DNA of 64,000 nt from Streptomyces sp. NL15-2K (GTDB lineage Bacteria > Actinomycetota > Actinomycetes > Streptomycetales > Streptomycetaceae). This document shows positions 1 through 64,000 of the stretch, one piece after another. A model generated the notes under the pieces. The model was not told where the DNA came from and searched no databases. It saw only the letters and a program-made list of their open reading frames with translations. Position numbers and translations under genes: made by a program. Location of the stretch: contig NZ_CP130630.1 in the NCBI RefSeq assembly GCF_030551255.1, positions 11,159,001 to 11,223,000 of the forward strand, read 5' to 3'. Numbering within the stretch: position 1 is the first letter of the stretch; each line of letters begins with the position of its first letter.

Positions 1-995
1 AGATCGGCGCCGTGCACGCCGTCGACGGCATCGACTTCACGGTCGGCGCGGGGCGCTCGCTGGGCCTGGTCGGCGAGTCCGGGTGCGGCAAGTCGACCAC
101 GGGCCGCCTGGTCACCCGGCTACTGGAACCCACGGCCGGCACCGTCGTGTTCGACGGCGAGGACATCACCCACAGGCCCGAAGCCAGGATGAAGGAGGCG
201 CGCCGGAACCTCCAGATGATCTTCCAGGACCCGTACTCGTCGTTGAACCCCCGGCACACCGTCGGCACCATCGTCGAGACGCCGATGAAGCTCAACGGCA
301 TCAACCCGCCGCAGGGCCACAAGCGGCGGGCCCAGGAACTGCTGGAGACGGTGGGCCTCAACCCCGAGCACTACAACCGCTACCCGAACGAGTTCTCCGG
401 CGGTCAGCGGCAGCGCATCGGCATCGCCCGGGCCCTCGCCCTCAGGCCGAAGCTCATCGTGGCCGACGAACCGGTCTCCGCGCTGGACGTGTCCATCCAG
501 GCCCAGATCGTCAACCTGCTGCAGGACCTCCAGCGGGAGTTCGGCATCGCGTTCGTCTTCATCGCCCACGACCTCGCCGTCGTCCGTCACTTCTGCGAGC
601 GTGTCGCGGTGATGTACCTCGGGAAGATCGTCGAGGTCGCCGACCGGCAGGCGCTCTACACCCGACCCCGGCACCCCTACACGCACGCACTGCTGTCCGC
701 CGTCCCCGAGGCCGACCCGGACGGCACCCGGCGGCGCGAACGCATCCGCCTGGCGGGCGACGTGCCCTCCCCGGTCGACCCGCCGTCCGGCTGCCGCTTC
801 CGTACCCGCTGCTGGAAGGCCCAGGACAAGTGCGCGGCCGAGGAACCGCCCCTGGTCCGCCTGACGGGCAACAACGAAGGGCACTTGACGGCCTGTCACT
901 TTCCCGAGGAACCGACGATCGAGGCGCGCGACGAGGACATCGTCCTCGACCCGGCGGTCACGGGGCGTGAGGAGACTTCGGCGGGTACGGCGTAA
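1..995 (+). CDS. Oligopeptide/dipeptide ABC transporter ATP-binding protein (DppF/OppF type), 5' end missing
   Basis: Cytoplasmic ATPase that powers a peptide-type importer. The reading frame is open from the window edge, and the first possible start in view (GTG at 12) lies just before the Walker A loop GESGCGKST (residues 21-29 from that GTG), so the true N-terminus is upstream. The signature [13 protein letters not shown] (about residue 130), Walker B VADEP (about 151) and the switch His in IAHDLAVV follow in order. The C-terminal extension with [14 protein letters not shown] and a further Cys is the oligo/dipeptide-ABC tail. Permease and binding-protein genes are presumably to the left. 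The 3' end overlaps the convergent kinase-like gene by 38 bp. The substrate cannot be read from the sequence. Confidence 0.93.
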
Positions 996-1995
996 GCCTG
1001 CTCTCTTCCTGGAACCGCCGATTGAACTCGCCCATCACGGTGGCCGCTTGGGCGTGCCGCGCGATGACGTCGGCGGCGGCCTTGGGAATCCCCTCCGGCA
1101 GCGCACCGTCGGCGCACGCGCGGATGAAGGCGTCCCGCTCCTGCCCCCAGTACCCGTACAGGTCGGTGACGAGCCAGACGACCAGGTACGAGCGGGTGTA
1201 GGCGCGATCGTAGCCGCGGTGCCGGTCGACGAAGTCGCGTTCCTCGGACGTCAGGCGGTAGTGCGTGGAGAGGGAGAGGCCGTAGTCGGTGAGGTAGAGC
1301 TGCCTGCCATCGGTGAGGATGTTCTTGAAGTGGGCGTCGAGGTGCAGCAGTTCGTGCTCATGCAGAAAGGAGACGACGTCCTCCAGTCCCTGTTCGACCA
1401 GGGGGACGGCGGCGTCCGCGTCACCGGCTTCGAGGCGGGTTTCGAGCCAGTCGTGGAGGGTGTGCGGGATGTACTCCAGGAACAGTGTCAGGCTCGCGGA
1501 CGCCGTCCGCCGGGCCTCGATGCGCTCGCGGACCTGCGGGGTGCCGCCCCAGTAGGCGACGGCCCGTTCCACGTCGGCCAGTTCGTCCGGGAGAGGGCGC
1601 GGGGTGTCCGGCAGGACCCGCCAGTGGTGCATCAGCGGGAAGCCGGCGAACCGGTCGGCGAGCACCCAGTTCGTGGTCATCGTGTGCGCGGCGAGTTCCC
1701 GCCAGGCGCCGAGGCCGGGGCTGGCGACGAGCCCGATGCCGTAGTGGAAGAAGGGCGGCAGGCCGAAGACGTTGGCGGTGGAGCGGACGTGCTCGGGCAG
1801 CAGTTCGGTGTCGGTGAGCGATACACGTTTCACGAAGACCCGGACGCCGTCGACCTCGATCAGCGTCGAACGTCCGCCGATCCCCGAGCCGTTCGGCGTG
1901 CCCGATGCCACCAGGTCCGCGAGTTCCCGGTCGCTGAGGAGGGAGAGGGCGGTGGCGACGTCGGTGTGGCGGCCGATGCGTGCGTCACTGGGCAT
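958..1995 (-). CDS. Protein-kinase-fold protein, atypical
   Basis: A 345-residue soluble protein with eukaryotic-like kinase features in order: a glycine-rich stretch GIGGRST, a VFVKR segment that could carry the ATP-binding Lys, a catalytic loop [11 protein letters not shown] (HRD replaced by HLD, Asn kept) and TDYG in place of DFG. It has no membrane segment and no sensor domain, so it is not a typical PknB-type receptor. It could phosphorylate a protein or a small molecule. It is last in a minus-strand run with the MBL-fold gene (10-bp gap) and the dipeptidase gene. The fold is likely, but the substrate is unknown. Confidence 0.75.
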
Positions 1996-2005
1996 GAGCC
2001 CATCC

Positions 2006-2710
2006 TCAGTGATCAGGGCCGTACGTGTCCGCCGATCTCCGAAGTGCCGCCGAGGCCCCGCCGATCACCGGATCGCCGTGGCCGAAACAGGCCAGGTCCG
2101 CATCCAGCGCCGCCAGCCGGTGGAAGGAGGCCACCGCTTGGGCGCGGTCGAGGTTCAACACCCCGAGCATCACGGCCCCGTCGACCGGGGAGGCGGCGAC
2201 GGCGTCCCCGGTGAACAGCACGCCGTACTCCGGGAGGTGGACAGCGATACTGCCGTGCGTGTGCCCGGGGATGTGGAGGACGTGAGCTTCGCCGCCGAAG
2301 TCGAGCACCTCCCCGTCGGACAGTTCGGTGACCTTCGGCGGCCGCACGAAATCGCCCTGAGGCAGGTGCCGTAAGGCCTCCGCGTGGAGAGGGCGCTCCC
2401 AGTCCTCGAACACCGGTGGTGGGCCGGGGACTTCACCTCGTACGACCGGTGCGTCCAGGTGGTGGGCCAGCACCTCGGCGCCGGTCGCCGCGGCCAACTC
2501 GCCCGCCCCGCCGACGTGGTCCCAGTGGAAGTGGGTGAGCACGATCCGCCGTATGCGCCCGAGCGTGCCCGCGAGAGCGTCGACTGCCGCACCGGAGCCC
2601 GGCGGACCGGCATCGATCAAGGTCAACTCGTCGCCGTCGCGCCAGAGGTAGGCCTGACCGACCGGGAAGCGCAGGAGCTGCAGGCGCGGGAGGAGCTCGA
2701 TGACGTCCAT
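2006..2710 (-). CDS. MBL-fold metallo-hydrolase
   Basis: A 234-residue metallo-beta-lactamase-fold hydrolase. It shows the metal-binding motif HFHWDHVGG (about residues 60-68), a second metal His in GHTHGS, the bridging Asp in LFTGDAV and a terminal GHGDPV. No signal peptide is present, so it is probably cytoplasmic. The family includes glyoxalase II, lactonases and many uncharacterised esterases, and nothing here picks one of them. It lies between the M20 dipeptidase (60-bp gap) and the kinase-like gene on the same strand. Confidence 0.88.
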   Translation of the reverse strand: MDVIELLPRLQLLRFPVGQAYLWRDGDELTLIDAGPPGSGAAVDALAGTLGRIRRIVLTHFHWDHVGGAGELAAATGAEVLAHHLDAPVVRGEVPGPPPVFEDWERPLHAEALRHLPQGDFVRPPKVTELSDGEVLDFGGEAHVLHIPGHTHGSIAVHLPEYGVLFTGDAVAASPVDGAVMLGVLNLDRAQAVASFHRLAALDADLACFGHGDPVIGGASAALRRSADTYGPDH

Positions 2711-2770
2711 GGGACGACCGTAAGAGGACCCCCGCCGGGTGACGAGGGCCCTCTGCTCTCGGCAGAGCCG

Positions 2771-4126
2771 TCAGCTCGCCGCGTAGTTGCGCAGGAACAG
2801 CGCCTCCGCCACCGAGAGCCGCTCCAGCTCCTCGGGGGACACGCTCTCGTTGACCGCGTGGATCTGGGCTTCCGGCTCGCTCAGGCCTATGAGCAGGATC
2901 TCCGCGCGCGGGTAGAGGGCGGCGAGGGTGTTGCACAGCGGGATGGAGCCGCCCTGGCCGGCGTACTGCATCTCCTGGCCCGGGTAGGCGACCGCCATCG
3001 CCTCTGCCATCGCCGCGTACGCCGGGCTGGTCGTGTCCGCGCTGAAGGGCTGCCCCTGGCCGATCTGCTCGGTGCGCACCCGGGCGCCCCATGGCGTGTG
3101 CGTCTCCAGGTGGGCCTGCAGCAGCTTGGTCGCCTCCGCCGCGTCCACGCCCGGCGGCACCCGCAGGCTGACCAGCGCACGGGCGCTCGCCTGCACGGAC
3201 GGGGTGGCGCCGACGACCGGCGGGCAGTCGATGCCGAGCACCGTGACGGCCGGGCGCGCCCAGATGCGGTCGGCGACCGTGCCGTCACCGATCAGCCGCA
3301 CGCCGTCCAGGACCTTGGCGTCCTTGCGGAACTGCTCCTCGTCGTACCGCAGTCCGTCCCACCGCGTCTCGGGAGTGAGCCCGTCGACGGTCGTCGAACC
3401 GTCCTCGGCGCGCAGCGAGTCCAGTACGCGGATGAGCGCGGCCAGCGCGTCGGGGGCGGCGCCGCCGAACTGGCCGGAGTGCAGGTTGCCCGCGAGCGTG
3501 TCGATCCGCACGCGGACCAGGGTCATGCCGCGCAGCGTGGCGGTGACCGTCGGCAGACCCACACGGAAGTTGCCCGCGTCGCCGATGACGATGGTGTCGG
3601 CCTCCAGCAGGTCGGGGTGCTCCTCGGCGTACCGCTCCAGGCCGCCGGTGCCCATCTCCTCCGAACCCTCGGCGATGACCTTGACGTGGACCGGGACGCC
3701 GCCGTTCGCCCTCAGCGCACGCAGGGCCAGCAGGTGCATGAGCACGCCGCCCTTGCAGTCGGCGGCCCCGCGCCCGTACCAGCGGCCGTCCCGCTCGGTC
3801 AGTTCGAAGGGCGGGGTGGCCCACGCGGTCTCGTCCAGCGGCGGCTGCACGTCGTAGTGGGCGTAGAGCAGGACCGTCCTCGCACCCTCGGGGCCGGCCA
3901 GGTAGCCGTACACGGACTGCGTGCCGTCGGGGGTGTCGAGCAGGGCCACGTCCTCGAAGCCCTCGGCGCGCAGCGCGTCGGCGACCCAGCGGGCGGCGCC
4001 CTCGCTCTCGCTCCTGGGGAACTGGTCGAAGTCCGCCACCGACTTGAAGGCCACCAGCTCGGTGAGCTCCGCCTTCGCCCTGGGCATCAGCGAGGCGACG
4101 GTCTCGGCGACCGGATGCGACGACAT
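2771..4126 (-). CDS. M20 family zinc dipeptidase/metallopeptidase
   Basis: A 451-residue M20/M28-type zinc peptidase, probably a cytoplasmic dipeptidase. Seen in order: LYAHYDVQP (metal His and catalytic Asp), GRGAADCKGG with the bridging Asp, EGSEEMG with the catalytic Glu, a dimerisation insert containing NLHSGQFGG, and a C-terminal metal-binding region. The ATG at 4126 is preferred over the in-frame GTG six bases upstream because AAGGAG ends seven bases before the ATG. The family cleaves dipeptides such as Xaa-Ala or carnosine. Substrate preference cannot be inferred here. Confidence 0.92.
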   Translation of the reverse strand: MSSHPVAETVASLMPRAKAELTELVAFKSVADFDQFPRSESEGAARWVADALRAEGFEDVALLDTPDGTQSVYGYLAGPEGARTVLLYAHYDVQPPLDETAWATPPFELTERDGRWYGRGAADCKGGVLMHLLALRALRANGGVPVHVKVIAEGSEEMGTGGLERYAEEHPDLLEADTIVIGDAGNFRVGLPTVTATLRGMTLVRVRIDTLAGNLHSGQFGGAAPDALAALIRVLDSLRAEDGSTTVDGLTPETRWDGLRYDEEQFRKDAKVLDGVRLIGDGTVADRIWARPAVTVLGIDCPPVVGATPSVQASARALVSLRVPPGVDAAEATKLLQAHLETHTPWGARVRTEQIGQGQPFSADTTSPAYAAMAEAMAVAYPGQEMQYAGQGGSIPLCNTLAALYPRAEILLIGLSEPEAQIHAVNESVSPEELERLSVAEALFLRNYAAS

Positions 4127-4284
4127 GGGCACGCTCCTTGTGGGTGCGACGTTGTACCGATGAGTGCCGCCGATCCTGCCACAGCGGTTCGGGACGGCGG
4201 TCCGCCCAGTGGCCTGGGGCGACGTCCGCCGTAGGATGCGGGAGACAGGTGCGGCAGCGGCTTGATCGGGAGCAGTAGACCATC

Positions 4285-5559
4285 GTGAGCAGCGAGAACT
4301 CTTCGGCGGACGACGACGTGCAGCGGGTGTGGGACGTCGTCGTGGTGGGCGCGGGACCCGCGGGGGCTTCGGCCGCCTACGCGGCGGCGGTCGCGGGACG
4401 GCGTGTGCTGGTGCTGGAGAAGGCGGAGCTGCCGCGCTACAAGACGTGCGGCGGCGGCATCATCGGCCCGTCGCGCGACTCCCTGCCACCCGGCTTCGAG
4501 CTGCCGTTCCGCGACCGGGTGCACGCGGTCACCTTCTCGCACAACGGCCGCTTCACCCGCACTCGCCGCTCCAGGCAGATGCTGTTCGGCCTGATCAACC
4601 GGCCCGAGTTCGACCAGCAGCTGGTCGAGCACGCGCAGAAGGCCGGGGCGCAGCTGCGTACGGGCGTCACCGTCCAACGGGTCGAGCAGCACGGATCGTC
4701 CGTGCCGGACCGGCGCACGGTCGCGGTCGTCCTGCAGGGCGGCGAGACGCTGCTCGCGCGGGCGGTCGTCGGCGCCGACGGCAGCGCCAGCCGCATAGGA
4801 GCGCACGTCGGCGTCAAGCTCGACCAGGTGGATCTCGGCCTGGAGGCGGAGATCCCGGTGCCGGAGACGGTCGCCGAGGACTGGAAGGGGCGGGTGCTCA
4901 TCGACTGGGGCCCGATGCCCGGGAGCTACGGCTGGGTGTTCCCGAAGGGCGACACGCTGACCGTCGGGGTGATCTCGGCGCGTGGCGAAGGCGCCGCGAC
5001 CAAGCGGTACTTGGAGGACTTCGTCGCCCGGCTCGGCCTCGCGGGCTTCGAACCGAGCATCTCCTCGGGCCACTTGACCCGCTGCCGTGCCGACGACTCG
5101 CCGCTGTCGCGCGGGCGGGTTCTCGTCTGCGGAGACGCGGCGGGGCTTCTTGAGCCGTGGACCCGCGAGGGCATCTCGTTCGCGCTGCGCTCGGGGCGGC
5201 TCGCGGGGGAGTGGGCGGTACGGATCGCGGAGGCGCACGACGCCGTGGATGCCCGGCGTCAGGCTCTCAACTACGCCTTCGCGATCAAGGCGGGGCTGGG
5301 CGTCGAGATGGGCGTCGGCAAGAGCATGCTCGCGTTGTTCGAGCGGCGCCCCGGCCTCTTCCACGCGGCGCTGACGGGCCTCCGCCCCGCCTGGAAGGCG
5401 TTCATGGACATCACGCGCGGCGCCACCTCGCTGGGTGAGCTCGTCCGCACCCGACCCATCGCCCAGCGTGCCCTGACCGCGCTGGACAACCGCCGGGCCG
5501 CGAGCGCTGCGGGTGCCGCGGACGCCTCGGGTACATCGGGCGGTGAGGTCAGCTCGTGA
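4285..5559 (+). CDS. Geranylgeranyl-reductase-family FAD oxidoreductase
   Basis: A 424-residue flavoprotein of the geranylgeranyl reductase family. The N-terminal dinucleotide fold VVVVGAGPAGASAA, the LEKAELPRYKTCGGG segment typical of this family, GADGS, and the second FAD motif VCGDAAGLLEPWTREGI are all present. In Streptomyces such enzymes saturate isoprenoid chains (menaquinone or lipid tails) or act as general dehydrogenases. It starts at GTG 4285 after GGGAGCAG and is divergent from the dipeptidase gene. Its 3' end overlaps the convergent nitroreductase gene by 11 bp. The family call is firm and the exact substrate is not. Confidence 0.9.
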   Translation: MSSENSSADDDVQRVWDVVVVGAGPAGASAAYAAAVAGRRVLVLEKAELPRYKTCGGGIIGPSRDSLPPGFELPFRDRVHAVTFSHNGRFTRTRRSRQMLFGLINRPEFDQQLVEHAQKAGAQLRTGVTVQRVEQHGSSVPDRRTVAVVLQGGETLLARAVVGADGSASRIGAHVGVKLDQVDLGLEAEIPVPETVAEDWKGRVLIDWGPMPGSYGWVFPKGDTLTVGVISARGEGAATKRYLEDFVARLGLAGFEPSISSGHLTRCRADDSPLSRGRVLVCGDAAGLLEPWTREGISFALRSGRLAGEWAVRIAEAHDAVDARRQALNYAFAIKAGLGVEMGVGKSMLALFERRPGLFHAALTGLRPAWKAFMDITRGATSLGELVRTRPIAQRALTALDNRRAASAAGAADASGTSGGEVSS

Positions 5560-5998
5560 CCTCGACCCGGAAGACCGGGTGGTCGGGGGCGATGCGGCGC
5601 AGGTCGGCGTCGGGGGAGTCGGGACCGACTCCCTTGAAGAAGACGCCGACCTCGGCCTTCCAGCGCTTGAGGTAGGCGCGCAGGAGCGGAACCTTGTCGT
5701 CGTCGGCCACCTCGGTCGCGGTGAAAACCTCCGCGTTCTTGCCGAGGCGCAGCTCGCCGCCGCCGGCCGCGCGCATGTTGTGCGTCCACTGGACGTGGCC
5801 GCGCGGGGCGACCAGATACTGCTGTCCGTCGACGGTCAGCAGGTTCACGGGGGTGGTCCGCCACTCGCCGCTCTTGCGGCCGCGGACCGCCAGGACCCGC
5901 GAGCCCCAGACGCTGATGCCGCGGCGGGTCATCCAGGCCACCGCGCGGTTGAGAACGTGGACCGTGAACCAACCGGGCTTCTGGACGTGCGTGGACAT
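5549..5998 (-). CDS. Deazaflavin (F420)-dependent nitroreductase family protein
   Basis: About 149 residues, the usual length of the Ddn/FDOR-B family that uses cofactor F420H2. Family features are an N-terminal helix rich in aromatic residues, RGRKSGEWRTTPV, and YLVAPRG followed by WTHNMRAAG. The start at ATG 5998 is chosen because an AGGGGG ribosome site stands just before it, and the longer in-frame extension upstream runs through the operator array. The gene is divergent from a TetR regulator across a promoter region packed with palindromes, so it is the likely regulated target. It may detoxify nitro compounds or quinones (inference). Confidence 0.88.
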   Translation of the reverse strand: MSTHVQKPGWFTVHVLNRAVAWMTRRGISVWGSRVLAVRGRKSGEWRTTPVNLLTVDGQQYLVAPRGHVQWTHNMRAAGGGELRLGKNAEVFTATEVADDDKVPLLRAYLKRWKAEVGVFFKGVGPDSPDADLRRIAPDHPVFRVEVTS

Positions 5999-6028
5999 GG
6001 GGACCCCCTGCGTGTGAAAGAGCATCTG

Positions 6029-6152
6029 AAAGAGCGCCGCTCTTTTTTGTGAGCACTGCTCTCGCCCAGGAACATTGTGGACGAGGTCGGTGACCCAAAG
6101 CAAGAGCAGTGCTCTCTTTTATGTGCGCCGATCTGATCTGTGTGCAGTGCTC
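6029..6152. promoter_or_regulatory. Array of four operator-like palindromes (TetR targets)
   Basis: The space between the nitroreductase and TetR genes carries related palindromes: AAAGAGC-GCC-GCTCTTT (6029-6045), GAGCA-C-TGCTC (6051-6061), AGAGCA-G-TGCTCT (6103-6115) and a weaker GTGCA-G-TGCTC (6142-6152). Centres are about 19, 53 and 38 bp apart. Known biology: TetR proteins bind such palindromes as dimers in their own divergent promoters. Inference: this is the operator set of the adjacent regulator. The first copy is followed by T-rich sequence and could also form a hairpin. Confidence 0.7.
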
Positions 6153-6176
6153 TCGCTTCGTGGGACACTGGTCCGC

Positions 6177-6875
6177 ATGAGCAGCAACACCACGCACGGC
6201 GCCCGTGCCCGGGCCAGGATCGAGGTCACCGCCGCCATCAAGGACGAGGCACGCAGACAACTCGCCGCGGACGGCGCCGCCAAGCTCTCGCTGCGCGCCG
6301 TGGCCCGTGAGCTCGGCATGGTCTCCTCCGCGCTGTACCGCTACTTCCCCAGCCGCGACGACCTGCTGACCGCCCTCATCATCGACGCCTACGACTCCCT
6401 CGGCCAGAGCGCCGAGGCGGCGCACGAAGCAGTCGTCGAGGCCGGACACTCCCAGCGCTGGAGCGCGGTGTGCGAAGCCGTACGCGGCTGGGCCCTCGAG
6501 CACCCCCACGAATACGCCCTGATCTACGGATCGCCGGTCCCCGGCTACGCCGCCCCCAGGACCACCGTCCCGGCCGCCTCCCGCGTCGGCCTCCTCCTCA
6601 TCGGCATCCTGCGCGACGCCCACCAGGGGCCCGGCCTGGCCAAGCCTCCACTGCCGGCCGACCTGCGCCCCGAGGCCGAACGGATGGCCGCCGACCTCGC
6701 CCCCGACCTCCCACCCGAGACGGTCACGGCACTCGTCGCGGCCTGGGCCCAGCTGTACGGGCTGATCGGATTCGAGCTGTTCGGCCAGTTCAACCGGGTC
6801 GTGGCGGACCGGACGACGTTCTTCCGGCATGCGGCGGCCCAACTCGCCCACGGTGTGGGTCTGGTGTCCCCCTGA
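6177..6875 (+). CDS. TetR/AcrR family transcriptional regulator
   Basis: A 232-residue repressor. The N-terminal HTH reads AAKLSLRAVARELGMVSSALYRYFPSRDDLLTALI, and the C-terminal ligand domain matches the TetR_C group found with WHG-type regulators. ATG 6177 is chosen because the HTH begins the expected ~40 residues later and an in-frame extension upstream would cross the operators. There is no Shine-Dalgarno sequence. A GACACT hexamer ends seven bases before the ATG, which would suit a leaderless transcript. It probably represses itself and the divergent nitroreductase. Confidence 0.93.
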   Translation: MSSNTTHGARARARIEVTAAIKDEARRQLAADGAAKLSLRAVARELGMVSSALYRYFPSRDDLLTALIIDAYDSLGQSAEAAHEAVVEAGHSQRWSAVCEAVRGWALEHPHEYALIYGSPVPGYAAPRTTVPAASRVGLLLIGILRDAHQGPGLAKPPLPADLRPEAERMAADLAPDLPPETVTALVAAWAQLYGLIGFELFGQFNRVVADRTTFFRHAAAQLAHGVGLVSP

Positions 6876-6879
6876 GGGC

Positions 6880-6903
6880 GACGTACTTCGCGGGGAGTAC
6901 GTC
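6880..6903. promoter_or_regulatory. Perfect inverted repeat upstream of the two-component operon
   Basis: Arms GACGTACT and AGTACGTC with an 8-bp spacer, about 50 bp before the histidine kinase. The spacing between arms suits a dimeric NarL-type response regulator, which would mean autoregulation. It directly follows the TetR stop codon, so a termination role cannot be excluded, although no T-run follows. Confidence 0.5.
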
Positions 6904-6959
6904 TGATCACCGCGCTCGGCTGACGCCGCCGGGGGCCGTCGGCGTCTAGCGTGGCTGAC

Positions 6960-8204
6960 ATGGACGAGCAGCGCGTACGCGGGGGCCCGCCTCACTGGTG
7001 GCGGCACGGGCCGCCGTGGTGGAACCGCTGGGCCACCGGGGACACGGAGGAGCAGCGTCCGCGGTGGCCCTGGCGGTCCACCGCGCTGCTCACGGTCTTC
7101 GTGCTCGCCGGCTCGAACTACGCGGCCGAGCAGCAGGTCGGCGAGAAGGCCGCTCTCGACCCCTTCGCGCGCATGCTGCTGCTCGTGGCGGGCGTGCTGC
7201 TGCTGTGGCGACTGCGGTATCCGGTGCTCGTGGTGTTCGGCACGGCGGCGGCCGCCATGCTCTACCGGGGCGCCGGATACCCGTACGGACCGATCTTCCT
7301 CACCGTGGCCCTGAGCTGCTTCAGCGCCATCGTCGCGGGGCACCGCAGGGCGGCCTGGGCGGCGCTGGGGATGCTCTGGGCCGGGCACGTCCTGGTGGCC
7401 CACTGGCTGTACCGGTGGCTGCCGCCGTCCGGGGACGACGCCGCCTCCTGGGGGCAGGAGGTCGTCGTCGCCACCTGGATGGTGGCGATCCTCGCGGTGT
7501 CGGAGCTGGCCCGCACCCGGCGCGAGCAGTGGGCGCGTGAGCGGGCCGAGCGGGCGCAGGCCGCTCGGCGGCGCGCCGACGAGGAGCGGCTGCGCATCGC
7601 ACGCGAGCTGCACGACGTTCTCGCGCACAGCATCTCGGTGATCAACGTGCAGGCCGGTGTCGGCCTCGCCCTCCTCGACACCGACCCCGAGCAGGCGCGC
7701 ACGGCGCTCACCACCATCAAGGCCGCCAGCAAGGAGGCGCTGGGCGAGGTCCGCCAGGTCCTCGACACGCTGCGCACCCCCGGTGACGCGCCGCGCGCGC
7801 CGGCGCCCGGCCTCGACCGGCTGCCCGAACTCGTGGAGCAGGCGGCGGGCGCGGGCCTCACGGTCGAGGTGGAGGGGAAGCCGCCCCGCCTGCCACCCGG
7901 GACGGACCTCGCGGCCTTCCGCATCGTCCAGGAGGCGCTCACCAACGTCGTACGGCATTCCGGTTCGCGGCACGCGCGCGTGCACCTCGATCACGGCGAC
8001 GGGACGACGCTACGGCTGCGTATCGACGACGACGGACCCGCTACCGGCGCCGACGCGGGCGGCAGCGGCAACGGTCTGGCCGGAATGCGGGAGCGGGCCG
8101 CCGCACTGGGTGGCACGATCGAGGCGGGCCCGCGTGCCGACGGAGGGTTCCGGGTGCTGGCCGTGCTGCCGCTGAAGGTGAAGCCCAAGGAGGACGACCG
8201 GTGA
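6960..8204 (+). CDS. NarL-type two-component sensor histidine kinase
   Basis: A membrane sensor kinase of about 414 residues. Four to five hydrophobic segments follow a Trp/Pro-rich N-terminus, then a charged coiled linker, the HisKA_3 box RIARELHDVLAHSISVINVQ with the phospho-accepting His, and an HATPase domain (FRIVQEALTNVVRHS, DDDGP, GNGLAGMRERAAALGG). The start could be GTG 6951 or ATG 6960. I prefer 6960 because a TAGCGT hexamer (6947-6952) lies seven bases before it, as in leaderless mRNAs, and overlaps the GTG. Its stop overlaps the response regulator start. The signal is unknown. Confidence 0.93.
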   Translation: MDEQRVRGGPPHWWRHGPPWWNRWATGDTEEQRPRWPWRSTALLTVFVLAGSNYAAEQQVGEKAALDPFARMLLLVAGVLLLWRLRYPVLVVFGTAAAAMLYRGAGYPYGPIFLTVALSCFSAIVAGHRRAAWAALGMLWAGHVLVAHWLYRWLPPSGDDAASWGQEVVVATWMVAILAVSELARTRREQWARERAERAQAARRRADEERLRIARELHDVLAHSISVINVQAGVGLALLDTDPEQARTALTTIKAASKEALGEVRQVLDTLRTPGDAPRAPAPGLDRLPELVEQAAGAGLTVEVEGKPPRLPPGTDLAAFRIVQEALTNVVRHSGSRHARVHLDHGDGTTLRLRIDDDGPATGADAGGSGNGLAGMRERAAALGGTIEAGPRADGGFRVLAVLPLKVKPKEDDR

Positions 8205-8866
8205 TCCGTGTACTGCTCGCCGACGACCAGTCACTGGTGCGGGCCGGCTTCCGGGCGCTGCTCGACGCGCAGCCGGACATCGAGGTGGCGGGGGAGGCCT
8301 CCGACGGCGAGGAGGCGCTGCGCAAGGTGCGCGAACTGCGTCCCGATGTCGTGCTGATGGACATCCGCATGCCGCTGCTGGACGGTCTGGCCGCGACGCG
8401 GCGGATCACCGAGGACTCCGGGCTGGCGGAGGTGAAGGTGGTCATGCTCACCACCTTCGAACTCGACGAGTACGTCTTCGAGGCGATCCGCTCGGGCGCC
8501 TCCGGCTTCCTGGTCAAGGACACCGAGCCGGAGGAACTCCTGCGCGCCGTGCGGGCGGTGGTCGGCGGCGACGCGCTGCTGTCACCCGGTGTGACCCGCC
8601 GGCTGATCTCGGAGTTCGCCGCCCGCTCCAAGGAGCCCGCGGCCGCCGACGCGCTCGCCGCACTCACCGAGCGGGAACGGGAGGTGATGGCCCTGGTCGG
8701 CATCGGCCTGTCCAACGAGGAGATCGCCCGCCGTCTGGTGGTCAGCCCGCTCACCGCGAAGACCCACGTCAGCCGCACGATGGTCAAACTGGGCGCCCGG
8801 GACCGCGCCCAACTCGTCGTCCTGGCCTACGAGTCGGGGCTGGTCCGGCCGGGCTGGCTGGGCTGA
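8201..8866 (+). CDS. NarL/LuxR family response regulator
   Basis: A 221-residue DNA-binding regulator paired with the preceding kinase (GTGA overlap). The receiver domain carries the acidic pocket LLADDQ, the phospho-acceptor Asp in VVLMDIRMP (about residue 54), TTF and the conserved Lys in LVKDTEPEELL. The C-terminal LuxR HTH is LTEREREVMALVGIGLSNEEIARRL with the recognition helix SPLTAKTHVSRTMVKL. It probably binds the inverted repeat upstream of its own operon. The 3' end overlaps the small convergent DUF6332 gene by 40 bp. Confidence 0.95.
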   Translation: MIRVLLADDQSLVRAGFRALLDAQPDIEVAGEASDGEEALRKVRELRPDVVLMDIRMPLLDGLAATRRITEDSGLAEVKVVMLTTFELDEYVFEAIRSGASGFLVKDTEPEELLRAVRAVVGGDALLSPGVTRRLISEFAARSKEPAAADALAALTEREREVMALVGIGLSNEEIARRLVVSPLTAKTHVSRTMVKLGARDRAQLVVLAYESGLVRPGWLG

Positions 8867-9111
8867 GCCGTCCGCCGGAAACGGATCAGGACGCTGACCA
8901 CCCGGGCGAAGAAGAGGACGGGGGCGAGGACGAGACCCGTGCGGAGCAGCACCACCGCCAGGGTGTCCGGCAATTCGAAGAGCAGCGCCGGACCGGCGAC
9001 CGCCCCGAACACGACCGCCGCCGCGAACAGCGCACTGCACAGCGCGTATCCGATCTCCACGGTGATCGCGTCCCGCTCTGCCTGACTGCGCCGTCCCCCG
9101 TAGCCCGTCAT
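8827..9111 (-). CDS. DUF6332 family small membrane protein
   Basis: A 94-residue protein that begins MTGYGGRRSQAERDAITVEI, the conserved opening of a short streptomycete family (DUF6332). Two hydrophobic helices follow (about residues 22-45 and 50-75), then a basic, polar tail. Function is unknown. The coding 3' end runs 40 bp into the convergent response regulator gene. The start is the ATG at 9111, with no clear ribosome site. Confidence 0.8.
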   Translation of the reverse strand: MTGYGGRRSQAERDAITVEIGYALCSALFAAAVVFGAVAGPALLFELPDTLAVVLLRTGLVLAPVLFFARVVSVLIRFRRTAQPSQPGRTSPDS

Positions 9112-9129
9112 CCCGGCAGTCTCACAAAC

Positions 9130-9166
9130 GTGCGCCCGACGGAGCAAGCGGCTCCGCCGGGCGCAC
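9130..9166 (-). terminator. Stem-loop terminator downstream of the MFS efflux gene
   Basis: GTGCGCCCG...CGGGCGCAC enclosing CGGAGC-AAGCG-GCTCCG gives a 15-bp stem with one internal mismatch and a 5-base loop, placed 20 bp after the MFS stop codon. It would end minus-strand transcription before the DUF6332 gene. Confidence 0.7.
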
Positions 9167-9185
9167 CGTGTGGGAGGCGGTCCCC

Positions 9186-10685
9186 CTAGTCGCGTACGGG
9201 CACGCGCTCCGTCTCCGTCTCTGTCTCCTTCATAGTGGACTGGGCGACGACGACGGACCGCTGCGGACGACGGCCGCTGCGCAGACCCGTGAGGGTGATC
9301 AGCAGCCCGGCAACGGCGATGCCCGTCACCACGATCAGTCCGGGCCGGTAGCTGTCCAGGACGGCCTGCGGGGTGGCGGTCTCGGGAGCGCCCGCGGTCA
9401 CCACCGCCGTCACGATCGCCAGGAAGATCGCCCCGCCGACCTGGACCGAGGTGTTGAGCAGCCCGGAGACCATGCCCTGCTCGTGGTCGTCGACGCCGTT
9501 GGTGGCCTGGATGTTGAGCGACGGGAAGACCAGCGCGCAGGCCGCGCCGATGAGCAGCATCGACGGCAGGATCACGGCGGCGTACACGGGGTCGAGGTCG
9601 ACCTGCAGGAACAGGGCGTACCCGATGACCATCAGGCCGAAACCCACCGGGAGCAGCCGCTGGGTGCCGAACCGGTCGACGATCGAGCCCATCTTCGTCG
9701 CGGACAGCGCCACCAGCGCGCCCGCGGGCAGGAAGGCGAGCGCGGTGTGCAGCGCCGACCAGCCGAGCAGGGACTGCATGTACAGCGTGACCAGGAACTG
9801 GAAGCTGACATACGAGCCGAAGAAGAGCATCGCGCCGAGCTGGGCGCGGATCTGGATGCCGGAGCGCAGCACGCCGAGCCGGACCAGCGGGCCCGGAGAG
9901 CGCCGCTCGACCAGGACGAACACGGTGAGGAGCACGGCGACCGCGAGGAAGGACAGCAGCGTGCGGGCCGAGGCCCAGCCCACTTCCGGGGCCTGTACGA
10001 CGGTGAAGACCAGCAGCAGCATCGAGGCGGTGCCGAGGACGGCGCCGGGGATGTCGTAGCCGTTGTGGTCCTTCTCGCGGGCGCTGCGCGGCAGCAGCTT
10101 CAGACCCGCGACCAGGGCGATCAGGGCGATGGGTGCGGGCAGCAGCATGGTCAGGCGCCAGCTGGCCTCGGTGAGCAGGCCGGACAGCACCAGGCCCATC
10201 GAGAAGCCGGTGGCCGCGCAGGTGGTGTAGATGGAGAGGGCGCGGTTGCGCAGCGGGCCCTCCGGGAAGGTCGTCGTGATGATCGACAGGCCGGCGGGGG
10301 CGGTGAAGGCCGCGCTCAGGCCCTTGATGAAGCGGCTGGCGATCAGCAGCGGGCCGGAGTCGACGAGTCCGCCGAGCAGCGAGGCGACTGCGAAGACGCC
10401 CAGGGCGATCAGGAAGACCTGGCGTCGGCCCAGCAGGTCGGCGGTGCGTCCGCCGAGGAGCAACAGGCCGCCGTAGCCCAGGATGTAGCCGCTGACGATC
10501 CATTGCAGGGTCGAGGTGGACAGGCCGAGGTCGGCGCCGATGGACGGCAGGGCGACGCCGACCATCGACACGTCCAGCGCGTCCAGGAACATCGCGGCGC
10601 ACAGCACCAGCAGGGTGCCCCACAGCCGGGGCGTCCAGCGAACCGCCGGGGACGGGGCCGCGGGGGTGGTGAGCGGAGAGGTCAT
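9186..10685 (-). CDS. MFS drug-efflux transporter (DHA2, 14 TM)
   Basis: A 499-residue inner-membrane proton antiporter. The length and hydrophobic profile fit the 14-helix DHA2/EmrB-QacA group. LDALDVSMVGVALPSIGADL in the first helix, the GGRTADLLGRRQVFL loop after helix 2 and the helix 5 region (GFSMGLVLSGLLTEASWRL) are visible. Family members export drugs, dyes and secondary metabolites. The gene is divergent from a MarR regulator with a palindrome on its putative -35 box, and a strong terminator follows it. It is most likely an inducible resistance pump. The substrate is not predictable. Confidence 0.93.
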   Translation of the reverse strand: MTSPLTTPAAPSPAVRWTPRLWGTLLVLCAAMFLDALDVSMVGVALPSIGADLGLSTSTLQWIVSGYILGYGGLLLLGGRTADLLGRRQVFLIALGVFAVASLLGGLVDSGPLLIASRFIKGLSAAFTAPAGLSIITTTFPEGPLRNRALSIYTTCAATGFSMGLVLSGLLTEASWRLTMLLPAPIALIALVAGLKLLPRSAREKDHNGYDIPGAVLGTASMLLLVFTVVQAPEVGWASARTLLSFLAVAVLLTVFVLVERRSPGPLVRLGVLRSGIQIRAQLGAMLFFGSYVSFQFLVTLYMQSLLGWSALHTALAFLPAGALVALSATKMGSIVDRFGTQRLLPVGFGLMVIGYALFLQVDLDPVYAAVILPSMLLIGAACALVFPSLNIQATNGVDDHEQGMVSGLLNTSVQVGGAIFLAIVTAVVTAGAPETATPQAVLDSYRPGLIVVTGIAVAGLLITLTGLRSGRRPQRSVVVAQSTMKETETETERVPVRD

Positions 10686-10692
10686 GCCGCAG

Positions 10693-10720
10693 ACACTACA
10701 TGCGCCTGCATCTGATGCAA
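10693..10720 (-). promoter_or_regulatory. MFS promoter with overlapping MarR-type operator
   Basis: A perfect palindrome TGCATC-T-GATGCA (10707-10719) overlaps a -35-like TTGCAT (10715-10720, minus strand), which stands 16 bp from a -10-like TAGTGT (10693-10698). More ATGCAT/GATGCA half-sites continue to 10740 towards the MarR promoter. Bound MarR would occlude polymerase at both genes (inference). Confidence 0.55.
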
Positions 10721-10771
10721 ATGCATTTAATTCCGATGCAACAAAACCGTTTCTCTGCTACGGTGCGCCTC

Positions 10772-11164
10772 ATGGCGGCGAAGAAGGCCGAGCAGACGCT
10801 CGTGGATCAGTGGCGGGAGATCCTGGCGCTGCACGCGCGCACCCAGTGCGAACTCGACCGCGCACTGCACCGACACGGCCTGTGCGCCAGCGACTTCGAG
10901 GTACTCGACGTCCTCTCCGAACCACGGCCGGACGGCGTGTGTTCCTACCGCGTCCAGGAGATCTCCGAGCGCGTCCACCTCAGCCAGAGCGCGCTCTCGC
11001 GGCTGATCGCCCGGCTGGAGAAGGACGGACTCGTCGAACGCGCCATGTGCGCGGAGGACCGCAGGGGCGTCCGCGTCGCGCTCACGGCGAAGGGGCGCGC
11101 GCTGCACGGCGACGTACTGCCGGTGCAGCGCGCCGTGCTGACGAGGACGCTCGCCTCGGGCTGA
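10772..11164 (+). CDS. MarR family transcriptional regulator
   Basis: A 130-residue regulator, a little short for MarR proteins because the C-terminal dimerisation helix is brief. The winged HTH is clear: VQEISERVHLSQSALSRLIARLEKDGLVERAMCAEDRRGVRVALTAKGR. ATG 10772 is chosen over upstream in-frame ATGs because these fall inside the palindromic operator. TACGGT (10759-10764) ends seven bases before it, suggesting a leaderless mRNA. It is divergent from the DHA2 pump, its probable target. Confidence 0.92.
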   Translation: MAAKKAEQTLVDQWREILALHARTQCELDRALHRHGLCASDFEVLDVLSEPRPDGVCSYRVQEISERVHLSQSALSRLIARLEKDGLVERAMCAEDRRGVRVALTAKGRALHGDVLPVQRAVLTRTLASG

Positions 11165-11172
11165 GCCGGGCC

Positions 11173-11907
11173 CTAGGTCACGGCGGACTTCTCGCGCCAC
11201 AGCTCGGCCACCGAGTCGTCCCCGGTCACACTCGGGAACGGTAGCCGGTTCCACAACGACAGGTACACCCGCGCGACGGGCCCGGCCACCTCGCAGTCCG
11301 CCTCCGAGGCGTCGCCGCGCTCGGTCACGGGCGGCTCCTGCGACAGTCGTACGGTCCACACCGCGCCGTCCGTGTCCGTCGCCCGCACCCGCAGCACCCG
11401 GGGCTGCTCGCTGCGGACCCTGCTCTTGGGGCGGGCGTGGAAGCCGCACAGCAGCTCGTCGATGCCGTCCGCGGCGAAGTCGCCGCTGATGTCGCTGGGT
11501 TGGCCGCCCCTCGCCGACTCCGCGTCGAACCGGTGCACGGTCGTCTCGTGCGCCTGCCGCCGGGCCCAGAACGCGAGCGGCGACGGCGCGGGCAGGAAGT
11601 GCCAGCACTGGACGTCGGGCGAGGCGGAGCGCAGGGTCTCGACGAGCTGCCCGTGCCCCTCCCGGAACCAGGCGAGCAACTCGGCGCCGTCGAGGTCGGG
11701 CAGGCCCGCGTCCGGGTGGTAGGAGGTGTGTCCCTCGGCGACGAACGCCGCCGCCCAGCGGTGCACCATCCCCGTGTGCCGCAACAGGTCCCGCACCTGC
11801 CAGTCCGGGCAGGTCGGCACCTTGGCCCCGGTCCCGGCCTCCTCGGCGGCCGCGGCCAGCGACCGGCCCTCCCGGGCCAGGATCGATACGTACTCGGCAG
11901 TGTCCAT
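11173..11907 (-). CDS. Maleylpyruvate isomerase family mycothiol-dependent protein
   Basis: A 244-residue protein of the DinB/MDMPI superfamily. The N-terminal MDTAEYVSILAREG, TCPDWQVRDLLRHTGMVHRW (metal His) and ARRQAHETTVHRFDAE (metal-binding H...E..VHR) are the usual three motifs, followed by a C-terminal MDMPI domain. Members use mycothiol for isomerisation or conjugation, and many are orphan thiol transferases. The aromatic-ring pathway genes expected for a true maleylpyruvate isomerase are absent here. It is convergent with MarR (8-bp gap) and lies 65 bp after the YbjJ-like MFS gene on the same strand. Confidence 0.88.
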   Translation of the reverse strand: MDTAEYVSILAREGRSLAAAAEEAGTGAKVPTCPDWQVRDLLRHTGMVHRWAAAFVAEGHTSYHPDAGLPDLDGAELLAWFREGHGQLVETLRSASPDVQCWHFLPAPSPLAFWARRQAHETTVHRFDAESARGGQPSDISGDFAADGIDELLCGFHARPKSRVRSEQPRVLRVRATDTDGAVWTVRLSQEPPVTERGDASEADCEVAGPVARVYLSLWNRLPFPSVTGDDSVAELWREKSAVT

Positions 11908-11972
11908 GGGGGGAGTGTGCCGGATGGAGTGCGGTCCAAGGGAAGTGATTTCGGTGGTCGAGCCAGGTCGTG

Positions 11973-13172
11973 TCAGCCCGCTGCCGCACGTCGGGTCACG
12001 AAGGCGATGGCCGCGGCCGACGCGGCCAGTGTCGCCACACTGAGGAGGGCGGGGGGAAGGGAGAACCAGTCCGCCATGAACCCGATGGCGGGCGGGCCCA
12101 GGAGCATGCCGCCGTAGCCGAGCGTGGACGCGATCGCGACTCCGTCGGGACCGGCCAGCGCGCCGGCGCGTTCGACGGCGACGGGAAAGAGGTTGGCGAG
12201 CCCCAGCCCGGTGATCACGAAGCCGAGGAACGCCGCCCACAGGGACGGCGCGAGCGCGCCGAGCAGCATGCCGACCGCGGCGGTCGTGCCGCCGGACACC
12301 AGCGTGCGGGTCTGGCCGAGGCGTTCGAGCAGCCTCGTGCCGGTCAGCCGGCCGATGGTCATCGCGAGCGCGAAACAGGAATAGCCGACCGCCGCGACGC
12401 CCGGTGTGGCGTGCAGATCCTGCTCCAGGTGCAGGGCGCTCCAGTCGGCCAGGGCTCCCTCGCCGTACGCCGTGCACAGGGCGATCAGACCGAAGGTGAT
12501 CACCAGACCACGCGTGCGGGTGTCCAGACGTCGTGGCGCGGACTGCTCGTGCGGTGCGCTCTCGGGTGGTGCCGGGGGCTGGATGCGCAGCAGGGTGCGG
12601 CCCGTGAAGGCGGTGACGAGAAGCCCGGTCGCGGTGAGACCGAGCAGGTGTTGGGCGGGGGACAGCGCTCCGGCGACGAGCCCGCCGAGGCCGGCGCCGA
12701 TCATGCCGCCGAGGCTGAAGGCGGCGTGGAAGCTGGGCATGATGGGGCGTTGCAGGGCCCTCACCAAGTCGACGGCGGCGCTGTTGAAGGCGACATTTAT
12801 CCCGCCGTAGGCGGCGCCGAAGAGCAGCAGCACGGCGCCGAGTGCGACGGGCGAGTGGGTGAGCGGAGGCAGGGCGATGCTGAGGGAGAGCAGGACGGCG
12901 CAGACGACGGTGACCTGGTGGGTGCCGTAGCGGCGGCAGAGGCGGCCGGTGAGCGTCATGGTGATGACGGCTCCGGCGGAGACGCCGAGGAGGGCGAGGC
13001 CGAGGGCGCCGGCGGAGGCGCCTGTCTGTTCCTTGATGGCGGGGATGCGGACGACCCAGCCGGCGAAGATGAAGCCGTCGAGGGCGAAGAAGACGGTGAG
13101 GGCGATGCGGAGCCGGGTGAGGGGGGTGCCCGGCACGGCGTTGTGCGTTCGGACTTTGTTTATTAGCGGCAC
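11973..13172 (-). CDS. MFS transporter, YbjJ-like
   Basis: A 399-residue 12-helix major facilitator protein. ALDGFIFAGWVVRIPAIKEQ in helix 1 and the mid-protein ADWSALHLEQDL segment mark the YbjJ/FucP-like subgroup often annotated as sugar or metabolite efflux. The long start is GTG 13172. A second GTG at 13136 is possible because an inverted repeat (13152-13178) covers the first start and no ribosome site is seen before it. The gene is divergent from the glutamate-cysteine ligase gene. Confidence 0.88.
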   Translation of the reverse strand: MPLINKVRTHNAVPGTPLTRLRIALTVFFALDGFIFAGWVVRIPAIKEQTGASAGALGLALLGVSAGAVITMTLTGRLCRRYGTHQVTVVCAVLLSLSIALPPLTHSPVALGAVLLLFGAAYGGINVAFNSAAVDLVRALQRPIMPSFHAAFSLGGMIGAGLGGLVAGALSPAQHLLGLTATGLLVTAFTGRTLLRIQPPAPPESAPHEQSAPRRLDTRTRGLVITFGLIALCTAYGEGALADWSALHLEQDLHATPGVAAVGYSCFALAMTIGRLTGTRLLERLGQTRTLVSGGTTAAVGMLLGALAPSLWAAFLGFVITGLGLANLFPVAVERAGALAGPDGVAIASTLGYGGMLLGPPAIGFMADWFSLPPALLSVATLAASAAAIAFVTRRAAAG

Positions 13173-13178
13173 AAAGTC
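13152..13178. promoter_or_regulatory. Inverted repeat over the MFS start
   Basis: Arms GACTTTG and CAAAGTC are separated by 13 AT-rich bases and span the first codons of the YbjJ-like gene. This is a candidate operator. No regulator gene is adjacent. Confidence 0.35.
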
Positions 13179-13317
13179 AGGCTAGGTGGGTGCCGTGGGC
13201 GGCGACAAGTGGGTTACCGCCCTTCCGGTAGCGCGGCGGGCCGTTGACTGTCCGGGACCCGCCCGAGGTGCGACGCTGGGACGAGAGGCATCCGCCGAGG
13301 GGACTCGGGAGGGCACG

Positions 13318-14796
13318 ATGGGACGTGACGTGCCGGCCCTGGTGTTCACACGGGAGGACCGCCGTCGGTACCGGGACAAGATGCACACCTGCCTCGATGT
13401 GCTGGCGCAGATGCTGCGCGAGTCGGGCTTCGAGAGCGAGCGCCCCCAGGTCGGGCTGGAGATCGAGCTCAACCTGGTGGACGACGACGGGTTGCCGGCG
13501 ATGCGGAACACCGAGGTACTCCAGGCGATCGCCGCCCCCGCCTGGTCGACCGAGCTGGGCCGCTTCAACCTGGAGATCAACCTCCCGCCGCGGCGGCTGA
13601 CGGCCGGCGGCCCCGGCGACTGGGAGCAGGAGATCCGTGACGCGCTCAACCACGCCGAGGAACGCGCCTCGGCCGTGGGCGCGCACCTGATCATGGTCGG
13701 TATTCTGCCGACGCTGGGGGAGGCGGACGTGGGGGAGTCCGCCCTGTCCGGTGATCCGCGGTACCGGCTGCTCAACGAGCAGATCTTCGCGGCGCGGGGT
13801 GAGGACCTGCGGATCAGGGTGGACGGCGTGGAGCGCCTGGCGATGTACGCCGACGCCATCACGCCCGAGGCCGCCTGCACCAGCACCCAGTTCCACCTGC
13901 AGGTCGACCCGAAGCAGTTCGCGGACTACTGGAACGCCGCCCAGGCCATCGCGGGTGTGCAGGTGGCCCTGGCGGCGAACTCGCCCTTCCTCTTCGGCAG
14001 GGAGTTGTGGCGCGAGACCCGCATCCCCCTGTTCGAGCAGGCCACGGACACCCGCCCCCAGGAGATCAAGGCCCAGGGAGTACGCCCCCGGGTGTGGTTC
14101 GGAGAACGGTGGATCACCAGCGTCTTCGACCTCTTCGAGGAGAACGTGCGCTACTTCCCGGCGCTGCTGCCGCTGTGCGACGACGAGGACCCGCAGGAGG
14201 CGCTCGACCGCGGCGGCGTTCCCCAACTCGGGGAACTGACGCTGCACAACGGCACGATCTACCGGTGGAACCGCCCCGTCTACGCCGTCACCGACGGCCT
14301 GCCGCATCTGCGCATCGAGAACCGGGTCCTGCCTGCCGGCCCCACCGTGGCCGACATCATCGCCAACGGCGCCCTCTACTACGGCCTGACCCGTGCCCTG
14401 GTCGACGAGGACCGCCCGGTCTGGACGCGGATGTCCTTCTCGGTCGCCGAGGAGAACCTGCACACCGCGGCCCGAGACGGCATCGACGCCCGCCTGTACT
14501 GGCCCGGCACGGGCGAAGTGCCGGTCACGGAACTGGTGTTGCGGCGCCTGTTGCCCCTGGCCCACCAGGGCCTCGAGCTGGCCGGCATGGACGCGGCGTG
14601 GCGCGAACCCCTGCTGGGGATCATCGAGCAGCGCTGCGTCACCGCCCGCAACGGCGCCCTGTGGCAGGCTGAGACGGTCCACCATCTGCAGAAGGCCGTC
14701 ACCTCCGACCGGCGGGAGGCACTGCGGCAGATGACCATGACGTACATGGACTACATGCACATGAACGCGCCCACGCACACGTGGCCCGTGGACTGA
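13318..14796 (+). CDS. Glutamate-cysteine ligase family protein (GCS2)
   Basis: A 492-residue ATP-dependent carboxylate-amine ligase of the GCS2 group. GLEIELNLVDDDG holds the metal-binding Glu pair, with LGRFNLEIN as the second acidic strand. TSTQFHLQV, the RVWFGERW segment and RIENRVLPAGP are typical of the streptomycete family. Actinomycetes use mycothiol rather than glutathione, so the product may feed ergothioneine-type chemistry or a gamma-glutamyl conjugate. No egt neighbours are present. ATG 13318 follows GGGAGGG by four to five bases. Confidence 0.85.
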   Translation: MGRDVPALVFTREDRRRYRDKMHTCLDVLAQMLRESGFESERPQVGLEIELNLVDDDGLPAMRNTEVLQAIAAPAWSTELGRFNLEINLPPRRLTAGGPGDWEQEIRDALNHAEERASAVGAHLIMVGILPTLGEADVGESALSGDPRYRLLNEQIFAARGEDLRIRVDGVERLAMYADAITPEAACTSTQFHLQVDPKQFADYWNAAQAIAGVQVALAANSPFLFGRELWRETRIPLFEQATDTRPQEIKAQGVRPRVWFGERWITSVFDLFEENVRYFPALLPLCDDEDPQEALDRGGVPQLGELTLHNGTIYRWNRPVYAVTDGLPHLRIENRVLPAGPTVADIIANGALYYGLTRALVDEDRPVWTRMSFSVAEENLHTAARDGIDARLYWPGTGEVPVTELVLRRLLPLAHQGLELAGMDAAWREPLLGIIEQRCVTARNGALWQAETVHHLQKAVTSDRREALRQMTMTYMDYMHMNAPTHTWPVD

Positions 14797-14886
14797 CAGG
14801 CGAAACGGACCTGCTCGCGCGCCCGTCACCGTGCGGTTCGCGGTTGCGGCAGTACGGCGTCCTGGAGCCAGATCCCGCCTGCCGGT

Positions 14887-16014
14887 TCACTGCGCGGCGA
14901 GTCGGCGGGTGGCCTGCCCTCTCCACTCCTCGGCCGCCGTCAGCGGAACGAGAACGGGCGGCTCCGCCGACGTCGTCAGCTCGATGCGCCGCCCCTCCGC
15001 CGACGAACGCAGCAGGGCGCTCATCGTCTCCAGCACGTGCAGGGCGAGATCGCCGTTCGCGCGAGGCGCCCGCTGCCCGTCGGCGGCGATGAAGTCGAGC
15101 AGCCCGAGACCCCGTGCACCGCCGACGTAGCCCGCCGACGGCGAGAGCGTGCGCCACTGTGTGTCGCCGAGCTCGCAGAGCCGCACCTCGCCGTCGAAGC
15201 CGTTCGGATCCGGCACCGTGAGCGTCCCCGTCTCGCCGTGGACCTCGATCGGCGCGGCTGTGGTGGCCACGCCGTCGAAGCTCGTCGTGATCGTTGTCAG
15301 GGCCCCGCCCACGTGCTCGAGCACACCGGAGACATGACTGGCCACCTCGACCGGTATCCGCTCACCCGCGCGCGGGCCGGACCCGATGACGCGCTCGGCG
15401 CGCAGGCGGCTGGACGCCCCGATCACGGCACGCACCGGCCCCAGCAGGTGGACCAGGGACGCGAGGTAGTACGGCCCCATGTCCAGCAGGGGGCCACCCC
15501 CGGTGGTGTAGTAGAAGTCGGGGTGGGGATGCCAGCGTTCGTGCCCCGGGGTCACCATCACGGCCGAGGCGAACAAGGGACGTCCGATGCTCTCCGCCTC
15601 CACAGCCGCCCGCGCCGTCTGGATTCCGGTGCCCAGGACGGTGTCCGGCGCGCACCCCACACCGACCGCTGCCTGAGCGGCGGCCTCCATGACGGCGTGG
15701 GCGTCCAGGAGGTCGGCGGCCAGCGGCTTCTCTCCGTAGACGTTCTTGCCCTGGCCGATGGCGGCGAGGGCGATCTCGGCGTGGGCCGCGGGGACGGTGA
15801 GGTTCAGCACCGTGTCCACGTCCGGGCTGCTCAGCAACTCCTCGACGGTCAGTGCCTCGACGCCGGGCAGCTCGGCGGCGACCGCGGCCGACCGGGAGGC
15901 GTCGAGGTCGGCGACCGCGGTGACGCGCACGGCGGGATGGCCCAGGAGCGTGTCCAGGTACGCGCGGGAGATGACGCCGAGACCTACGACGCCGATGCGG
16001 TGCGCGTCGCCCAC
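14887..16014 (-). CDS. Gfo/Idh/MocA family oxidoreductase
   Basis: A 375-residue NAD(P)-dependent dehydrogenase. Rossmann motif HRIGVVGLGVISRAYL at the N-terminus, VTAVADLDASRS, then GKNVYGEKPLAADLLDA containing the EKP motif, and YYTTGGGPLLDMGPYYL in the C-terminal domain, where the substrate binds. The GTG at 16014 is chosen because AAAGGGG precedes it by six bases. It overlaps the upstream ThuA gene by 31 bp, so the two are co-translated. The pair probably oxidises a sugar or sugar lactone, as ThuA/ThuB pairs do for disaccharides. Confidence 0.9.
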   Translation of the reverse strand: MGDAHRIGVVGLGVISRAYLDTLLGHPAVRVTAVADLDASRSAAVAAELPGVEALTVEELLSSPDVDTVLNLTVPAAHAEIALAAIGQGKNVYGEKPLAADLLDAHAVMEAAAQAAVGVGCAPDTVLGTGIQTARAAVEAESIGRPLFASAVMVTPGHERWHPHPDFYYTTGGGPLLDMGPYYLASLVHLLGPVRAVIGASSRLRAERVIGSGPRAGERIPVEVASHVSGVLEHVGGALTTITTSFDGVATTAAPIEVHGETGTLTVPDPNGFDGEVRLCELGDTQWRTLSPSAGYVGGARGLGLLDFIAADGQRAPRANGDLALHVLETMSALLRSSAEGRRIELTTSAEPPVLVPLTAAEEWRGQATRRLAAQ

Positions 16015-16694
16015 AGCATGCCCCTTTCGATGATGGTGCGGACGTTGGGGTTCTCGAGCACGTCGAGGCTGTGCCCCGGCGTCGTCACCACGATGCGCCC
16101 GGCGCCCCACTGACGGGTCCAGACCGCCGGCGAGCCGACCGGCCGGTGCCAGGGCTGCCACGGCCGGGCGGGATGGGTGGTGGTGGCCAGGACATCGATG
16201 AGGTCGTCGTGGAGCACCCAGTACTGCTCGGTGTCCAGCTCGAAGGCCTCGATGCCCGCGGTGATGGGGTGCTCGCGGCCGAGCTCGGTGATGTCGATGG
16301 TGTGCGGCAGGTAGTTGTCCCCCGCCTCACCCCGGCGCTCGCACGGTTCCTTGCCCGGATGGGTCGCGAACTGGCCTCCCACCAGGTGGAGATAGTCGGA
16401 CGAGGCGCGGAACGAGTCGGCGATGCCGCCGTGCCAACCGGTGAAGCCGGTGCCGGCCACGACCGCCGAGCTCAGTCCCACCAACTGCTCAGGGGAGATC
16501 TCCGACATCGTGACGCACTGCACGACGAGGTCGGTGCCGGCCATCTCGGCGGCGTCGGCGTAGACGTCGGTCGACTCCTCGACCCGAACGTCGTATCCCT
16601 TGCTTCGGAGGAAGGGCAGGAACAGCTCCGTGGCCTCGACCGGCTGGTGTCCCTCCCATCCGCCTCGGACCACCAGCGCTTTCTTCCGCGTCAT
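15984..16694 (-). CDS. ThuA domain protein
   Basis: A 236-residue protein of the ThuA-like, glutamine-amidotransferase-like fold. KKALVVRGGWEGHQP at the start and GTGFTGWHGGIADSFR in the middle are family landmarks, as is IVVTTPGHSLDVLENP near the end. ThuA proteins work with Gfo/Idh/MocA dehydrogenases in conversion of trehalose-like or other sugars to keto forms. That fits the overlapping downstream gene. ATG 16694 follows an AAAGGA site. Confidence 0.9.
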   Translation of the reverse strand: MTRKKALVVRGGWEGHQPVEATELFLPFLRSKGYDVRVEESTDVYADAAEMAGTDLVVQCVTMSEISPEQLVGLSSAVVAGTGFTGWHGGIADSFRASSDYLHLVGGQFATHPGKEPCERRGEAGDNYLPHTIDITELGREHPITAGIEAFELDTEQYWVLHDDLIDVLATTTHPARPWQPWHRPVGSPAVWTRQWGAGRIVVTTPGHSLDVLENPNVRTIIERGMLWATRTASAS

Positions 16695-16787
16695 GTTGTC
16701 CTTTCATGGGGCCGCCGCCGCCCCGGAGCATCGCTTCGAATCAGCACTATGTGCCAGTCGCCCGCGCCCAGGAAAGGGGTGCCGGAT

Positions 16788-17657
16788 TCACGAAAGTTTC
16801 GCGGCCGATACGGACTGGGCTCGGGCGCCGACCATCCAGCAGGCCGCGGTGAAGCGGACTTCCGTGCCCTGCACATAGGGGTCGAACGCGGCGCGGACCG
16901 TTTCGACGACCTGGGCGCGGGTCTTCTCGTCCGCCTGGTCGAGGATCAAGCCGAGTGGACCGAACCGGGTGAAGTAGCGGACCAGCTCCCGCTCGGGCAG
17001 GGTGCAGGGCACGTCGATCGGCCGGATGTCGATGCCGGTCCACCCGCTCTCCGCGAGGATGCGGTGGACCCTGCCCGAGTCCGCGAAGGCGAACCGCCCC
17101 GGCTCCTCCGGTCGGCTCGTGGGAAGGTCCGGCAGGAACGGTGCCGCGGCGCGTTCGGCCGTCGTCATGAACGGATTCTCCGCGGGACTGCGCCAAGTGA
17201 TGCAGCAGAGCCTGGCCTCGTCCCTCGCGGCACGCCGCAGATTCGCGAAGGCCTGGACGGAGTCGTTGAAGAACATCACGCCGAAGCGGGAAATGATGGC
17301 GTCGAAGGTGGCGGGTTCGAACGCGTGATCCTGCGCGTCGGCACGGATGAAGGACGCCCGTGCGCCCTCGCGCTCGGCGCGCGCCCGGGCGGCGGTGATC
17401 ATCGGTTCGGAAATGTCGATGCCGACGCACTGCTCTGCCGGACCGAGCCGTCGTGCGACGGCCAGCGTCGTGCTGCCGGTGCCGCAGCCGACATCGAGCA
17501 CGTGGCCTGGGTGTTCGGCCATTACCGCTTCGACGAGCAGGTCTTCGAAGGGCCTGAGCATCTCGTCCAACAGTGTCTGAGCCTCGACCCAGGTATGGCC
17601 GGCGGGCCCGTTCCAACGGGACGCCTGTGAGCCATCGGTCTTGCGCGTGCCGTCCAT
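16788..17657 (-). CDS. Class I SAM-dependent methyltransferase
   Basis: A 289-residue methyltransferase. Motif I is HVLDVGCGTGSTTLAVA, followed by CVGIDISEPM and a motif with FIRADAQDHAFEPATFD and ISRFGVMFFND, the UbiE/Methyltransf_11 pattern. The acceptor cannot be predicted. The gene is divergent from a MerR regulator, with a SoxR-like palindrome between them, so it is probably MerR-controlled. Confidence 0.9.
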   Translation of the reverse strand: MDGTRKTDGSQASRWNGPAGHTWVEAQTLLDEMLRPFEDLLVEAVMAEHPGHVLDVGCGTGSTTLAVARRLGPAEQCVGIDISEPMITAARARAEREGARASFIRADAQDHAFEPATFDAIISRFGVMFFNDSVQAFANLRRAARDEARLCCITWRSPAENPFMTTAERAAAPFLPDLPTSRPEEPGRFAFADSGRVHRILAESGWTGIDIRPIDVPCTLPERELVRYFTRFGPLGLILDQADEKTRAQVVETVRAAFDPYVQGTEVRFTAACWMVGARAQSVSAAKLS

Positions 17658-17706
17658 GCTCGTCTCCTGTCGCTTGCCTGCACCGGGCGGAGATGACAGC
17701 GTGCTA

Positions 17707-17724
17707 CTTCAAGTCGACTTGAGG
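17707..17724. promoter_or_regulatory. MerR-type operator
   Basis: CTTCAAGT-CG-ACTTGAGG, an 18-bp near-perfect palindrome seven bases before the MerR start. It resembles the CTCAAGT/ACTTGAG operators of the SoxR branch of MerR. It lies in the shared promoter with the methyltransferase gene. Confidence 0.7.
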
Positions 17725-17730
17725 TCAAGG

Positions 17731-18162
17731 ATGACAGAGCTGGACATCGCCGAAGTGGCACACCGCGCCGGGATTCCCGCCTCGACGCTGCGGTTCTACG
17801 AGGAAAAGGGACTGATCGCCTCGATCGGCAGGCGGGGCCTGCGCCGTCAGTACGATCCCGGCGTACTGGAGCGCCTGGCGTTGATCGCGTTGGGGCGCAC
17901 CGCCGGGTTCTCGCTCGATGAGATCGCGCGCATGTTCGCGCCCGACGGACGGCCGCGCATCGACCGGCGGCTGCTTGCGGCCAAGGCGGAGGAACTGGAG
18001 GGCAGGATCCGCGAACTGAGCGTCCTGCGCGACTCCTTGCGGCACGCCGCGGCCTGTCCCGCGCCGACCCACATGGAATGCTCCACGTTCCGCCGCCTCC
18101 TCGAGGCCGCCGCGTCGGGCGCTGTTCGAGTGCCGCGGAAGCGGGCTCCGCGACCACCGTGA
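17731..18162 (+). CDS. MerR family transcriptional regulator
   Basis: A 143-residue regulator. The HTH is LDIAEVAHRAGIPASTLRFYEEKGLI with the wing RRQYDPGVLERLALI, then a coiled-coil dimerisation helix (residues ~80-105) and a C-terminal tail with two Cys residues (AACPAPTHMECSTF). These are not spaced like the SoxR 2Fe-2S cluster, so redox sensing of that type is unlikely, but thiol or metal sensing is possible. ATG 17731 is preceded by GAGGTCAAGG. Its operator-like palindrome lies immediately upstream. Confidence 0.92.
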   Translation: MTELDIAEVAHRAGIPASTLRFYEEKGLIASIGRRGLRRQYDPGVLERLALIALGRTAGFSLDEIARMFAPDGRPRIDRRLLAAKAEELEGRIRELSVLRDSLRHAAACPAPTHMECSTFRRLLEAAASGAVRVPRKRAPRPP

Positions 18163-18207
18163 AAAGCCTTGCGGAGTCCGTGGCGAGGCAGGGCCGGTGA
18201 AGAGCGG

Positions 18208-18878
18208 CTAGTTGATCGGCTTCACCGTCTCGGAGCGGATCTGGAGCGTGAGCCTCGCGTAGAACTCGAGCTTCACGTCCGAGGGATCCTGCGTGGCCGT
18301 CTCGGCGGTCATCTGGGCAACCGTGGCTCCCGTGTTGCCGTCGGTCCAGGCACACATGGGGTACGTCATGGTCGCACCGAGCCTCTCCTGGCTGAGTACT
18401 TGGCAGCTGACCGTGGGTGAGCCGTCCTGTGTGAAGTCCTTCGGCCCCACGGCCACGGTCACGCCGTCAGCTTCTGCGGCACCCTTCAACATGCCGGCGC
18501 GAGCCTCGTCCGTGTTCTTGAACCGGCCGTACATGCCGGAGAGCACCAGCACGCCCTGGGTCTGATCGCCGCCCAGGCTGTACTGACCGACCACGGCGTC
18601 GCTGATCTTCGCGTCCCGGGCGCCGTCCGCCTCGTCCTCGACCTTCTGCCCCTCGGAGTCGGAGAGGTCCTGGGCGAGCTCGAAGCGGCCGTCGACCAGC
18701 GTCTTGGGCAGCGTCAGTTGGAACCTGGCCTCCGGAAAGCCGCTAAGTACGGTCCCTGGGGCGCGGGCGGCTGCTGGACGTACGGCCCTGGCGCAGGAGG
18801 CTGCTGCGTGTACGGGTTGTGAGGCGGAAAAGGCGGCTGCTGCGCGTAGGGGTTCTGCGGCGGAGGAGGCGTGGACAT
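18208..18878 (-). pseudogene. Pro/Gln-rich membrane-anchored protein, internal deletion and frameshift
   Basis: The N-terminal part reads from ATG 18878 (MSTPPPPQNPYAQQPPFP..., a Pro/Gln/Tyr-rich cytoplasmic tail), but this frame ends at a TGA at 18714 after 54 residues. The conserved C-terminal domain (GFPEARFQLTLPKTLVDG to TLQIRSETVKPIN) is in another frame that joins near 18745. Related streptomycete proteins have a transmembrane helix and linker between these parts, and that section is missing here. Seen: two frames and no TM segment. Inference: a deletion removed the anchor and broke the gene. A sequencing error alone would not explain the missing helix. Confidence 0.65.
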
Positions 18879-19094
18879 GCCAGCACGTTACTGTAAGCGG
18901 GCGGGCCCTCCTCGTGCGCCGCCCGCCCAGCATGCAAGCAGGCCCCGGGGGGCCTGTCCCCCGCGATACCGCTCCTGGCGCCTGTGCCATACTCGGCGTC
19001 GATCTGCAGGATTTGGAGTCGGGGGAACCATCGTTGAAGCCGCGGTCGCGCGCTCCTTTCTGGGGGCGCGGATGAGTTGCCAGGCCTGTGCCGG

Positions 19095-19589
19095 ATGAAC
19101 GGCATAGCACTCGCCACACCGTATCTCGACACCGACGCCGACCAGCTCTCTTTCGCGCTCGACCGTCCCGGCTACGACGCACTCGCTGTAAGGGATCTGA
19201 CGGTCGGTGGGATCGACATGCAGCTCAGACTCCTGGGCGCCTCCCATCAGGTCTTCGCGGGCCCGGTCCGGGAGACCGTGGCCTGCCTGCCCGGCGTCGA
19301 GGGCGGCCTGCCGGACGCGGTGGACCACGAGTTCGACGGCTGGCACTACCGCTTCGACGCCCGCGTCCGACGCTTCCCCGCGGCCGAGTTCAGTACGCGG
19401 GTGGTGGGGATACGCGGTCAGGCGGACGCACACCCCCGGGCCCTGTGCGGGATCTTCCCCGGTTCGCCGGAAGCGGTCACCGCACTGATCGTCGATCGGC
19501 GCGGCACGGAACTGGGCTGGCGTACCTGGCACACCTATCCGCAGAGCCGCACGATCGTGGCGACGCACACCCGGCTGGAGATCCGATGA
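19095..19589 (+). CDS. DUF2617 family protein
   Basis: A 164-residue cytoplasmic protein of unknown function. The DUF2617 hallmarks are LATPYLDTDADQLSFAL near the start, MQLRLLGASHQV in the middle, and LGWRTWHTYPQSRTIVATHTRLE at the C-terminus. ATG 19095 is preferred to the TTG six codons upstream. The stop overlaps the next ATG by four bases. In Streptomyces this family regularly sits with DUF4247, DUF350 and a membrane-fused spermidine synthase, as it does here. Confidence 0.85.
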   Translation: MNGIALATPYLDTDADQLSFALDRPGYDALAVRDLTVGGIDMQLRLLGASHQVFAGPVRETVACLPGVEGGLPDAVDHEFDGWHYRFDARVRRFPAAEFSTRVVGIRGQADAHPRALCGIFPGSPEAVTALIVDRRGTELGWRTWHTYPQSRTIVATHTRLEIR

Positions 19590-19984
19590 AGACCGCTCGA
19601 CGCATCAGCGTCCTGTTCCTCGCCACGGCGGCGCTCGCCGCCTGCTCCGACGACTCCGGCGGCAACGCCGTACCGTCGAGCTGGATCCGCAAGGAATACC
19701 GGTCCAGCGGCGTGGGCTACGTGGACAGGACGGACCCGGTGTCCACGGTCGCGGACGAGATCCACGGGCGCACCTCGGCCCAGGACCGCACCACCAGCGG
19801 CGATATGGTCTTCCTCCGCTACCGGGACGACATCGTCGCGGTCAGCCCGCTCCAGGGCGGCAGCCGGATCGAGATCGACGACTACCGGACCGGCTACCGC
19901 CGCTGGAGGCCGCACCTGCAGTCCGTGTGGCCGGATCCGGACAGCGAATCGTTCCGCGGCGGAGGCCCCGGCGCCGGCAAGTGA
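19586..19984 (+). CDS. DUF4247 lipoprotein
   Basis: A 132-residue exported lipoprotein. A basic start, a hydrophobic helix and the lipobox LAAC (Cys about residue 19) give signal peptidase II processing, followed by the DUF4247 body (VPSSWIRKEYR, DEIHGRTSAQDR, FLRYRDDIVAV). It ends in a short Gly-rich tail. Coupled to DUF2617 by ATGA, it is the extracytoplasmic member of the DUF350/aminopropyltransferase cluster. Function is unknown. Confidence 0.88.
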   Translation: MKTARRISVLFLATAALAACSDDSGGNAVPSSWIRKEYRSSGVGYVDRTDPVSTVADEIHGRTSAQDRTTSGDMVFLRYRDDIVAVSPLQGGSRIEIDDYRTGYRRWRPHLQSVWPDPDSESFRGGGPGAGK

Positions 19985-20035
19985 CCCACTCGCAGTACAC
20001 CCACCCGCAGTACACCCACCCGCAGTACACCCACC
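19985..20035 (+). repeat. 15-bp tandem repeat between DUF4247 and DUF350
   Basis: Three units of CCCACCCGCAGTACA (the first with T for C at position 6) at 19985-19999, 20000-20014 and 20015-20029, plus a partial fourth. It begins directly after the DUF4247 stop codon. Confidence 0.9.
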
Positions 20036-20069
20036 GAAGTCCTCGACGACGTCCCCGAAAGGCACCCCC

Positions 20070-20507
20070 GTGGCAGAGATCTTCGAGTCGGCAGGCACCG
20101 CCCTGCTCTACGGCCTGGTCGGCTTCGTGGTGATGACGGTCGGGTTCATCGCCCTCGACCTCGTCACCCCCGGCAAGCTGATCCACGTGGTGTGGACGGA
20201 GCGCAACCGCGGCGCGGCCGTCCTCCTCGCCGGCCAGACGCTCGCCATCGGCCTGGTCATCGACCAGGCCATCCGGGCCAGCGAGTCCGAACAGGGTCTC
20301 GAATACGGCCTGTTCAGCACGCTGCTGTACGGCCTGGCCGGAGTCGTCGTGATGACCCTGATCGCCTGCGTCGTCGGACTGCTGACCCCCGGCCGCCTCG
20401 GCCACTCCGTCCTCGACGACCAGGACGGTCGTCCCCATCCCGCCGCCTGGGTGCAGGCGGCCATATACATCGGCACGGCCTTCATGGTCGGCGCCGCCGT
20501 CTCCTGA
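20070..20507 (+). CDS. DUF350 domain membrane protein
   Basis: A 145-residue integral membrane protein with four hydrophobic helices arranged as two repeated DUF350 units (ALLYGLVGFVVMTVGFIALDLVTPGKL and TLLYGLAGVVVMTLIACVVGLLTPGRL). The repeated DLVTPGKL/GLLTPGRL ends of each unit are visible. The GTG at 20070 follows AAAGG by eight bases. DUF350 is found near polyamine or spermidine synthase genes and membrane-stress proteins in many bacteria. A role in the membrane is likely, but its activity is not known. Confidence 0.9.
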   Translation: MAEIFESAGTALLYGLVGFVVMTVGFIALDLVTPGKLIHVVWTERNRGAAVLLAGQTLAIGLVIDQAIRASESEQGLEYGLFSTLLYGLAGVVVMTLIACVVGLLTPGRLGHSVLDDQDGRPHPAAWVQAAIYIGTAFMVGAAVS

Positions 20508-20518
20508 ACCGCACCGAC

Positions 20519-22117
20519 GTGAGTACCACCACCCTGGACCGCACCGACCCGGCCGTCACACCCCCGCCCGCGACCCACTCGCGGGCGGCGCGTTTCCTGC
20601 TCCTGCTCGCGGTGTTCGTCTGCGCCGCCTGCGGACTGGTCTACGAGCTGGCGCTGACCGCGCTGGGCAGTTACCTCATCGGCAACTCCGTGACCCAGAC
20701 CTCCGTGGTCATCTCCGTCATGGTCTTCGCCATGGGCATCGGTTCCCTGGCCGCCAAGCCGATGCAGCGGCGCGCGGTCGGCGCCTTCGCTCTCCTGGAG
20801 GGGGCGCTGGCGCTCGTCGGCGGCCTGTCGGTGCTCGTGCTGTACGTGTTGTTCGCCTGGCTGCGGATCTACATGCCGGCCATGGTGGTGGTGTCGTTCG
20901 CCGTCGGCCTCCTCATCGGGGCGGAGATTCCGCTGCTGATGACGCTGCTTCAAAGGATCAGGCGGCAGCAGGCGGGCAGCGCGGTCGCCGACATGTTCGC
21001 CGCGGACTACGTCGGCGCGCTGGTCGGCGGCCTGTGCTTCCCGCTGCTGCTCCTGCCGACCTTCGGACAGCTCAAGGGCGTGCTGGTGGTGGGAGCGGTC
21101 AACGCCGTGGCCGGTGTCGTCGTCGTCCTGTGGATCTTCCGCCGGGAGACCCGGCGCGCCGTGCGTATCGCGCTGCTGACCGGGGCGGGCGCCGTACTCG
21201 CCGTACTGGGCACGGTCTACGTCCTGGCGGACGACATCGAGGTGACGGCGCGTCAGCAGCTCTACCGGGATCCGATCATCCACGCCGAGACCACGGCGTA
21301 CCAGGACATCGTCATCACCCAGTCCACCGCGTTCACCGGCACTCCCGACACCCGGTTGTTCCTCAACGGCGACCTGCAGTTCTCCTCCGTCGACGAGTAC
21401 CGCTACCACGAGGCCCTCGTGCATCCCGCGCTGTCGGGGAAGCGCTCCTCCGTGCTGATCCTGGGCGGCGGCGACGGGCTCGCCCTGCGGGAGGTGCTGC
21501 GCTACGACGACGTCGAAGAGGTCACGCTGGTCGACCTCGACCCGGCCATGACGCGACTCGCCCGTACCTTCGGTCCGTTGGCCGACCTCAACGACGACGC
21601 GTTCGGCGACCGGCGTGTCAACGTCGTCCACGCCGACGCCTTCAACTGGCTGCGGGACGCCACCCAGCGCCATGACGCGGTCATCATCGATTTTCCGGAC
21701 CCGGACACCGCCGCACTGGCCAAGCTCTACAGCGTCGAGTTCTACCACCTGCTCGGGCACGTCCTGAATCCCGAAAGCCGGGTCGTGGTACAGGGCGGGT
21801 CTCCGTTCTTCGCCCCCAAGTCCTACTGGTCCATCGCCAAAACGATCGACGAGGCCGGCTACCGCACCACCGAGTACCAGGTCGACGTCCCCAGCTTCGG
21901 CAACTGGGGATTCGTCCTCGCCGCCCCTGGCACGGACGGGCCGCCGCAGACGGTGCGCCTGGCCGAGGACGCCCCTCGGCTGCGGTTCCTGGACGACGCC
22001 GTACTGAAGGCCGCCACCGTCTTTCCGGTGGACCGCCGCCCCCAGGACGTCCGTGCGAGCACCCTGATGGATCCCGTAGTGCTCGAATACGCGCGGCACG
22101 AGTGGCAGAACTACTGA
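20519..22117 (+). CDS. Membrane-anchored spermidine-synthase-like protein
   Basis: About 532 residues. The N-terminal half has seven or so hydrophobic helices (residues ~22-235). The C-terminal half is a polyamine aminopropyltransferase domain with the decarboxylated-SAM pocket LILGGGDGLALREVLRYDDVEEVTLVDLDPAM and IIDFPDPDTAALAKLYSVEFY. The usual D-x-x-D active site is represented by DFPDPD. Membrane-fused SpeE proteins often act on unknown amines. The GTG at 20519 is 11 bases after the DUF350 stop, so it is in the same operon. The true substrate is open. Confidence 0.88.
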   Translation: MSTTTLDRTDPAVTPPPATHSRAARFLLLLAVFVCAACGLVYELALTALGSYLIGNSVTQTSVVISVMVFAMGIGSLAAKPMQRRAVGAFALLEGALALVGGLSVLVLYVLFAWLRIYMPAMVVVSFAVGLLIGAEIPLLMTLLQRIRRQQAGSAVADMFAADYVGALVGGLCFPLLLLPTFGQLKGVLVVGAVNAVAGVVVVLWIFRRETRRAVRIALLTGAGAVLAVLGTVYVLADDIEVTARQQLYRDPIIHAETTAYQDIVITQSTAFTGTPDTRLFLNGDLQFSSVDEYRYHEALVHPALSGKRSSVLILGGGDGLALREVLRYDDVEEVTLVDLDPAMTRLARTFGPLADLNDDAFGDRRVNVVHADAFNWLRDATQRHDAVIIDFPDPDTAALAKLYSVEFYHLLGHVLNPESRVVVQGGSPFFAPKSYWSIAKTIDEAGYRTTEYQVDVPSFGNWGFVLAAPGTDGPPQTVRLAEDAPRLRFLDDAVLKAATVFPVDRRPQDVRASTLMDPVVLEYARHEWQNY

Positions 22118-22139
22118 GCTTGAGCGGGCGGCGCTCGGT

Positions 22140-24107
22140 TCAGCCCCGATAACCCCGCAGCTTCCGGTACAACGTGGCGCGGGCGATGCCCAGGGCCGCC
22201 GCCGTGCGGGCCTTGTTGCCGCCGTGGCGGTGGAGGGCCTCCAGGATGGCGGCGCGCTCGGCTTGCTCCATGGGGCTGAGAGGTCGGGTCGCGGGGCCCT
22301 CTCGTACGGCGTCCGGCAGCTCGGTGCGCCGCACGGGACCGGTCGTGCGGCGCCCCTCGGCCAAGGCCCGTACCAGATGGGCGAGTTCGGTGACGTTGCC
22401 GAGCCACGGGTGCTGCTCCAGAGCGCGCAACGCGTCCAGTGTCCAGGTGAGCGGGGGCCGTCCCGGTGCGGGCCTGGGAGCCAGAGCCCTGAGCAACTCC
22501 CTGATGTCATCGGGTCGTTCACGCAGCGCGGGGAGGGTGACCGAGCGTGCGGCCAGGGTGTCCAGGAGCCGTTGGAGGCACGGGCCGGGCGGCGTTCCGG
22601 GGGTGTAGGTGACCAGCAGGGGTACATCCGGATGTGAGGCGAGGAGCGAGTTGAGGGTCGCTGTGTCGGCCTGCGCGAGACGCTCGACATGACGGACGAG
22701 GAGCGAGTGACCGTCCACCAACTGGTCGACCTCGCCGCGGAGTTCGCTTTCCGCGGCGTCGATGGTCAACGGATTCGCGACCAGCTTCCGTGCGAGCGAG
22801 GCCTTCCCGGTGCCGCGCTCGCCGACGAGGAGCAGGGGCTCGGGGGACCTGGTCAACTCCACCGCGCGGCCGACCGCATGGCGCCATGGCACCGATCGCC
22901 CGGCCAGTCCCTCGACGGTCCGCACGGCCGACGTCACGGCCGTGTGCCCCACCGGCTCCAGCACGGCGACGGCACCGGCCGGCGAGCCCAGGTGGGGTAC
23001 GGGGGTGAGGGTCGCGGTGCACCCCGTGCCGTCCGGGAGCCGGATGCGGTACGAGGCCGAAGGCGCCGGGTCGGACGCCGCATGGGACCCTTCGGCAGGA
23101 CCGGATGTCGCGTCGGGCCCGTCGGCAGGGCCGGATGTCGCGTCGGGCCCGTCGGCGGGACCGGATGTCGCCCGCGGCTCGGCCGCCGGGGCTTCGGCGG
23201 TATCTGATGCCGGGTCCGGCTCTGCTCCGAGGCGTGCGGCGCGATCCAGTGCCGAGCCGCCTTCGGTCCCGTCAGCCGTATGCGTGGCGGCCTCGAACTC
23301 CGGCTGCGCCCCTCGGCACCAGTCCCGCAGCAGGGCGACCGTGCTCCGCTCCAACGCCTCCAGCCCCTCCGGTGACAGCAGCTGCCCCGCGGCCTCGCTG
23401 ACGAGCCGGTTGCGACCGTCGAGGGCGACGACCGCGCGCCCCCCTTCCCCCGCGGCCCGCAGGTACGCGTCCAGCAGGACTCGTTCCGCCGATCGCGACC
23501 GCGAGAGGAGTTCCGCCTCGACGGCGCTCGCCGCGGCCTCGGCGAGCGGGGCCCCCGGGTGCGGCCCGTACTCGGCGCACAGGTCGCAGGCCACCGTCAC
23601 TGTGCCCAGCATCTGTCCGGTCTCCGGCGCCCGCACCGGCACGCTGACCGCGGAGACTTCCTGCCACAGGTCGAGGAAGTGCTCGGGGCCGTGCACCTCG
23701 GCGCGTCGGCCGGTCCGCAGCGCTAGGACCGCGCTGTTGTGGCCGACCAGTTGCTCGGAGAGGTCCAGACGGCGGAGGCCTTCCGGCGCGAATCCGGTCA
23801 CCCACAGGACCCGCGGCCGCTCGTCGGTGAGGACGAGCGTCGACCGCCCGATACCGAGCGCCGGGGCGATCCGCTCGAGCACGGGCCGGGCAGCGGTCAG
23901 CAGGGGGGACACGGGAGGTCGTACGGAATGCTCCGGCGCCGGGTCCTTCACGTCGTGTCGTACGCCGAAGAACCGGGCACGTTTCCAGGCGGCGACGACT
24001 TCTTCCGGTGCCCCGTCCGGCAGTTGCCGTCCCAGCAGGAACAGCTCGCGGGCCCTGCGCAGCGAAGCGAGGCCGGAGCGGACGGAGGGGCGCTCTGCGG
24101 TGGTCAC
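22140..24107 (-). CDS. Sigma54-activator-like Fis-type regulator (AcoR/MimR group), degenerate AAA
   Basis: About 655 residues. An N-terminal GAF-like sensor (residues ~50-200) is followed by a Pro/Ala/Asp linker with 10-residue repeats, a shortened AAA region with Walker A GERGTGK (about 427-435), and a C-terminal Fis HTH ending ALGIARATLYRKLRGYRG. The sigma54-contact loop GAFTGA is absent, and the Walker B position reads LLVRHVERL rather than LFLDE. Streptomyces lacks sigma54, so it must work as an ordinary regulator. It is divergent from the flavin monooxygenase gene. GTG 24107 is a best guess among several starts. Confidence 0.82.
   Translation of the reverse strand: MTTAERPSVRSGLASLRRARELFLLGRQLPDGAPEEVVAAWKRARFFGVRHDVKDPAPEHSVRPPVSPLLTAARPVLERIAPALGIGRSTLVLTDERPRVLWVTGFAPEGLRRLDLSEQLVGHNSAVLALRTGRRAEVHGPEHFLDLWQEVSAVSVPVRAPETGQMLGTVTVACDLCAEYGPHPGAPLAEAAASAVEAELLSRSRSAERVLLDAYLRAAGEGGRAVVALDGRNRLVSEAAGQLLSPEGLEALERSTVALLRDWCRGAQPEFEAATHTADGTEGGSALDRAARLGAEPDPASDTAEAPAAEPRATSGPADGPDATSGPADGPDATSGPAEGSHAASDPAPSASYRIRLPDGTGCTATLTPVPHLGSPAGAVAVLEPVGHTAVTSAVRTVEGLAGRSVPWRHAVGRAVELTRSPEPLLLVGERGTGKASLARKLVANPLTIDAAESELRGEVDQLVDGHSLLVRHVERLAQADTATLNSLLASHPDVPLLVTYTPGTPPGPCLQRLLDTLAARSVTLPALRERPDDIRELLRALAPRPAPGRPPLTWTLDALRALEQHPWLGNVTELAHLVRALAEGRRTTGPVRRTELPDAVREGPATRPLSPMEQAERAAILEALHRHGGNKARTAAALGIARATLYRKLRGYRG
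23071..23174 (-). repeat. 30-bp in-frame tandem repeat in the regulator linker
   Basis: Two almost exact 30-bp units (23101-23130, 23131-23160) with degenerate units on both sides. They encode the decapeptide GPADGPDATS and variants between the GAF and AAA regions. Confidence 0.85.
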
Positions 24108-24169
24108 GACGCCGCTCAGCTTACCGGGAGCGATTGAATGCGCAACAACCAGTGACGGGCCCGGGGCAC

Positions 24170-24186
24170 TGTCTCTTATTGAGACA
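24170..24186. promoter_or_regulatory. Inverted repeat TGTCTC-N5-GAGACA in the divergent promoter
   Basis: Perfect 6-bp arms with an AT-rich spacer, 63 bp before the regulator start and 123 bp before the monooxygenase start. This is a likely binding site for the Fis-type HTH dimer. Assignment is by position only. Confidence 0.5.
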
Positions 24187-24233
24187 CCCAAGTTCTCCCG
24201 TCTCCCTACATGATCTTGGACGGTCGGCATCTC

Positions 24234-24291
24234 TTCTCATTCGGCACCTCTTTCCATTCGGCACCTGTTCTCATTCGGCGCCTGTTCTCAT
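24234..24291 (+). repeat. 17-bp tandem repeat in the monooxygenase leader
   Basis: Three units close to TTCTCATTCGGCACCTG at 24234-24250, 24251-24267 and 24268-24284, plus a partial fourth that runs into the ribosome site AGGAG. The unit is not a multiple of three and lies before the chosen start, so it is a leader feature, not coding. Confidence 0.85.
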
Positions 24292-24308
24292 GCCCAGGAG
24301 CGTTTCCC

Positions 24309-26066
24309 GTGCACACCGTCGAGCCCGATGTCGTGACCGACGTACTGATCGTCGGCAGCGGCCCCGCGGGCGCCTCCGCCGCGCTCGCCCTGAGTACCTA
24401 CGGCGTACCGAACATCGTCGTCACCCGTTACGCGAGCCTCGCCGACACGCCCCGGGCGCACATCACCAACCAGCGCACCATGGAAGTGCTGCGCGACCTC
24501 GGCGTCGAGCAGGAGGTCGTGGCGAAGGCCACCCCGCAGCACCTGATGGGCAATACGACCTTCTGCACCAGCCTTGCCGGCGAGGAACTCGGACGGGTCC
24601 GCTCCTGGGGCAACGACCCGCTGATCCAGGCCGCGCACGAACTCGCCAGCCCCACCCGCATGTGCGACATGCCCCAGCACCTCATGGAGCCGGTGCTCGT
24701 CGACGCGGCGGTCGCGCGGGGCACGCGGCTGCGCTTCAGCACGGTCTACAAGTCCTTCGTCCAGGACAGCGACGGTGTGACGGTCACCGTCGAGGACCGG
24801 CTGCGCGGCGACGAGTACACCATCCGCGCCAAGTACCTCATCGGCGCCGACGGCGGTCGCTCGAAGGTCGCCGAGGACGCCGGGTTGCCGATGGGCGGCC
24901 AGATGGGGGTGGCCGGCAGCATCAACATCGTCTTCGGCGCGGACCTGTCCAAGTACACCGCCCACCGGCCGTCCACCCTGTACTGGGTGCTCGCCCCGGG
25001 CGCCACGGTCGGCGGCATCGGCGCGGGCTTGGTGCGCTGCGTGAGGCCCTGGAACGAGTGGATGATCGTCTGGGGGTACGACGTCACCGCGGGCGCCCCC
25101 GATCTGACCACCGAGTACGCCGAGTCCGTCGTCCGCAAGCTGATCGGCGACGACGAGATACCGGTGACCGTCAAGTCGTCCTCGGCCTGGACCGTCAACG
25201 AGATGTACGCGAAGACGTACTCGGACGGCCGGGTCTTCTGCGCCGGCGACGCCACGCACCGCCACCCGCCGTCCAACGGCCTCGGCTCGAACACCTCCGT
25301 CCAGGACTCCTACAACCTGGCCTGGAAGCTCAAGCTCGTCCTCGACGGCACCGCGTCCCCGAAGCTGCTGGACACCTACACCGCCGAGCGCGCCCCGATC
25401 GGCCGGCAGATCGTCACCCGCGCCAACAAGTCCATCGGCGAGACCGCTCCGATCTTCGAGGCGCTCGACGGGCTCTCCCCGCAGACCCCCGAGCAGCTGT
25501 GGGCCAACATCGCCGCCCGCAAGGACGACACCCAGGCGGCTCAGAAGCAGCGCACGAAGCTGCGCGAGGCGATCGCGTTCAAGGTGTACGAGTTCAACGC
25601 GCACGGAGTCGACCTCAACCAGCGCTACGCCTCCGCCGCGATCGTCCCCGACGGCACCCCCGACCCCGGTTTCGACCGCGACCCCGAGCTGTACCACCAG
25701 CCCACCTCCCGCCCCGGCGCCAAGCTTCCGCACGCCTGGATCACCTCCGGCACCCGCACGCTGTCCACGCTCGACACCGTCGGTCAGGGCCGCTTCACTC
25801 TGCTCACCGGCATCGGCGGCACGGGCTGGCTGCGGGCGGCCGAGGCCCAGGACCTGGAGATCACTACCATCGTCATCGGACCCGGCCAGGGGTACGAGGA
25901 CCCGTACGGGGACTGGGCGCGGTTGAGTGAGGTGGCCGACGCGGGCGCACTCCTCGTACGGCCGGACGGTTACGTCGCTTTCCGGCATGCGACGGCGGCC
26001 GCATCCGACGAGGATGCCGAGCGCATGCTGACCGAAGCGGTGCGGCGGATCCTCGGACATGCCTGA
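24309..26066 (+). CDS. FAD-dependent aromatic-type monooxygenase
   Basis: A 585-residue flavoprotein hydroxylase of the phenol/2,4-dichlorophenol group. TDVLIVGSGPAGASAALAL (FAD fold), the R-rich PRAHITNQRTMEVLRDLGVE, IGADGGRSKVAE (DG motif) and CAGDATHRHPPSNGLGSNTSVQDSYNLAWKL (second FAD motif) are in order, then a thioredoxin-like C-terminal domain. GTG 24309 follows CCAGGAG by about eight bases. The enzyme probably hydroxylates a phenolic ring. Its inducer may be the ligand of the divergent GAF-domain regulator. A YceI-domain gene follows 47 bp later. Confidence 0.9.
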   Translation: MHTVEPDVVTDVLIVGSGPAGASAALALSTYGVPNIVVTRYASLADTPRAHITNQRTMEVLRDLGVEQEVVAKATPQHLMGNTTFCTSLAGEELGRVRSWGNDPLIQAAHELASPTRMCDMPQHLMEPVLVDAAVARGTRLRFSTVYKSFVQDSDGVTVTVEDRLRGDEYTIRAKYLIGADGGRSKVAEDAGLPMGGQMGVAGSINIVFGADLSKYTAHRPSTLYWVLAPGATVGGIGAGLVRCVRPWNEWMIVWGYDVTAGAPDLTTEYAESVVRKLIGDDEIPVTVKSSSAWTVNEMYAKTYSDGRVFCAGDATHRHPPSNGLGSNTSVQDSYNLAWKLKLVLDGTASPKLLDTYTAERAPIGRQIVTRANKSIGETAPIFEALDGLSPQTPEQLWANIAARKDDTQAAQKQRTKLREAIAFKVYEFNAHGVDLNQRYASAAIVPDGTPDPGFDRDPELYHQPTSRPGAKLPHAWITSGTRTLSTLDTVGQGRFTLLTGIGGTGWLRAAEAQDLEITTIVIGPGQGYEDPYGDWARLSEVADAGALLVRPDGYVAFRHATAAASDEDAERMLTEAVRRILGHA

Positions 26067-26113
26067 CGGTAAGACCGCGCGCTTCGAACTACGAATACCG
26101 AAAGGTGAACACC

Positions 26114-27025
26114 ATGCCCCTCGGACTGCTGCGGCGGCGATTCAAGAATGCCTCCAGGGGCGCTGCGGACCTCGCGCTTCCGGTCCCGGCCGGTGCGGGG
26201 GTCGTCGTCCGCGAGGTCCTGGACCCGGTGAACCAGCCCCTGGGCGCCGCCGATGTGACGGTGACCGAACTCCGCGGCCACCAGGTAACGGCACGCGGCA
26301 CCACGGACCCGTACGGTCTGTTCATGGCCGTCCTGCCGCCGGGCAGCTACAGCCTGCTGATCCTGGCACAGGGGCTGGAACCACACCGTGAGACCGTCGA
26401 GGTCGTGGCCGACGCCGGCCTGTCCCCGCAGCGCGTGTGGCTCCAGCCGGCCCGGCAGGCCGAACTCCCGGTCCCCGGCACCTGGCTCTTCGACCCACCG
26501 CACACGGCGATCCGTTTCATCGCCAAGCACGTCGGCATGGCCAATGTGCACGGCCGTTTCGAACGTTTCCAGGGCGGTATCCAGGTCATGCAGGACGTGT
26601 CCGAGTCCCGCGTCCACGTGCGCATCGACGCGGCGAGCATCACCACGGGCAACAACACTCGGGACACGCACCTGCGTTCCGCCGACTTCCTCGACGTCGA
26701 CCACTTTCCCTACATCGAGTTCGCGAGCACCCGCTTCGCCTTCCGGGGCGGGAACAAGTGGTCGCTCCTTGGCACCCTGACCATGCACGGCGTGAGCCGG
26801 TCGGTGTCGCTGGACACGACGTACCTGGGCATGGTCAACGGCGGGTACGCCGAGGAGCTGCGCTGCGCCGCCCTGGCCAAAGCGGAGCTGCACCGCGAGG
26901 ACTACACCCTCAACTGGCGCTCGATGCTGGCACGCGGCATCGCGGTGGTCGGCCCGACGGTCCAGTTGGAACTGGACATCCAGGCGATGTACCGCACACA
27001 CGACACGCCGACGCCGCCGGAGTAG
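26114..27025 (+). CDS. YceI family protein with N-terminal carboxypeptidase-regulatory-like domain
   Basis: A 303-residue two-domain protein. Residues ~25-110 look like a CarbopepD_reg/transthyretin-like beta domain (VREVLDPVNQPLGAADVTV, TDPYGLFMAVLPPGSYSLLI). Residues ~120-300 form a YceI lipocalin-like barrel (WLFDPPHTAIRFIAKHVGMANVHGRFERF, RSADFLDVDHFPYIEFASTRF, GTLTMHGVSRSVSL). YceI proteins bind isoprenoid or other lipophilic molecules. It has no signal peptide, so it is probably cytoplasmic. ATG 26114 is chosen because GAAAGGTG stands six bases before it. It is likely co-transcribed with the monooxygenase. Confidence 0.85.
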   Translation: MPLGLLRRRFKNASRGAADLALPVPAGAGVVVREVLDPVNQPLGAADVTVTELRGHQVTARGTTDPYGLFMAVLPPGSYSLLILAQGLEPHRETVEVVADAGLSPQRVWLQPARQAELPVPGTWLFDPPHTAIRFIAKHVGMANVHGRFERFQGGIQVMQDVSESRVHVRIDAASITTGNNTRDTHLRSADFLDVDHFPYIEFASTRFAFRGGNKWSLLGTLTMHGVSRSVSLDTTYLGMVNGGYAEELRCAALAKAELHREDYTLNWRSMLARGIAVVGPTVQLELDIQAMYRTHDTPTPPE

Positions 27026-27061
27026 GGACGGCCCCCCTCACGCTCGCCCCGCTCCGTCCAC

Positions 27062-28069
27062 TCAGCCGCCTGTCGACTCCCGGATCACCACGGAGAAGTC
27101 GCTGACGAACTCCTCCTGGTCCGCGCCGGGCCCGGTCCGTTCGATCCGCCCGGCCAGGAGATCGACCGCGCGCCGCGCCATCACGTCGTGGTCCGGATCG
27201 ATGGTGGACAGCGAGGGGATGAGGAACTCGCTCTCCTCGACGTTGTCGAAGCCGATCACCTTGACCCGCTCCGGCACCGGTACGCCGGCGTCGGCCAGGC
27301 CGCGCAGCACGCCCATGGCCACGGTGTCGGTCACACAGAACACGCCGTCGAAGTCGAGGCCGCTCTCCACCATCTCCCGGGCGCGCCGGGCACCCGCGCG
27401 CATGGTGAGCGTCTCCACGCTCTGCACGAGTGCGGGGTCCGCGGGCAGGCCGGCATTCCGCAGCGCCCGGTGGTAGCCCGTGCAGCGGAGGCTGGAGACG
27501 TCGATCTCCTCGCCGACCGGTCCGCGCACGATCGCGATGCGTCGGCAGCCCCGCTCGACCAGGTGGCGGGTGGCCGCTTGTGACGCCTCCACGTTGGGCA
27601 TGGCGACGTGGTCCACGGGACCGCCGAAGATCCGCTCGCCCAGGATGACCACCGGGTAGTCCACCTTGAGCCGCTCGACATCGGCCGGCCCCATGCCGAC
27701 GGTGCTGAGGATGAGCCCGTCGTAGAGCCGGTTGCGCGACTGGGACAGCGCGTCCAGCTCGTTCTCCCGTGAGGCGCCGGTCTGCTCGATGCACACCCGG
27801 AGGCTGTACCGCTCGGCCGCGGCGATGATGGCGACGGCCAGCCGGCCGTAGTAGGGGCTGTTCACGGTGGGGACGGCGAGACCGATGGTGCCGGTTCGTC
27901 CCTTGCGCAGATTGCGGGCCGCCACGTTGACGCGGTAGTCGAGCCGGGCCATCGCGTCGAGGACCTTTTCCCGCGTCGCCTTGCGCACGTTGGGATGGTC
28001 GTTGATGACGTTCGAGACCGTCATCGCCGAGACTCCGGCGGCCTTCGCCACGTCCTGGATCGTTGCCAC
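27062..28069 (-). CDS. LacI family transcriptional regulator
   Basis: A 335-residue sugar-responsive repressor. The N-terminal HTH is ATIQDVAKAAGVSAMTVSNVINDHPNVRKATREKV with the hinge NVAARNLRKGRTGTIGL, followed by a periplasmic-binding-protein-like effector domain (FDGVFCVTDTVAMGVLRGL, VIGFDNVEES). GTG 28069 is at the expected position before the HTH. It lies downstream of the GH27 gene on the same strand but behind a hairpin, so it may have its own promoter. A LacI-type palindrome lies in front of the arabinofuranosidase gene. Confidence 0.94.
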   Translation of the reverse strand: MATIQDVAKAAGVSAMTVSNVINDHPNVRKATREKVLDAMARLDYRVNVAARNLRKGRTGTIGLAVPTVNSPYYGRLAVAIIAAAERYSLRVCIEQTGASRENELDALSQSRNRLYDGLILSTVGMGPADVERLKVDYPVVILGERIFGGPVDHVAMPNVEASQAATRHLVERGCRRIAIVRGPVGEEIDVSSLRCTGYHRALRNAGLPADPALVQSVETLTMRAGARRAREMVESGLDFDGVFCVTDTVAMGVLRGLADAGVPVPERVKVIGFDNVEESEFLIPSLSTIDPDHDVMARRAVDLLAGRIERTGPGADQEEFVSDFSVVIRESTGG

Positions 28070-28118
28070 CTTCGCCCCCGTTCTGGTCGGGACCGGTCCG
28101 ACCCCATTACACCGCAGC

Positions 28119-28142
28119 CCTGCCCCTCGGGCGCGGGGCAGG
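28119..28142 (-). terminator. Hairpin after the GH27 gene
   Basis: CCTGCCCC and GGGGCAGG form an 8-bp GC stem with an 8-base loop, 12 bp beyond the alpha-galactosidase stop codon. It would end or attenuate glycosidase transcription before the LacI gene. Confidence 0.55.
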
Positions 28143-28154
28143 ACTGCGCCCTGG

Positions 28155-29477
28155 TCAGCCGGTGGTGTCGGGTGGTGTGAGGCGGTAGAGGGCCGCGCCG
28201 TGGGCGGGCAGATCGGCGCGCAGGCAGTGGCCGTCGTGCGGGGTGTCGGTGCGGGTCCACAGTTCCCGGACGCGGTCGTCGGGCCGGGCGCCGATGGAGC
28301 CGAGCGGGACGGCGACGTGCTCCGGGCGGTCGGCCAGGGAGAACACGGCGGCGTAGCGGGTACGGCCGTCGGTGTCGCGGGCGGTCCACAGCACGAGGTC
28401 CTTCTCGCGGAGGACCTCGCGGTTGTCCCCGCTGTGCCACAGGACGTCGAGCGCTTCGTCATTGGTGAGCAGCTCGATCGTCTCCACCGGGCTGGTGGGC
28501 AGGTCGCCGCCCATCATGAGAGGGGAGCGGGAGATCAGCCAGAGCGTCAGCAGGCTGATCTGCTCAGGCCTGGTGAGTGCGCAGAGGCGGTCTTCGCCCC
28601 GCTCGGCCCGGATTCCGATGCGGCCCAGGGGCAGCATGTCGGCGTCCGCCCAGCCGCCCGCGGTGGAGCCGCCTGTCGACACTGTGCCCTGCCATGGGGC
28701 CCACCGGGCCATGCGGCCGAACTGGGCCTCCACGTCCTCCCAGCGGTCCCACAGGTCGTCGCAGACCCGCCACATGGTGGCCGTGTCCCGCAGGTGGTCC
28801 AGGTGCGCGACGGAGACGTCGGTGCCGGGGGAGAGGCTCAGCTCGATGCGGCCGCTGCGGGCGATGGCCCGGGCGTAGGCGGAGATCTCCCGCTCGTGGT
28901 AGGGGAAGAGCATGTCGTCGGCCTTGATGAAGTCGACGCCCCACTGCGCGAATTGGGCGACCTGTGAGTCGTAGTAGGCCTGTGCGCCCGGATGATCGTG
29001 GTTCAGGCCGTAGTTGTCGGAGTTCCAGGGGCATACGGAGCCGGTGTCGGCGATCTCGTCGGCGGTCCAGTCCGTACCCGCCACGGGGAGGCGGGCGGCC
29101 ACGGCGCGGCGCGGGATGCCGCGCATGATGTGCAGGCCGAACCGCAGACCGAGTTCGTGCACGCGGTCGGCCAGTGGCCCGAATCCCGCGCCGTCCGCCG
29201 CCGAGGGGAACCGGTTCGGCGCGGGCATCTGGCGGCCGTGGTCGTCGAGGACCAGCGGGGCGTCCGGGTTGTAGCCGTGGGCGCGGGCAGTGGGCTCGTA
29301 CCACTGGATGTCCACGACCACGGTGTCCCAGCCGTGCGCGAGCATGTGATCGCGCATGAACGTCGCGTTGGCGAGGACCTCTTCCTCGGTGACGGTGGTG
29401 CCGTAGCAGTCCCAGCTGTTCCAGCCCATCGGCGGACGCAGGTGTCGGTCGGGGATCGGTCGCGCGGGTCGGGTCAT
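28155..29477 (-). CDS. GH27-type alpha-galactosidase/beta-L-arabinopyranosidase-like glycosidase
   Basis: A 440-residue TIM-barrel glycosidase with no signal peptide, so intracellular. The family opening RPPMGWNSWDCYGTTVTEEEV, WDTVVVDIQWYEP, and the nucleophile strand VDFIKADDML are seen, followed by LSLSPG and the RVCDDLWDRWEDV segment. In classical GH27 the nucleophile strand is YxKYDNC, so this belongs to a divergent branch. It probably trims imported oligosaccharides. It lies 35 bp after the GH51 gene, in the same transcription direction. Exact specificity is uncertain. Confidence 0.85.
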   Translation of the reverse strand: MTRPARPIPDRHLRPPMGWNSWDCYGTTVTEEEVLANATFMRDHMLAHGWDTVVVDIQWYEPTARAHGYNPDAPLVLDDHGRQMPAPNRFPSAADGAGFGPLADRVHELGLRFGLHIMRGIPRRAVAARLPVAGTDWTADEIADTGSVCPWNSDNYGLNHDHPGAQAYYDSQVAQFAQWGVDFIKADDMLFPYHEREISAYARAIARSGRIELSLSPGTDVSVAHLDHLRDTATMWRVCDDLWDRWEDVEAQFGRMARWAPWQGTVSTGGSTAGGWADADMLPLGRIGIRAERGEDRLCALTRPEQISLLTLWLISRSPLMMGGDLPTSPVETIELLTNDEALDVLWHSGDNREVLREKDLVLWTARDTDGRTRYAAVFSLADRPEHVAVPLGSIGARPDDRVRELWTRTDTPHDGHCLRADLPAHGAALYRLTPPDTTG

Positions 29478-29512
29478 GGGGAGGGCGTGCCATTCCGGTC
29501 GGTGGGCGGTGA

Positions 29513-31030
29513 TCAGGCCAGTGTGGCTTGGACGGTGAGGAACGAGTGGGGCGGCAGTGTCAGGGTCAGGCCCTGGGCGGTGACCTTCAGGTCGTCGAAG
29601 GGGCGCGGGCTGACCGCTGCGGGTGCGTCGGCGGTGTTGTGGTCCTGCAGTCCGTCGGCGGTCAGGATGCGGGCCGTCGGTTCGGCGATGGAACGGCCGC
29701 GCAGGTCGAGCGTCACCTCGGCGGGCTCTTCGGCGTCGAGGTTGGACAGCGAGATGAGAACGGTCCCGTCCTTGACGCTGGCCGAGACGGACAGCGTGTC
29801 CAGCTCGGCGTCGCCCACCGGGCGGCGGGCGTTGTCGGTGCGCAGGTGCACGGCGAGGGAGGCGGCGTCCTGGTGGCCCTTGTTCATCTCGAAGACGTGG
29901 TAGGTCGGGGTCAGGACCAGCGCGTCGCCGTCGGTGAGGACCATCGCCTGCAGGACGTTGACGGTCTGCGCGATGTTGGCCATGTGCAGGCGCTCGGCGT
30001 GCTTGTGGAAGATGTCGAAATGCGTGCTCGCCACGAGGGCGTCGCGCAGGGTGTTCTGCTGGAACGGGAAACCGGGGTTGGTGCCCGGCTCGACGTCCCA
30101 CCAGGTGCCCCACTCGTCCAGGACCAGACCGACCTTGCGGCCCGGGTCGTAGCAGTCCATGACCGTGGAGTGGCCGGTTAGGATGCGGTCGATCTTCTGG
30201 GCGGAGACCATCGTCCGGTAGTAGTCGTCCGTGTCGAAGACGGTGGCGCTGCCCTTCGCCTCCCAGGGGCCGGCGATCGTGTAGTAGTGCACGGACAGGC
30301 CCTGGAAGAAGTTACGCGGGGTGGCCTCGCAGCCGAAGCAGCTGATCTGCTGCATCAGCGTCTCGGTCCACTTGTAGTCATCGTCGGACGCCCCCGAGGC
30401 GATGCGGTAGAGCTTGTTGTGGCCGTGGTCGCGGCAGTACGTGGCGTACTGCCGGGCCAGGTCGGCGGAGTACTCGGCGCGCATGTTGCCGCCGCAGCCC
30501 CACGTCTCGTTGCCGATGCCCCAGAACTTCACCCGCCAGGGTTCCTCGCGGCCGTTGGTCTTGCGCAGCCGCACCATGGGGCTGTCGCCGTCCCGGGTCA
30601 GGTACTCGACCCACTCGCTCATCTCCTGCACGGTGCCGGAGCCGACGTTGCCACTGATGTACGGCTCGGCGCCGAGGAGTTCGCACAGGGCCATGAACTC
30701 ATGGGTGCCGAAGTGGTTGTTCTCCTCGACGTTGCCCCAGTGGGTGTTGACCATCCTGGGCCGCTGGTCCCGGGGGCCGATGCCGTCCTTCCAGTGGTAC
30801 TCGTCGGCGAAACAGCCGCCGGGCCAGCGCAGGTTGGGGATGTCCAGGGCGCGCAGTGCCTCGACGACGTCGAGGCGGATGCCGCCCTCGTTGGGGGTCG
30901 GTGAGTCCTCCCCGACCCAGAAGCCGCCGTAGATGCAGCGGCCGAGGTGCTCGGCGAAGTGACCGTAGAGGTGACGGCTGATCTTCGGGCCCTCGATGTC
31001 GAGGCTGATGATCGCGGTGGCGTTGGCCAC
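29513..31030 (-). CDS. GH51 alpha-L-arabinofuranosidase
   Basis: A 505-residue intracellular exo-arabinofuranosidase. [19 protein letters not shown] at the N-terminus, [14 protein letters not shown], the acid/base Glu in [14 protein letters not shown] and the nucleophile Glu in [11 protein letters not shown] are all intact, with a C-terminal beta-sandwich. GTG 31030 is chosen over the upstream extension because TGGAG stands about eight bases before it and the extension runs through the promoter/operator. It releases L-arabinose from arabinoxylan or arabinogalactan fragments. It has its own promoter and is separate from the GH38 gene. Confidence 0.95.
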
Positions 31031-31062
31031 GGAGGTACTCCAGGGCTGGGTGGCTCGGCAGG

Positions 31063-31104
31063 TTTGTATCGATAAAATTTGCCTCCGTGTCACTGGCGTG
31101 TCAA
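31063..31104 (-). promoter_or_regulatory. GH51 promoter with LacI-type operator
   Basis: A -35-like TTGACA occupies 31104-31099 on the minus strand. An AT-rich -10 region and the palindrome TATCGATA (31067-31074), flanked by TTTG and AAAA, follow. LacI operators in Streptomyces have a central CG in an A/T-rich palindrome, so the LacI protein encoded at 27062-28069 is the best candidate binder. Confidence 0.6.
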
Positions 31105-31130
31105 GAGAGGTGCAGGAACTGTCCGGGTCG

Positions 31131-34100
31131 TCATCCCACCGCGGCGTCAGGGGTCACGGCCGCCACCAGGCGCAAGGTGAGGATCTGGAACGGGCGCAGC
31201 CTCAACCGGACCGTGCCCTCGGTGACGTGATGGCTCGGCGGGTCGTCAAGGGGACGTTCCAGGAGGTCGGTGGCGGTGGCGGACGCGAGGGGGAAGCCGG
31301 GGGTGAGGGTGGCGCGGGCGCGGACGCCGTGGGCCTCGTAGAGCCGGACGACGACATCCCCCGACCGGTCGTCGGCGAGCTTCACGGCCTCGATGACCAC
31401 CCCTTCTTGGTCGACCGCGACCAGGGGAGCGACGGGCGTGCCGCCCGGCAGCGTGCGCTCGGGCAGGTTGAGGCGGTAGCCCTCACGGACGGCGGCGGCG
31501 ACGTCGGCGCCGACCACCAGGGCGTAGCGGAGCCGGTGGGTGCCCTGGTCGGTGTCCGGGTCGGGGAAGCGGGGGGCGCGCAGCAGGGAGAGGCGGACCG
31601 TGGTCGTCGTACCGCCGTCGGGGCGCACGTCGCGGGTGACGTCGTGGCCGTACGTCGAGTCGTTGACCAGGGCGGCGCCCCAGTCGCGTTCACCGACGTG
31701 CAGGAAGCGGTGCGCGCAGATCTCGAACTTGGCCGCGTCCCAGCTGGTGTTGGTGTGGGTGGGCCGCTCGACGTGCCCGAAGGGGATCTCGGCGGTGGAG
31801 TGCGCGGCGCGTACGTCCAGCGGGAAGGCTGCCTTGAGCAGCTTCTCCCGTTCGTGCCAGTCGACGACGGTGTCGATCACGAGCCGCCGGGAGCCGGCGG
31901 ACAGGGTCAGGGTCTGTTCGATCCGGGAGGCCCCGAAGGCTCGGACCACGTGGACGCCGCTGTCGGTCGCGGTGACCGACTCGCTGTCGGTGAGGTCGCG
32001 GACGGTGTTGCGGTAGAAGACGTCGATGTCCCAGGCGTCCCACTGGTTGGGGAAGTCCTGGTGCAGCTGAAGCAGGTTGGCACTCGCGCCGGGCGGCAGA
32101 GCTTCGCGGTCGGCCGTGTGGTCGTAGGCGGAGGTGATCAGCCCGCGCCCGTCGACGGTGACCCGGACCAGGCCGTTGTCCAGGACGAAGCCTTCGCCGT
32201 CCGCGACCGGGGGCACGTTGTCCTCGGCCGAGTCGGTGCGCAGGGCGGCGCCGAGCGCCGGGACGCCGGCGCGGTCGTGCGGAGCGGCGTTGAAGACGAC
32301 CGTGCCGTCGCCCGGTCCGGCCAGGGCGCGCTGCGCGTCCTCGACGATCCCCTCCAGCTCCCGGGCGACGGCGACGTACGTCTCCTCGGCCTCGCGGTGC
32401 ACCCAGGCGATCGAGGTGCCCGGCAGGATGTCGTGGAACTGGTGCAGCAGCACCGTCTTCCACAGCCGGTCCATGGCCTCGTACGGATACGGGTGCCCGT
32501 GGCGCACGGCCGCGGTGGCCGCCCACAACTCGGCCTCGCGCAGCAGATGCTCGCTGCGCCGGTTGCCCTGCTTGGTGGCGAGCTGACTGGTCAGGGTGCC
32601 GCGGTGGAACTCCAGGTACAGCTCGCCGGACCAGACGGGGGCGCCGCCGTTCGCCTCGTACTCCGTGTGCGCGCGGGCGAAGAAGGTGGCGGGCCTCTCC
32701 AGGGTGACCCGGGCCGAGCCCTCCAGGTCGGCCAGGCGGGCGGCGCGGGACAGCATCTCCCGGGTCGGGCCGCCGCCTCCGTCGCCGTATCCGAAGGGGA
32801 TGAGGGAGTGGTTGGCGGCGGCCTTGTCCTGGAAGTTGCGCACGGTGTGGGCGATGTCGGCGCCGGACAGGTCGCCGTTGTAGGAGTCGACGGGCGGGAA
32901 GTGGCTGAAGATGCGGGTGCCGTCGATGCCCTCCCACCAGAAGGTGTGGTGGGGGAACTTGTTGGTGGTGTTCCAGGAGATCTTCTGGGTGAGGAACCAG
33001 CGCACCCCGGCCAGCTTCATCAGCTGCGGCAGCGCGGCGTTGTACCCGAAGGTGTCCGGCAGCCACATCTCCTCGGTCTCGACGCCGAACTCCTCCAGGT
33101 AGAAACGCTTGCCGTGGACGAACTGCCTCACCAGCGACTCGCCGCCGGTGAGGTTGGTGTCGGGCTCCACCCACAGGCTGCCCGTGGGCAGGAACTGGCC
33201 CGCCTTCGCCTTCTCCTGGGCGCGGGCGTACACCTCGGGCCGGTGCTCCTTGAGCCAGGCGAGCTGCTGGGCCTGGGACATCACGAACCGGAACTCCGGG
33301 TGGTCGTCCATGAGCTGGGTGACGTTGGAGACGGTCCGGGCGACCTTGCGTACCGTTTCGCGCAGCGGCCACAGCCAGGCCGTGTCGATGTGGGCGTGCC
33401 CGACCGCGGAGACGCGGTGCGCGCCGGCGTTCGCGGGTGCCGCCAGCGCGGGGGCGAGGGCCTCCCGGGCGGCCACCGCACTCGCGCCGGGGTTCTGCAG
33501 GTCGACCGTGTCCAGGGCGTGTTCGATCGCCCGCAGGATCTGCCAGCGGCGCGGGGCGTCGACCGGCAGCTCGTGCATGAGCTGGCCCAACACGTCCAGG
33601 TCCTGGACGAGTTCGTAGACGTCCCGGTCCACCACGGTCAGGTCGAGGCGCCGCAGCCGGTACAGCGGTTCACCCGGATCGGCCGCCGGGTCGCCGAGCC
33701 AGGGCGCCCGACCGCCGACCGAGGTGGGACCGAAGGTGAGCTCGTCCGGGCCGGTGTGCATGACGACCGGGTTGGCGGCGGCCTCGATGTACCGGACGAA
33801 CTCCTCGCCGCCCACGGCCGATTCGGTGACCGGAAGCCAGGTGTTGCGCGGGTTGAGCGCCTTCACCGCGGTGCCGTCGGCCCGCAGGACCAGGCCCTCG
33901 GCGGAGAAGCCGGGGGAGTGGGTGGCGAACCCCAGGTCCAGGATGGCCTCGACGGGCAGCCCGGCCCACTCGGCGGGGATCGTGCCGCTGACCCGGAACC
34001 AGCTCGTCGACCAGGCCGGACCCCACCGGTCGCCCACCCGCGCCGGCTGGTAGGGCGCGGACAGAGCCTCCTGGACCGGCACCGGCTCGCCGGGAACGTT

Positions 34101-34208
34101 CCAGATCTCCACCTGGAGGGGGACCGACCGGGCGTGCACGGCCGGCCGGATGCGTTCGTTCAGCACCCGGGCGAGCCGCTGCTCGGTGACGTCACGGTCG
34201 TAGTGCAT
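31131..34208 (-). CDS. GH38 alpha-mannosidase
   Basis: A 1025-residue cytoplasmic zinc alpha-mannosidase, the usual size for bacterial GH38. The metal site [21 protein letters not shown] (about residues 258-278), the nucleophile Asp in [16 protein letters not shown], and [18 protein letters not shown] are present, followed by the long beta-sandwich domains. It is in one direction with the ABC importer genes (27-bp gap to the permease), which suggests that the imported glycan contains alpha-mannose. Together with GH51 and GH27 it forms a set for plant or fungal glycans. Confidence 0.94.
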
Positions 34209-34235
34209 GAATGTCTTCTCCGAGGGTGTGGGGGG

Positions 34236-35132
34236 TCAGCCCTTGAGCGCGCCGCCGAGCGCGAAGCCGCCGCCCAGCCTGCGGGACAGCAGCAGGTAGA
34301 GCATCACGACGGGCAGGGAGTACAGGATCGAGAACGCCGACAGCTGCCCGTACTGGGTCTGGTCGTGTGCGCTGAGGAAGGTGAACACGCTGACGGACGC
34401 CGGGAGTTTCTCCGGGGACAGCAGCAGGATGAACGGGACGAAGAAGTTCCCCCACATGCCGATGAAGGTGAAGATCGTGACCACCGTGAGGCCGGATCGC
34501 ATCAGCGGCAGGATGACCCGCCACAGCACCTGGAGGGTGTTCGCGCCGTCGATCCGTGCGGCCTCCTCCAGCACGATCGGCACACCGTCCATGAAGCTCT
34601 TCATCAGCCAGATGCCGAACGGCAGCGCGGAGGCCGCCAGGAACAGGGTCGTACCGGGCATCGAGTCGATGAGGTTCACCTGCACGAACATGCTGTAGAC
34701 CGGGATCATCACGGCGGTGATGGGCAGGCCGGTGGAGAACAGGATCGTGTAGAGGAACGGCCGGCGCAGCCGGGAGCGGTACCGGGACAGCGGATAGGCG
34801 GCCAGCACCGACACCACCACCGTCACCGCCGTCGCGAAACCGCACAGCAGCAGGCTGTTGAGCAGCGGCCGGTAGGTGGTGTCGACGTTGAGGATCGCGT
34901 CGAAGTTGTCGAGCGTGAGCGCCGACGGCCACGTCAGCCGGAAGCTGTTGGTGTCGCTGACCGAGGCCAGCAGCATCCACAGCAGCGGCAGGACGTACAT
35001 CAGCGACACCGCCAGCAGGACGGCGTTGACCGCGATACGGCCGGGAAGGGAGCGGCGCCGCCGCGAGACCGGTGGTGCGGTGGTCGTGCTCCGTCGGTGG
35101 GACGCGGCACGCGGGGACGTGAGCACGGCCAT
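34236..35132 (-). CDS. Carbohydrate ABC transporter permease (MalG type)
   Basis: A 298-residue membrane permease with six helices and a basic N-terminal tail. The EAA loop is EEAARIDGANTLQVLWRVILPLM, which contacts the ATPase. FGIWLMKSFMDGVP precedes it, as in MalG-type sugar permeases. Its ATG overlaps the stop of the upstream permease by one base. No ATPase gene is in this operon. Streptomyces sugar importers of this class commonly share the MsiK ATPase encoded elsewhere. Confidence 0.95.
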   Translation of the reverse strand: MAVLTSPRAASHRRSTTTAPPVSRRRRSLPGRIAVNAVLLAVSLMYVLPLLWMLLASVSDTNSFRLTWPSALTLDNFDAILNVDTTYRPLLNSLLLCGFATAVTVVVSVLAAYPLSRYRSRLRRPFLYTILFSTGLPITAVMIPVYSMFVQVNLIDSMPGTTLFLAASALPFGIWLMKSFMDGVPIVLEEAARIDGANTLQVLWRVILPLMRSGLTVVTIFTFIGMWGNFFVPFILLLSPEKLPASVSVFTFLSAHDQTQYGQLSAFSILYSLPVVMLYLLLSRRLGGGFALGGALKG

Positions 35133-36061
35133 CAGTCGTCCTCCAGTTTGAGCAGCCGGATGTACACGACGGAGAACAGGGCGCCGACCACCAGCAGCAC
35201 CAGGGCGATGGCGGTGCCGTAGCCGATGAGGCTGTTCTGGAAGGCCTGCTGGTACATGAAGATCGGCAGGGTCTCGCTCTTGTTGCCCGGCCCGCCCCGG
35301 GTCATGGTGTAGATCAGGCCGAAGACGGAGAGCGTCTGGAGCGTGATCAGCATCAGGTTGGTCATGATCGACCGACGGATGACCGGCAGCACCACCCGCC
35401 ACAGCCGCTGCCAGGGGCCGGCCCCGTCCATCTCGGCCGCTTCGACCAGCTCCTGAGGCACATCGTTGAGCGCTGCGGAGAAGACCATCATCGAAAACGC
35501 CGTGCCCCGCCAGACGTTGGCCAGGCACACCGCCAGGATCGGCATCGTGTAGAGCCAGTTCTGCTGCGGCAGGTGCAAGGCGTCCAGGATCGAGTTGAGC
35601 GAGCCCTGGTCGTAGAAGAACGCGTACATCAGATAGCCGGCGACCACCTCGGGCAGCACCCAGGCGGCGATGACGACACCGTTCGTGAGCGTCCGCACCG
35701 GCTTGGTGGCCTTCTCCATCAGCACGGCCAGCGCCAGCCCGAGGGTGTTCTGGCCGATGACGGCGGAGCCGAGCACGAACGCCAGGGTCAGCCACACGGC
35801 GTTGAGGAAGTCGGCGTCCCCGAAGGCCCGGGTGAAGTTGTCCAGACCCACGAAGCGCGTGCCCGTCGCGCCGGTGAGCTGCATGTCGGTGAACGCGTAG
35901 TACACGCAGTACGCGATCGGCCCGGCCATGAACACGGCCAGCAGCACCAGCGACGGCAGCATCGGCAGGCCGCGCGTCAGGGACCGTACGGCGGCGGGCG
36001 GCGCCCCGCCGGGCCGGCGCCGGCCACCGGCCTTGCGGGGCGCCGAGGTCAGCGCGGTCAT
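35132..36061 (-). CDS. Sugar ABC transporter permease (MalF type)
   Basis: A 309-residue membrane permease with six predicted helices. The EAA loop is VEAAEMDGAGPWQRLWRVVLPVI. The first helix follows a Pro/Gly/Arg-rich cytoplasmic tail. Its start overlaps the stop of the binding-protein gene by four bases, and its stop overlaps the MalG-type gene, so the three form one tightly coupled unit. Confidence 0.95.
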   Translation of the reverse strand: MTALTSAPRKAGGRRRPGGAPPAAVRSLTRGLPMLPSLVLLAVFMAGPIAYCVYYAFTDMQLTGATGTRFVGLDNFTRAFGDADFLNAVWLTLAFVLGSAVIGQNTLGLALAVLMEKATKPVRTLTNGVVIAAWVLPEVVAGYLMYAFFYDQGSLNSILDALHLPQQNWLYTMPILAVCLANVWRGTAFSMMVFSAALNDVPQELVEAAEMDGAGPWQRLWRVVLPVIRRSIMTNLMLITLQTLSVFGLIYTMTRGGPGNKSETLPIFMYQQAFQNSLIGYGTAIALVLLVVGALFSVVYIRLLKLEDD

Positions 36062-37434
36062 GGGGCGCCCTTGACGGTCTTGTCACCGCCCGCGGCGGCC
36101 TTCACGTCGCTGTCGTACGTGGCGGCGGCCTTGTCGACGGAAGCCTGGCCCGTGGTCACCGACTCCATGGCCTTCTGGATGGCGGTCGAGACCTGGTTGT
36201 AGGCGGGCAGGCCGGGCCGGTAGTGGGTGTACTTCACGAGTTCGGTGAAGAACTTGTTGGTCGGTACGGCGTTCAGGTACGCCGGGTCGGTGGCGGCGTC
36301 CGTGCGGACGGCGATGCCGGCGTTGATGGCGTTCCACTTCGAGTGGTTGGCCTTCGCCTGGACGGTCGTGAGGAACTTCCAGGCCAGGTCGGGGTTCTTG
36401 GCCTTGGCCGGGACCGACCAGGCCCAGCCGCCGGACATGCTGACCTTGCCGGGTGCCTGGCCGTTCTGGGTGGGCATCGCGGCGCTGCCTATCACCGTCT
36501 GCCACTGGCTCCACGGCTTGGAACTCGAGGGACCCCAGTTGTTGGGCATCCAGGAGCCGTCGATGTCCATCGCCAGCTTGCCCTGGGGGAACAGTTCGGT
36601 GCCGACGGTGGTGCCGAAGTTGGCGCCGAGGGCCTGCTGCACCGGCGGCCCGAGCTTCTCGCTGTACACGGTGTGGACGAAGTCCAGCGAGTCCTTGAAG
36701 GCCTTGCTGCCGACGACCCACTTCTTCTGGCCCGCGTCGTAGAGGGACTTGTCGCCCGGCGGGGTGCCGTACAGCAGCATCTCGAAGCCCTGCATGGAGG
36801 AGGCCTCGCCGCCCGCCGTGCCGGTGTAGAGGTTCATCGGGATGACGCCGGGCAGCTCGGCCTTGATCCTGCGAGCGGCGCTGAGGACGTCGTCCCAGGT
36901 CTTGGGCTGCCAGGGCACGGATATGCCGGCCTTCTCGAAGAGCTGCTTGTTGTACCAGATCCCGCGGGTGTCGGTGCCGTCCGGGACGCCGTACGTCTTG
37001 CCGTCCGAGGTGCCGCGCACCGCGGTCTTGGCGGCCGGGGCGAACTTCGACCAGTCGCTCCATTTGGCGAGATAGGCGTCGAGCGGTTTGAGGTAGCCGC
37101 TCGCGATGTCGGAGTTGATCAGAAAGGTGTCCTCGTAGACCAGGTCGGGAGCGGTCGCGGGGGACCGCATCATCAGCTGGATCTTGGTGTAGTAGTCGTT
37201 CTCCGAGGCGGTGACCGGGACGAGGGTCACCTTCGTGCCCGGGTTGGCCTTCGTGAACTGCTTCACCATCGAGGCGAGGAAGTCCGCGTGGAGCTTGTTG
37301 TTGCTGTCCAGGTTCTGCCAGTAGACGACCTTGATCGACTTGCTGGAGCTCCCTGAGGAGCCCGAACCACAGCCGGCGGCGACGAGGGCGGTGGCGGCGG
37401 TGAGGGCTGCGGCAGCGATGAGTCTCGAACGCAC
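36058..37434 (-). CDS. Extracellular sugar-binding lipoprotein of the ABC importer
   Basis: A 458-residue solute-binding protein. The signal peptide MRSRLIAAAALTAATALVAAGC ends at a lipobox Cys (about residue 22) followed by a Gly/Ser linker. The type I binding-protein body (IKVVYWQNLDSNNKLHADF, FTKANPGTKVTLVPV, GRLAMDIDG-like KLAMDIDGSWMPNN) belongs to the oligosaccharide-binding family 1. It is the first gene of the importer operon, under a promoter that carries a palindrome exactly between -35 and -10. The sugar is unknown. The linked mannosidase and arabinofuranosidase suggest a plant-derived oligosaccharide. Confidence 0.94.
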   Translation of the reverse strand: MRSRLIAAAALTAATALVAAGCGSGSSGSSSKSIKVVYWQNLDSNNKLHADFLASMVKQFTKANPGTKVTLVPVTASENDYYTKIQLMMRSPATAPDLVYEDTFLINSDIASGYLKPLDAYLAKWSDWSKFAPAAKTAVRGTSDGKTYGVPDGTDTRGIWYNKQLFEKAGISVPWQPKTWDDVLSAARRIKAELPGVIPMNLYTGTAGGEASSMQGFEMLLYGTPPGDKSLYDAGQKKWVVGSKAFKDSLDFVHTVYSEKLGPPVQQALGANFGTTVGTELFPQGKLAMDIDGSWMPNNWGPSSSKPWSQWQTVIGSAAMPTQNGQAPGKVSMSGGWAWSVPAKAKNPDLAWKFLTTVQAKANHSKWNAINAGIAVRTDAATDPAYLNAVPTNKFFTELVKYTHYRPGLPAYNQVSTAIQKAMESVTTGQASVDKAAATYDSDVKAAAGGDKTVKGAP

Positions 37435-37564
37435 AGTGGTGCCTCCGGAGTGCGAAACCTGAGGGAAAACCGCGACGAATCAGCGGGCTGCGGGCAGCTC
37501 GGACGAGGCGCTCCACTCGGCGCCACCCCGCGCGACCTGGCCTGTTCGGCCCGGCTTGGTGCGT

Positions 37565-37594
37565 CAGCTAAATCCAATTGATGGATTAAGTCAA
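37565..37594 (-). promoter_or_regulatory. Importer promoter with ROK-type operator in the spacer
   Basis: On the minus strand TTGACT (37594-37589) and TAGCTG (37570-37565) form a -35/-10 pair with an 18-bp spacer. The inverted repeat AATCCA-N5-TGGATT (37571-37587) fills this spacer. Protein bound there would block polymerase. The divergent ROK regulator is the obvious candidate. The rest of the 298-bp intergenic region (37435-37732) shows no gene. Confidence 0.65.
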
Positions 37595-37732
37595 CGCTTC
37601 TGCCGTGTAAACTTTGGTCATGAACTGCCCTCCGGCCCCGGCGCCGCGCCCCCGGGCACGCCGGTGCCGACCGGTGACCAGGGCAGACCAAGGCGGCAAC
37701 GGAAGGCATGAGGTGCGGTAGGTGACCGACAG

Positions 37733-38977
37733 GTGACGATGCTCGGTGGGACCAACCTGCCGCGGGTGGGCGGCTACAACCAGGCCGTCGTGCTGGACGC
37801 CATCCGGACCAGGGGCCCGGTGAGCCGGGTCGAACTGGCCACGCTCACCGGCCTGACCAACCAGACCGTCTCGAACGTCGTCCGCAAGCTCCTCGACGCC
37901 GGCCTGGTGACCGAGTCCGGCCACGCCCCCTCCAACGGCGGCAAGCGCCGCACCCTGCTGTCCCCCCGTCCCGACGGCGCCTACGCGCTCGGGGTCCACC
38001 TCGATCCCGACGCCGCCGTCATCGTCCTGGTCGACCTGGCCGGCGAGGCGGTCATGACCCGCCGGCTGCGGCTCACCATGCCGAGCGAGCCCGCCGACGT
38101 CGTGGACCGGGTGGCCCGCGCCGCCCTGCGGCTCGTCGACCGGTCCGCCGTGGACCCCGACCGGCTGCTGGGCCTGGGCGTCGCCGCGCCCGGTCCCATC
38201 GACGGTTCCACCGGCGCCGTCGTCTTCCCGCCGAACCTGCCCGGCTGGGACCGCGTGCCGCTGACGAAGATGTTCGCCGAGGCCACCGAGATGCCCGTCG
38301 CACTGGACAACGACGCCACCGCCGCCGCCATCGGCGAACGCTGGATCGGCGGCGAGGCCAGGGCGGGCAGCTTCCTGTTCGTCTACCTGGGCACCGGCGT
38401 CGGTGCCGGCATCGTCCTCAACAACACCGTGCTGCACGGCGATTCGGGCAATGCCGGGGAGTTCGGCCACATGGCCGTCGAACCGGGCGACCGGGCCTGC
38501 CACTGCGGCAGCATGAGCTGCCTCGGCCCGTACTGCAGCCCGGCCGCGATCATCGACGACCTGCTGCGCCGCCACGGACGGACCGTGGCCGACCGCATCG
38601 GCCTGAGCTGCACGCCCGAAGATCGCCACGAGGACTGGCGACGCCTGCGCCGGGCCGCCCGCAGCGGCGACCCGGACGCCCGCGACGTCGTACGCCACGC
38701 CGCCCGCCGCATCGGCCAGGCCGTCCGGGGCGCCGCCAGCCTGCTCGACGTCAGCCGTGTCGTCCTCGGCGGCGAGGCGCTGCGGGGCATCGAGCCCCTC
38801 CTGTGCGAGGAGATCGACGCGGCCGTCAACAGCACGTCCGTCGCCCGCGCCATCCGCCCCCTCGCGATCGAGCAGAGCGTCATCGGTGAGACCGTCGGCG
38901 CGGTCGGTGCCGCGTCACTCGTGCTGCACGGCAACTACACGCCCGGCTGGCGCATGCTCACCGACGCCTCCGGCTGA
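37733..38977 (+). CDS. ROK family transcriptional regulator
   Basis: A 414-residue XylR/NagC-type repressor. The N-terminal winged HTH is VSRVELATLTGLTNQTVSNVVRKLLDAGLVTESGH. The ROK domain has LGVAAPGPID, ALDNDATAAAIGERWIGG, FVYLGTGVGAGIVLN, GEFGHMAVEPG and the zinc Cys cluster CHCGSMSCLGPYCS. It lacks strong kinase features and is a regulator. Starts at GTG 37733 and ATG 37739 are both possible. It is divergent from the sugar importer, whose promoter holds its probable operator. Confidence 0.94.
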   Translation: MTMLGGTNLPRVGGYNQAVVLDAIRTRGPVSRVELATLTGLTNQTVSNVVRKLLDAGLVTESGHAPSNGGKRRTLLSPRPDGAYALGVHLDPDAAVIVLVDLAGEAVMTRRLRLTMPSEPADVVDRVARAALRLVDRSAVDPDRLLGLGVAAPGPIDGSTGAVVFPPNLPGWDRVPLTKMFAEATEMPVALDNDATAAAIGERWIGGEARAGSFLFVYLGTGVGAGIVLNNTVLHGDSGNAGEFGHMAVEPGDRACHCGSMSCLGPYCSPAAIIDDLLRRHGRTVADRIGLSCTPEDRHEDWRRLRRAARSGDPDARDVVRHAARRIGQAVRGAASLLDVSRVVLGGEALRGIEPLLCEEIDAAVNSTSVARAIRPLAIEQSVIGETVGAVGAASLVLHGNYTPGWRMLTDASG

Positions 38978-39182
38978 ACGCCGGGCGGGGAATCTCGCAG
39001 AGCTCGCCGGTTCGGCGTAGCTGGGCCTGGTGCCGGGCGGCGAGCGGCTGCCCGCCGCCGGCTCGCCTCACTGGCCGTCAAGGGCCGGCTGGTGGAGGTC
39101 GAGGTCACCGTGGCGTACGCAAGCCGGCAAGCCGTGACCTGAACCTGCGCAGGAAAGCCGACCGGTCGGGACCGGCCGAGAG
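38978..39182. other. Intergenic region without a recognisable gene
   Basis: About 200 bp between the convergent ROK and phosphodiesterase genes (before the hairpin). A short open stretch ending at 39142 reads GRLVEVEVTVAYAS, which could be a gene remnant, but it has no start, no ribosome site and no length. I see no other feature. Confidence 0.5.
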
Positions 39183-39222
39183 GTGACGGGGCGGGGTCCG
39201 GCATAGGGCGGCGCCCCGTCAC
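39183..39222. terminator. Strong hairpin between convergent genes
   Basis: GTGACGGGGCG (39183-39193) pairs perfectly with CGCCCCGTCAC (39212-39222) around an 18-base loop. It lies 11 bp past the phosphodiesterase stop and about 205 bp past the ROK stop and could act in both directions. Confidence 0.65.
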
Positions 39223-39232
39223 GTCGTCGGCG

Positions 39233-40309
39233 TCAGCGGGGGTGAAAAGGCTTGGGCAGGCGCATGCCGCGGTCGGCCATGATCTGCCGGACGCGGTCGG
39301 GGTAGTTGGTGATGATGCCGTCGACGCCCAGGTCCATGAGCGCCTCGACGGTGGCCGGATCGTCGCAGGTCCACGGGATGACCTTCAGGCCCCTGGCGTG
39401 TGCCTCGGAGATCATCTTCCGGTCGGGGTAGAAACGGAAGCCGGGATCGCCGACCTTGCCGCTCTGCGGGAAGCCGTAGTTGGGGGAGAGGGCCCTGACG
39501 CCGGGGACGGTGGCGGCCGCCCTGACGAAGTCGCCGCCGTAGTCGTCGGCGTCGATCCCGCCCAGCCACGGGGAGGCGCCGGCCTTGCCGACCTGAAGGA
39601 AGTCGTAGTTCGTGAGGGCGACCAGCGGCCACTTGGGGGCCAGCTTGTGCATCGCCTTCAACGCGCCCCAGTCGAAGGACTGGATGGTGACCTGGTCCTG
39701 GATGCCCGACGCGCGGATCTCCTCGTGGACCCGGCGTACGAACAGCTCACGTGGTGCGGTCTGTTCGGGCGCGCCCGCCTCGACCTTCGTCTCGATGTTC
39801 AGTTTCACCTGCTTGGCGCGGTAGCTCTTGACCAGGTTCAGGACGTCCTTCAGCTCGGCCGTCCGGAAACCCTTGATCACCTCCTGCTCGGGGAAGCCGG
39901 GCAGTTGCTGGTAACCGCAGTCCATCGTCTTGACCTGAGCCAGCGTCAGATCCTTGATGTACTTTCCGACGTACGGGTACATCGGGTCGCCCGGCGTGAC
40001 CGGTGCCGTGTCACGGCACTTCTGGGCGCTGACCTGCCGGTCGTGGGTGACGACGACCTTCTCGTCCTTGGTGATCTGGGTGTCCAGCTCCAGGGTGGAC
40101 ACCCCGAGCCGCATCGCCTTGCCGAATCCCTCGAGGGACTCCTCGGTCGTCATGCCGATGCCGCCGCGGTGGGCCTGCAGATCGAAGTGGGCCTTCCGGG
40201 GCGGCATGCCAAGGCCGTCGTACGTCGTCGCGTGAGCGGTCGCCGGAAGGGCGGACAGCGTGAACACCGGGGCCAGCGCCAGGCCGGCGAGGACATGCCT
40301 TGAGGACAT
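39233..40309 (-). CDS. Secreted glycerophosphodiester phosphodiesterase
   Basis: A 358-residue GDPD. It begins with a Sec signal peptide (MSSRHVLAGLALAPVFTL, cleavage near ATAHA) and then the catalytic barrel: FDLQAHRGGIG, TEESLEGFGKAMRLGVSTLELDTQITKDEKVVVTHD with the His pair and metal acids, and a C-terminal VDGIITNYPDRV. ATG 40309 is chosen over 40324 because GAGG lies six bases before it and the signal peptide then has normal shape. It releases glycerol-3-phosphate from deacylated phospholipids or teichoic acids outside the cell, typical of phosphate scavenging. Confidence 0.93.
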   Translation of the reverse strand: MSSRHVLAGLALAPVFTLSALPATAHATTYDGLGMPPRKAHFDLQAHRGGIGMTTEESLEGFGKAMRLGVSTLELDTQITKDEKVVVTHDRQVSAQKCRDTAPVTPGDPMYPYVGKYIKDLTLAQVKTMDCGYQQLPGFPEQEVIKGFRTAELKDVLNLVKSYRAKQVKLNIETKVEAGAPEQTAPRELFVRRVHEEIRASGIQDQVTIQSFDWGALKAMHKLAPKWPLVALTNYDFLQVGKAGASPWLGGIDADDYGGDFVRAAATVPGVRALSPNYGFPQSGKVGDPGFRFYPDRKMISEAHARGLKVIPWTCDDPATVEALMDLGVDGIITNYPDRVRQIMADRGMRLPKPFHPR

Positions 40310-40540
40310 CGACACCTCACTCATGGGGAGTTGGGACGACCCCTGACGCTAGTTCGGCCTCGGACGGGTTCAACCGCCTGGACATGATGAGGCCGTGAAT
40401 GTCGGCAGAACGCCTCTCGGAACCAGGCCGGGCAGGCCGCCGACCCGCTGTTCGTTCGGTACGCCGGACACACGATTTCTTCACATAAATGAGTGCGGTG
40501 AGGTATCTGAAGATTAAAATGATGGGCGTAGGGTCCGATC
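40310..40540 (+). promoter_or_regulatory. AT-rich divergent promoter region of the Ebo operon
   Basis: Between the phosphodiesterase gene and the prenyltransferase gene. Bases 40480-40530 are unusually A/T-rich for this genome, with TATCTG and GATTAAAAT elements about 20 bp before ATG 40541. The promoter is inferred from composition and position. I found no convincing palindrome. Confidence 0.4.
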
Positions 40541-41440
40541 ATGCACGGCCCGAACGACTCCCGTCCTTCACCTCGCCTCGCCGACCTGGCGAACCTGGTC
40601 CGCCTGCCCGCGGCGCTCAGCGTGCCCGGTGACATCCTCGCCGGTGCCGTCGCGAGTGCCGGGAAACCCCGGCCCCGTATCGTCGCCACGATGGCGTCGT
40701 CCGTCGCCCTCTACTGGGCCGGAATGGCGCTCAACGACTACGCGGACGCGACCGTCGACGCGGTGGAGCGCCCCGAACGCCCCCTGCCCTCCGGCCGCGT
40801 GGCCCGCAGCACCGCGCTGGCGACCGCCTGCGGGCTCACCGCCGCAGGCCTGGGCCTCGCCGCCCTGGCCGGCGGGCGGCGCGCACTCGGCGTGGCGCTG
40901 CCGCTGACCGGACTGGTCTGGGCGTACGACCTGCGCCTGAAGTCCACCCCCGCCGGTCCCGCCGCCATGGCGGGCGCACGGACGCTGAACGTGCTGGCCG
41001 GAGCGGAGCCCGGGCACCGGGCGTCCGCGCTGCCGGCCGCCCTGCTGGTCGGCGCGCACACCTACACCGTCACGGCGCTGAGCCGCCACGAGGTGTCCGG
41101 CGCGCCGCGCGCGCTGCCCGCCGTCACACTGGCCGGCAGCACCGCGACCGCCCTGGCCGCCGCGGCACTTCCCGGCGTACGACGGCGGCGGGGGACGGCA
41201 CGGATCGGCGCGGCCGTCGGCGCGCTCGGCTACCTCGCCTCGTACGGCACGGCGCAGGCGCGCGCGGCGCGGGAGCCGTCCGCGGCGAACGTCCGCACTG
41301 CCGTCGGCACCGGGATCATGTCGCTGATGCCCCTTCAGGCGGCGCTCACCGCGGGCGGCGGGGGAACGGGCCTGGCCGGTGTCCTGGCTGTGGCGCACCC
41401 GCTGGCGAGAAGACTCGCCCGGAAGGTGTCGCCCACATGA
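40541..41440 (+). CDS. UbiA-family prenyltransferase (SCO3242/EboC type)
   Basis: A 299-residue membrane prenyltransferase with about eight hydrophobic helices. The first Asp-rich motif is ALNDYADATVDAVERPERPLPSGRV, which chelates the Mg-prenyl diphosphate. The second is AYDLRLKSTPAG, weaker than usual. In Ebo clusters the UbiA protein is EboC. It is the first gene of a six-gene plus-strand operon, and its stop overlaps the epimerase start (ATGA). It is expected to prenylate an unknown small molecule in the membrane. Confidence 0.88.
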   Translation: MHGPNDSRPSPRLADLANLVRLPAALSVPGDILAGAVASAGKPRPRIVATMASSVALYWAGMALNDYADATVDAVERPERPLPSGRVARSTALATACGLTAAGLGLAALAGGRRALGVALPLTGLVWAYDLRLKSTPAGPAAMAGARTLNVLAGAEPGHRASALPAALLVGAHTYTVTALSRHEVSGAPRALPAVTLAGSTATALAAAALPGVRRRRGTARIGAAVGALGYLASYGTAQARAAREPSAANVRTAVGTGIMSLMPLQAALTAGGGGTGLAGVLAVAHPLARRLARKVSPT

Positions 41441-42312
41441 CCCCGAGCCACGGGCCCGCGATACCTGAGTCCGTGAGCCGGCTGCGGTTCGGCTTCGGGA
41501 CCAACGGATTCGCCCACCACCGGCTCGACGACGTGCTGACCGTGCTCGCCGACCTGGGCTACGACTCCGTCGGCCTCACCCTCGACCACGGCCACCTCGA
41601 CCCCTACGCCGCCGACCTGCCCCGGCAAGTCGCCCACTTAGCGCGGCGGCTGGACCGGCTGGGCCTGGCCGTCATGGTGGAGACCGGATCGCCGTACCTG
41701 CTGGATCCGTGGCGCAAACACATCCCCACCCTGATGTCGGCTCAAGGCGCCGAACGGCGTGTCGACCTGCTGGCGCGCGCGGTGCGCGTCGCGGCCGACC
41801 TGGGCGCCCCGGCCGTCCACCTGTGCAGCGGACCGGCGCCGGAGTCCATGCCCGAGGAGGAGGCCTGGAAGCGGCTGGCCGCGGGCTGTGAAGAGGTCCT
41901 GGGCATCGCCCGTGAGCACGGCGTGGCCCTGGGGTTCGAGCCCGAGCCGTACATGTTCGTCGACACCGTGCAGCGGGTTATGGACCTGCGGCACCGGCTC
42001 GGCGACCCCGACCTGTTCGGCATCACGCTCGACATCGGCCACGCCCACTGCGTCGAGGAGCTGCCCCTGCTCGACTGCGTCGGGCTGGCGGCGCCGCATC
42101 TGGTGAACGTGCAGATCGAGGACATGAAGCGCGGTGTGCACGAGCACCTCGGATTCGGTGCGGGCGAGATCGACTTCCCGCCCGTCCTGGCCGCCCTGAA
42201 GGCCTCCGGCTACCAGGGACCGGTCTCGGTGGAGATCCAGGGCGCGTCCCTGAACGCCCCCGAAGTCGCCCACCGCTCCCTGGAGTTCCTGAAGGCCGCC
42301 GAGCCCTGCTGA
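41437..42312 (+). CDS. Sugar phosphate isomerase/epimerase (TIM barrel)
   Basis: A 291-residue xylose-isomerase-like TIM barrel. SRLRFGFGTNGFAHHRLDDVLTVLADLGYDSVGLTLDHGHLD opens the barrel. Metal ligands are plausible in LGFEPEPYMF, TLDIGHAHCVEE and VEIQGA. It resembles hydroxypyruvate isomerase and inositol-catabolism epimerases, but the partner genes are Ebo genes, so it probably modifies a sugar-like intermediate of that system. It overlaps the prenyltransferase stop, and a 98-bp gap separates it from eboA. Confidence 0.88.
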   Translation: MTPSHGPAIPESVSRLRFGFGTNGFAHHRLDDVLTVLADLGYDSVGLTLDHGHLDPYAADLPRQVAHLARRLDRLGLAVMVETGSPYLLDPWRKHIPTLMSAQGAERRVDLLARAVRVAADLGAPAVHLCSGPAPESMPEEEAWKRLAAGCEEVLGIAREHGVALGFEPEPYMFVDTVQRVMDLRHRLGDPDLFGITLDIGHAHCVEELPLLDCVGLAAPHLVNVQIEDMKRGVHEHLGFGAGEIDFPPVLAALKASGYQGPVSVEIQGASLNAPEVAHRSLEFLKAAEPC

Positions 42313-42410
42313 CGCAGAAACGTTCAGGCATCCCGATTCCGCGGAGCATCACCCACCCCTACCCCCGTACGGCCGTCGCCGTACGCGCATCCGAACAGGA
42401 GGTATGCGCG

Positions 42411-43142
42411 TTGGACCCACGCATCCATACCGCCCTCGACCGGCAACTCACCCCCGAGGCACAAGACTGGCTGGCCGATGCCGTCGCCCGCGCAGGCCAG
42501 GATCCGGCAGCCGTGCGCACCGTCTTCCCGGCCGTCGGCCGGCGCTGCGGGCGCGGACCACTCGTCGCCGGCTGGACCGTGGCGGATGCCGCCCGCGCCC
42601 GGCTGCTCGCCGCCCTGCCGCTGCGCGGAGCAGCGCTCGCCGAGGAGATCACCGCCCTCCACCGGTACGGCGACGCCGCCGAGCAGCGGGCGGTGCTGCG
42701 GTCGCTGGCCCTGCTGGAGGACACGGACGCCTCGTTCGCCGACCTCGGACTGCCCCTCGTGCGCGCGGCGCTGCGGGGCAACGACACGGACCTGATCGAG
42801 GCGGCCCTCGGCCCGTACGCCGCACGCCACCTGGACTACGACGGCTACCGCCACGCCGTACTGAAGTGCGTCTTCTGCGGCATTCCCCTCGACCGGGTCG
42901 CAGGCCTCCAGGAGCGTGCGGACCGCGAACTCGCCCGCATGCTGGCCGACTTCGCCCACGAGCGGGTCGCCGCCGGCCGTGACGTCCCCGCCGACGTCTG
43001 GCCGGTCGTGCGCGCCTACCCCGGCACGCTGGAGGCCTCCGGGCTGCCCGCGGAAACCGACTCACCCGTGCCCGACCGCCGCGCCGCCGCCGCACGGGCC
43101 CTCGCCGCCTACTCTGCCACCGCGCCCGCAGGAGCCGCATGA
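42411..43142 (+). CDS. eboA: EboA domain protein
   Basis: A 243-residue protein of the EboA family, helical and without signal peptide or membrane segment. Family features are RGPLVAGWTVADAARARLLAALP, a HEAT-like run around residues 75-110 (AEQRAVLRSLALLED), and NDTDLIEAALGPYAARHLDYDGYRHAVLKCVFCGIPLDRVAGL. The start is TTG 42411, because a perfect AGGAGGT stands eight bases before it. The ATG at 42404 is in another frame. The stop overlaps the TatD gene. EboA is part of a gene set required in cyanobacteria for moving a scytonemin precursor to the periplasm. Its biochemistry is unknown. Confidence 0.88.
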   Translation: MDPRIHTALDRQLTPEAQDWLADAVARAGQDPAAVRTVFPAVGRRCGRGPLVAGWTVADAARARLLAALPLRGAALAEEITALHRYGDAAEQRAVLRSLALLEDTDASFADLGLPLVRAALRGNDTDLIEAALGPYAARHLDYDGYRHAVLKCVFCGIPLDRVAGLQERADRELARMLADFAHERVAAGRDVPADVWPVVRAYPGTLEASGLPAETDSPVPDRRAAAARALAAYSATAPAGAA

Positions 43143-44011
43143 TGCGTATCTTCGACCCCCACATCCACATGACCTCCCGCACCACGGACGACTACGAGGC
43201 GATGTACGCGGCCGGCATACGGGCGGTCGTCGAGCCGTCGTTCTGGCTCGGCCAGCCGCGCACCTCCGTGGACAGCTTCACCGACTACTTCGACGCGCTG
43301 CTCGGCTGGGAGCCGTACCGCGCCGCGCAGTTCGGCATCCAGCACCGCTGCACCATCGCCCTCAACCCGAAGGAGGCGAACGACCCGCGCTGCGCCGGTG
43401 TGCTGGACGTACTGCCGCGCTACCTGGCCAAGGACCGGGTCGTGGCCGTCGGCGAGATCGGCTACGACTCCATGACCCCCGAGGAGGACGAGGCACTGGC
43501 CCACCAGCTCGAACTCGCCGTCGAGCACGAGCTGCCGGTGCTGGTCCACACCCCGCACCGCGACAAGGCCGTCGGCACCCGCCGCACCCTCGACGTGGTC
43601 CGCGAGTCCGGCATCCCGCCCGAGCTCGTCCTCGTCGACCACCTCAACGAACTCACCGTGGCCATGGTCGCCGACAGCGGCTGCTGGATGGGCTTCTCCA
43701 TCTACCCGCACACCAAACTGACCGAGGACCGCATGGTGCGGATCCTCCAGGAACACGGCACCGAGCGGATGCTCGTCAACTCGGCCGCCGACTGGGGCCG
43801 CAGCGACCCACTCAAGACCCGCAAGACCGCCGACGCGATGATCGCCGCCGGCTTCGACGACGACACCGTCGACCAGGTCATGTGGCGCAACCCGGTGGCC
43901 TTCTACGGGCAGAGCGGCCGACTGGACCTCGAGGACGTCAAGCCGGAGGACACCGAGCCCGACGGCACGGCCCTGTTCGAGGGCAACTCGATCAAGCGCG
44001 GCGGAGAGTGA
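43139..44011 (+). CDS. TatD family metal hydrolase (EboB type)
   Basis: A 290-residue amidohydrolase-fold protein. MRIFDPHIHMTSRTTDDY carries the metal-binding HxH, and VVAVGEIGYDSMTPEEDEAL, VLVHTPHRDK and LVDHLNELT follow, with LVNSAADWG replacing the final TDAP-type Asp motif of DNA-repair TatD. It is therefore a divergent branch, as in Ebo clusters. Two adjacent ATGs (43139, 43142) are possible, with AGGAG just before them. It overlaps eboA by four bases. Confidence 0.88.
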   Translation: MMRIFDPHIHMTSRTTDDYEAMYAAGIRAVVEPSFWLGQPRTSVDSFTDYFDALLGWEPYRAAQFGIQHRCTIALNPKEANDPRCAGVLDVLPRYLAKDRVVAVGEIGYDSMTPEEDEALAHQLELAVEHELPVLVHTPHRDKAVGTRRTLDVVRESGIPPELVLVDHLNELTVAMVADSGCWMGFSIYPHTKLTEDRMVRILQEHGTERMLVNSAADWGRSDPLKTRKTADAMIAAGFDDDTVDQVMWRNPVAFYGQSGRLDLEDVKPEDTEPDGTALFEGNSIKRGGE

Positions 44012-44018
44012 CCCCGTA

Positions 44019-45209
44019 GTGCGCTTCCGACACCCCGACGGTACGACCGTCCACCTCGCCTACTGCAGCAACGTCCACCAGGCCGAGGACCTCGACGGAG
44101 TGGTGGACCAGCTCGCCGCCTACGCCGAGCCCGTACGGGAAACACTCGGCGCCGACTTGCTCGGCATCGGCCTCTGGCTGGCCCGGGACGTGGTCACCGA
44201 ACTGTCCGCCCGCCCCGACGCCGTACTCCGCCTGCGCGCAGAACTGACCGCACGCGGCCTGGAGACCGTCACCCTCAACGCCTTCCCCTACGGCGGATTC
44301 CACCGCGAGGTCGTCAAGAAGGACGTCTACCTGCCCGACTGGACCGACCCCGCCCGCCTGCACTACACCGTCGACTGCGCCCGGGTCCTCGCCGGACTGC
44401 TGCCCGACGACGCGCTGCGCGGCAGCGTCTCGACCCTGCCCCTGGCCTGGCGTACCCCGTGGGCGGCGGACGCCCGGGACACGGCCCGACGGGCCCTGGA
44501 CCGACTGGCGGCGGAACTGGCCGACGTGGAGCGTGAGACGGGCCGTACGATCCGCGTCGGCTTCGAGCCGGAACCCGGATGCGCGGTGGAGAACACCGTC
44601 CAGGCGGCCCGGGAACTCGGGGGAGTGGACCCCGAGCGGCTCGGGATCTGCCTGGACACCTGCCATCTCGCCGTGCAGTTCGAGGAACCGGCGCCCGCAC
44701 TGCGCCGCCTCGCCGACGCGGGCCTGCCGGTCGTGAAGGTGCAGGCGTCCAGCGCCCTCCAGGCCGACGACCCCGCCGACCCGGAGGCGCGCCGCGCGCT
44801 GGCCCGGTTCGCCGAACCCCGCTTCCTGCACCAGACCCGGACGGCCCCCGACGGGGCCGTCACCGGCGTGGACGACCTCCCGGACGCCCTGGCCGGAGGC
44901 CTGGACGCGGGCTCCGCCTGGCGGGTCCACTTCCATGCCCCGCTGCACGCAGAGCCCGAACCGCCACTGCGCACCACCGCGGACGAACTGACCACCGCCC
45001 TGGGCGAGTTGCTGGGCGGCCCGCAGGCCCTCTGCGACCACGTCGAGGTCGAGACCTACACCTGGTCGGTCCTGCCCGAACACCTGCGGCCCAGCGACCG
45101 CGAGGGCCTCGTCGCGGGCCTGGCCGCCGAACTGACCTGGACCCGCGACCGGTTCGAGGAACTCGGCCTCACCCAAGAAACACTCCTGCGAAGGGAACCC
45201 ATCTCATGA
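44019..45209 (+). CDS. eboE: Metabolite traffic protein EboE (TIM barrel)
   Basis: A 396-residue xylose-isomerase-like TIM-barrel protein. The EboE-type start FRHPDGTTVHLAYCSNVHQAEDLDGVVDQL, TVTLNAFPYGGFHREVVKKDVYLPDW, RVGFEPEPGCAVENTVQA, LGICLDTCHLAVQFE and VHFHAPLHAEPEPPLRTT (metal-type His/Glu residues) are clear. GTG 44019 is seven bases after the TatD stop. It works with EboA, EboB and EboC in a pathway whose substrate in Streptomyces has not been identified. The stop overlaps the next gene by ATGA. Confidence 0.92.
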   Translation: MRFRHPDGTTVHLAYCSNVHQAEDLDGVVDQLAAYAEPVRETLGADLLGIGLWLARDVVTELSARPDAVLRLRAELTARGLETVTLNAFPYGGFHREVVKKDVYLPDWTDPARLHYTVDCARVLAGLLPDDALRGSVSTLPLAWRTPWAADARDTARRALDRLAAELADVERETGRTIRVGFEPEPGCAVENTVQAARELGGVDPERLGICLDTCHLAVQFEEPAPALRRLADAGLPVVKVQASSALQADDPADPEARRALARFAEPRFLHQTRTAPDGAVTGVDDLPDALAGGLDAGSAWRVHFHAPLHAEPEPPLRTTADELTTALGELLGGPQALCDHVEVETYTWSVLPEHLRPSDREGLVAGLAAELTWTRDRFEELGLTQETLLRREPIS

Positions 45210-46582
45210 CGAGACTGGTGGTCCTCGACATCGTCGGCCTCACCCCGCGCATGCTGCGCCACATGCCCGCCGTCTCGGCCGTCGCCGCACAGGGCTTCCA
45301 GGCCCGCCTGAACCCCGTGCTGCCCGCCGTCACATGCTCCGTGCAGTCCACCCTCCTCACCGGCGTGCCGCCCACCGAGCACGGCGTCGTCGGCAACGGC
45401 TGGTACTTCCGCGACCTGGGCGAAGTCCTCCTGTGGCGCCAGCACAACGCCCTGGTCGGCGGCGAGAAACTGTGGCACACAGCGCGCCGCACCCGACCCG
45501 ACTACACCGTCGCCAACGTCTGCTGGTGGTACGCCATGGGCGCCGACGTCGACTTCACCGTCACCCCGCGCCCCGTCTACTACTCCGACGGCCGCAAAGA
45601 ACCCGACTGCTACACCCGGCCACCCGCCCTGCACGACGAACTCACCAGCAGACTCGGCCCGTTCCCCCTCTTCACCTACTGGGGACCCAACGCGGGCATG
45701 CCGTCCAGCCAGTGGATCCTCGCCGCCGCCCGCCAGATCTTCGACGAGCACCGCCCCGACCTGACCCTGGTCTACGTACCGCACCTGGACTACGAACCCC
45801 AGCGATCCGGCCCGGACTCGCCGCAGTCCGCCCGCGAGGCACGACGGCTCGACGACGCGCTGCGCCCCCTGCTGGACCACTTCCGGCGCGAGGACGCCAC
45901 GGTGGTGATCCTGAGCGAGTACGGCATCGCGCCCGCCTCCCGCCCGGTCGACATCAACCGCGCGCTGCGCCGGACCGGACTGCTCGAAGTCCACAGGCAG
46001 GACGGCATGGAGTACCTCGACCCCTGGGCGTCCCGCGCCTTCGCCGTCGCCGACCACCAGGTCGCCCACGTCTACGTCCGCGACCCCGCCGACCTCGCCA
46101 AGACCGCCGAGATCGTGGCCGGCCTCGACGGCGTGGACGAGGTGCTCGACGAGCAGGGCAAGGCCCGGCACGGACTCGCGCACGAACGCTCGGGAGAGCT
46201 CGTCGCCGTCGCGGAGTCCGACGCCTGGTTCACGTACTACTACTGGCTGGACGACGACCACGCCCCGGACTTCGCCCGCCAGGTCGAGATCCACCGCAAG
46301 CCCGGCTACGACCCCGCCGAACTCCTCTACGACCCCACCGTGCCCGGCGTGAAGGCACGCGCCATCGGCCAGGTCGCCCGCAAGAAGGCCGGCCTGCGCT
46401 ACCGCATCAAGACCGTCCCCCTGGACCCCTCCGGCGTGCGCGGCAGCCACGGCCGGCTGCCGCACGACCCGCAGGACAGCCCCGTCCTGCTGTGCTCGCG
46501 GCCCGGTTCCGCCCGTAACGAGATCGCCGCGACCGAGGTGAAGGATCTCCTCCTCACCCTGGCCGGCATCACCGCCCCCTGA
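45206..46582 (+). CDS. Alkaline-phosphatase-superfamily nucleotide pyrophosphatase/phosphodiesterase (EboF type)
   Basis: A 458-residue type I phosphodiesterase. LVVLDIVGLTPRML supplies the first metal acid, AVTCSVQSTLLTG the Thr/Ser nucleophile region, GVVGNGWYFRD the family loop, VYVPHLDYEPQRSG a metal DxxxH-like site and VILSEYGIAPA the DH-like region with unusual residues. No signal peptide is present, so it acts in the cytoplasm unless exported by partners. It is the last gene of the Ebo operon and is followed by a strong terminator. It probably cleaves a phosphodiester or diphosphate in the Ebo product. Confidence 0.9.
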   Translation: MTRLVVLDIVGLTPRMLRHMPAVSAVAAQGFQARLNPVLPAVTCSVQSTLLTGVPPTEHGVVGNGWYFRDLGEVLLWRQHNALVGGEKLWHTARRTRPDYTVANVCWWYAMGADVDFTVTPRPVYYSDGRKEPDCYTRPPALHDELTSRLGPFPLFTYWGPNAGMPSSQWILAAARQIFDEHRPDLTLVYVPHLDYEPQRSGPDSPQSAREARRLDDALRPLLDHFRREDATVVILSEYGIAPASRPVDINRALRRTGLLEVHRQDGMEYLDPWASRAFAVADHQVAHVYVRDPADLAKTAEIVAGLDGVDEVLDEQGKARHGLAHERSGELVAVAESDAWFTYYYWLDDDHAPDFARQVEIHRKPGYDPAELLYDPTVPGVKARAIGQVARKKAGLRYRIKTVPLDPSGVRGSHGRLPHDPQDSPVLLCSRPGSARNEIAATEVKDLLLTLAGITAP

Positions 46583-46700
46583 ACACCGGAGCCCCCCACC
46601 ATCCACTCGACGGACCCCACGCCGCCGCCCCTGCCCGATCCCGCCGCCGAGTACGGGCGTTGAATCGCCGAGCGGCCCCTGGCCAGGATCGCCGGCGTGA

Positions 46701-46731
46701 CGGCGCCGCGGTCCTTGGGACCGCGGCGCCG
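46701..46731 (+). terminator. Terminator of the Ebo operon
   Basis: CGGCGCCGCGGTCC pairs perfectly over 14 bp with GGACCGCGGCGCCG around a 3-base TTG loop. It lies between the convergent Ebo operon and the gntP-type gene and is probably bidirectional. Confidence 0.8.
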
Positions 46732-46756
46732 CCCGACGGGCGAGGTGCCAGTGGGC

Positions 46757-48223
46757 TCAGACCAGGGGCCACAGGCAGGCGGTGAGCGCGAAGCCCATCA
46801 GCCCCATGGTGGTGGTCAGGACGGTCCACGTGCGCAGACCGGCCGAGACGTCGAGGCCGGCTAGCTTGGTGAACATCCAGTACCCGGCGTCGTTGATGTG
46901 CGAGACGGACAGGCCGCCCGCGCCCATCGCGAGCGCCACCAGCGACAGCTGACCGGTCGACAGATCGGCGCGCTCCAGCAGCGGGGTGAGAATGCCCGCG
47001 GTGGTGATCAGCGCCACCGTGGTCGAGCCCTGGGCGGCACGCAGGGCCAGCGCCGTCACGAAGGCCAGCACCAGAGCGGGGAATCCGGTCCGCTCCAGTA
47101 CGTCGGCGATCGCGTCGCCGATGCCGCTGGCCACCAGCACCTTGCCGAAGACGCCGCCCGCGCCCGCCACCAGGATCACCATCGCGACGGACGGCAGCGC
47201 CGAGCCCATCACGTCCGCGATGCGCGCACGGTTCCAGCCGCGCCGGGCGCCCAGGAAGTACGCGCACAGGGTGACGTCGATCAGCAGGGCCACCATCGGG
47301 GCACCGAGGACGGTGAGGACGGCGCGGAGCGTGGAGCCGTCGGCGAGCAGGTTCTGACCGAGGGTGCCGAGCAGGATCAGCAGGATCGGGGTGACGATCA
47401 GCGTCAGCACCATGGCGAACGACGGCGGCCGGACCTCCGTGGCCGTGCCGGCCGGTCGGGTGAGGACGGCGGTACCGTGCCCGTCGCCGGCGGGAGCGGG
47501 AGCGGGCGATGCGGTGCCGTCCGGCCCGGTGTCCGTGCCGCCGGACCCACCGGCGGGGGCCGGCTTCTCCGAGCCGTACACCTCGGCGTACACGGCGGGA
47601 TCCATCGGGTACTCGCGGCGCGTGAGGCGCTTGGACACCAGGTAGCCCAGCAGGACGACGACCGCCGTGAGCGGGACGCCCATCAGCAGGACCAGCCCCT
47701 GGCTGGCGCCGATCGCCTCGGTGACGGCCACCGCGCCCGGGTGCGGCGGCAGGAAGGCGTGCACGGTGAGCATCGCGGCGCCCATCGGCAGCGCGTACAC
47801 CAGCAGCGGCTTGCGGGAGGCGCGGGCCACGCCGTACGCGATGGGCATCAGGATGATCAGGCCGACCTCGAAGAAGACCGGGATGCCGAGGACGAATCCG
47901 GCGACCGTCAGCGCCAGCGGGGTGCGCTTGCTGCCGAACTTGTGGATGAGCGAGTGCGCGAACGCGTGGGCGCCGCCGGAGAGTTCGATGATCCGGCCGA
48001 TCATCGCGCCGAGCGCGATGATGGTCGCGATGTGGCCCAGGGTGGCCCCCATGCCGTCCTCGATGGTCTTCACCAGGTCGGCGGCGGGTACGCCCGCGGA
48101 CAGGGCGACGCCGATGCTGACGACGACGAGGGCGACGAAGGGCTGGGCCTTGGCCTTGAGGATGAGCAGGAGCAGGGTCGCGACACCCGCGACCGCGATG
48201 ATCAGCAGAGTGTTGTGGCTCAT
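46757..48223 (-). CDS. GntP-type gluconate/sugar-acid permease
   Basis: A 488-residue inner-membrane symporter with about 12-14 helices. SGGAHAFAHSLIHKFGSKRTPLALTVAGFVLGIPVFFEVGLIILMP, FLPPHPGAVAVTEAIGAS and the C-terminal GAGGLSVSHINDAGYWMFTKL are classic GntP motifs. A hydrophilic Gly/Pro/Ala/Asp insert (residues ~220-260) lies between two transmembrane halves. It overlaps the dehydrogenase stop by four bases and is the last gene of the sugar-acid operon, so it most likely imports the threonate- or erythronate-like substrate. Confidence 0.95.
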   Translation of the reverse strand: MSHNTLLIIAVAGVATLLLLILKAKAQPFVALVVVSIGVALSAGVPAADLVKTIEDGMGATLGHIATIIALGAMIGRIIELSGGAHAFAHSLIHKFGSKRTPLALTVAGFVLGIPVFFEVGLIILMPIAYGVARASRKPLLVYALPMGAAMLTVHAFLPPHPGAVAVTEAIGASQGLVLLMGVPLTAVVVLLGYLVSKRLTRREYPMDPAVYAEVYGSEKPAPAGGSGGTDTGPDGTASPAPAPAGDGHGTAVLTRPAGTATEVRPPSFAMVLTLIVTPILLILLGTLGQNLLADGSTLRAVLTVLGAPMVALLIDVTLCAYFLGARRGWNRARIADVMGSALPSVAMVILVAGAGGVFGKVLVASGIGDAIADVLERTGFPALVLAFVTALALRAAQGSTTVALITTAGILTPLLERADLSTGQLSLVALAMGAGGLSVSHINDAGYWMFTKLAGLDVSAGLRTWTVLTTTMGLMGFALTACLWPLV

Positions 48224-49194
48224 CGTCCGTCTCCCGCCGCTCTGACCGGCTTCTTCGTGTCCTTGGTGTCCTTCGCGTCCATGGTGTCCTCGGTGTTCTT
48301 CGTGTTCTTCGGGGACAGCACGGTGACGACGGAGGAGTCGTCACGGTCGCCCAGGCCCGCGTGCTCGCCGAGCAGATAGAGCTGTTCGGCGGCGGCGGCG
48401 AGCGGCACCGGCACATGGGCGTCCTTGGCGATGCCCGTCACGATGCCCATGTCCTTGACGAAGATGTCCAGCCGGGACCTGACCTCCGGGTCCGGCCCGT
48501 CCTCGTACGTCTCGACCATGCGCGGCCCGCGGTCGGCGAACATGAAGGAGCCGGCCGCCCCGTGCTTGAGGCTGTCCACGACCGTGGCCGGGGCGAGCCC
48601 CAGGCCGCGGGCGAGGGCGACCGCCTCCGCGGCGGCGGCGATGTGCACCCCGGCCAGCAGCTGGTTGACGGCCTTGAGCGCCTGGCCGTCGCCGGGCCGC
48701 GGGCCGATGACGGTGAGGGTGGAGGCCAGCAGGTCGAGCACCGGACGGGCCGCCTTGAGCGCCGTGTCCTCGGCGCCGACGACGATCAGCAGATCGCCGT
48801 TGCCGGCCCGTACGGGACCGCCGCTGACCGGCGCGTCCACGAGGAGGACGTCCTGCGGGGCGAGCCGCTCGGCGACGGCGCGGGCCGCTTCGGGGCCCAC
48901 CGTGCTGGTGAGCACGACCACGGCTCCGGGCCGCAGCGTCGCGGCGGCGCCGTCCGGACCGAACAGGGCGCCTTCGACCTGCGCGCGGTCGCGTACCGCG
49001 AGCAGCACCACGTCGGCCTCACGGGCCGCCTCGGCGGGGGACGCCGCCTCGGTGGCTCCTTCGGCGGTCAGCAGCGCACGCCGTTCGGCGGATATGTCGT
49101 ACACGACGACAGGCAGTTCACCGGCCAGCCGCCGGGCCATGGGCAGACCCATGGCACCGAGGCCGAGCACGGCGGTACGGGGACGGGGAGACAT
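48220..49194 (-). CDS. NAD(P)-dependent 3-hydroxyisobutyrate-type dehydrogenase (threonate dehydrogenase-like)
   Basis: A 324-residue beta-hydroxyacid dehydrogenase. Rossmann motif TAVLGLGAMGLPMARRL, DAPVSGGPVRAGNGDLLIVVG (substrate-binding), and the catalytic Lys in GDGQALKAVNQLLAG are in order. Family members in DUF1537 operons oxidise the C2 hydroxyl of L-threonate or D-erythronate. The C-terminus ends in an unusual Lys/Asp/Thr-rich tail made by a 9-bp repeat. The start at ATG 49194 follows TAGGAGG by about seven bases. Confidence 0.92.
   Translation of the reverse strand: MSPRPRTAVLGLGAMGLPMARRLAGELPVVVYDISAERRALLTAEGATEAASPAEAAREADVVLLAVRDRAQVEGALFGPDGAAATLRPGAVVVLTSTVGPEAARAVAERLAPQDVLLVDAPVSGGPVRAGNGDLLIVVGAEDTALKAARPVLDLLASTLTVIGPRPGDGQALKAVNQLLAGVHIAAAAEAVALARGLGLAPATVVDSLKHGAAGSFMFADRGPRMVETYEDGPDPEVRSRLDIFVKDMGIVTGIAKDAHVPVPLAAAAEQLYLLGEHAGLGDRDDSSVVTVLSPKNTKNTEDTMDAKDTKDTKKPVRAAGDGR
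48251..48313 (-). repeat. 9-bp in-frame repeat in the dehydrogenase C-terminus
   Basis: Seven triplet-codon units give the tail KNT-KNT-EDT-MDA-KDT-KDT-KKP just before the stop. The + strand shows repeated TTCTTCGTG/TCCTTGGTG-like blocks. The tail lies beyond the folded domain. Confidence 0.85.
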
Positions 49195-49236
49195 CTTTGT
49201 CCTCCTAGTAGTGAGGGCGGGCGGGATGGATTCACA

Positions 49237-49264
49237 TCTGACGTCTGACGTCTGACGTCTGATG
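49237..49264 (-). repeat. 7-bp tandem repeat TCTGACG between aldolase and dehydrogenase genes
   Basis: Four units (three TCTGACG, one TCTGATG) fill the spacer just after the aldolase stop. The same words form the palindromic site upstream of the GntR gene at 52355-52379, so this may be a second regulator-binding site. Confidence 0.75.
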
Positions 49265-50116
49265 TCATAGGTTCGTGCTCAGGCGGTCGATGACGGTCAG
49301 AGCAGCGGCGGTGACCGCTTCGCGGGCGGCAGACCAGAGCCCGACGACGTCGGAGCCGGGCAGCGCGTCCGGAAGGTGGTCGCGGACGGCCTCCAGGTAG
49401 GCCCGCCGCAGCTCCGCGTTGACGTTGACCTTGGCGACCCCGCGGGCGAGGGCCCCGCGCAGTTGCTCGGTGGGGAGTCCGCTCGCGCCGTGCAGGACCA
49501 GGGGCACCGGCACGGCCGCGTGGATCGCGGCGAGACGGTCCAGGTCCAGCCGTACCGGTTCCCTGGTGAAGCCGTGCACATTGCCCACCGCGACGGCCAG
49601 GGCGTCCACGCCCGTCTCGGCGACGAACTCGGCCGCCTGCCGCGCGTCGGTCATGGCCGTGGCCGATGCCACCGCGTCGGTGGAGACGTCCTCGTCGCCC
49701 GCGAGGGCGCCCAACTCGGCCTCGACCCAGGCGCCGTGGTCACGTGCCCGCCGTACGGCCTGACTGGTCAGCGCGATGTTCTCGGCGAACGGCAGATGCG
49801 AGCCGTCGATCATCACCGACGTGTAGCCGGCCTCCAGACAGACGGTGATCTCGTCGAGATCCCGGCTGTGGTCCAGGTGCACCCCCAGCCGTGCCGTCGA
49901 GCGGTCGGCCGCGTCCAGCGCCAGCCGCATCAACGCCTGCTGTCCGGCGTAACGGAACGGCCCGGCGCCCGCCTGGATCAGTACAGGGCGTCCCGCGATC
50001 TCGGCTGCCGCCGTGATGGCCTGCACCGTCTCCAGGTTGTACGCGACGAACCCGGGCAGCGCCTGCCCGGTGGCGGCCGCCGCCTTCAGCGCGTCGGTTC
50101 CGTGTAGCAGCATCAT
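49265..50116 (-). CDS. Class II fructose-bisphosphate-aldolase-family aldolase
   Basis: A 283-residue zinc aldolase of the GatY/KbaY group. GFVAYNLETVQAITAAAEIAGRPVLIQ, VHLDHSRDLDEI (zinc His and catalytic Asp), SVMIDGSHLPFAENI, VEAELGALAG, VAVGNVHGF (zinc His) and LVLHGASGLP (zinc His) are all intact. In this operon it should split the phosphorylated keto acid made by the DUF1537 kinase. Some characterised pathways use an OtnC-type (AraD) aldolase or PdxA instead. ATG 50116 follows AGGAG and overlaps the kinase stop by four bases. Confidence 0.93.
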   Translation of the reverse strand: MMLLHGTDALKAAAATGQALPGFVAYNLETVQAITAAAEIAGRPVLIQAGAGPFRYAGQQALMRLALDAADRSTARLGVHLDHSRDLDEITVCLEAGYTSVMIDGSHLPFAENIALTSQAVRRARDHGAWVEAELGALAGDEDVSTDAVASATAMTDARQAAEFVAETGVDALAVAVGNVHGFTREPVRLDLDRLAAIHAAVPVPLVLHGASGLPTEQLRGALARGVAKVNVNAELRRAYLEAVRDHLPDALPGSDVVGLWSAAREAVTAAALTVIDRLSTNL

Positions 50117-51552
50117 GCGCTCCTGAGCAGGTCGAGGGCGTCGGCGAGGGCCTCGTCGCCGCCGACGTTCCCGGCGAAGACGATGTACGGGATGCCGGCG
50201 GCGGGGCCGTCGACGGGCTGCCACAGCGAGACGATGCCGGGCAGCAGGGTGCCGCGCGCCCAGGCGCGGCGGATCTCCAGACCGTGGGTGGCGGTGTCGC
50301 TGGAGGTGATGCCGCCCTTGGCGATCACGAACGCGGGCCTGCGCGCCGCGTTGACCAGCCGGACCGCTTCCACCAGCGTCGCCGAGACCCGGCGCGAGAT
50401 GGCCAGGCTCTCTTCGGCGTCGGCGCCCGTGACCAGGGCCCGCGAGGTACGGATCACGGCGTCCGAGGACTCCAGCGCGGTGGCCGCCCGGGCCGCCACC
50501 TCGGCGACATGCGGCTCCCGCCGCTCGTCATCGAGGAGGAGCGCCACGTCCAGTTCGAACTCGGCGATTCCGCCGCGCTCCCTCAGCCGCTCCAACTGCC
50601 GTGTGGTCAGGGAGACATGGGAGCCGATCGCGATCAACCCGTGCGGGGCGTCCCCGCGCAGCGGCCGCAATTCCCCGGCGGTGAGCGGCGGCCGCCCGGC
50701 CTGTCCGGCACGGGCCCGTACGAACGACGGGCCGACCCGGTACAGGAGCCGGACGCCTCCCCCCTCGGCCTCGGCCACGGCGAGCGCCAGCACCCGCAGA
50801 TCGTCGTCGCAGACCGCGTCGACCACCGCGGTGCGGCCGTCGCGGAGGCCGGACAGCAGCTCCGCGACCCGGGCCGGGCCGCCCACGCGCAGATCGTCGA
50901 GGGTGATCCGCAGTACGTCGGCGGCGGCGACGCGCCCGCCCGTCTTCTCCTCGACCCACTCGGGCAGTGCGGAGCTGCGGTAGCCGAACGTCGCGTCGCG
51001 GGCGAACTCGCTCTCGCCGACCGGCAGCAGCCCGCCGTCCGGCGTACGCATCCAGTGGTACGAGTCGACGGTGATCCGTCCCGCCTCGATGTACGCGGGG
51101 ACCAGCACCACCCCGTCCGGCGCGTCGGCTCCTACGGCGGCGAGCTCCTGGGCGAGGACGTCGGTCTCCAGCGGGAAGTGGCCGCGCAGCGTCGAGTCGC
51201 CGCGACTGGCCAGCACATAGCCGGTGCCCTCGGCGGCGGAGGCTTCGTGCAGCGCCCGCACCACCTCGCGGTTGCGGGCCGCAGCGTCCTCGGGGGACAG
51301 GCTGCGGGTGTTGGTGAGCACGAAGAAGGCGGCGCTGTCCTGGCGCAGTGCCCAGCGCAGGTCGTCGACGGTCCAGGAGGTGAGGACCGGAACATCGGCG
51401 ACGGTCTGGGTGCCGGTCGGATCGTCGTCGAGGACGACCAGACGCGGTCCGCCGGCGATGCGGGCGGCCACTTCGGCGGCGGGCACCTCACGGACGGGCG
51501 GCAGTCCGTCGAGCGCGGTGCGCCCGGTCCGGGCAGGGAGGGACACAGACAT
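50113..51552 (-). CDS. Four-carbon acid sugar kinase (DUF1537, OtnK/DtnK type)
   Basis: A 479-residue kinase. The N-terminal substrate domain has LVVLDDDPTGTQTVADVPVLTSW (the DDxTG motif) and VLTNTRSLSPEDAAARNREVVRAL. The C-terminal nucleotide domain has VIAKGGITSSDTATHGLEIRRAW and IPYIVFAGNVGGDEALADAL. Known members phosphorylate 3-oxo-tetronates or tetronates at O4. Translationally coupled to the aldolase, and 67 bp after the regulator gene. Substrate stereochemistry cannot be read. Confidence 0.94.
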   Translation of the reverse strand: MSVSLPARTGRTALDGLPPVREVPAAEVAARIAGGPRLVVLDDDPTGTQTVADVPVLTSWTVDDLRWALRQDSAAFFVLTNTRSLSPEDAAARNREVVRALHEASAAEGTGYVLASRGDSTLRGHFPLETDVLAQELAAVGADAPDGVVLVPAYIEAGRITVDSYHWMRTPDGGLLPVGESEFARDATFGYRSSALPEWVEEKTGGRVAAADVLRITLDDLRVGGPARVAELLSGLRDGRTAVVDAVCDDDLRVLALAVAEAEGGGVRLLYRVGPSFVRARAGQAGRPPLTAGELRPLRGDAPHGLIAIGSHVSLTTRQLERLRERGGIAEFELDVALLLDDERREPHVAEVAARAATALESSDAVIRTSRALVTGADAEESLAISRRVSATLVEAVRLVNAARRPAFVIAKGGITSSDTATHGLEIRRAWARGTLLPGIVSLWQPVDGPAAGIPYIVFAGNVGGDEALADALDLLRSA

Positions 51553-51619
51553 GGCGGATTCCTGAGAGGAGAGAGAGGAACAGGTCGGCGGTTCGTGCCG
51601 GGGGCGGAGAGGTGCGCGC

Positions 51620-52318
51620 TCAGTCGAGGTCGCGCTTGATGACGTGCGTCCGCAGGTCGTCGGCCGTCTGGTTCATATGGGCGTTCATCGTCGTGCGGGC
51701 CGCATCCGGGCTGCCCGACTCCAGGGCGGCGAGCACCTGCTCGTGGTGGGCGATGGCGTTGGTACGGATCTCCGGCACCGCGGACGTCTGCCGGCGGCCC
51801 TCGACGAGCAGCGCGCCGAAGGGCTCGAAGAGCAGCGGAACGAAGAGGTTGCCGGCGGCGCGCATGACGGTGTCGTGGAAGTCGATGTCGGCCTGGACGA
51901 ACAGCTCGGTGTCCGCGGCCTCGGCGGCCTCCCGCATGGTGGCGAGGTGCCGTCGCAGCTCTTCGAGGTGCGACGCGTCGCGCCGGGAGGCGGCCAGCTC
52001 GCAGGCACCGTTCTCGATCAGCCGCCGGGCCTCGATCAGCTGCTCGGACAGCGCCCCGCTCGCGGTACGCGAGGCGGCCCTGACCACCGCGTCCAGTGCT
52101 GTCCAGCGGTCGGGCGGATTGACGTAGGTGCCTCGGCCACGCACCACACGGACGACGTTCTGCGCGCGGAGCTGCTTGATGGCCTCCCGCACGGTCAGCC
52201 GGCTGACACCGCCCTGCTCGGACAACTCGCCCTCGGGCGGGAGGGCGGAGTCGGGCGGGTACGCGCCGTCGATGATCGCGGTGAGCAGTTGCTCGGCGAG
52301 GTCGTCCGGGAGTGACAT
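51620..52318 (-). CDS. GntR family regulator (FadR/FCD subfamily)
   Basis: A 232-residue repressor. The winged HTH is LPPEGELSEQGGVSRLTVREAIKQLRAQNVVRVVRGRGTYVNPP, followed by an all-helical FCD domain with metal-type residues (ADIDFHDTVMRAAGN, NAIAHHEQVLAAL, MNAHMNQT). ATG 52318 lies after AGGG with normal spacing. It is the first gene of the sugar-acid operon. A 25-bp inverted repeat upstream is the likely operator, and the ligand is probably a pathway acid. Confidence 0.94.
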   Translation of the reverse strand: MSLPDDLAEQLLTAIIDGAYPPDSALPPEGELSEQGGVSRLTVREAIKQLRAQNVVRVVRGRGTYVNPPDRWTALDAVVRAASRTASGALSEQLIEARRLIENGACELAASRRDASHLEELRRHLATMREAAEAADTELFVQADIDFHDTVMRAAGNLFVPLLFEPFGALLVEGRRQTSAVPEIRTNAIAHHEQVLAALESGSPDAARTTMNAHMNQTADDLRTHVIKRDLD

Positions 52319-52354
52319 CGCAAATCCCTGAGGTTCGGGGGAGGGGTCTCCGGC

Positions 52355-52379
52355 ACATCTGACGTCAGACATCAGATGT
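52355..52379. promoter_or_regulatory. GntR operator-like inverted repeat
   Basis: Arms ACATCTGA and TCAGATGT around nine bases, with an inner palindrome TCTGACGTCAGA (52358-52369). It lies 37 bp before the GntR start and shares the TCTGACG word with the repeat at 49237-49264. Confidence 0.65.
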
Positions 52380-52430
52380 CTATGTGGCGGAAACAATGAC
52401 AGCGAGTGAGGGGCGCGTCAATACCCCGCG

Positions 52431-52466
52431 AAGGACACGCACAAGGACACGTACAAGGAAACGCAT
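52431..52466. repeat. 12-bp tandem repeat, three copies
   Basis: AAGGACACGCAC, AAGGACACGTAC and AAGGAAACGCAT in a row, in the short space beyond the fructosamine-kinase-family stop and upstream of the GntR promoter. No function is apparent. Confidence 0.8.
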
Positions 52467-52489
52467 CGGGCCGCGCTCGCGCCGTGCGG

Positions 52490-53350
52490 TCAGGAAAACG
52501 CTCGGACGACCGCGCGGATCCGCATCACGTGGTCGCCCACCGCGCCGAAGTGCGCGACCACGCTGAGGAGTTCACGCAGATTCAGCAGGGGCATGCGTTC
52601 CCGCCAGCCGTCGGCGAGTGGCGAGATCTCCTGGTAGGCGTCGAAGAAGCAGTCCGGAGGCGGGTCGGTGCAGAACAGCATGCTGAGTTCGGATTCCGCC
52701 CACATCCAGCATGCCGCCGGGTCGATGAACGCGGGTTCGCCCTCGGAGTCCGCGACGACGTTGCCGCGCCACAGATCGCCGTGGTTCAGCACGCTCGGAG
52801 CGTCCGGCACCAACAGGTGAAGGCGGTCACAGATGCGCTCCAGTCCGGCTAGGTCGGCTGCCTCCAAAGTGCGCCGGACCTTGGGTTCACGGACGTAGCG
52901 GAGGATTCGGCGCTCGGCGAAGAACGCGTGGCCGCTGTCGGTCCACGCGTTCTCCTGGGGGAGGAGGCCGAGCCATCCGTCGGTGTGCCAGCCGAACCGG
53001 TCTCCCCGCACCGTGTGCAGCCGTGCCACGGCCCGGCCGGCCGCCTCCCAGAAGCCGTCGGTGTCGGGACGGGCTTCCAGCGATTCCATGAGGAGGTGAC
53101 GGGAACTCACCTCCCATACCCGGGGCGTTCGGAGCTTCCCCAGGTCACGGAGGACACGCAGGCCCTCCGCTTCGAGCGAGTAGAGGTCGGCCGGCACTCG
53201 GGCGGAGCCCTTGAGGACGCGTCTGGTGCCGTCGGTGAGGGTCAGCCGCCAGACGTCGTTGACCGCTCCTCCGGAGAGCGGCTCCGCCTCGGCCACATCC
53301 GCGATGACGGCGCTGGGCAGGCTCTTCCATGCCGGATCGCGGTCGTTCAT
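52490..53350 (-). CDS. Fructosamine-kinase-family phosphotransferase
   Basis: A 286-residue APH-fold kinase. The catalytic loop is LNHGDLWRGNVVAD and the metal motif AFIDPAACWMWAESEL. The segment SPLADGWRERMPLLNLRELL with LSVVAHFG is characteristic of the fructosamine-3-kinase family, which repairs or uses glycated amines. The N-lobe shows LSGGAVNDVWRLTL and RVLKGS (Lys). It lies 69 bp after the acyl-CoA dehydrogenase on the same strand. Whether it belongs to that pathway is unclear. Confidence 0.85.
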   Translation of the reverse strand: MNDRDPAWKSLPSAVIADVAEAEPLSGGAVNDVWRLTLTDGTRRVLKGSARVPADLYSLEAEGLRVLRDLGKLRTPRVWEVSSRHLLMESLEARPDTDGFWEAAGRAVARLHTVRGDRFGWHTDGWLGLLPQENAWTDSGHAFFAERRILRYVREPKVRRTLEAADLAGLERICDRLHLLVPDAPSVLNHGDLWRGNVVADSEGEPAFIDPAACWMWAESELSMLFCTDPPPDCFFDAYQEISPLADGWRERMPLLNLRELLSVVAHFGAVGDHVMRIRAVVRAFS

Positions 53351-53419
53351 GCCGCCTCGCCCTCCGAGAGCAGTTCCGACAATGCCTCCCCCAAGGGAGG
53401 CCGTGCAGGAGCGATGCTG

Positions 53420-54640
53420 TCACGAGCCGGCGGCGGCCTCCGGGCGGGGCTGCCGGTATGGCTTCACCGCGCGGCGCGCGATGGCGAACCGGTGTGTCTC
53501 CGACGGGCCGTCGTAGATCCGGAACGGCCGCACCTCCCGGAGCAGGCGTGCCAGTGGGGCGTCGGCGGCCGAGATGCCGAGCGCTCCACAGATCTGCACC
53601 GCCCGGTCGACCACCCGGTTCACCGCCTCCGCCACGAAGGTCTTGGACACCGAGGTGAGCTGGGAGGCGGCGGCCGAGCCGGTGTCCAACTCCCAGGCGG
53701 TGCGCAGGATCAGGGCGCGGCTCGCCTCGATGTCGATCTCGGAGTCGGCCAGCATCTGCTGCACCATGCCGAGGTCTCCCAGCACGGAGCCGAACGCCGT
53801 CCGGCTGCCCGCCCGATCCAGGGCGACGTCCTGGGCGCGACGGGCGGCTCCCAGCCAGCGCATGCAGTGGGTCATACGGGCGGGGCCCAGCCGGACCTGA
53901 GCGTTCTCGAAGCCGCGGTCGACCGCACCGAGCACCTGCTCCTCGCCGACCACGCACTCCTCGAAGACGATCTCGCTGTGCCCTGCGAAGAGCCCCTCGT
54001 CCAGGGTCTCGATGTCCCGGACGATGCGCATGCCGGGGGTGTCGGCGTCGACCAGGAACATGGTGGCGCCGCCGGGGTCGCCGGGGTTGCCGGAGGTGCG
54101 GGCCATGACGATGGCGAAGGCGGCTCCGTTGGCCCCGCTGATGAACCACTTGCGCCCGTCGATGCGCCACCCGCCGGGGACCCGGGTCGCCGTGGTGCGC
54201 AGGGAGCGGGGATCGGCGCCCGCTCCCGGAGCCGGTTCGGTCATCGCGAAGCAGGACCGGGACTCACCTGCGGCGAGCGGGCGCAGATAGCGCTCGTGCT
54301 GCTCCTCGGTGGCCACCTTCTCCAGTAGATGCATATTGCCCTCGTCCGGGGCCGCGCAGTTCAGCGCCAGCGGGCCCAGCAGTGAGTACCCGGCGGCCTC
54401 GAACACCACCGCCTGTCCGCGCAGGTCGAGCCCGTGCCCGCCCCACCGCGTCGGCACGTGCGGCGCGAAAACACCTGCCTCGCGGGCACCTTTCTGCAGA
54501 GTTTCGCGCAGGGGCTCCGGCGCGTCGTGCACGGACCCGCCGCACTCGCGCTCGGCCGGGATCACCACGTCGCGTACGAACTCCGCGGTGGCCGCGGCGA
54601 GTCGGGCGACAGGCGGATCGACATCGAACTGGATGGGCAC
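53420..54640 (-). CDS. Acyl-CoA dehydrogenase (catalytic Glu present)
   Basis: A 406-residue FAD enzyme. SCFAMTEPAPGAGADPRSLRTTATR, GWRIDGRKWFISGAN and the C-terminal RLLREVRPFRIYDGPSETHRFAIARR, which holds the base Glu, are intact. The sequence is of the ACAD10/11-like branch, which takes longer or branched acyl-CoAs. It is divergent from the enoyl-CoA hydratase-family gene across a 156-bp promoter containing CTGTACAG (54693-54700). It is probably part of the same catabolic island as the plus-strand genes. Confidence 0.92.
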   Translation of the reverse strand: MPIQFDVDPPVARLAAATAEFVRDVVIPAERECGGSVHDAPEPLRETLQKGAREAGVFAPHVPTRWGGHGLDLRGQAVVFEAAGYSLLGPLALNCAAPDEGNMHLLEKVATEEQHERYLRPLAAGESRSCFAMTEPAPGAGADPRSLRTTATRVPGGWRIDGRKWFISGANGAAFAIVMARTSGNPGDPGGATMFLVDADTPGMRIVRDIETLDEGLFAGHSEIVFEECVVGEEQVLGAVDRGFENAQVRLGPARMTHCMRWLGAARRAQDVALDRAGSRTAFGSVLGDLGMVQQMLADSEIDIEASRALILRTAWELDTGSAAASQLTSVSKTFVAEAVNRVVDRAVQICGALGISAADAPLARLLREVRPFRIYDGPSETHRFAIARRAVKPYRQPRPEAAAGS

Positions 54641-54796
54641 GGTTCCTCCCGCCGAAGGGCTCCGGGCATCGGCGCCCGTCGCGTCCTAGAAACTGTACAG
54701 CGTCTTCAGTATCTTGCTGAGTGGCGCTGGATCTGAGGAGCGCTTGATCCGAGGCGTGCTCGACCGGAGCGGGCCTCGACGACGGAAGAAGACCCC

Positions 54797-55621
54797 ATGA
54801 GCACCGAGCCGGTCCGCGTCGTCCGTCATCCCGACCGAGTCGTAGAACTGAGGCTGGACGACCCCGGAAGGGGCAACGCCCTGGATCTCCCGACGGCCGA
54901 GGCGCTGCGCGACGCGACCGCCGAGGTGGCCGCCGACCCGGGTGGCGCGGTCCTGCTGCGGGCAGCGGGCACGACCTTCTGCGTGGGTGGTGACCTGCGC
55001 GCATTCGCCGGCCGGGGCGAGGAGACGGGCGCCTATGTGCACGCCGTGGCGACCGCGGCGCACACGGCGGTGCGGGCTCTGTACGAGCTGCCCGTACCCG
55101 TGGTCGCGGCCGTGCGCGGCGCCGCCGCGGGCGGCGGGATCGGTCTCGCCCTGGTCGGCGACATCGTCCTGGCCGCACGGTCGGCGCGCTTCCGGCTGGC
55201 GTACACGGCGATGGGACTCACCCCGGACTGCGGGGCCACCTGGCTCCTGCCGCGCCTGGTGGGCCCCCGTCTGGCGGCGGACCTGGTTCTCACCAACCGG
55301 GTCCTGACGGGCGCCGACGCCGAGCGGTTCGGCCTGGTCACGCGTGCCGTCGCGGACGACGAAGTGGACGAGGCCGCCCACCGGACCGCCGCCGAACTGG
55401 CCGGTGGAGCGGGCGAGGCACTGCGCGCCGCGAAACGCCTGCTGCGTGACGGTGCCGAGGGTGGGCTGAGCCGTCACCTCGACGAGGAGGCGCGGCTGAT
55501 CGCCGGCCTGGCGGGGAGCGACGAGGCGCAGGCGCGGATGACCGCGTTCCTGGCCCCGCGGGCTCGTGCACGGGTGGGCAGAAGCCGGTCCGCGCCAAGC
55601 AGTCCGGAAAGTGTTTCTTGA
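54797..55621 (+). CDS. Enoyl-CoA hydratase/isomerase (PaaG-like)
   Basis: A 274-residue crotonase. Oxyanion segments TTFCVGGDLRAF and AVRGAAAGGGIGLALVGDI are present. The active-site stretch MGLTPDCGATWLLPRLVG carries Asp where hydratases carry a second Glu, which is the PaaG/isomerase pattern. It could shift or hydrate a double bond in a cyclic or branched acyl-CoA. ATG 54797 follows GGAAGAAG. It is the first gene of the plus-strand part of the island, with a gap of 91 bp to the next gene. Confidence 0.9.
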   Translation: MSTEPVRVVRHPDRVVELRLDDPGRGNALDLPTAEALRDATAEVAADPGGAVLLRAAGTTFCVGGDLRAFAGRGEETGAYVHAVATAAHTAVRALYELPVPVVAAVRGAAAGGGIGLALVGDIVLAARSARFRLAYTAMGLTPDCGATWLLPRLVGPRLAADLVLTNRVLTGADAERFGLVTRAVADDEVDEAAHRTAAELAGGAGEALRAAKRLLRDGAEGGLSRHLDEEARLIAGLAGSDEAQARMTAFLAPRARARVGRSRSAPSSPESVS

Positions 55622-55712
55622 TTACCTCTTCACTAACACCTCCGCCGGAGCGTAACCTCCGGGCAACACAGAACTGAGGACCGGGCGACAGCACCGGGGA
55701 AATGGTGTGGCG

Positions 55713-56363
55713 ATGCAATCTCCTGCCGTGGGCCGGACGGACGCTCTCGACAAGACCCCCACCGAAGACGAGGCACTCACCGAAGCCGTCGTCGACCTCG
55801 TTCTGCGTGGGATGTGGCGCGGCAGGCCCGAGTCGGACCACCGCCCGCTGGTCGACGCCGGCCTGGCCATGGTGAAGGGCCCGATGGTGCTGCCGACCGA
55901 GCCCGCCAGGGCGGCCGCGTCCCGGATCCTGCGGGTTTCCGCCGGTTCCGCGCAGGAGCAGCGGATCACCGCCGCCTACGAGGCCTTCCTGCCGATCAAC
56001 AGGACGCTGCGCGAAGTGTGCACGGCCTGGCAGTGCCGGCCCGACGGCACGGTCAACGACCACGGCGACAGTGTCTACGACGCCGGGGTGCGCGAGTCGC
56101 TGGAGGACGTGCACGAGGCCATCCAGCCCGTACTGCGCAGGCTGGACGGGCTGCCGTCGGGCAGCGGGCACTATGTCACGGCCCTGGAGGAGGCCCTCGA
56201 CCGCTTCGACGACGGCGCGGTGGAGTGGCTGGCCTCGCCCCTGTGCGACTCGTACCACACCGTGTGGATGCGGCTGCACCAGGAGCTGCTGCTGGTTCTG
56301 GGGATCAGCCGGGCGCAGGACGAGGCGCTCGAAGAGGAACTGGTCACCAGGAGCCGAGGTTGA
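55713..56363 (+). CDS. Uncharacterised small protein coupled to the dikinase-like gene
   Basis: A 216-residue acidic, mostly helical protein with no signal peptide or membrane segment. The first ~80 residues (LTEAVVDLVLRGMWRG, LVDAGLAMVKGPMVLPTEPARAAASRIL) could be a winged-helix-like fold. The rest is helical, with conserved-looking VCTAWQCRPDGTVNDHGD and DSYHTVWMRLHQELLLVLGISR. I do not recognise the family with certainty. Its stop overlaps the TTG start of the pyruvate-phosphate-dikinase homologue, so the two are probably made together. ATG 55713 is chosen (GGGGAA upstream). GTG 55707 is an alternative. Confidence 0.75.
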   Translation: MQSPAVGRTDALDKTPTEDEALTEAVVDLVLRGMWRGRPESDHRPLVDAGLAMVKGPMVLPTEPARAAASRILRVSAGSAQEQRITAAYEAFLPINRTLREVCTAWQCRPDGTVNDHGDSVYDAGVRESLEDVHEAIQPVLRRLDGLPSGSGHYVTALEEALDRFDDGAVEWLASPLCDSYHTVWMRLHQELLLVLGISRAQDEALEEELVTRSRG

Positions 56364-58933
56364 GCGTCACCGACCGCCACTCCGGCACACTCGCACAGAC
56401 GCACACCCCCGGCCACGCCCTGGTGCCCTACGGCCAGGGACGGATCCGAGGGCTGGACGCCGGTGAACTGGGCACGCACGGCATCGCCATGGACCGGCTG
56501 GTGGCCCTCGGGCTCCCAGTGGTGCCCGGACTGACGGTGCCGGCGGGCTCGGCCGCGTCGCTGTGCGAGCCGGGTACCGCCCGCGCCGCCCTGGACCTTG
56601 TGGAGCAACTGTCGGGACGGCGGATCGGCGACCGGAGCAGGCCGCTGCTGCTGCGTCTGTCGGCGAGCGCGTCGACCGAGGTCGCCGGGCTGCCGCCGGA
56701 ACTCGCCTGCATCGGTATCACCCCGGCCGACGCCGATGGCATCCGTGCCGTCATCGGCCGCGACGATGTGCTGTACGAGGTATGGGCGGCCACCGTCCGG
56801 TTGATCGCGGAGTACGCCCTTGACGTGCCCGCACCGGAGCTCGACGACGCATCGCTCGACACCCCTGATCCCAGGGCCCGCGTCGACGCACTGCTCTCGA
56901 CGGTCGCCCGGCATGCCGAGCGGCAGTACCCCGACGACCCGGCCGAGCAGCTCGCGCTGGCCGCTCGGGCGGTGCTGGGGCGGTGGGCCTCACCCCGGGC
57001 CAGGCGATCCCGCAAAGCCCAGCGGCTCCCCGCGGAGCTGGGCATCGCACTCCATGTCCAGGCCGTGCGTATCGGGCCATGGGACCACTCGGGCTTCGGC
57101 ACGGCGGTCAGCCGGCACCCCGACAGCGGCCGCTTCTCGCCGCAGGGCTCCTTTTTCCGGGGCGTACGCCGCAGCGCGCCGTCCCCGCGCACGGGCGAGC
57201 CGCTGGAGAAGCTGGGCGGGAGTTCCGCGTTGCTTGAGCACTCGCTGCTCACCCTCGAACGTCATCTGCACGCCCCGGTCACCGTCGACTTCGAGGTGCG
57301 CGACGGCGAGATCTCGCTGCTGGCCGCCTCGGCGCAGAGCCGCCCGCCGCTCCGTGCGGCGGTGTGCCTCGCTGCGGACCTGGCCGGGGACGGGGCGCTC
57401 GACCGGGAAGAGGCCGTACGGCGGATCAGCCCCGCGCAGGTGCAGGAACTGCTGCACCCCCAGCTCCGCCTGACCGGTGGCGAGCAGCTCCTGGTGAAGG
57501 GACTGCCCGCCTCCCCGGGGGCGGCGACCGGGGCGATCGTCCTGTCGAGCGAACGTGCCCTCGAACTGGCCGCGGACGGCACGCGGGTCGTGCTCGTGGC
57601 CCATGAGACGACTCCGGCCGACGTCCCCGGGATGCTGGCCGCCGTCGCCGTACTCACCGGCAGCGGCGGCATCGCCTCGCACGCCGCCGTGGTGGCGCGC
57701 GGTGCGGGCAAGCCCGCCGTGTGCGGCGCCGAGGGACTGCGCGCCGACCGGGCCGCCGGCACCGTACGGATCGGGGACCGGCTGCTGCGCGAGGGCGATC
57801 CCGTCTCGCTGGACGGCCGTACCGGAGCCGTCTACGCGGGGACGCTGAGCGTCAGCGTCGCCGGACCGCCGCCCGAACTGTCCACCCTGCTGGAGTGGGC
57901 GGACGACATGCGCCGGCTGGGCGTGCGGGCCAACGCCGACACCGCCGCGGAGGTGAGCACCGCCGTCGCCCTGGGCGCGGAGGGGGTGGGGCTGTGCCGT
58001 ACGGAGCACCAGTTCCTCGGCGACCGGCTGCCGCTGATCCGCCGGGTGATCCTGGCCGCCGACGCCGCGGCCCGCGACGAGGCGCTGTCGGCACTGGAAG
58101 AGGCTCAGCACGAGGACTTCAAGGCCCTGCTGACCGCGGTGGGGGACCGGCCGGTGACCGTACGCCTGCTGGACGCCCCGCTGCACGAGTTCCTGCCCGC
58201 CGCCGGAGAGGCCCAGGACGCCGCCGAGGAACAGCGGGCCGCCGCACTGCGGGAGGCCAACCCGATGCTCGGGCTGCGCGGGGTGCGGCTGGCGCTGCTG
58301 CACGAGCGGCTCTACCCAGCACAGGCCGAGGCGCTCTTCACCGCCTGGGCCGATGTCGCCGCCACCGGAGTCCGCCCCCAGCTCGAAGTGATGATCCCGC
58401 TCGTCAGCCTGCCGGAGGAACTGGCCGCCGCGGCCGCGTACGTGCGCGGTGCCGCCGACGCGGTCGCCGCCCGCACCGGCGTGGAGGTCCCGTACCGGCT
58501 CGGCACGATGATCGAGACGCCGCGCGCCGCGCTGCTGGCCGGCGAACTCGCCGAACACGCCGAGTTCTTCTCCTTCGGCACCAACGACCTCACCCAGCTC
58601 ACCTACGGATTCTCCCGGGACGACGTCGAGCGCCAGGTGCTCGCCTCGTACCAGGAGCGCGGGTTCCTGACGGCCAGCCCGTTCGCCCGGCTCGATCCGC
58701 ACGGGGTGGGCGCGCTGATCGCCCTGGCGGTGGAGCGGGCGCGGAGCGTACGCCCCGGCATCAAGCTGGGCGTGTGCGGTGAGCACGGCGGAGACCCGGA
58801 GTCCATCGCCTTCTGCGACGAGCTGGGCCTCGACTACGTCTCCTGCTCCGCGCACCGCGTGCCGGTCGCCCGGATGGCGGCGGCGCACAGTGCCGTGCGG
58901 GAGCGGCACGACGACAGCGGGAGCACACGATGA
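56360..58933 (+). CDS. Pyruvate-phosphate-dikinase homologue with degenerate ATP-grasp domain
   Basis: An 857-residue protein with the PPDK domain order. The phospho-His domain (TGSGGIASHAAVVAR, about residues 430-445) and the PEP/pyruvate barrel (EANPMLGLRGVRL, SFGTNDLTQLTYGFSRDD, CGEHGGDP with the proton-donor Cys) look intact. The N-terminal ATP-grasp half is not. The VRSGA loop with its key Arg reads RLSAS (about residue 95), and the C-terminal metal/ATP strand that normally ends MLQTR reads LLAASAQSR (about 320). TTG 56360 follows AGGAG and overlaps the previous stop. It may use PEP or pyruvate without ATP, or the partner protein may supply a phosphate step. Confidence 0.82.
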   Translation: MSVTDRHSGTLAQTHTPGHALVPYGQGRIRGLDAGELGTHGIAMDRLVALGLPVVPGLTVPAGSAASLCEPGTARAALDLVEQLSGRRIGDRSRPLLLRLSASASTEVAGLPPELACIGITPADADGIRAVIGRDDVLYEVWAATVRLIAEYALDVPAPELDDASLDTPDPRARVDALLSTVARHAERQYPDDPAEQLALAARAVLGRWASPRARRSRKAQRLPAELGIALHVQAVRIGPWDHSGFGTAVSRHPDSGRFSPQGSFFRGVRRSAPSPRTGEPLEKLGGSSALLEHSLLTLERHLHAPVTVDFEVRDGEISLLAASAQSRPPLRAAVCLAADLAGDGALDREEAVRRISPAQVQELLHPQLRLTGGEQLLVKGLPASPGAATGAIVLSSERALELAADGTRVVLVAHETTPADVPGMLAAVAVLTGSGGIASHAAVVARGAGKPAVCGAEGLRADRAAGTVRIGDRLLREGDPVSLDGRTGAVYAGTLSVSVAGPPPELSTLLEWADDMRRLGVRANADTAAEVSTAVALGAEGVGLCRTEHQFLGDRLPLIRRVILAADAAARDEALSALEEAQHEDFKALLTAVGDRPVTVRLLDAPLHEFLPAAGEAQDAAEEQRAAALREANPMLGLRGVRLALLHERLYPAQAEALFTAWADVAATGVRPQLEVMIPLVSLPEELAAAAAYVRGAADAVAARTGVEVPYRLGTMIETPRAALLAGELAEHAEFFSFGTNDLTQLTYGFSRDDVERQVLASYQERGFLTASPFARLDPHGVGALIALAVERARSVRPGIKLGVCGEHGGDPESIAFCDELGLDYVSCSAHRVPVARMAAAHSAVRERHDDSGSTR

Positions 58934-60048
58934 CGACCACCGTGACCGACGGCACGGCCCTGTCCGACGCCGAACTGGACGACCTGCGCGAGACCGTACG
59001 GTCGGTGTGCGCCGACAGCGGCGGCACCGCCGCGGTGCGCCGGCTGGCCGAGGAATCTCCGGGTATCGACGCCAAGTTGTGGGACACCCTGGGCCGGCAG
59101 GTCGGCCTCGCGGCCCTCGGTCTGCCCGAGACGGCCGGAGGCATCGGCGGCCTCGCCGAGATCGCCGCTGTCTGCGAGGAGTTGGGCCGAACGCTGACGC
59201 CGGTGCCGCTGCTGTCCTCCACCGTGCTGGCCGGGCAGGTCCTGGCCGGCTGCGGCACGGCCGACCGGGCCCTGGCGGAGCTGGCCGAGGGCAAGGTGCA
59301 CGCCCTGGCGGTGGCGGCGCCCGACGGGGTGTGGCGGCCGGACGCCGTGCCGGTGGCCGTCACCTGGCGGGGCGGCGTCCCGCTGCTGGACGGCACCGCT
59401 CCCTTCGTACTGGACGGTGCCGACGCCGAACGCCTGGTCGTCGCCGCCATCGGGGCCGACGGCCTGGACCTCTTCCTCGCCGACCCGAACGAGCCCGGGG
59501 TGAGCGTCCGCCGAGTGCCCACCCTGGACCTCAGCCGCGGACAGGCGGTGGTCTCCTTCACCGGCGCCCCTGCCCGGCCCCTGACCGCCGGGGGCGAGGG
59601 CGCGGACATCGTGAGCCGCGCCCTGGACGTGGCACTGGTGGCCCTGGCCGCCGAGCAACTCGGCGGCGCTCAGGCCGCGTTGGACATGACGGTGGCCCAT
59701 GTGCGGGAGCGCACCCAGTTCGGCAGGGCCATCGGCGGCTTCCAGGCGGTCAAGCACACCTGTGCCGACATGCTGCTCCAGGTCGAGGCAGCGCGGTCGG
59801 CGGTGGTGCGCGCCGTCCGGGCGGCCGACTCGCCCGAGTCGCTGGCCGAGGCGGCGGCGGTGGCGCAGGCATGGTGCGGCGAGGCGTTCGTGTTCGTCGC
59901 CGCCGAGTGCGTCCAACTGCACGGCGGCATGGGCTTCACCTGGGAGCACGACGCGCACCTGTACTTCCGGCGCGCCCAGTCCGACGCCGTCCTGCTGGGC
60001 GGCGCCGCGCACCACCGGGAACGGCTGGCCGGACTGCTCGGCTGGTGA
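58930..60048 (+). CDS. Acyl-CoA dehydrogenase family protein, apparently lacking the catalytic Glu
   Basis: A 372-residue ACAD-fold protein. ERTQFGRAIGGFQAVKHTCADML (FAD contact) and CVQLHGGMGFTWEHDAHLYFRRAQSDAVLLGG are clear, but the final YxGxxE-type base found in the partner dehydrogenase is missing. Such subunits occur as the second half of heteromeric ACADs (for example ChsE1/ChsE2 of steroid side-chain breakdown). It is coupled by ATGA to the dikinase-like gene. One base after its stop codon a MITE-like element is inserted. Confidence 0.88.
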   Translation: MTTTVTDGTALSDAELDDLRETVRSVCADSGGTAAVRRLAEESPGIDAKLWDTLGRQVGLAALGLPETAGGIGGLAEIAAVCEELGRTLTPVPLLSSTVLAGQVLAGCGTADRALAELAEGKVHALAVAAPDGVWRPDAVPVAVTWRGGVPLLDGTAPFVLDGADAERLVVAAIGADGLDLFLADPNEPGVSVRRVPTLDLSRGQAVVSFTGAPARPLTAGGEGADIVSRALDVALVALAAEQLGGAQAALDMTVAHVRERTQFGRAIGGFQAVKHTCADMLLQVEAARSAVVRAVRAADSPESLAEAAAVAQAWCGEAFVFVAAECVQLHGGMGFTWEHDAHLYFRRAQSDAVLLGGAAHHRERLAGLLGW

Positions 60049-60254
60049 CTTAGGGGTCCTTGCACTATGCCCGCCCGGGTCGCGCGGCCTGGCACCGCAC
60101 CTCGCCGCGTTGCCGAAACGCCCACGTGGCTCCTCCCCCACGCTCGAACAGCCTCGCGCGGGGGGACCCCCATCGAGGGCGCTCCGGCGCCTTGCGATGC
60201 ACGGCACCAGACCACGCGACCTGATCGGGCGCTCATAGTGCAAGGACCCCTTAG
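60049..60254. mobile_element. MITE-like non-autonomous element with TSD
   Basis: The 16-bp terminal inverted repeats GGGTCCTTGCACTATG (60054-60069) and CATAGTGCAAGGACCC (60234-60249) bound a 196-bp insert. They are flanked by a perfect 5-bp direct repeat CTTAG (60049-60053, 60250-60254), the expected target duplication. The interior has no real gene. Subterminal similarity extends inwards. It sits between the acyl-CoA dehydrogenase stop and the DUF35 gene and may affect operon read-through. Confidence 0.8.
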
Positions 60255-60307
60255 CCCGCGGGCACAGCACCACCGCACGAGGACCGTGCAGAAAAGGGCA
60301 GGACGGC

Positions 60308-60727
60308 ATGATCACCAGACTCATCGACGAGGACCTGTTCGAGAGCGTGCATCCACCGCGCCTCAACGGCGGGCGCTGCTCCGGGTGCGCCACCGTGGTC
60401 TTTCCCCGGCAGGACTCGTGCCCCAAGTGCTCGGACGGAGCCATGTCCGCCCATGTGCTGCCGGTGAGCGGACGGGTGTGGTCGTGGACGCTGCAGGCGT
60501 TCCCGCCCAAGCCGCCGTACCGGCCGCCGACCGGGGGCTACCAGCCGTACCACGTGGGCTATGTCGACCTCGGTGAGGTGCTGGTCGAGGCACGGCTGGA
60601 GGTTCACCGCACCGAGATACGGATCGGGCTACCGGTCCGGCTGACCACGGTGCCCGCATACCAGGACGAGGACGGAACCGAGGTGCTGACCTTCGCGTTC
60701 TGCCCGGCCCCGGAAGAGGACCGATGA
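60308..60727 (+). CDS. DUF35 (Zn-ribbon/OB-fold) protein
   Basis: A 139-residue acyl-CoA-associated DUF35 protein. The N-terminal helix and rubredoxin-like zinc ribbon GGRCSGCATVVFPRQDSCPKCS are followed by an OB-fold (SGRVWSWTLQAF, YHVGYVDLGEVLVEARL). Such proteins pair with thiolase-like enzymes (for example ChsH2 with the aldolase Ltp2) to channel CoA substrates. It overlaps the thiolase-like gene by ATGA, as expected for an obligate complex. Confidence 0.92.
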   Translation: MITRLIDEDLFESVHPPRLNGGRCSGCATVVFPRQDSCPKCSDGAMSAHVLPVSGRVWSWTLQAFPPKPPYRPPTGGYQPYHVGYVDLGEVLVEARLEVHRTEIRIGLPVRLTTVPAYQDEDGTEVLTFAFCPAPEEDR

Positions 60728-61884
60728 CCAGATCGAGGTCCGACGAGGTCTACGTCGTCGGCTGCGGCATGCATCCCTTCGGCCGCGACGAGACCGTCAC
60801 CGGGATGGACATGGCCGAGCGGGCGGTGCGCGAGGCGCTGGCCGACGCCGGCACGGCATGGGAGGACATCGGGTACGCGGCCGGCGGCTCCGACGTGTCC
60901 GGCAAACCCGACACGCTGGTGGGCCGTCTGGGCCTGACCGGTGTGCCGTTCGTCAACGTGCAGAACGGCTGCGCGACCGGTGCCTCGACGGTGCTCGCGG
61001 TGGCCAACGCGCTGCGCGCCGGCGAGGCCTCGCTCGGGCTGGCTGTGGGCTTCGACAAACACGAGCGGGGCGCCTTCAACGTCTCCGCGGCCCGCTACGG
61101 ACTGCCAGACTGGTACGCCGAGACCGGCATGATGCTCACGACCCAGTTCTTCGCCCTGAAGACCCAGCGGTACCTGTACGACCACGGGATCTCCGAGCGG
61201 GCGCTGGCGAGGGTGGCCGCGCGGGCCTTCCGCAACGGCTCCCAGCACCCCCTGGCATGGCGGCGCAAGGAACTGACGGAGCAGGAGATCCTCGACTCCG
61301 CCGAGGTCAGCCCGCCCCTCACCCAGTACATGTTCTGCTCGCCGGGGCAGGGCGCGGTGGCCCTGGTACTGGCGCTCGGCGACCGTGCCTTCGACCTGTG
61401 CGAGCGGCCGGTCAAACTGGCCTCGCTGGCCTTCCGGACCAGACGGTTCGGGTCGTTCGAGGTGTTCTCGCCCTGGCTGCCGCCGGGGCCGCACCGCAGC
61501 CCGAGCGTCGACGCCGCGGAGGCCGTCTTCCGCACCGCGGGTCTACGGCCCGCGGACGTACAGGTCGCCCAGTTGCAGGACACCGACAGCGGATCGGAAC
61601 TGATCCACCTGGCGGAGACCGGACTGTGCGGCCACGGCGAGCAGGAGGAACTCCTCGCCGGCGGGGACACCGACCCCACGGGCCGGATCCCGGTCAACAC
61701 CGACGGCGGCTGCCTGGCCGGCGGCGAGCCGGTCGGCGCCTCGGGACTGCGCCAGTTCCACGAGGTCGTACGGCAGTTGCAGGGCCGGGCACCGGGAGCG
61801 CAGGTCCCCGGCGCTCCCCGGGTCGGCTTCACCCACGTCTACGGGGCACCCGGGATCAGCGCCTGCTCGGTGCTGACGGTCTGA
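60724..61884 (+). CDS. Thiolase-like protein (partner of DUF35)
   Basis: A 386-residue thiolase-fold enzyme. The nucleophile-type Cys is in VNVQNGCATGAST. The second thiolase motif, normally GHPxGxSG, reads GGCLAGGEPVGASG, with Glu for the His, and the C-terminus has SACSVL. Members with this pattern are non-decarboxylating thiolase-like or retro-aldol enzymes that work with DUF35 proteins in steroid and side-chain degradation. It probably cleaves a beta-hydroxy- or beta-keto-acyl-CoA. Confidence 0.9.
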   Translation: MTRSRSDEVYVVGCGMHPFGRDETVTGMDMAERAVREALADAGTAWEDIGYAAGGSDVSGKPDTLVGRLGLTGVPFVNVQNGCATGASTVLAVANALRAGEASLGLAVGFDKHERGAFNVSAARYGLPDWYAETGMMLTTQFFALKTQRYLYDHGISERALARVAARAFRNGSQHPLAWRRKELTEQEILDSAEVSPPLTQYMFCSPGQGAVALVLALGDRAFDLCERPVKLASLAFRTRRFGSFEVFSPWLPPGPHRSPSVDAAEAVFRTAGLRPADVQVAQLQDTDSGSELIHLAETGLCGHGEQEELLAGGDTDPTGRIPVNTDGGCLAGGEPVGASGLRQFHEVVRQLQGRAPGAQVPGAPRVGFTHVYGAPGISACSVLTV

Positions 61885-61924
61885 CATCGGCGCTGACGGT
61901 CCGAAAGGCGGAGGACACATCATC

Positions 61925-62628
61925 ATGCGACAAGGCGACAGAACCGCACTGGTCACCGGCGGAGCACGCGGAATCGGCATGGAGATATGCCGACAGCTCG
62001 CGGACCGGGGGCTGCGGGTCCTGGTCGGGGCGCGAAGAGGGAGGCGGCCGAGGAGGCCTGCCGCGCCATCGGTCCGGCGGCGCTGCCGCTGGCCCTGGAC
62101 GTGACCTCCGCGAAAAGCGTCACCGACGCGGTCCGGGAGGCCGGGAAGCTGACCGGCGGGATCGACGTCCTGGTGAACAACGCGGGAGTGTCCCTGGACG
62201 GCGAGCTACGGCCCCCGTACCTCGACGAGGAGCTCCTGCGCACGACCCTGGACACGAACTTCACGGGCGCCTGGCGCATGGCGCAAGCGGTCGTGCCGGG
62301 CATGGTGGAGGCCGGCTACGGACGGGTCGTCAACGTCACCAGTTCCTACGGCTCGCTCGCGCTGATGGACTCCGGCCGCCACCCGGCCTACCGGATCTCC
62401 AAGACCGCCCTCAACGCCCTGACCCGGATGCTCGCGGCCGAACTGGCGGGCACCGGCGTCCTGGTCAACGCCGCCGACCCGGGCTGGACGCGCAGCGGCA
62501 TGGGCGGCCCGTCCGCGCCGCGCGGTCCGGAAGTCGGCGCGGACACCCCGGTCTGGCTTGCGACCCTGCCCGAGGGCGACGGGACGACGGGCGGGCTGTT
62601 CGCCGAACGCGAGCCCCTGCCCTGGTGA
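61925..62628 (+). pseudogene. SDR family oxidoreductase, frameshifted
   Basis: From ATG 61925 (ribosome site GGAGGA nine bases before) the frame gives MRQGDRTALVTGGARGIGME, the SDR cofactor motif TGGARGIG, but stops at a TGA at 62102 after 59 residues. The rest of the protein (EACRAIGPAALPLALDV, VNNAGVSLDGE, the catalytic triad in NVTSSYGSLALMDSGRHPAYRISK) is in the next frame from about 62035 to 62628. Adding one base after GGGGCGCG restores VLVGARKREAAEEACR without a break. Either a recent one-base deletion or a sequence error. Confidence 0.8.
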
Positions 62629-62634
62629 ACCGCC

Positions 62635-63291
62635 TCAGGCGGACGCGGTGGTCGGCTTCTGCTCGGCGGCGACGATACGCAGCGCCAGCGACCTGACCGC
62701 CTCCTGCACGGACCGGGAGGGCAGCTGGGACAGCGGCCCTCCCTCCGTCCGCAAAGCGGTGACCAGAATGGTCGTACTGATCAGCGTGCGCACCGCGAGC
62801 GCCTGCGCCGCGTGCCGTGACTTGGCCGCCCGGGGACTGCGCGTGGTGCCCTCCGGCAGGTAGTCGTACGCCCGCTGGATGTGCCGCTGCTCGAACTCGT
62901 CCCGCAACACCTTGATGTTGCCGTTGGCCGAGGCGATCTGCACCTGGTACAGCCGGGCCTCCTCCGGGTTCCGCTCCACCCAGTCCCACACCGCGTCGAT
63001 GACCCGCAGCAGACCCTCCGCACTCCCCGGTTCGGTCTCCGGCCGGGCCGCCTCCACCACCGCGTTCAGCTGGTCGAAGACCCGCCGCATGGCGAGTTCG
63101 AGCAGCTCCTCCTTGCCGTCGAAGTGGTAGTAGACGGCCGTGGGCACGACCTGGGCCTCGTCCGCGATGTCCTGGATGCTGGTCTCCGCGAATCCGTTGC
63201 GGCCGAACACCCGTACGGCGGCGGTGATGATGTGCTGCCGCCGCGAGGGCCGGTGGGCGGGCTGCTTGCCGTTCTGCGTGGTGGCCATCAT
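62635..63291 (-). CDS. TetR/AcrR family transcriptional regulator
   Basis: A 218-residue repressor. The HTH is QHIITAAVRVFGRNGFAETSIQDIADEAQVVPTAVYYHFDGKEELLELA. The C-terminal domain (DQLNAVVEAARPET, RVIDAVWDWVERNPEEARLYQVQIASANGNIKVLRDEFEQRH) belongs to the group associated with lipid and steroid degradation. It is convergent with the SDR and probably controls this island with the second TetR head to head. A pair of ATGs, 63291 and 63288, is available. Confidence 0.92.
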   Translation of the reverse strand: MMATTQNGKQPAHRPSRRQHIITAAVRVFGRNGFAETSIQDIADEAQVVPTAVYYHFDGKEELLELAMRRVFDQLNAVVEAARPETEPGSAEGLLRVIDAVWDWVERNPEEARLYQVQIASANGNIKVLRDEFEQRHIQRAYDYLPEGTTRSPRAAKSRHAAQALAVRTLISTTILVTALRTEGGPLSQLPSRSVQEAVRSLALRIVAAEQKPTTASA

Positions 63292-63431
63292 GCTCCCTGG
63301 CGGCTGCCGTGACCCCGCGTCTGCGGGCCCTGTCCACTGCCCATGCTATCCAGTAACTCCGCCGGGCCGATGACATAACTCCTGCTACGTATGTGCAGTC
63401 GGAGGACGAAGACCCCGGCATACTTGACACC

Positions 63432-64000
63432 ATGACGACATCCGGAGCTCGCGCCGCCCACCGTCCTTCGCGCAAGCAGTGGGTGATCGAAGCGGCCACG
63501 GAACTGTTCGCCACCCAGTCGCCGGACGAGGTCACGGTGGCCGACATCGCCGCTCGTGCGGAGATGACCTCGGCAGCGGTGTACTACCACTTCTCCTCCA
63601 AGGACAAGGTCCTGGTGGAAGGGATGCGGGTGTTCGCCACCGCGCTGCGCGAACAGCTGCACGCGCTCACGCAGGCCCACGCGCCCGGCACGCCCGTCGG
63701 ACCGGCCGTCACCGCGCTGGTGGCCTGGCTGGGCGAACACCGGTCCGCCGCCACCGTGTTCTTCACGTCCTCGGCCGGCATGAGCCAGGAGGCGGAGGCG
63801 CTGCGCCACGAGAGCCGGACGCAGTTGCTGGAGGAACTGGTCCGGCTGACCCGCAAGGCCCGTGAGTCGACCTCCGACGCGGAGGCGGCGGTCGTCGCCC
63901 TGGGCCTGCTGTCGCTGCTGGAGACCGCGGCGATCTCGCAGGTCCGCGGGGACGACGTCTACCGCTCGCTCGGACACCGCTCCTTCGTCCGCGAGGTCGG
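63432..64000 (+). CDS. TetR/AcrR family transcriptional regulator, 3' end missing
   Basis: The first 189 residues are in the window. The HTH is QWVIEAATELFATQSPDEVTVADIAARAEMTSAAVYYHFSSKDKVLVEGM. The ligand domain runs to the right edge (VVALGLLSLLETAAISQVRGDDVYRSL). No Shine-Dalgarno sequence is present. CATACT ends seven bases before the ATG, as in leaderless genes. It is divergent from the other TetR gene across about 140 bp, which carries two copies of TAACTCC 22 bp apart. Confidence 0.9.
   Translation, partial: MTTSGARAAHRPSRKQWVIEAATELFATQSPDEVTVADIAARAEMTSAAVYYHFSSKDKVLVEGMRVFATALREQLHALTQAHAPGTPVGPAVTALVAWLGEHRSAATVFFTSSAGMSQEAEALRHESRTQLLEELVRLTRKARESTSDAEAAVVALGLLSLLETAAISQVRGDDVYRSLGHRSFVREV

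What the first reader, a model, noticed from the sequence alone, without database searches (positions are those of the whole stretch)
55713..58933. Dikinase-like enzyme with a ruined ATP half, coupled to an unknown protein
The His domain and PEP/pyruvate barrel keep their catalytic residues, while the ATP-grasp domain has lost the Arg loop and the Gln/Arg of the metal strand. A PPDK without ATP use could be a PEP-dependent phosphotransferase onto another acceptor, with the 216-residue partner or a CoA-pathway intermediate as receiver. The setting among acyl-CoA enzymes, not central metabolism, supports a specialised role.
Basis: partly seen in the sequence, partly recalled or inferred. Interest (0 to 1): 0.75.

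Follow-up and report, generated by a model that had tools for sequence, protein, structure and literature searches.

The report
PEP-charged donor of a split kinase
A Streptomyces-type bacterium carries a remodelled metabolic enzyme that has lost its ATP site but kept its phosphoenolpyruvate site, and it travels with a small helper and a separate substrate-binding protein, which suggests an unrecognised way of attaching phosphate to compounds the cell breaks down.

Summary
Observation confirmed. The PPDK-like protein keeps its swivel histidine and every PEP-barrel residue tested but has lost the ATP-grasp catalytic set; 119 relatives agree and 17 sampled rows form one clade. The small partner's family also accompanies the mirror-image VadK-type enzymes (ATP-grasp and swivel, no PEP barrel), so one partner serves ATP-charged and PEP-charged donors; it was not found beside PPDK in 19 control loci. 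Beyond the window, 12 kb downstream, lies a third component: a 578-residue protein with substrate-binding and swivel regions but no ATP-grasp, built like HpeH of the phenol dikinases. In 394 actinomycete genomes it occurs in 13 of 14 with this donor, and all 18 genomes that have it also have the small protein. Five genomes hold at least three acceptors. Best reading: PEP-charged donor of a three-component small-molecule kinase with a PTS-like layout. ATP independence and PEP charging are well supported by sequence; the relay through the small protein and the final substrate are inferred. Against: the small protein had no donor nearby in 37 of 80 loci.

The parts
55713..56363 (+). Small partner, 216 aa: winged-helix-like N part plus helical bundle; His182 and His189 invariant (63 of 63), His117 62 of 63
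   Evidence: no Pfam (E <= 1) or NCBIfam (E <= 0.01) match
56360..58933 (+). PPDK-like phosphohistidine donor (855-857 aa; start TTG 56360 or GTG 56366)
56429..57475 (+). Degenerate ATP-grasp half (residues 22-370): fold kept in the model, catalytic residues lost
   Evidence: (no PF01326)
57488..57850 (+). Swivel (PEP-utilizers mobile) domain, residues 375-495; catalytic His439 at 57680-57682
57878..58915 (+). PEP/pyruvate barrel, residues 505-850, with all catalytic residues tested
58930..60048 (+). Acyl-CoA dehydrogenase overlapping the donor's stop by 4 nt; family kept beside the donor in Streptomyces, Lentzea and Frankia loci
54797..55621 (+). Crotonase-family protein, conserved neighbour in Streptomyces and Lentzea
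53420..54640 (-). Acyl-CoA dehydrogenase, divergent conserved neighbour
60308..60727 (+). ChsH2-like OB-fold/zinc-ribbon protein, conserved neighbour
60724..61884 (+). Thiolase-fold lipid-transfer-type protein, conserved neighbour

Best explanation
The gene at 56360-58933 encodes a PEP-charged, ATP-independent phosphohistidine donor. PEP binds the C-terminal barrel, His439 of the swivel domain takes the phosphate and pyruvate leaves (inferred from intact residues). The old ATP-grasp half has become a scaffold, perhaps a docking site (inferred). The donor works with the 216-aa partner, and the phosphate ends up, directly or through the partner's invariant histidines, on the swivel histidine of the 578-aa HpeH-like protein encoded about 12 kb downstream, outside the window. 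That protein binds a small molecule of the catabolic cluster and phosphorylates it (inferred from its domain make-up). The system is a PEP-driven, three-component counterpart of the ATP-driven phenol dikinases, with one general donor and partner and one or several substrate-specific acceptors.
Against: No biochemistry on any window-type protein. The acceptor's swivel could be charged by another protein. Donor and acceptor sit on different contigs in 3 of 13 genomes. G445 has the donor but no acceptor found and no adjacent small gene. The acceptor's motif reads G-A or G-S where HpeH has GG. The small protein has no donor in the fetched stretch in 37 of 80 loci, and in Streptomyces 5 of 14 small-positive genomes showed none within 1.5 kb. 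Five of the 18 acceptor genomes (family f13) lack the window-type donor; the one examined closely, G112, has a VadK-type one. Three neighbours of the L198 acceptor gave no Rieske match. VadK is described as a regulator of enzymes, not a metabolite kinase (PMC13400623).
Confidence: 0.5

Rival explanations
1. Regulatory phosphotransfer. The PEP-charged donor, with the small protein as adaptor, modifies or binds enzymes of the neighbouring catabolic pathway according to the PEP/pyruvate ratio, as VadK is proposed to do with ATP for the methylcitrate enzymes.
For: Same partner family as VadK-type donors; VadK autophosphorylates on its His and pulls down PrpC and PrpD (PMC13400623, sections 8 and 11).
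Against: It does not explain the acceptor protein that tracks the donor in 13 of 14 genomes or its multiplication in some. VadK's targets rest on pull-downs and predicted complexes in the sections read.
Confidence: 0.22
2. Direct small-molecule kinase. The dead ATP-grasp half now binds the acceptor metabolite (for example a hydroxylated acyl-CoA) and His439 phosphorylates it; the small protein shapes the site, and the 578-aa protein is a separate enzyme of the same pathway.
For: The degenerate half is conserved and confidently folded; the operon holds acyl-CoA enzymes. Enzyme I of B. subtilis alone can phosphorylate rifampicin in vitro (PMC13099321, abstract).
Against: VadK-type systems use the same partner with an intact ATP-grasp, so the partner is not tied to a remodelled pocket. 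The window's acyl-CoA-type neighbour families are missing around the donors of L177 and L182.
Confidence: 0.15
3. The small protein is a MarR-like transcription factor and the pair is a signalling unit that reads the PEP state.
For: Winged-helix-like N part in the model (read from its secondary structure); several sources name relatives MarR-type or transcriptional regulators.
Against: Net charge of the N part is -1 and of the core -8 (medians over 63 sequences), unlike a typical DNA binder; the small domain is fused to an acyl-AMP ligase in L157; VadK is reported not to regulate its pathway transcriptionally (PMC13400623, section 18).
Confidence: 0.07
4. An ordinary PPDK that uses ATP through unusual residues.
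For: Full-length similarity to PPDK and the fold.
Against: All seven ATP-grasp residues tested differ in the window protein; the same genome has two PPDKs with the full residue set (L034, L035).
Confidence: 0.03

Closest known systems
VadK, M. tuberculosis Rv1127c, with operonic neighbour Rv1126c (PMC13400623)
   Same: PPDK-derived swivel-His protein encoded beside a small protein; family membership of Rv1126c is inferred from the arrangement in a Mycobacterium MAG (L155). The paper reports that co-expressing Rv1126c improved VadK solubility and that a 2 M NaCl wash separated them. One sentence notes mycobacteria with full-length PPDK lacking critical kinase motifs, which may be the window type.
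   Different: VadK has ATP-grasp and lacks the PEP barrel; the window protein is the reverse. The passages found by searching the paper's main text for Rv1126c assign it no function.
Two-component small-molecule dikinases HpeHI, CreHI, PpsAB (PMC12167813, PMC9618137)
   Same: Separate acceptor subunit with substrate-binding and swivel domains; placed in catabolic clusters.
   Different: HpeI, the donor, is an ATP-grasp subunit without a swivel; here the donor is PEP-charged with its own swivel His, and there is an extra small partner.
[quoted passage not shown]
   Same: Swivel His plus PEP barrel (fold match); one PEP-charged protein that could feed several substrate-specific acceptors.
   Different: PPDK ancestry and a dead ATP-grasp half in place of enzyme I's HPr-binding helical part (recalled); NCBIfam TIGR01417 120.6 bits against a cut-off of 341.7.
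Rifampin phosphotransferase RPH and RedH/PigC ligases
   Same: The downstream acceptor aligns with their C-terminal acceptor-binding and swivel regions.
   Different: RPH is a single chain with its own ATP-grasp (PMC12167813 passages); the acceptor here has none.
Canonical pyruvate phosphate dikinase
   Same: Three-domain layout and PEP-site residues.
   Different: ATP site lost; small partner present; score below the TIGR01828 cut-off.

Membership tests
Pyruvate phosphate dikinase (TIGR01828) | ATP-grasp catalytic residues K22, R92, E279, D321, E323, Q335, R337 | tested here: not met
   H, S, R, T, D, A, S in the window protein; no PF01326 match
Pyruvate phosphate dikinase (TIGR01828) | Swivel His and PEP-site residues R561, R617, E745, N768, C831 | tested here: met
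   all kept
Pyruvate phosphate dikinase (TIGR01828) | Score above the curated cut-off | tested here: not met
   699.8 bits against 843.45
Pyruvate phosphate dikinase (TIGR01828) | ATP/Pi-dependent interconversion of pyruvate and PEP | not testable with these tools
   needs enzyme assay
VadK (NF004531, PRK05878; recalled to be modelled on the Rv1127c kind) | Score above the curated cut-off | tested here: not met
   189.5 bits against 456. The cut-off is not specific: the canonical-type L214 also passes with 501 bits and 4 of 14 control genomes ring over it
VadK (NF004531, PRK05878; recalled to be modelled on the Rv1127c kind) | Intact ATP-grasp, PEP barrel absent | tested here: not met
   reverse pattern
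VadK (NF004531, PRK05878; recalled to be modelled on the Rv1127c kind) | Adjacent small protein of the Rv1126c kind | tested here: inconclusive
   A small family member is adjacent, and family members sit beside VadK-type proteins incl. a Mycobacterium MAG; Rv1126c itself is not named among the 120 listed of 3473 hits
PTS enzyme I | PEP barrel plus swivel His fold | tested here: met
PTS enzyme I | Score above the PTS_I_fam cut-off | tested here: not met
   120.6 bits against 341.7
PTS enzyme I | Phosphotransfer from PEP through His to a carrier protein | not testable with these tools
   needs biochemistry
Two-component small-molecule dikinase (HpeHI/PpsAB type) | Acceptor subunit with substrate-binding and swivel domains, no ATP-grasp | tested here: met
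   578-aa protein: RedH profile 2.4e-43 over 68-569, RPH 5fbs 4.5e-25 over 268-568, Pfam finds only PF00391; it lies outside the window and was not compared with HpeH itself
Two-component small-molecule dikinase (HpeHI/PpsAB type) | Partner subunit with a working ATP-grasp | tested here: not met
   the donor that co-occurs has a dead ATP-grasp and a PEP barrel
Two-component small-molecule dikinase (HpeHI/PpsAB type) | Phosphorylation of a small-molecule hydroxyl | not testable with these tools
   needs assay

The most novel reading that the evidence does not exclude
A PEP-dependent phosphorelay outside the known PTS: PEP to His439 of the donor, to an invariant histidine of the small carrier, to the swivel histidine of one of several acceptor proteins, to catabolic substrates. 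The same carrier family would serve ATP-charged VadK-type donors, so the donor half is exchangeable, and VadK of the tubercle bacillus would be the ATP-fed form of the same machine.
Probability: 0.28. Interest if true: 0.9.

Novelty: new variant of a known kind. Interest (0 to 1): 0.72.

Why it matters
If true, small-molecule phosphorylation in catabolism can be fed by PEP instead of ATP, through a donor, a small partner and exchangeable acceptors. It gives a concrete job to the unexplained partner family of VadK-type proteins, suggests where their phosphate goes, and says that a set of genes now named pyruvate, phosphate dikinase in Streptomyces, Frankia and relatives is probably misnamed. 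The core claims can be tested with three purified Streptomyces proteins.

Tried and rejected
A loss of function by decay was considered and rejected: 119 relatives share the changes, the degenerate half is conserved and modelled with confidence.

The small protein as a DNA-binding regulator was weakened, not excluded, by its charge and its fusion to an acyl-AMP ligase.

RNA families: none reached a gathering score in 52000-64000.

Direct proof that Rv1126c belongs to the small family was sought with a mycobacterial query; 120 of 3473 hits are listed and none is named so. The link rests on gene arrangement.

The distribution test ignores phylogeny: the 19 genomes with donor or acceptor fall in six families, so the P values overstate independence. 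Donors were counted at 850 bits or more (next 713) and acceptors at 350 bits or more (next 143); two and three candidates per genome were scored, so copies can be missed. The canonical control was small: 19 loci, 16 of them with only 1.5 kb flanks, and one (L033) frame-broken.

NF004531 turned out not to separate VadK-type from canonical PPDK by its cut-off; the classes here rest on the PEP domain and the residue table.

Papers: PMC13400623 abstract, outline, passages and sections 8, 11, 16, 17, 18; PMC12167813 abstract, outline, passages and section 10; PMC9618137 passages; PMC13099321 abstract and outline; PMC4844700, PMC5371819, PMC6114531, PMC7500099 and PMC13101465 search listing only. 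No paper on a PEP-driven version of these dikinases was noticed in the listings (5 of 801 listed); more is not claimed.
Full report
The small gene is 55713-56363 and the dikinase-like gene follows at once, starting at TTG 56360 (857 aa, as in the identical database protein P0121) or GTG 56366 (855 aa, the numbering used here), and ending at 58933, where it overlaps the next acyl-CoA dehydrogenase gene by 4 nt. The organism is taken to be a Streptomyces because the next-closest proteins, 98% identical in the N half, are named so. Pfam sees the swivel and PEP domains but not PPDK_N, and TIGR01828 scores 699.8 bits against a cut-off of 843.45. The small protein matches no Pfam or NCBIfam family at the thresholds used.

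The small partner links two opposite enzymes. In 101 Streptomyces genomes 14 have a small-family match. Three have the window-type donor next to it (L006-L008), six have a PPDK-like neighbour of about 31-33% identity (L009-L012, L014, L015), and five show none within 1.5 kb (L013, L016-L019); near one of these (L019/L032) lies an acyl-AMP ligase fused to PPDK_N and swivel domains. Five of the 31-33% neighbours were scanned (494-601 aa): PPDK_N and swivel, no PEP domain. These VadK-type proteins keep the ATP residues (D321 is Tyr in L023-L025, L027 and L213; E279 is Asp in L213 and His in L211) and lack the PEP domain, the mirror of the window type. In a tree of the shared N half and swivel (43 rows) the 17 window-type rows form one clade with 100/100 support; the VadK and canonical labels need two changes each, because VadK-type L196 groups with canonical L214. 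No small gene was found beside canonical-type PPDKs in 19 loci.

Published anchor. VadK (Rv1127c) of M. tuberculosis is described as a PPDK-derived kinase that autophosphorylates His422 with ATP and Mg, and co-expression with its operonic neighbour Rv1126c improved its solubility (PMC13400623). The paper remarks that some mycobacteria have a full-length PPDK lacking critical kinase motifs (section 17); that may be the window type. Rv1126c itself was not shown here to be a family member; the support is a Mycobacterium MAG locus (L155/L205) where a VadK-type protein (NF004531 786.7 bits, cut-off 456) is followed directly by a small family member. That cut-off is also passed by canonical-type L214 (501 bits), so the class rests on domains and residues.

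Anatomy of the small protein. The model (mean pLDDT 93.4) shows a winged-helix-like N part and a helical bundle. Over 63 sequences, S180, H182, W185 and H189 are invariant, N115 and H117 are 62 of 63. Net charge is -1 for the N part and -8 for the rest (medians). It is fused to an acyl-AMP ligase in L157.

The third component. The own genome has eight swivel-domain places. One lies just past the window, at window-equivalent 70657-72390: a 578-aa protein (L193:9657-11390). It aligns with the acceptor-binding and swivel regions of RedH (2.4e-43, residues 68-569) and RPH (5fbs, 4.5e-25, residues 268-568), and Pfam finds only the swivel domain in it. [quoted passage not shown]). No direct alignment with HpeH was made.

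Distribution. In 394 genomes of the class, the small family is in 83, the window-type donor in 14 (850 bits or more, next 713) and the acceptor in 18 (350 bits or more, next 143). Donor and acceptor share 13; all 14 donor genomes and all 18 acceptor genomes have the small gene. The exception is G445, a fragmented genome with neither an acceptor nor an adjacent small gene found. The other five acceptor genomes are of family f13; in G112 the small gene sits beside a VadK-type donor (L196) and the acceptors lie elsewhere on the chromosome. Donor and acceptor are within 20 kb in 10 of 13 and on different contigs in 3. Five donor genomes (G350, G271, G366, G251, G162) have at least three acceptors; one window-type donor was found in each, with two candidates scored. 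Six families are involved, so the P values (1.6e-19 and 1.4e-13) are not independent-event probabilities.

Setting. The cluster in Streptomyces and Lentzea keeps two acyl-CoA dehydrogenases, a crotonase, an OB-fold protein and a thiolase-fold protein, often an SDR. Downstream in the own genome come 2-oxoacid dehydrogenase-type E1/E2 genes, two Rieske oxygenases, an SDR-like gene, the acceptor, a 2Fe-2S ferredoxin, an alcohol dehydrogenase and an ABC transporter with binding protein. G285 has the same order by length and first residues (L204). In G350 the acceptor near the donor (L182) and two others (L200, L201) lie near Rieske oxygenases; three neighbours tested beside the G112 acceptor in L198 gave none, and other acceptor loci were not scanned. 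None of the window's acyl-CoA-type neighbour families recurs in L177 or L182, so the more constant setting is donor, small protein and acceptor.

Mechanism. Shown by sequence: no usable ATP site, complete PEP site and swivel His, strong genetic linkage to the small protein and the acceptor. Inferred: PEP charges His439; the phosphate is handed to the acceptor's swivel His. Since donor and acceptor each have their own swivel His, a His-to-His step is implied if they work together, and the small protein with its invariant histidines is the obvious intermediary, though it could be only an adaptor. Unknown: the substrate. By analogy with HpeHI and CreHI it may be a phenolic or other hydroxyl compound, perhaps then oxidised by the Rieske enzymes.

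Limits. The small protein has no donor in the fetched stretch in 37 of 80 named loci, many of them Acidimicrobiia where it lies among housekeeping genes, so it has other roles or acts on an unlinked partner. Nothing here is biochemical. My odds: PEP-charged and ATP-independent 0.85; small protein and donor form one functional unit 0.8; the acceptor protein is the receiver 0.5.

Noticed in passing
L139, L143, L145, L148, L150-L152, L156, L158, L162, L172, L173 (small gene near the centre): In Acidimicrobiia and related MAGs the small protein's gene sits in all or part of a conserved housekeeping row (PNPase, DapB, SURF1-like, small, DapA, RNase J, FtsK; labels from one Pfam example each) with no donor nearby. 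Its role there is unexplained.
   Followed up: partly
L026 and L029: A small-family homologue lies next to a SpoIIE/GAF/PAS protein and a DUF4135/LANC-like lanthipeptide synthetase in L026 (Pfam); L029 has the same layout by gene lengths. No dikinase nearby.
   Followed up: no
L032:4446-8174: A natural fusion of an AMP-binding (fatty acyl-AMP ligase-like) domain with PPDK_N and swivel domains, near a small-family gene.
   Followed up: no
L157:4252-6447: Acyl-AMP ligase fused to the small domain in Sinosporangium album; in Gordonia L161 the two are adjacent genes.
   Followed up: partly
L033 (own genome C1 about 1274650-1277330): A further PPDK-like locus whose N part and the rest lie in different, overlapping frames; possibly a broken gene or a sequencing error.
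   Followed up: no
46757-52396: A separate cluster on the minus strand: GntP permease, 3-hydroxyisobutyrate dehydrogenase-like, class II aldolase, SBD_N/NBD_C kinase and GntR regulator, like a four-carbon sugar-acid pathway.
   Followed up: no
L035:3553-6156 and 6517-9210 (own genome): An 867-codon protein with PPDK_N and C-terminal swivel but no PEP-barrel match, the RPH/PEP-synthase-like layout, lies directly beside a PPDK with the full residue set.
   Followed up: partly
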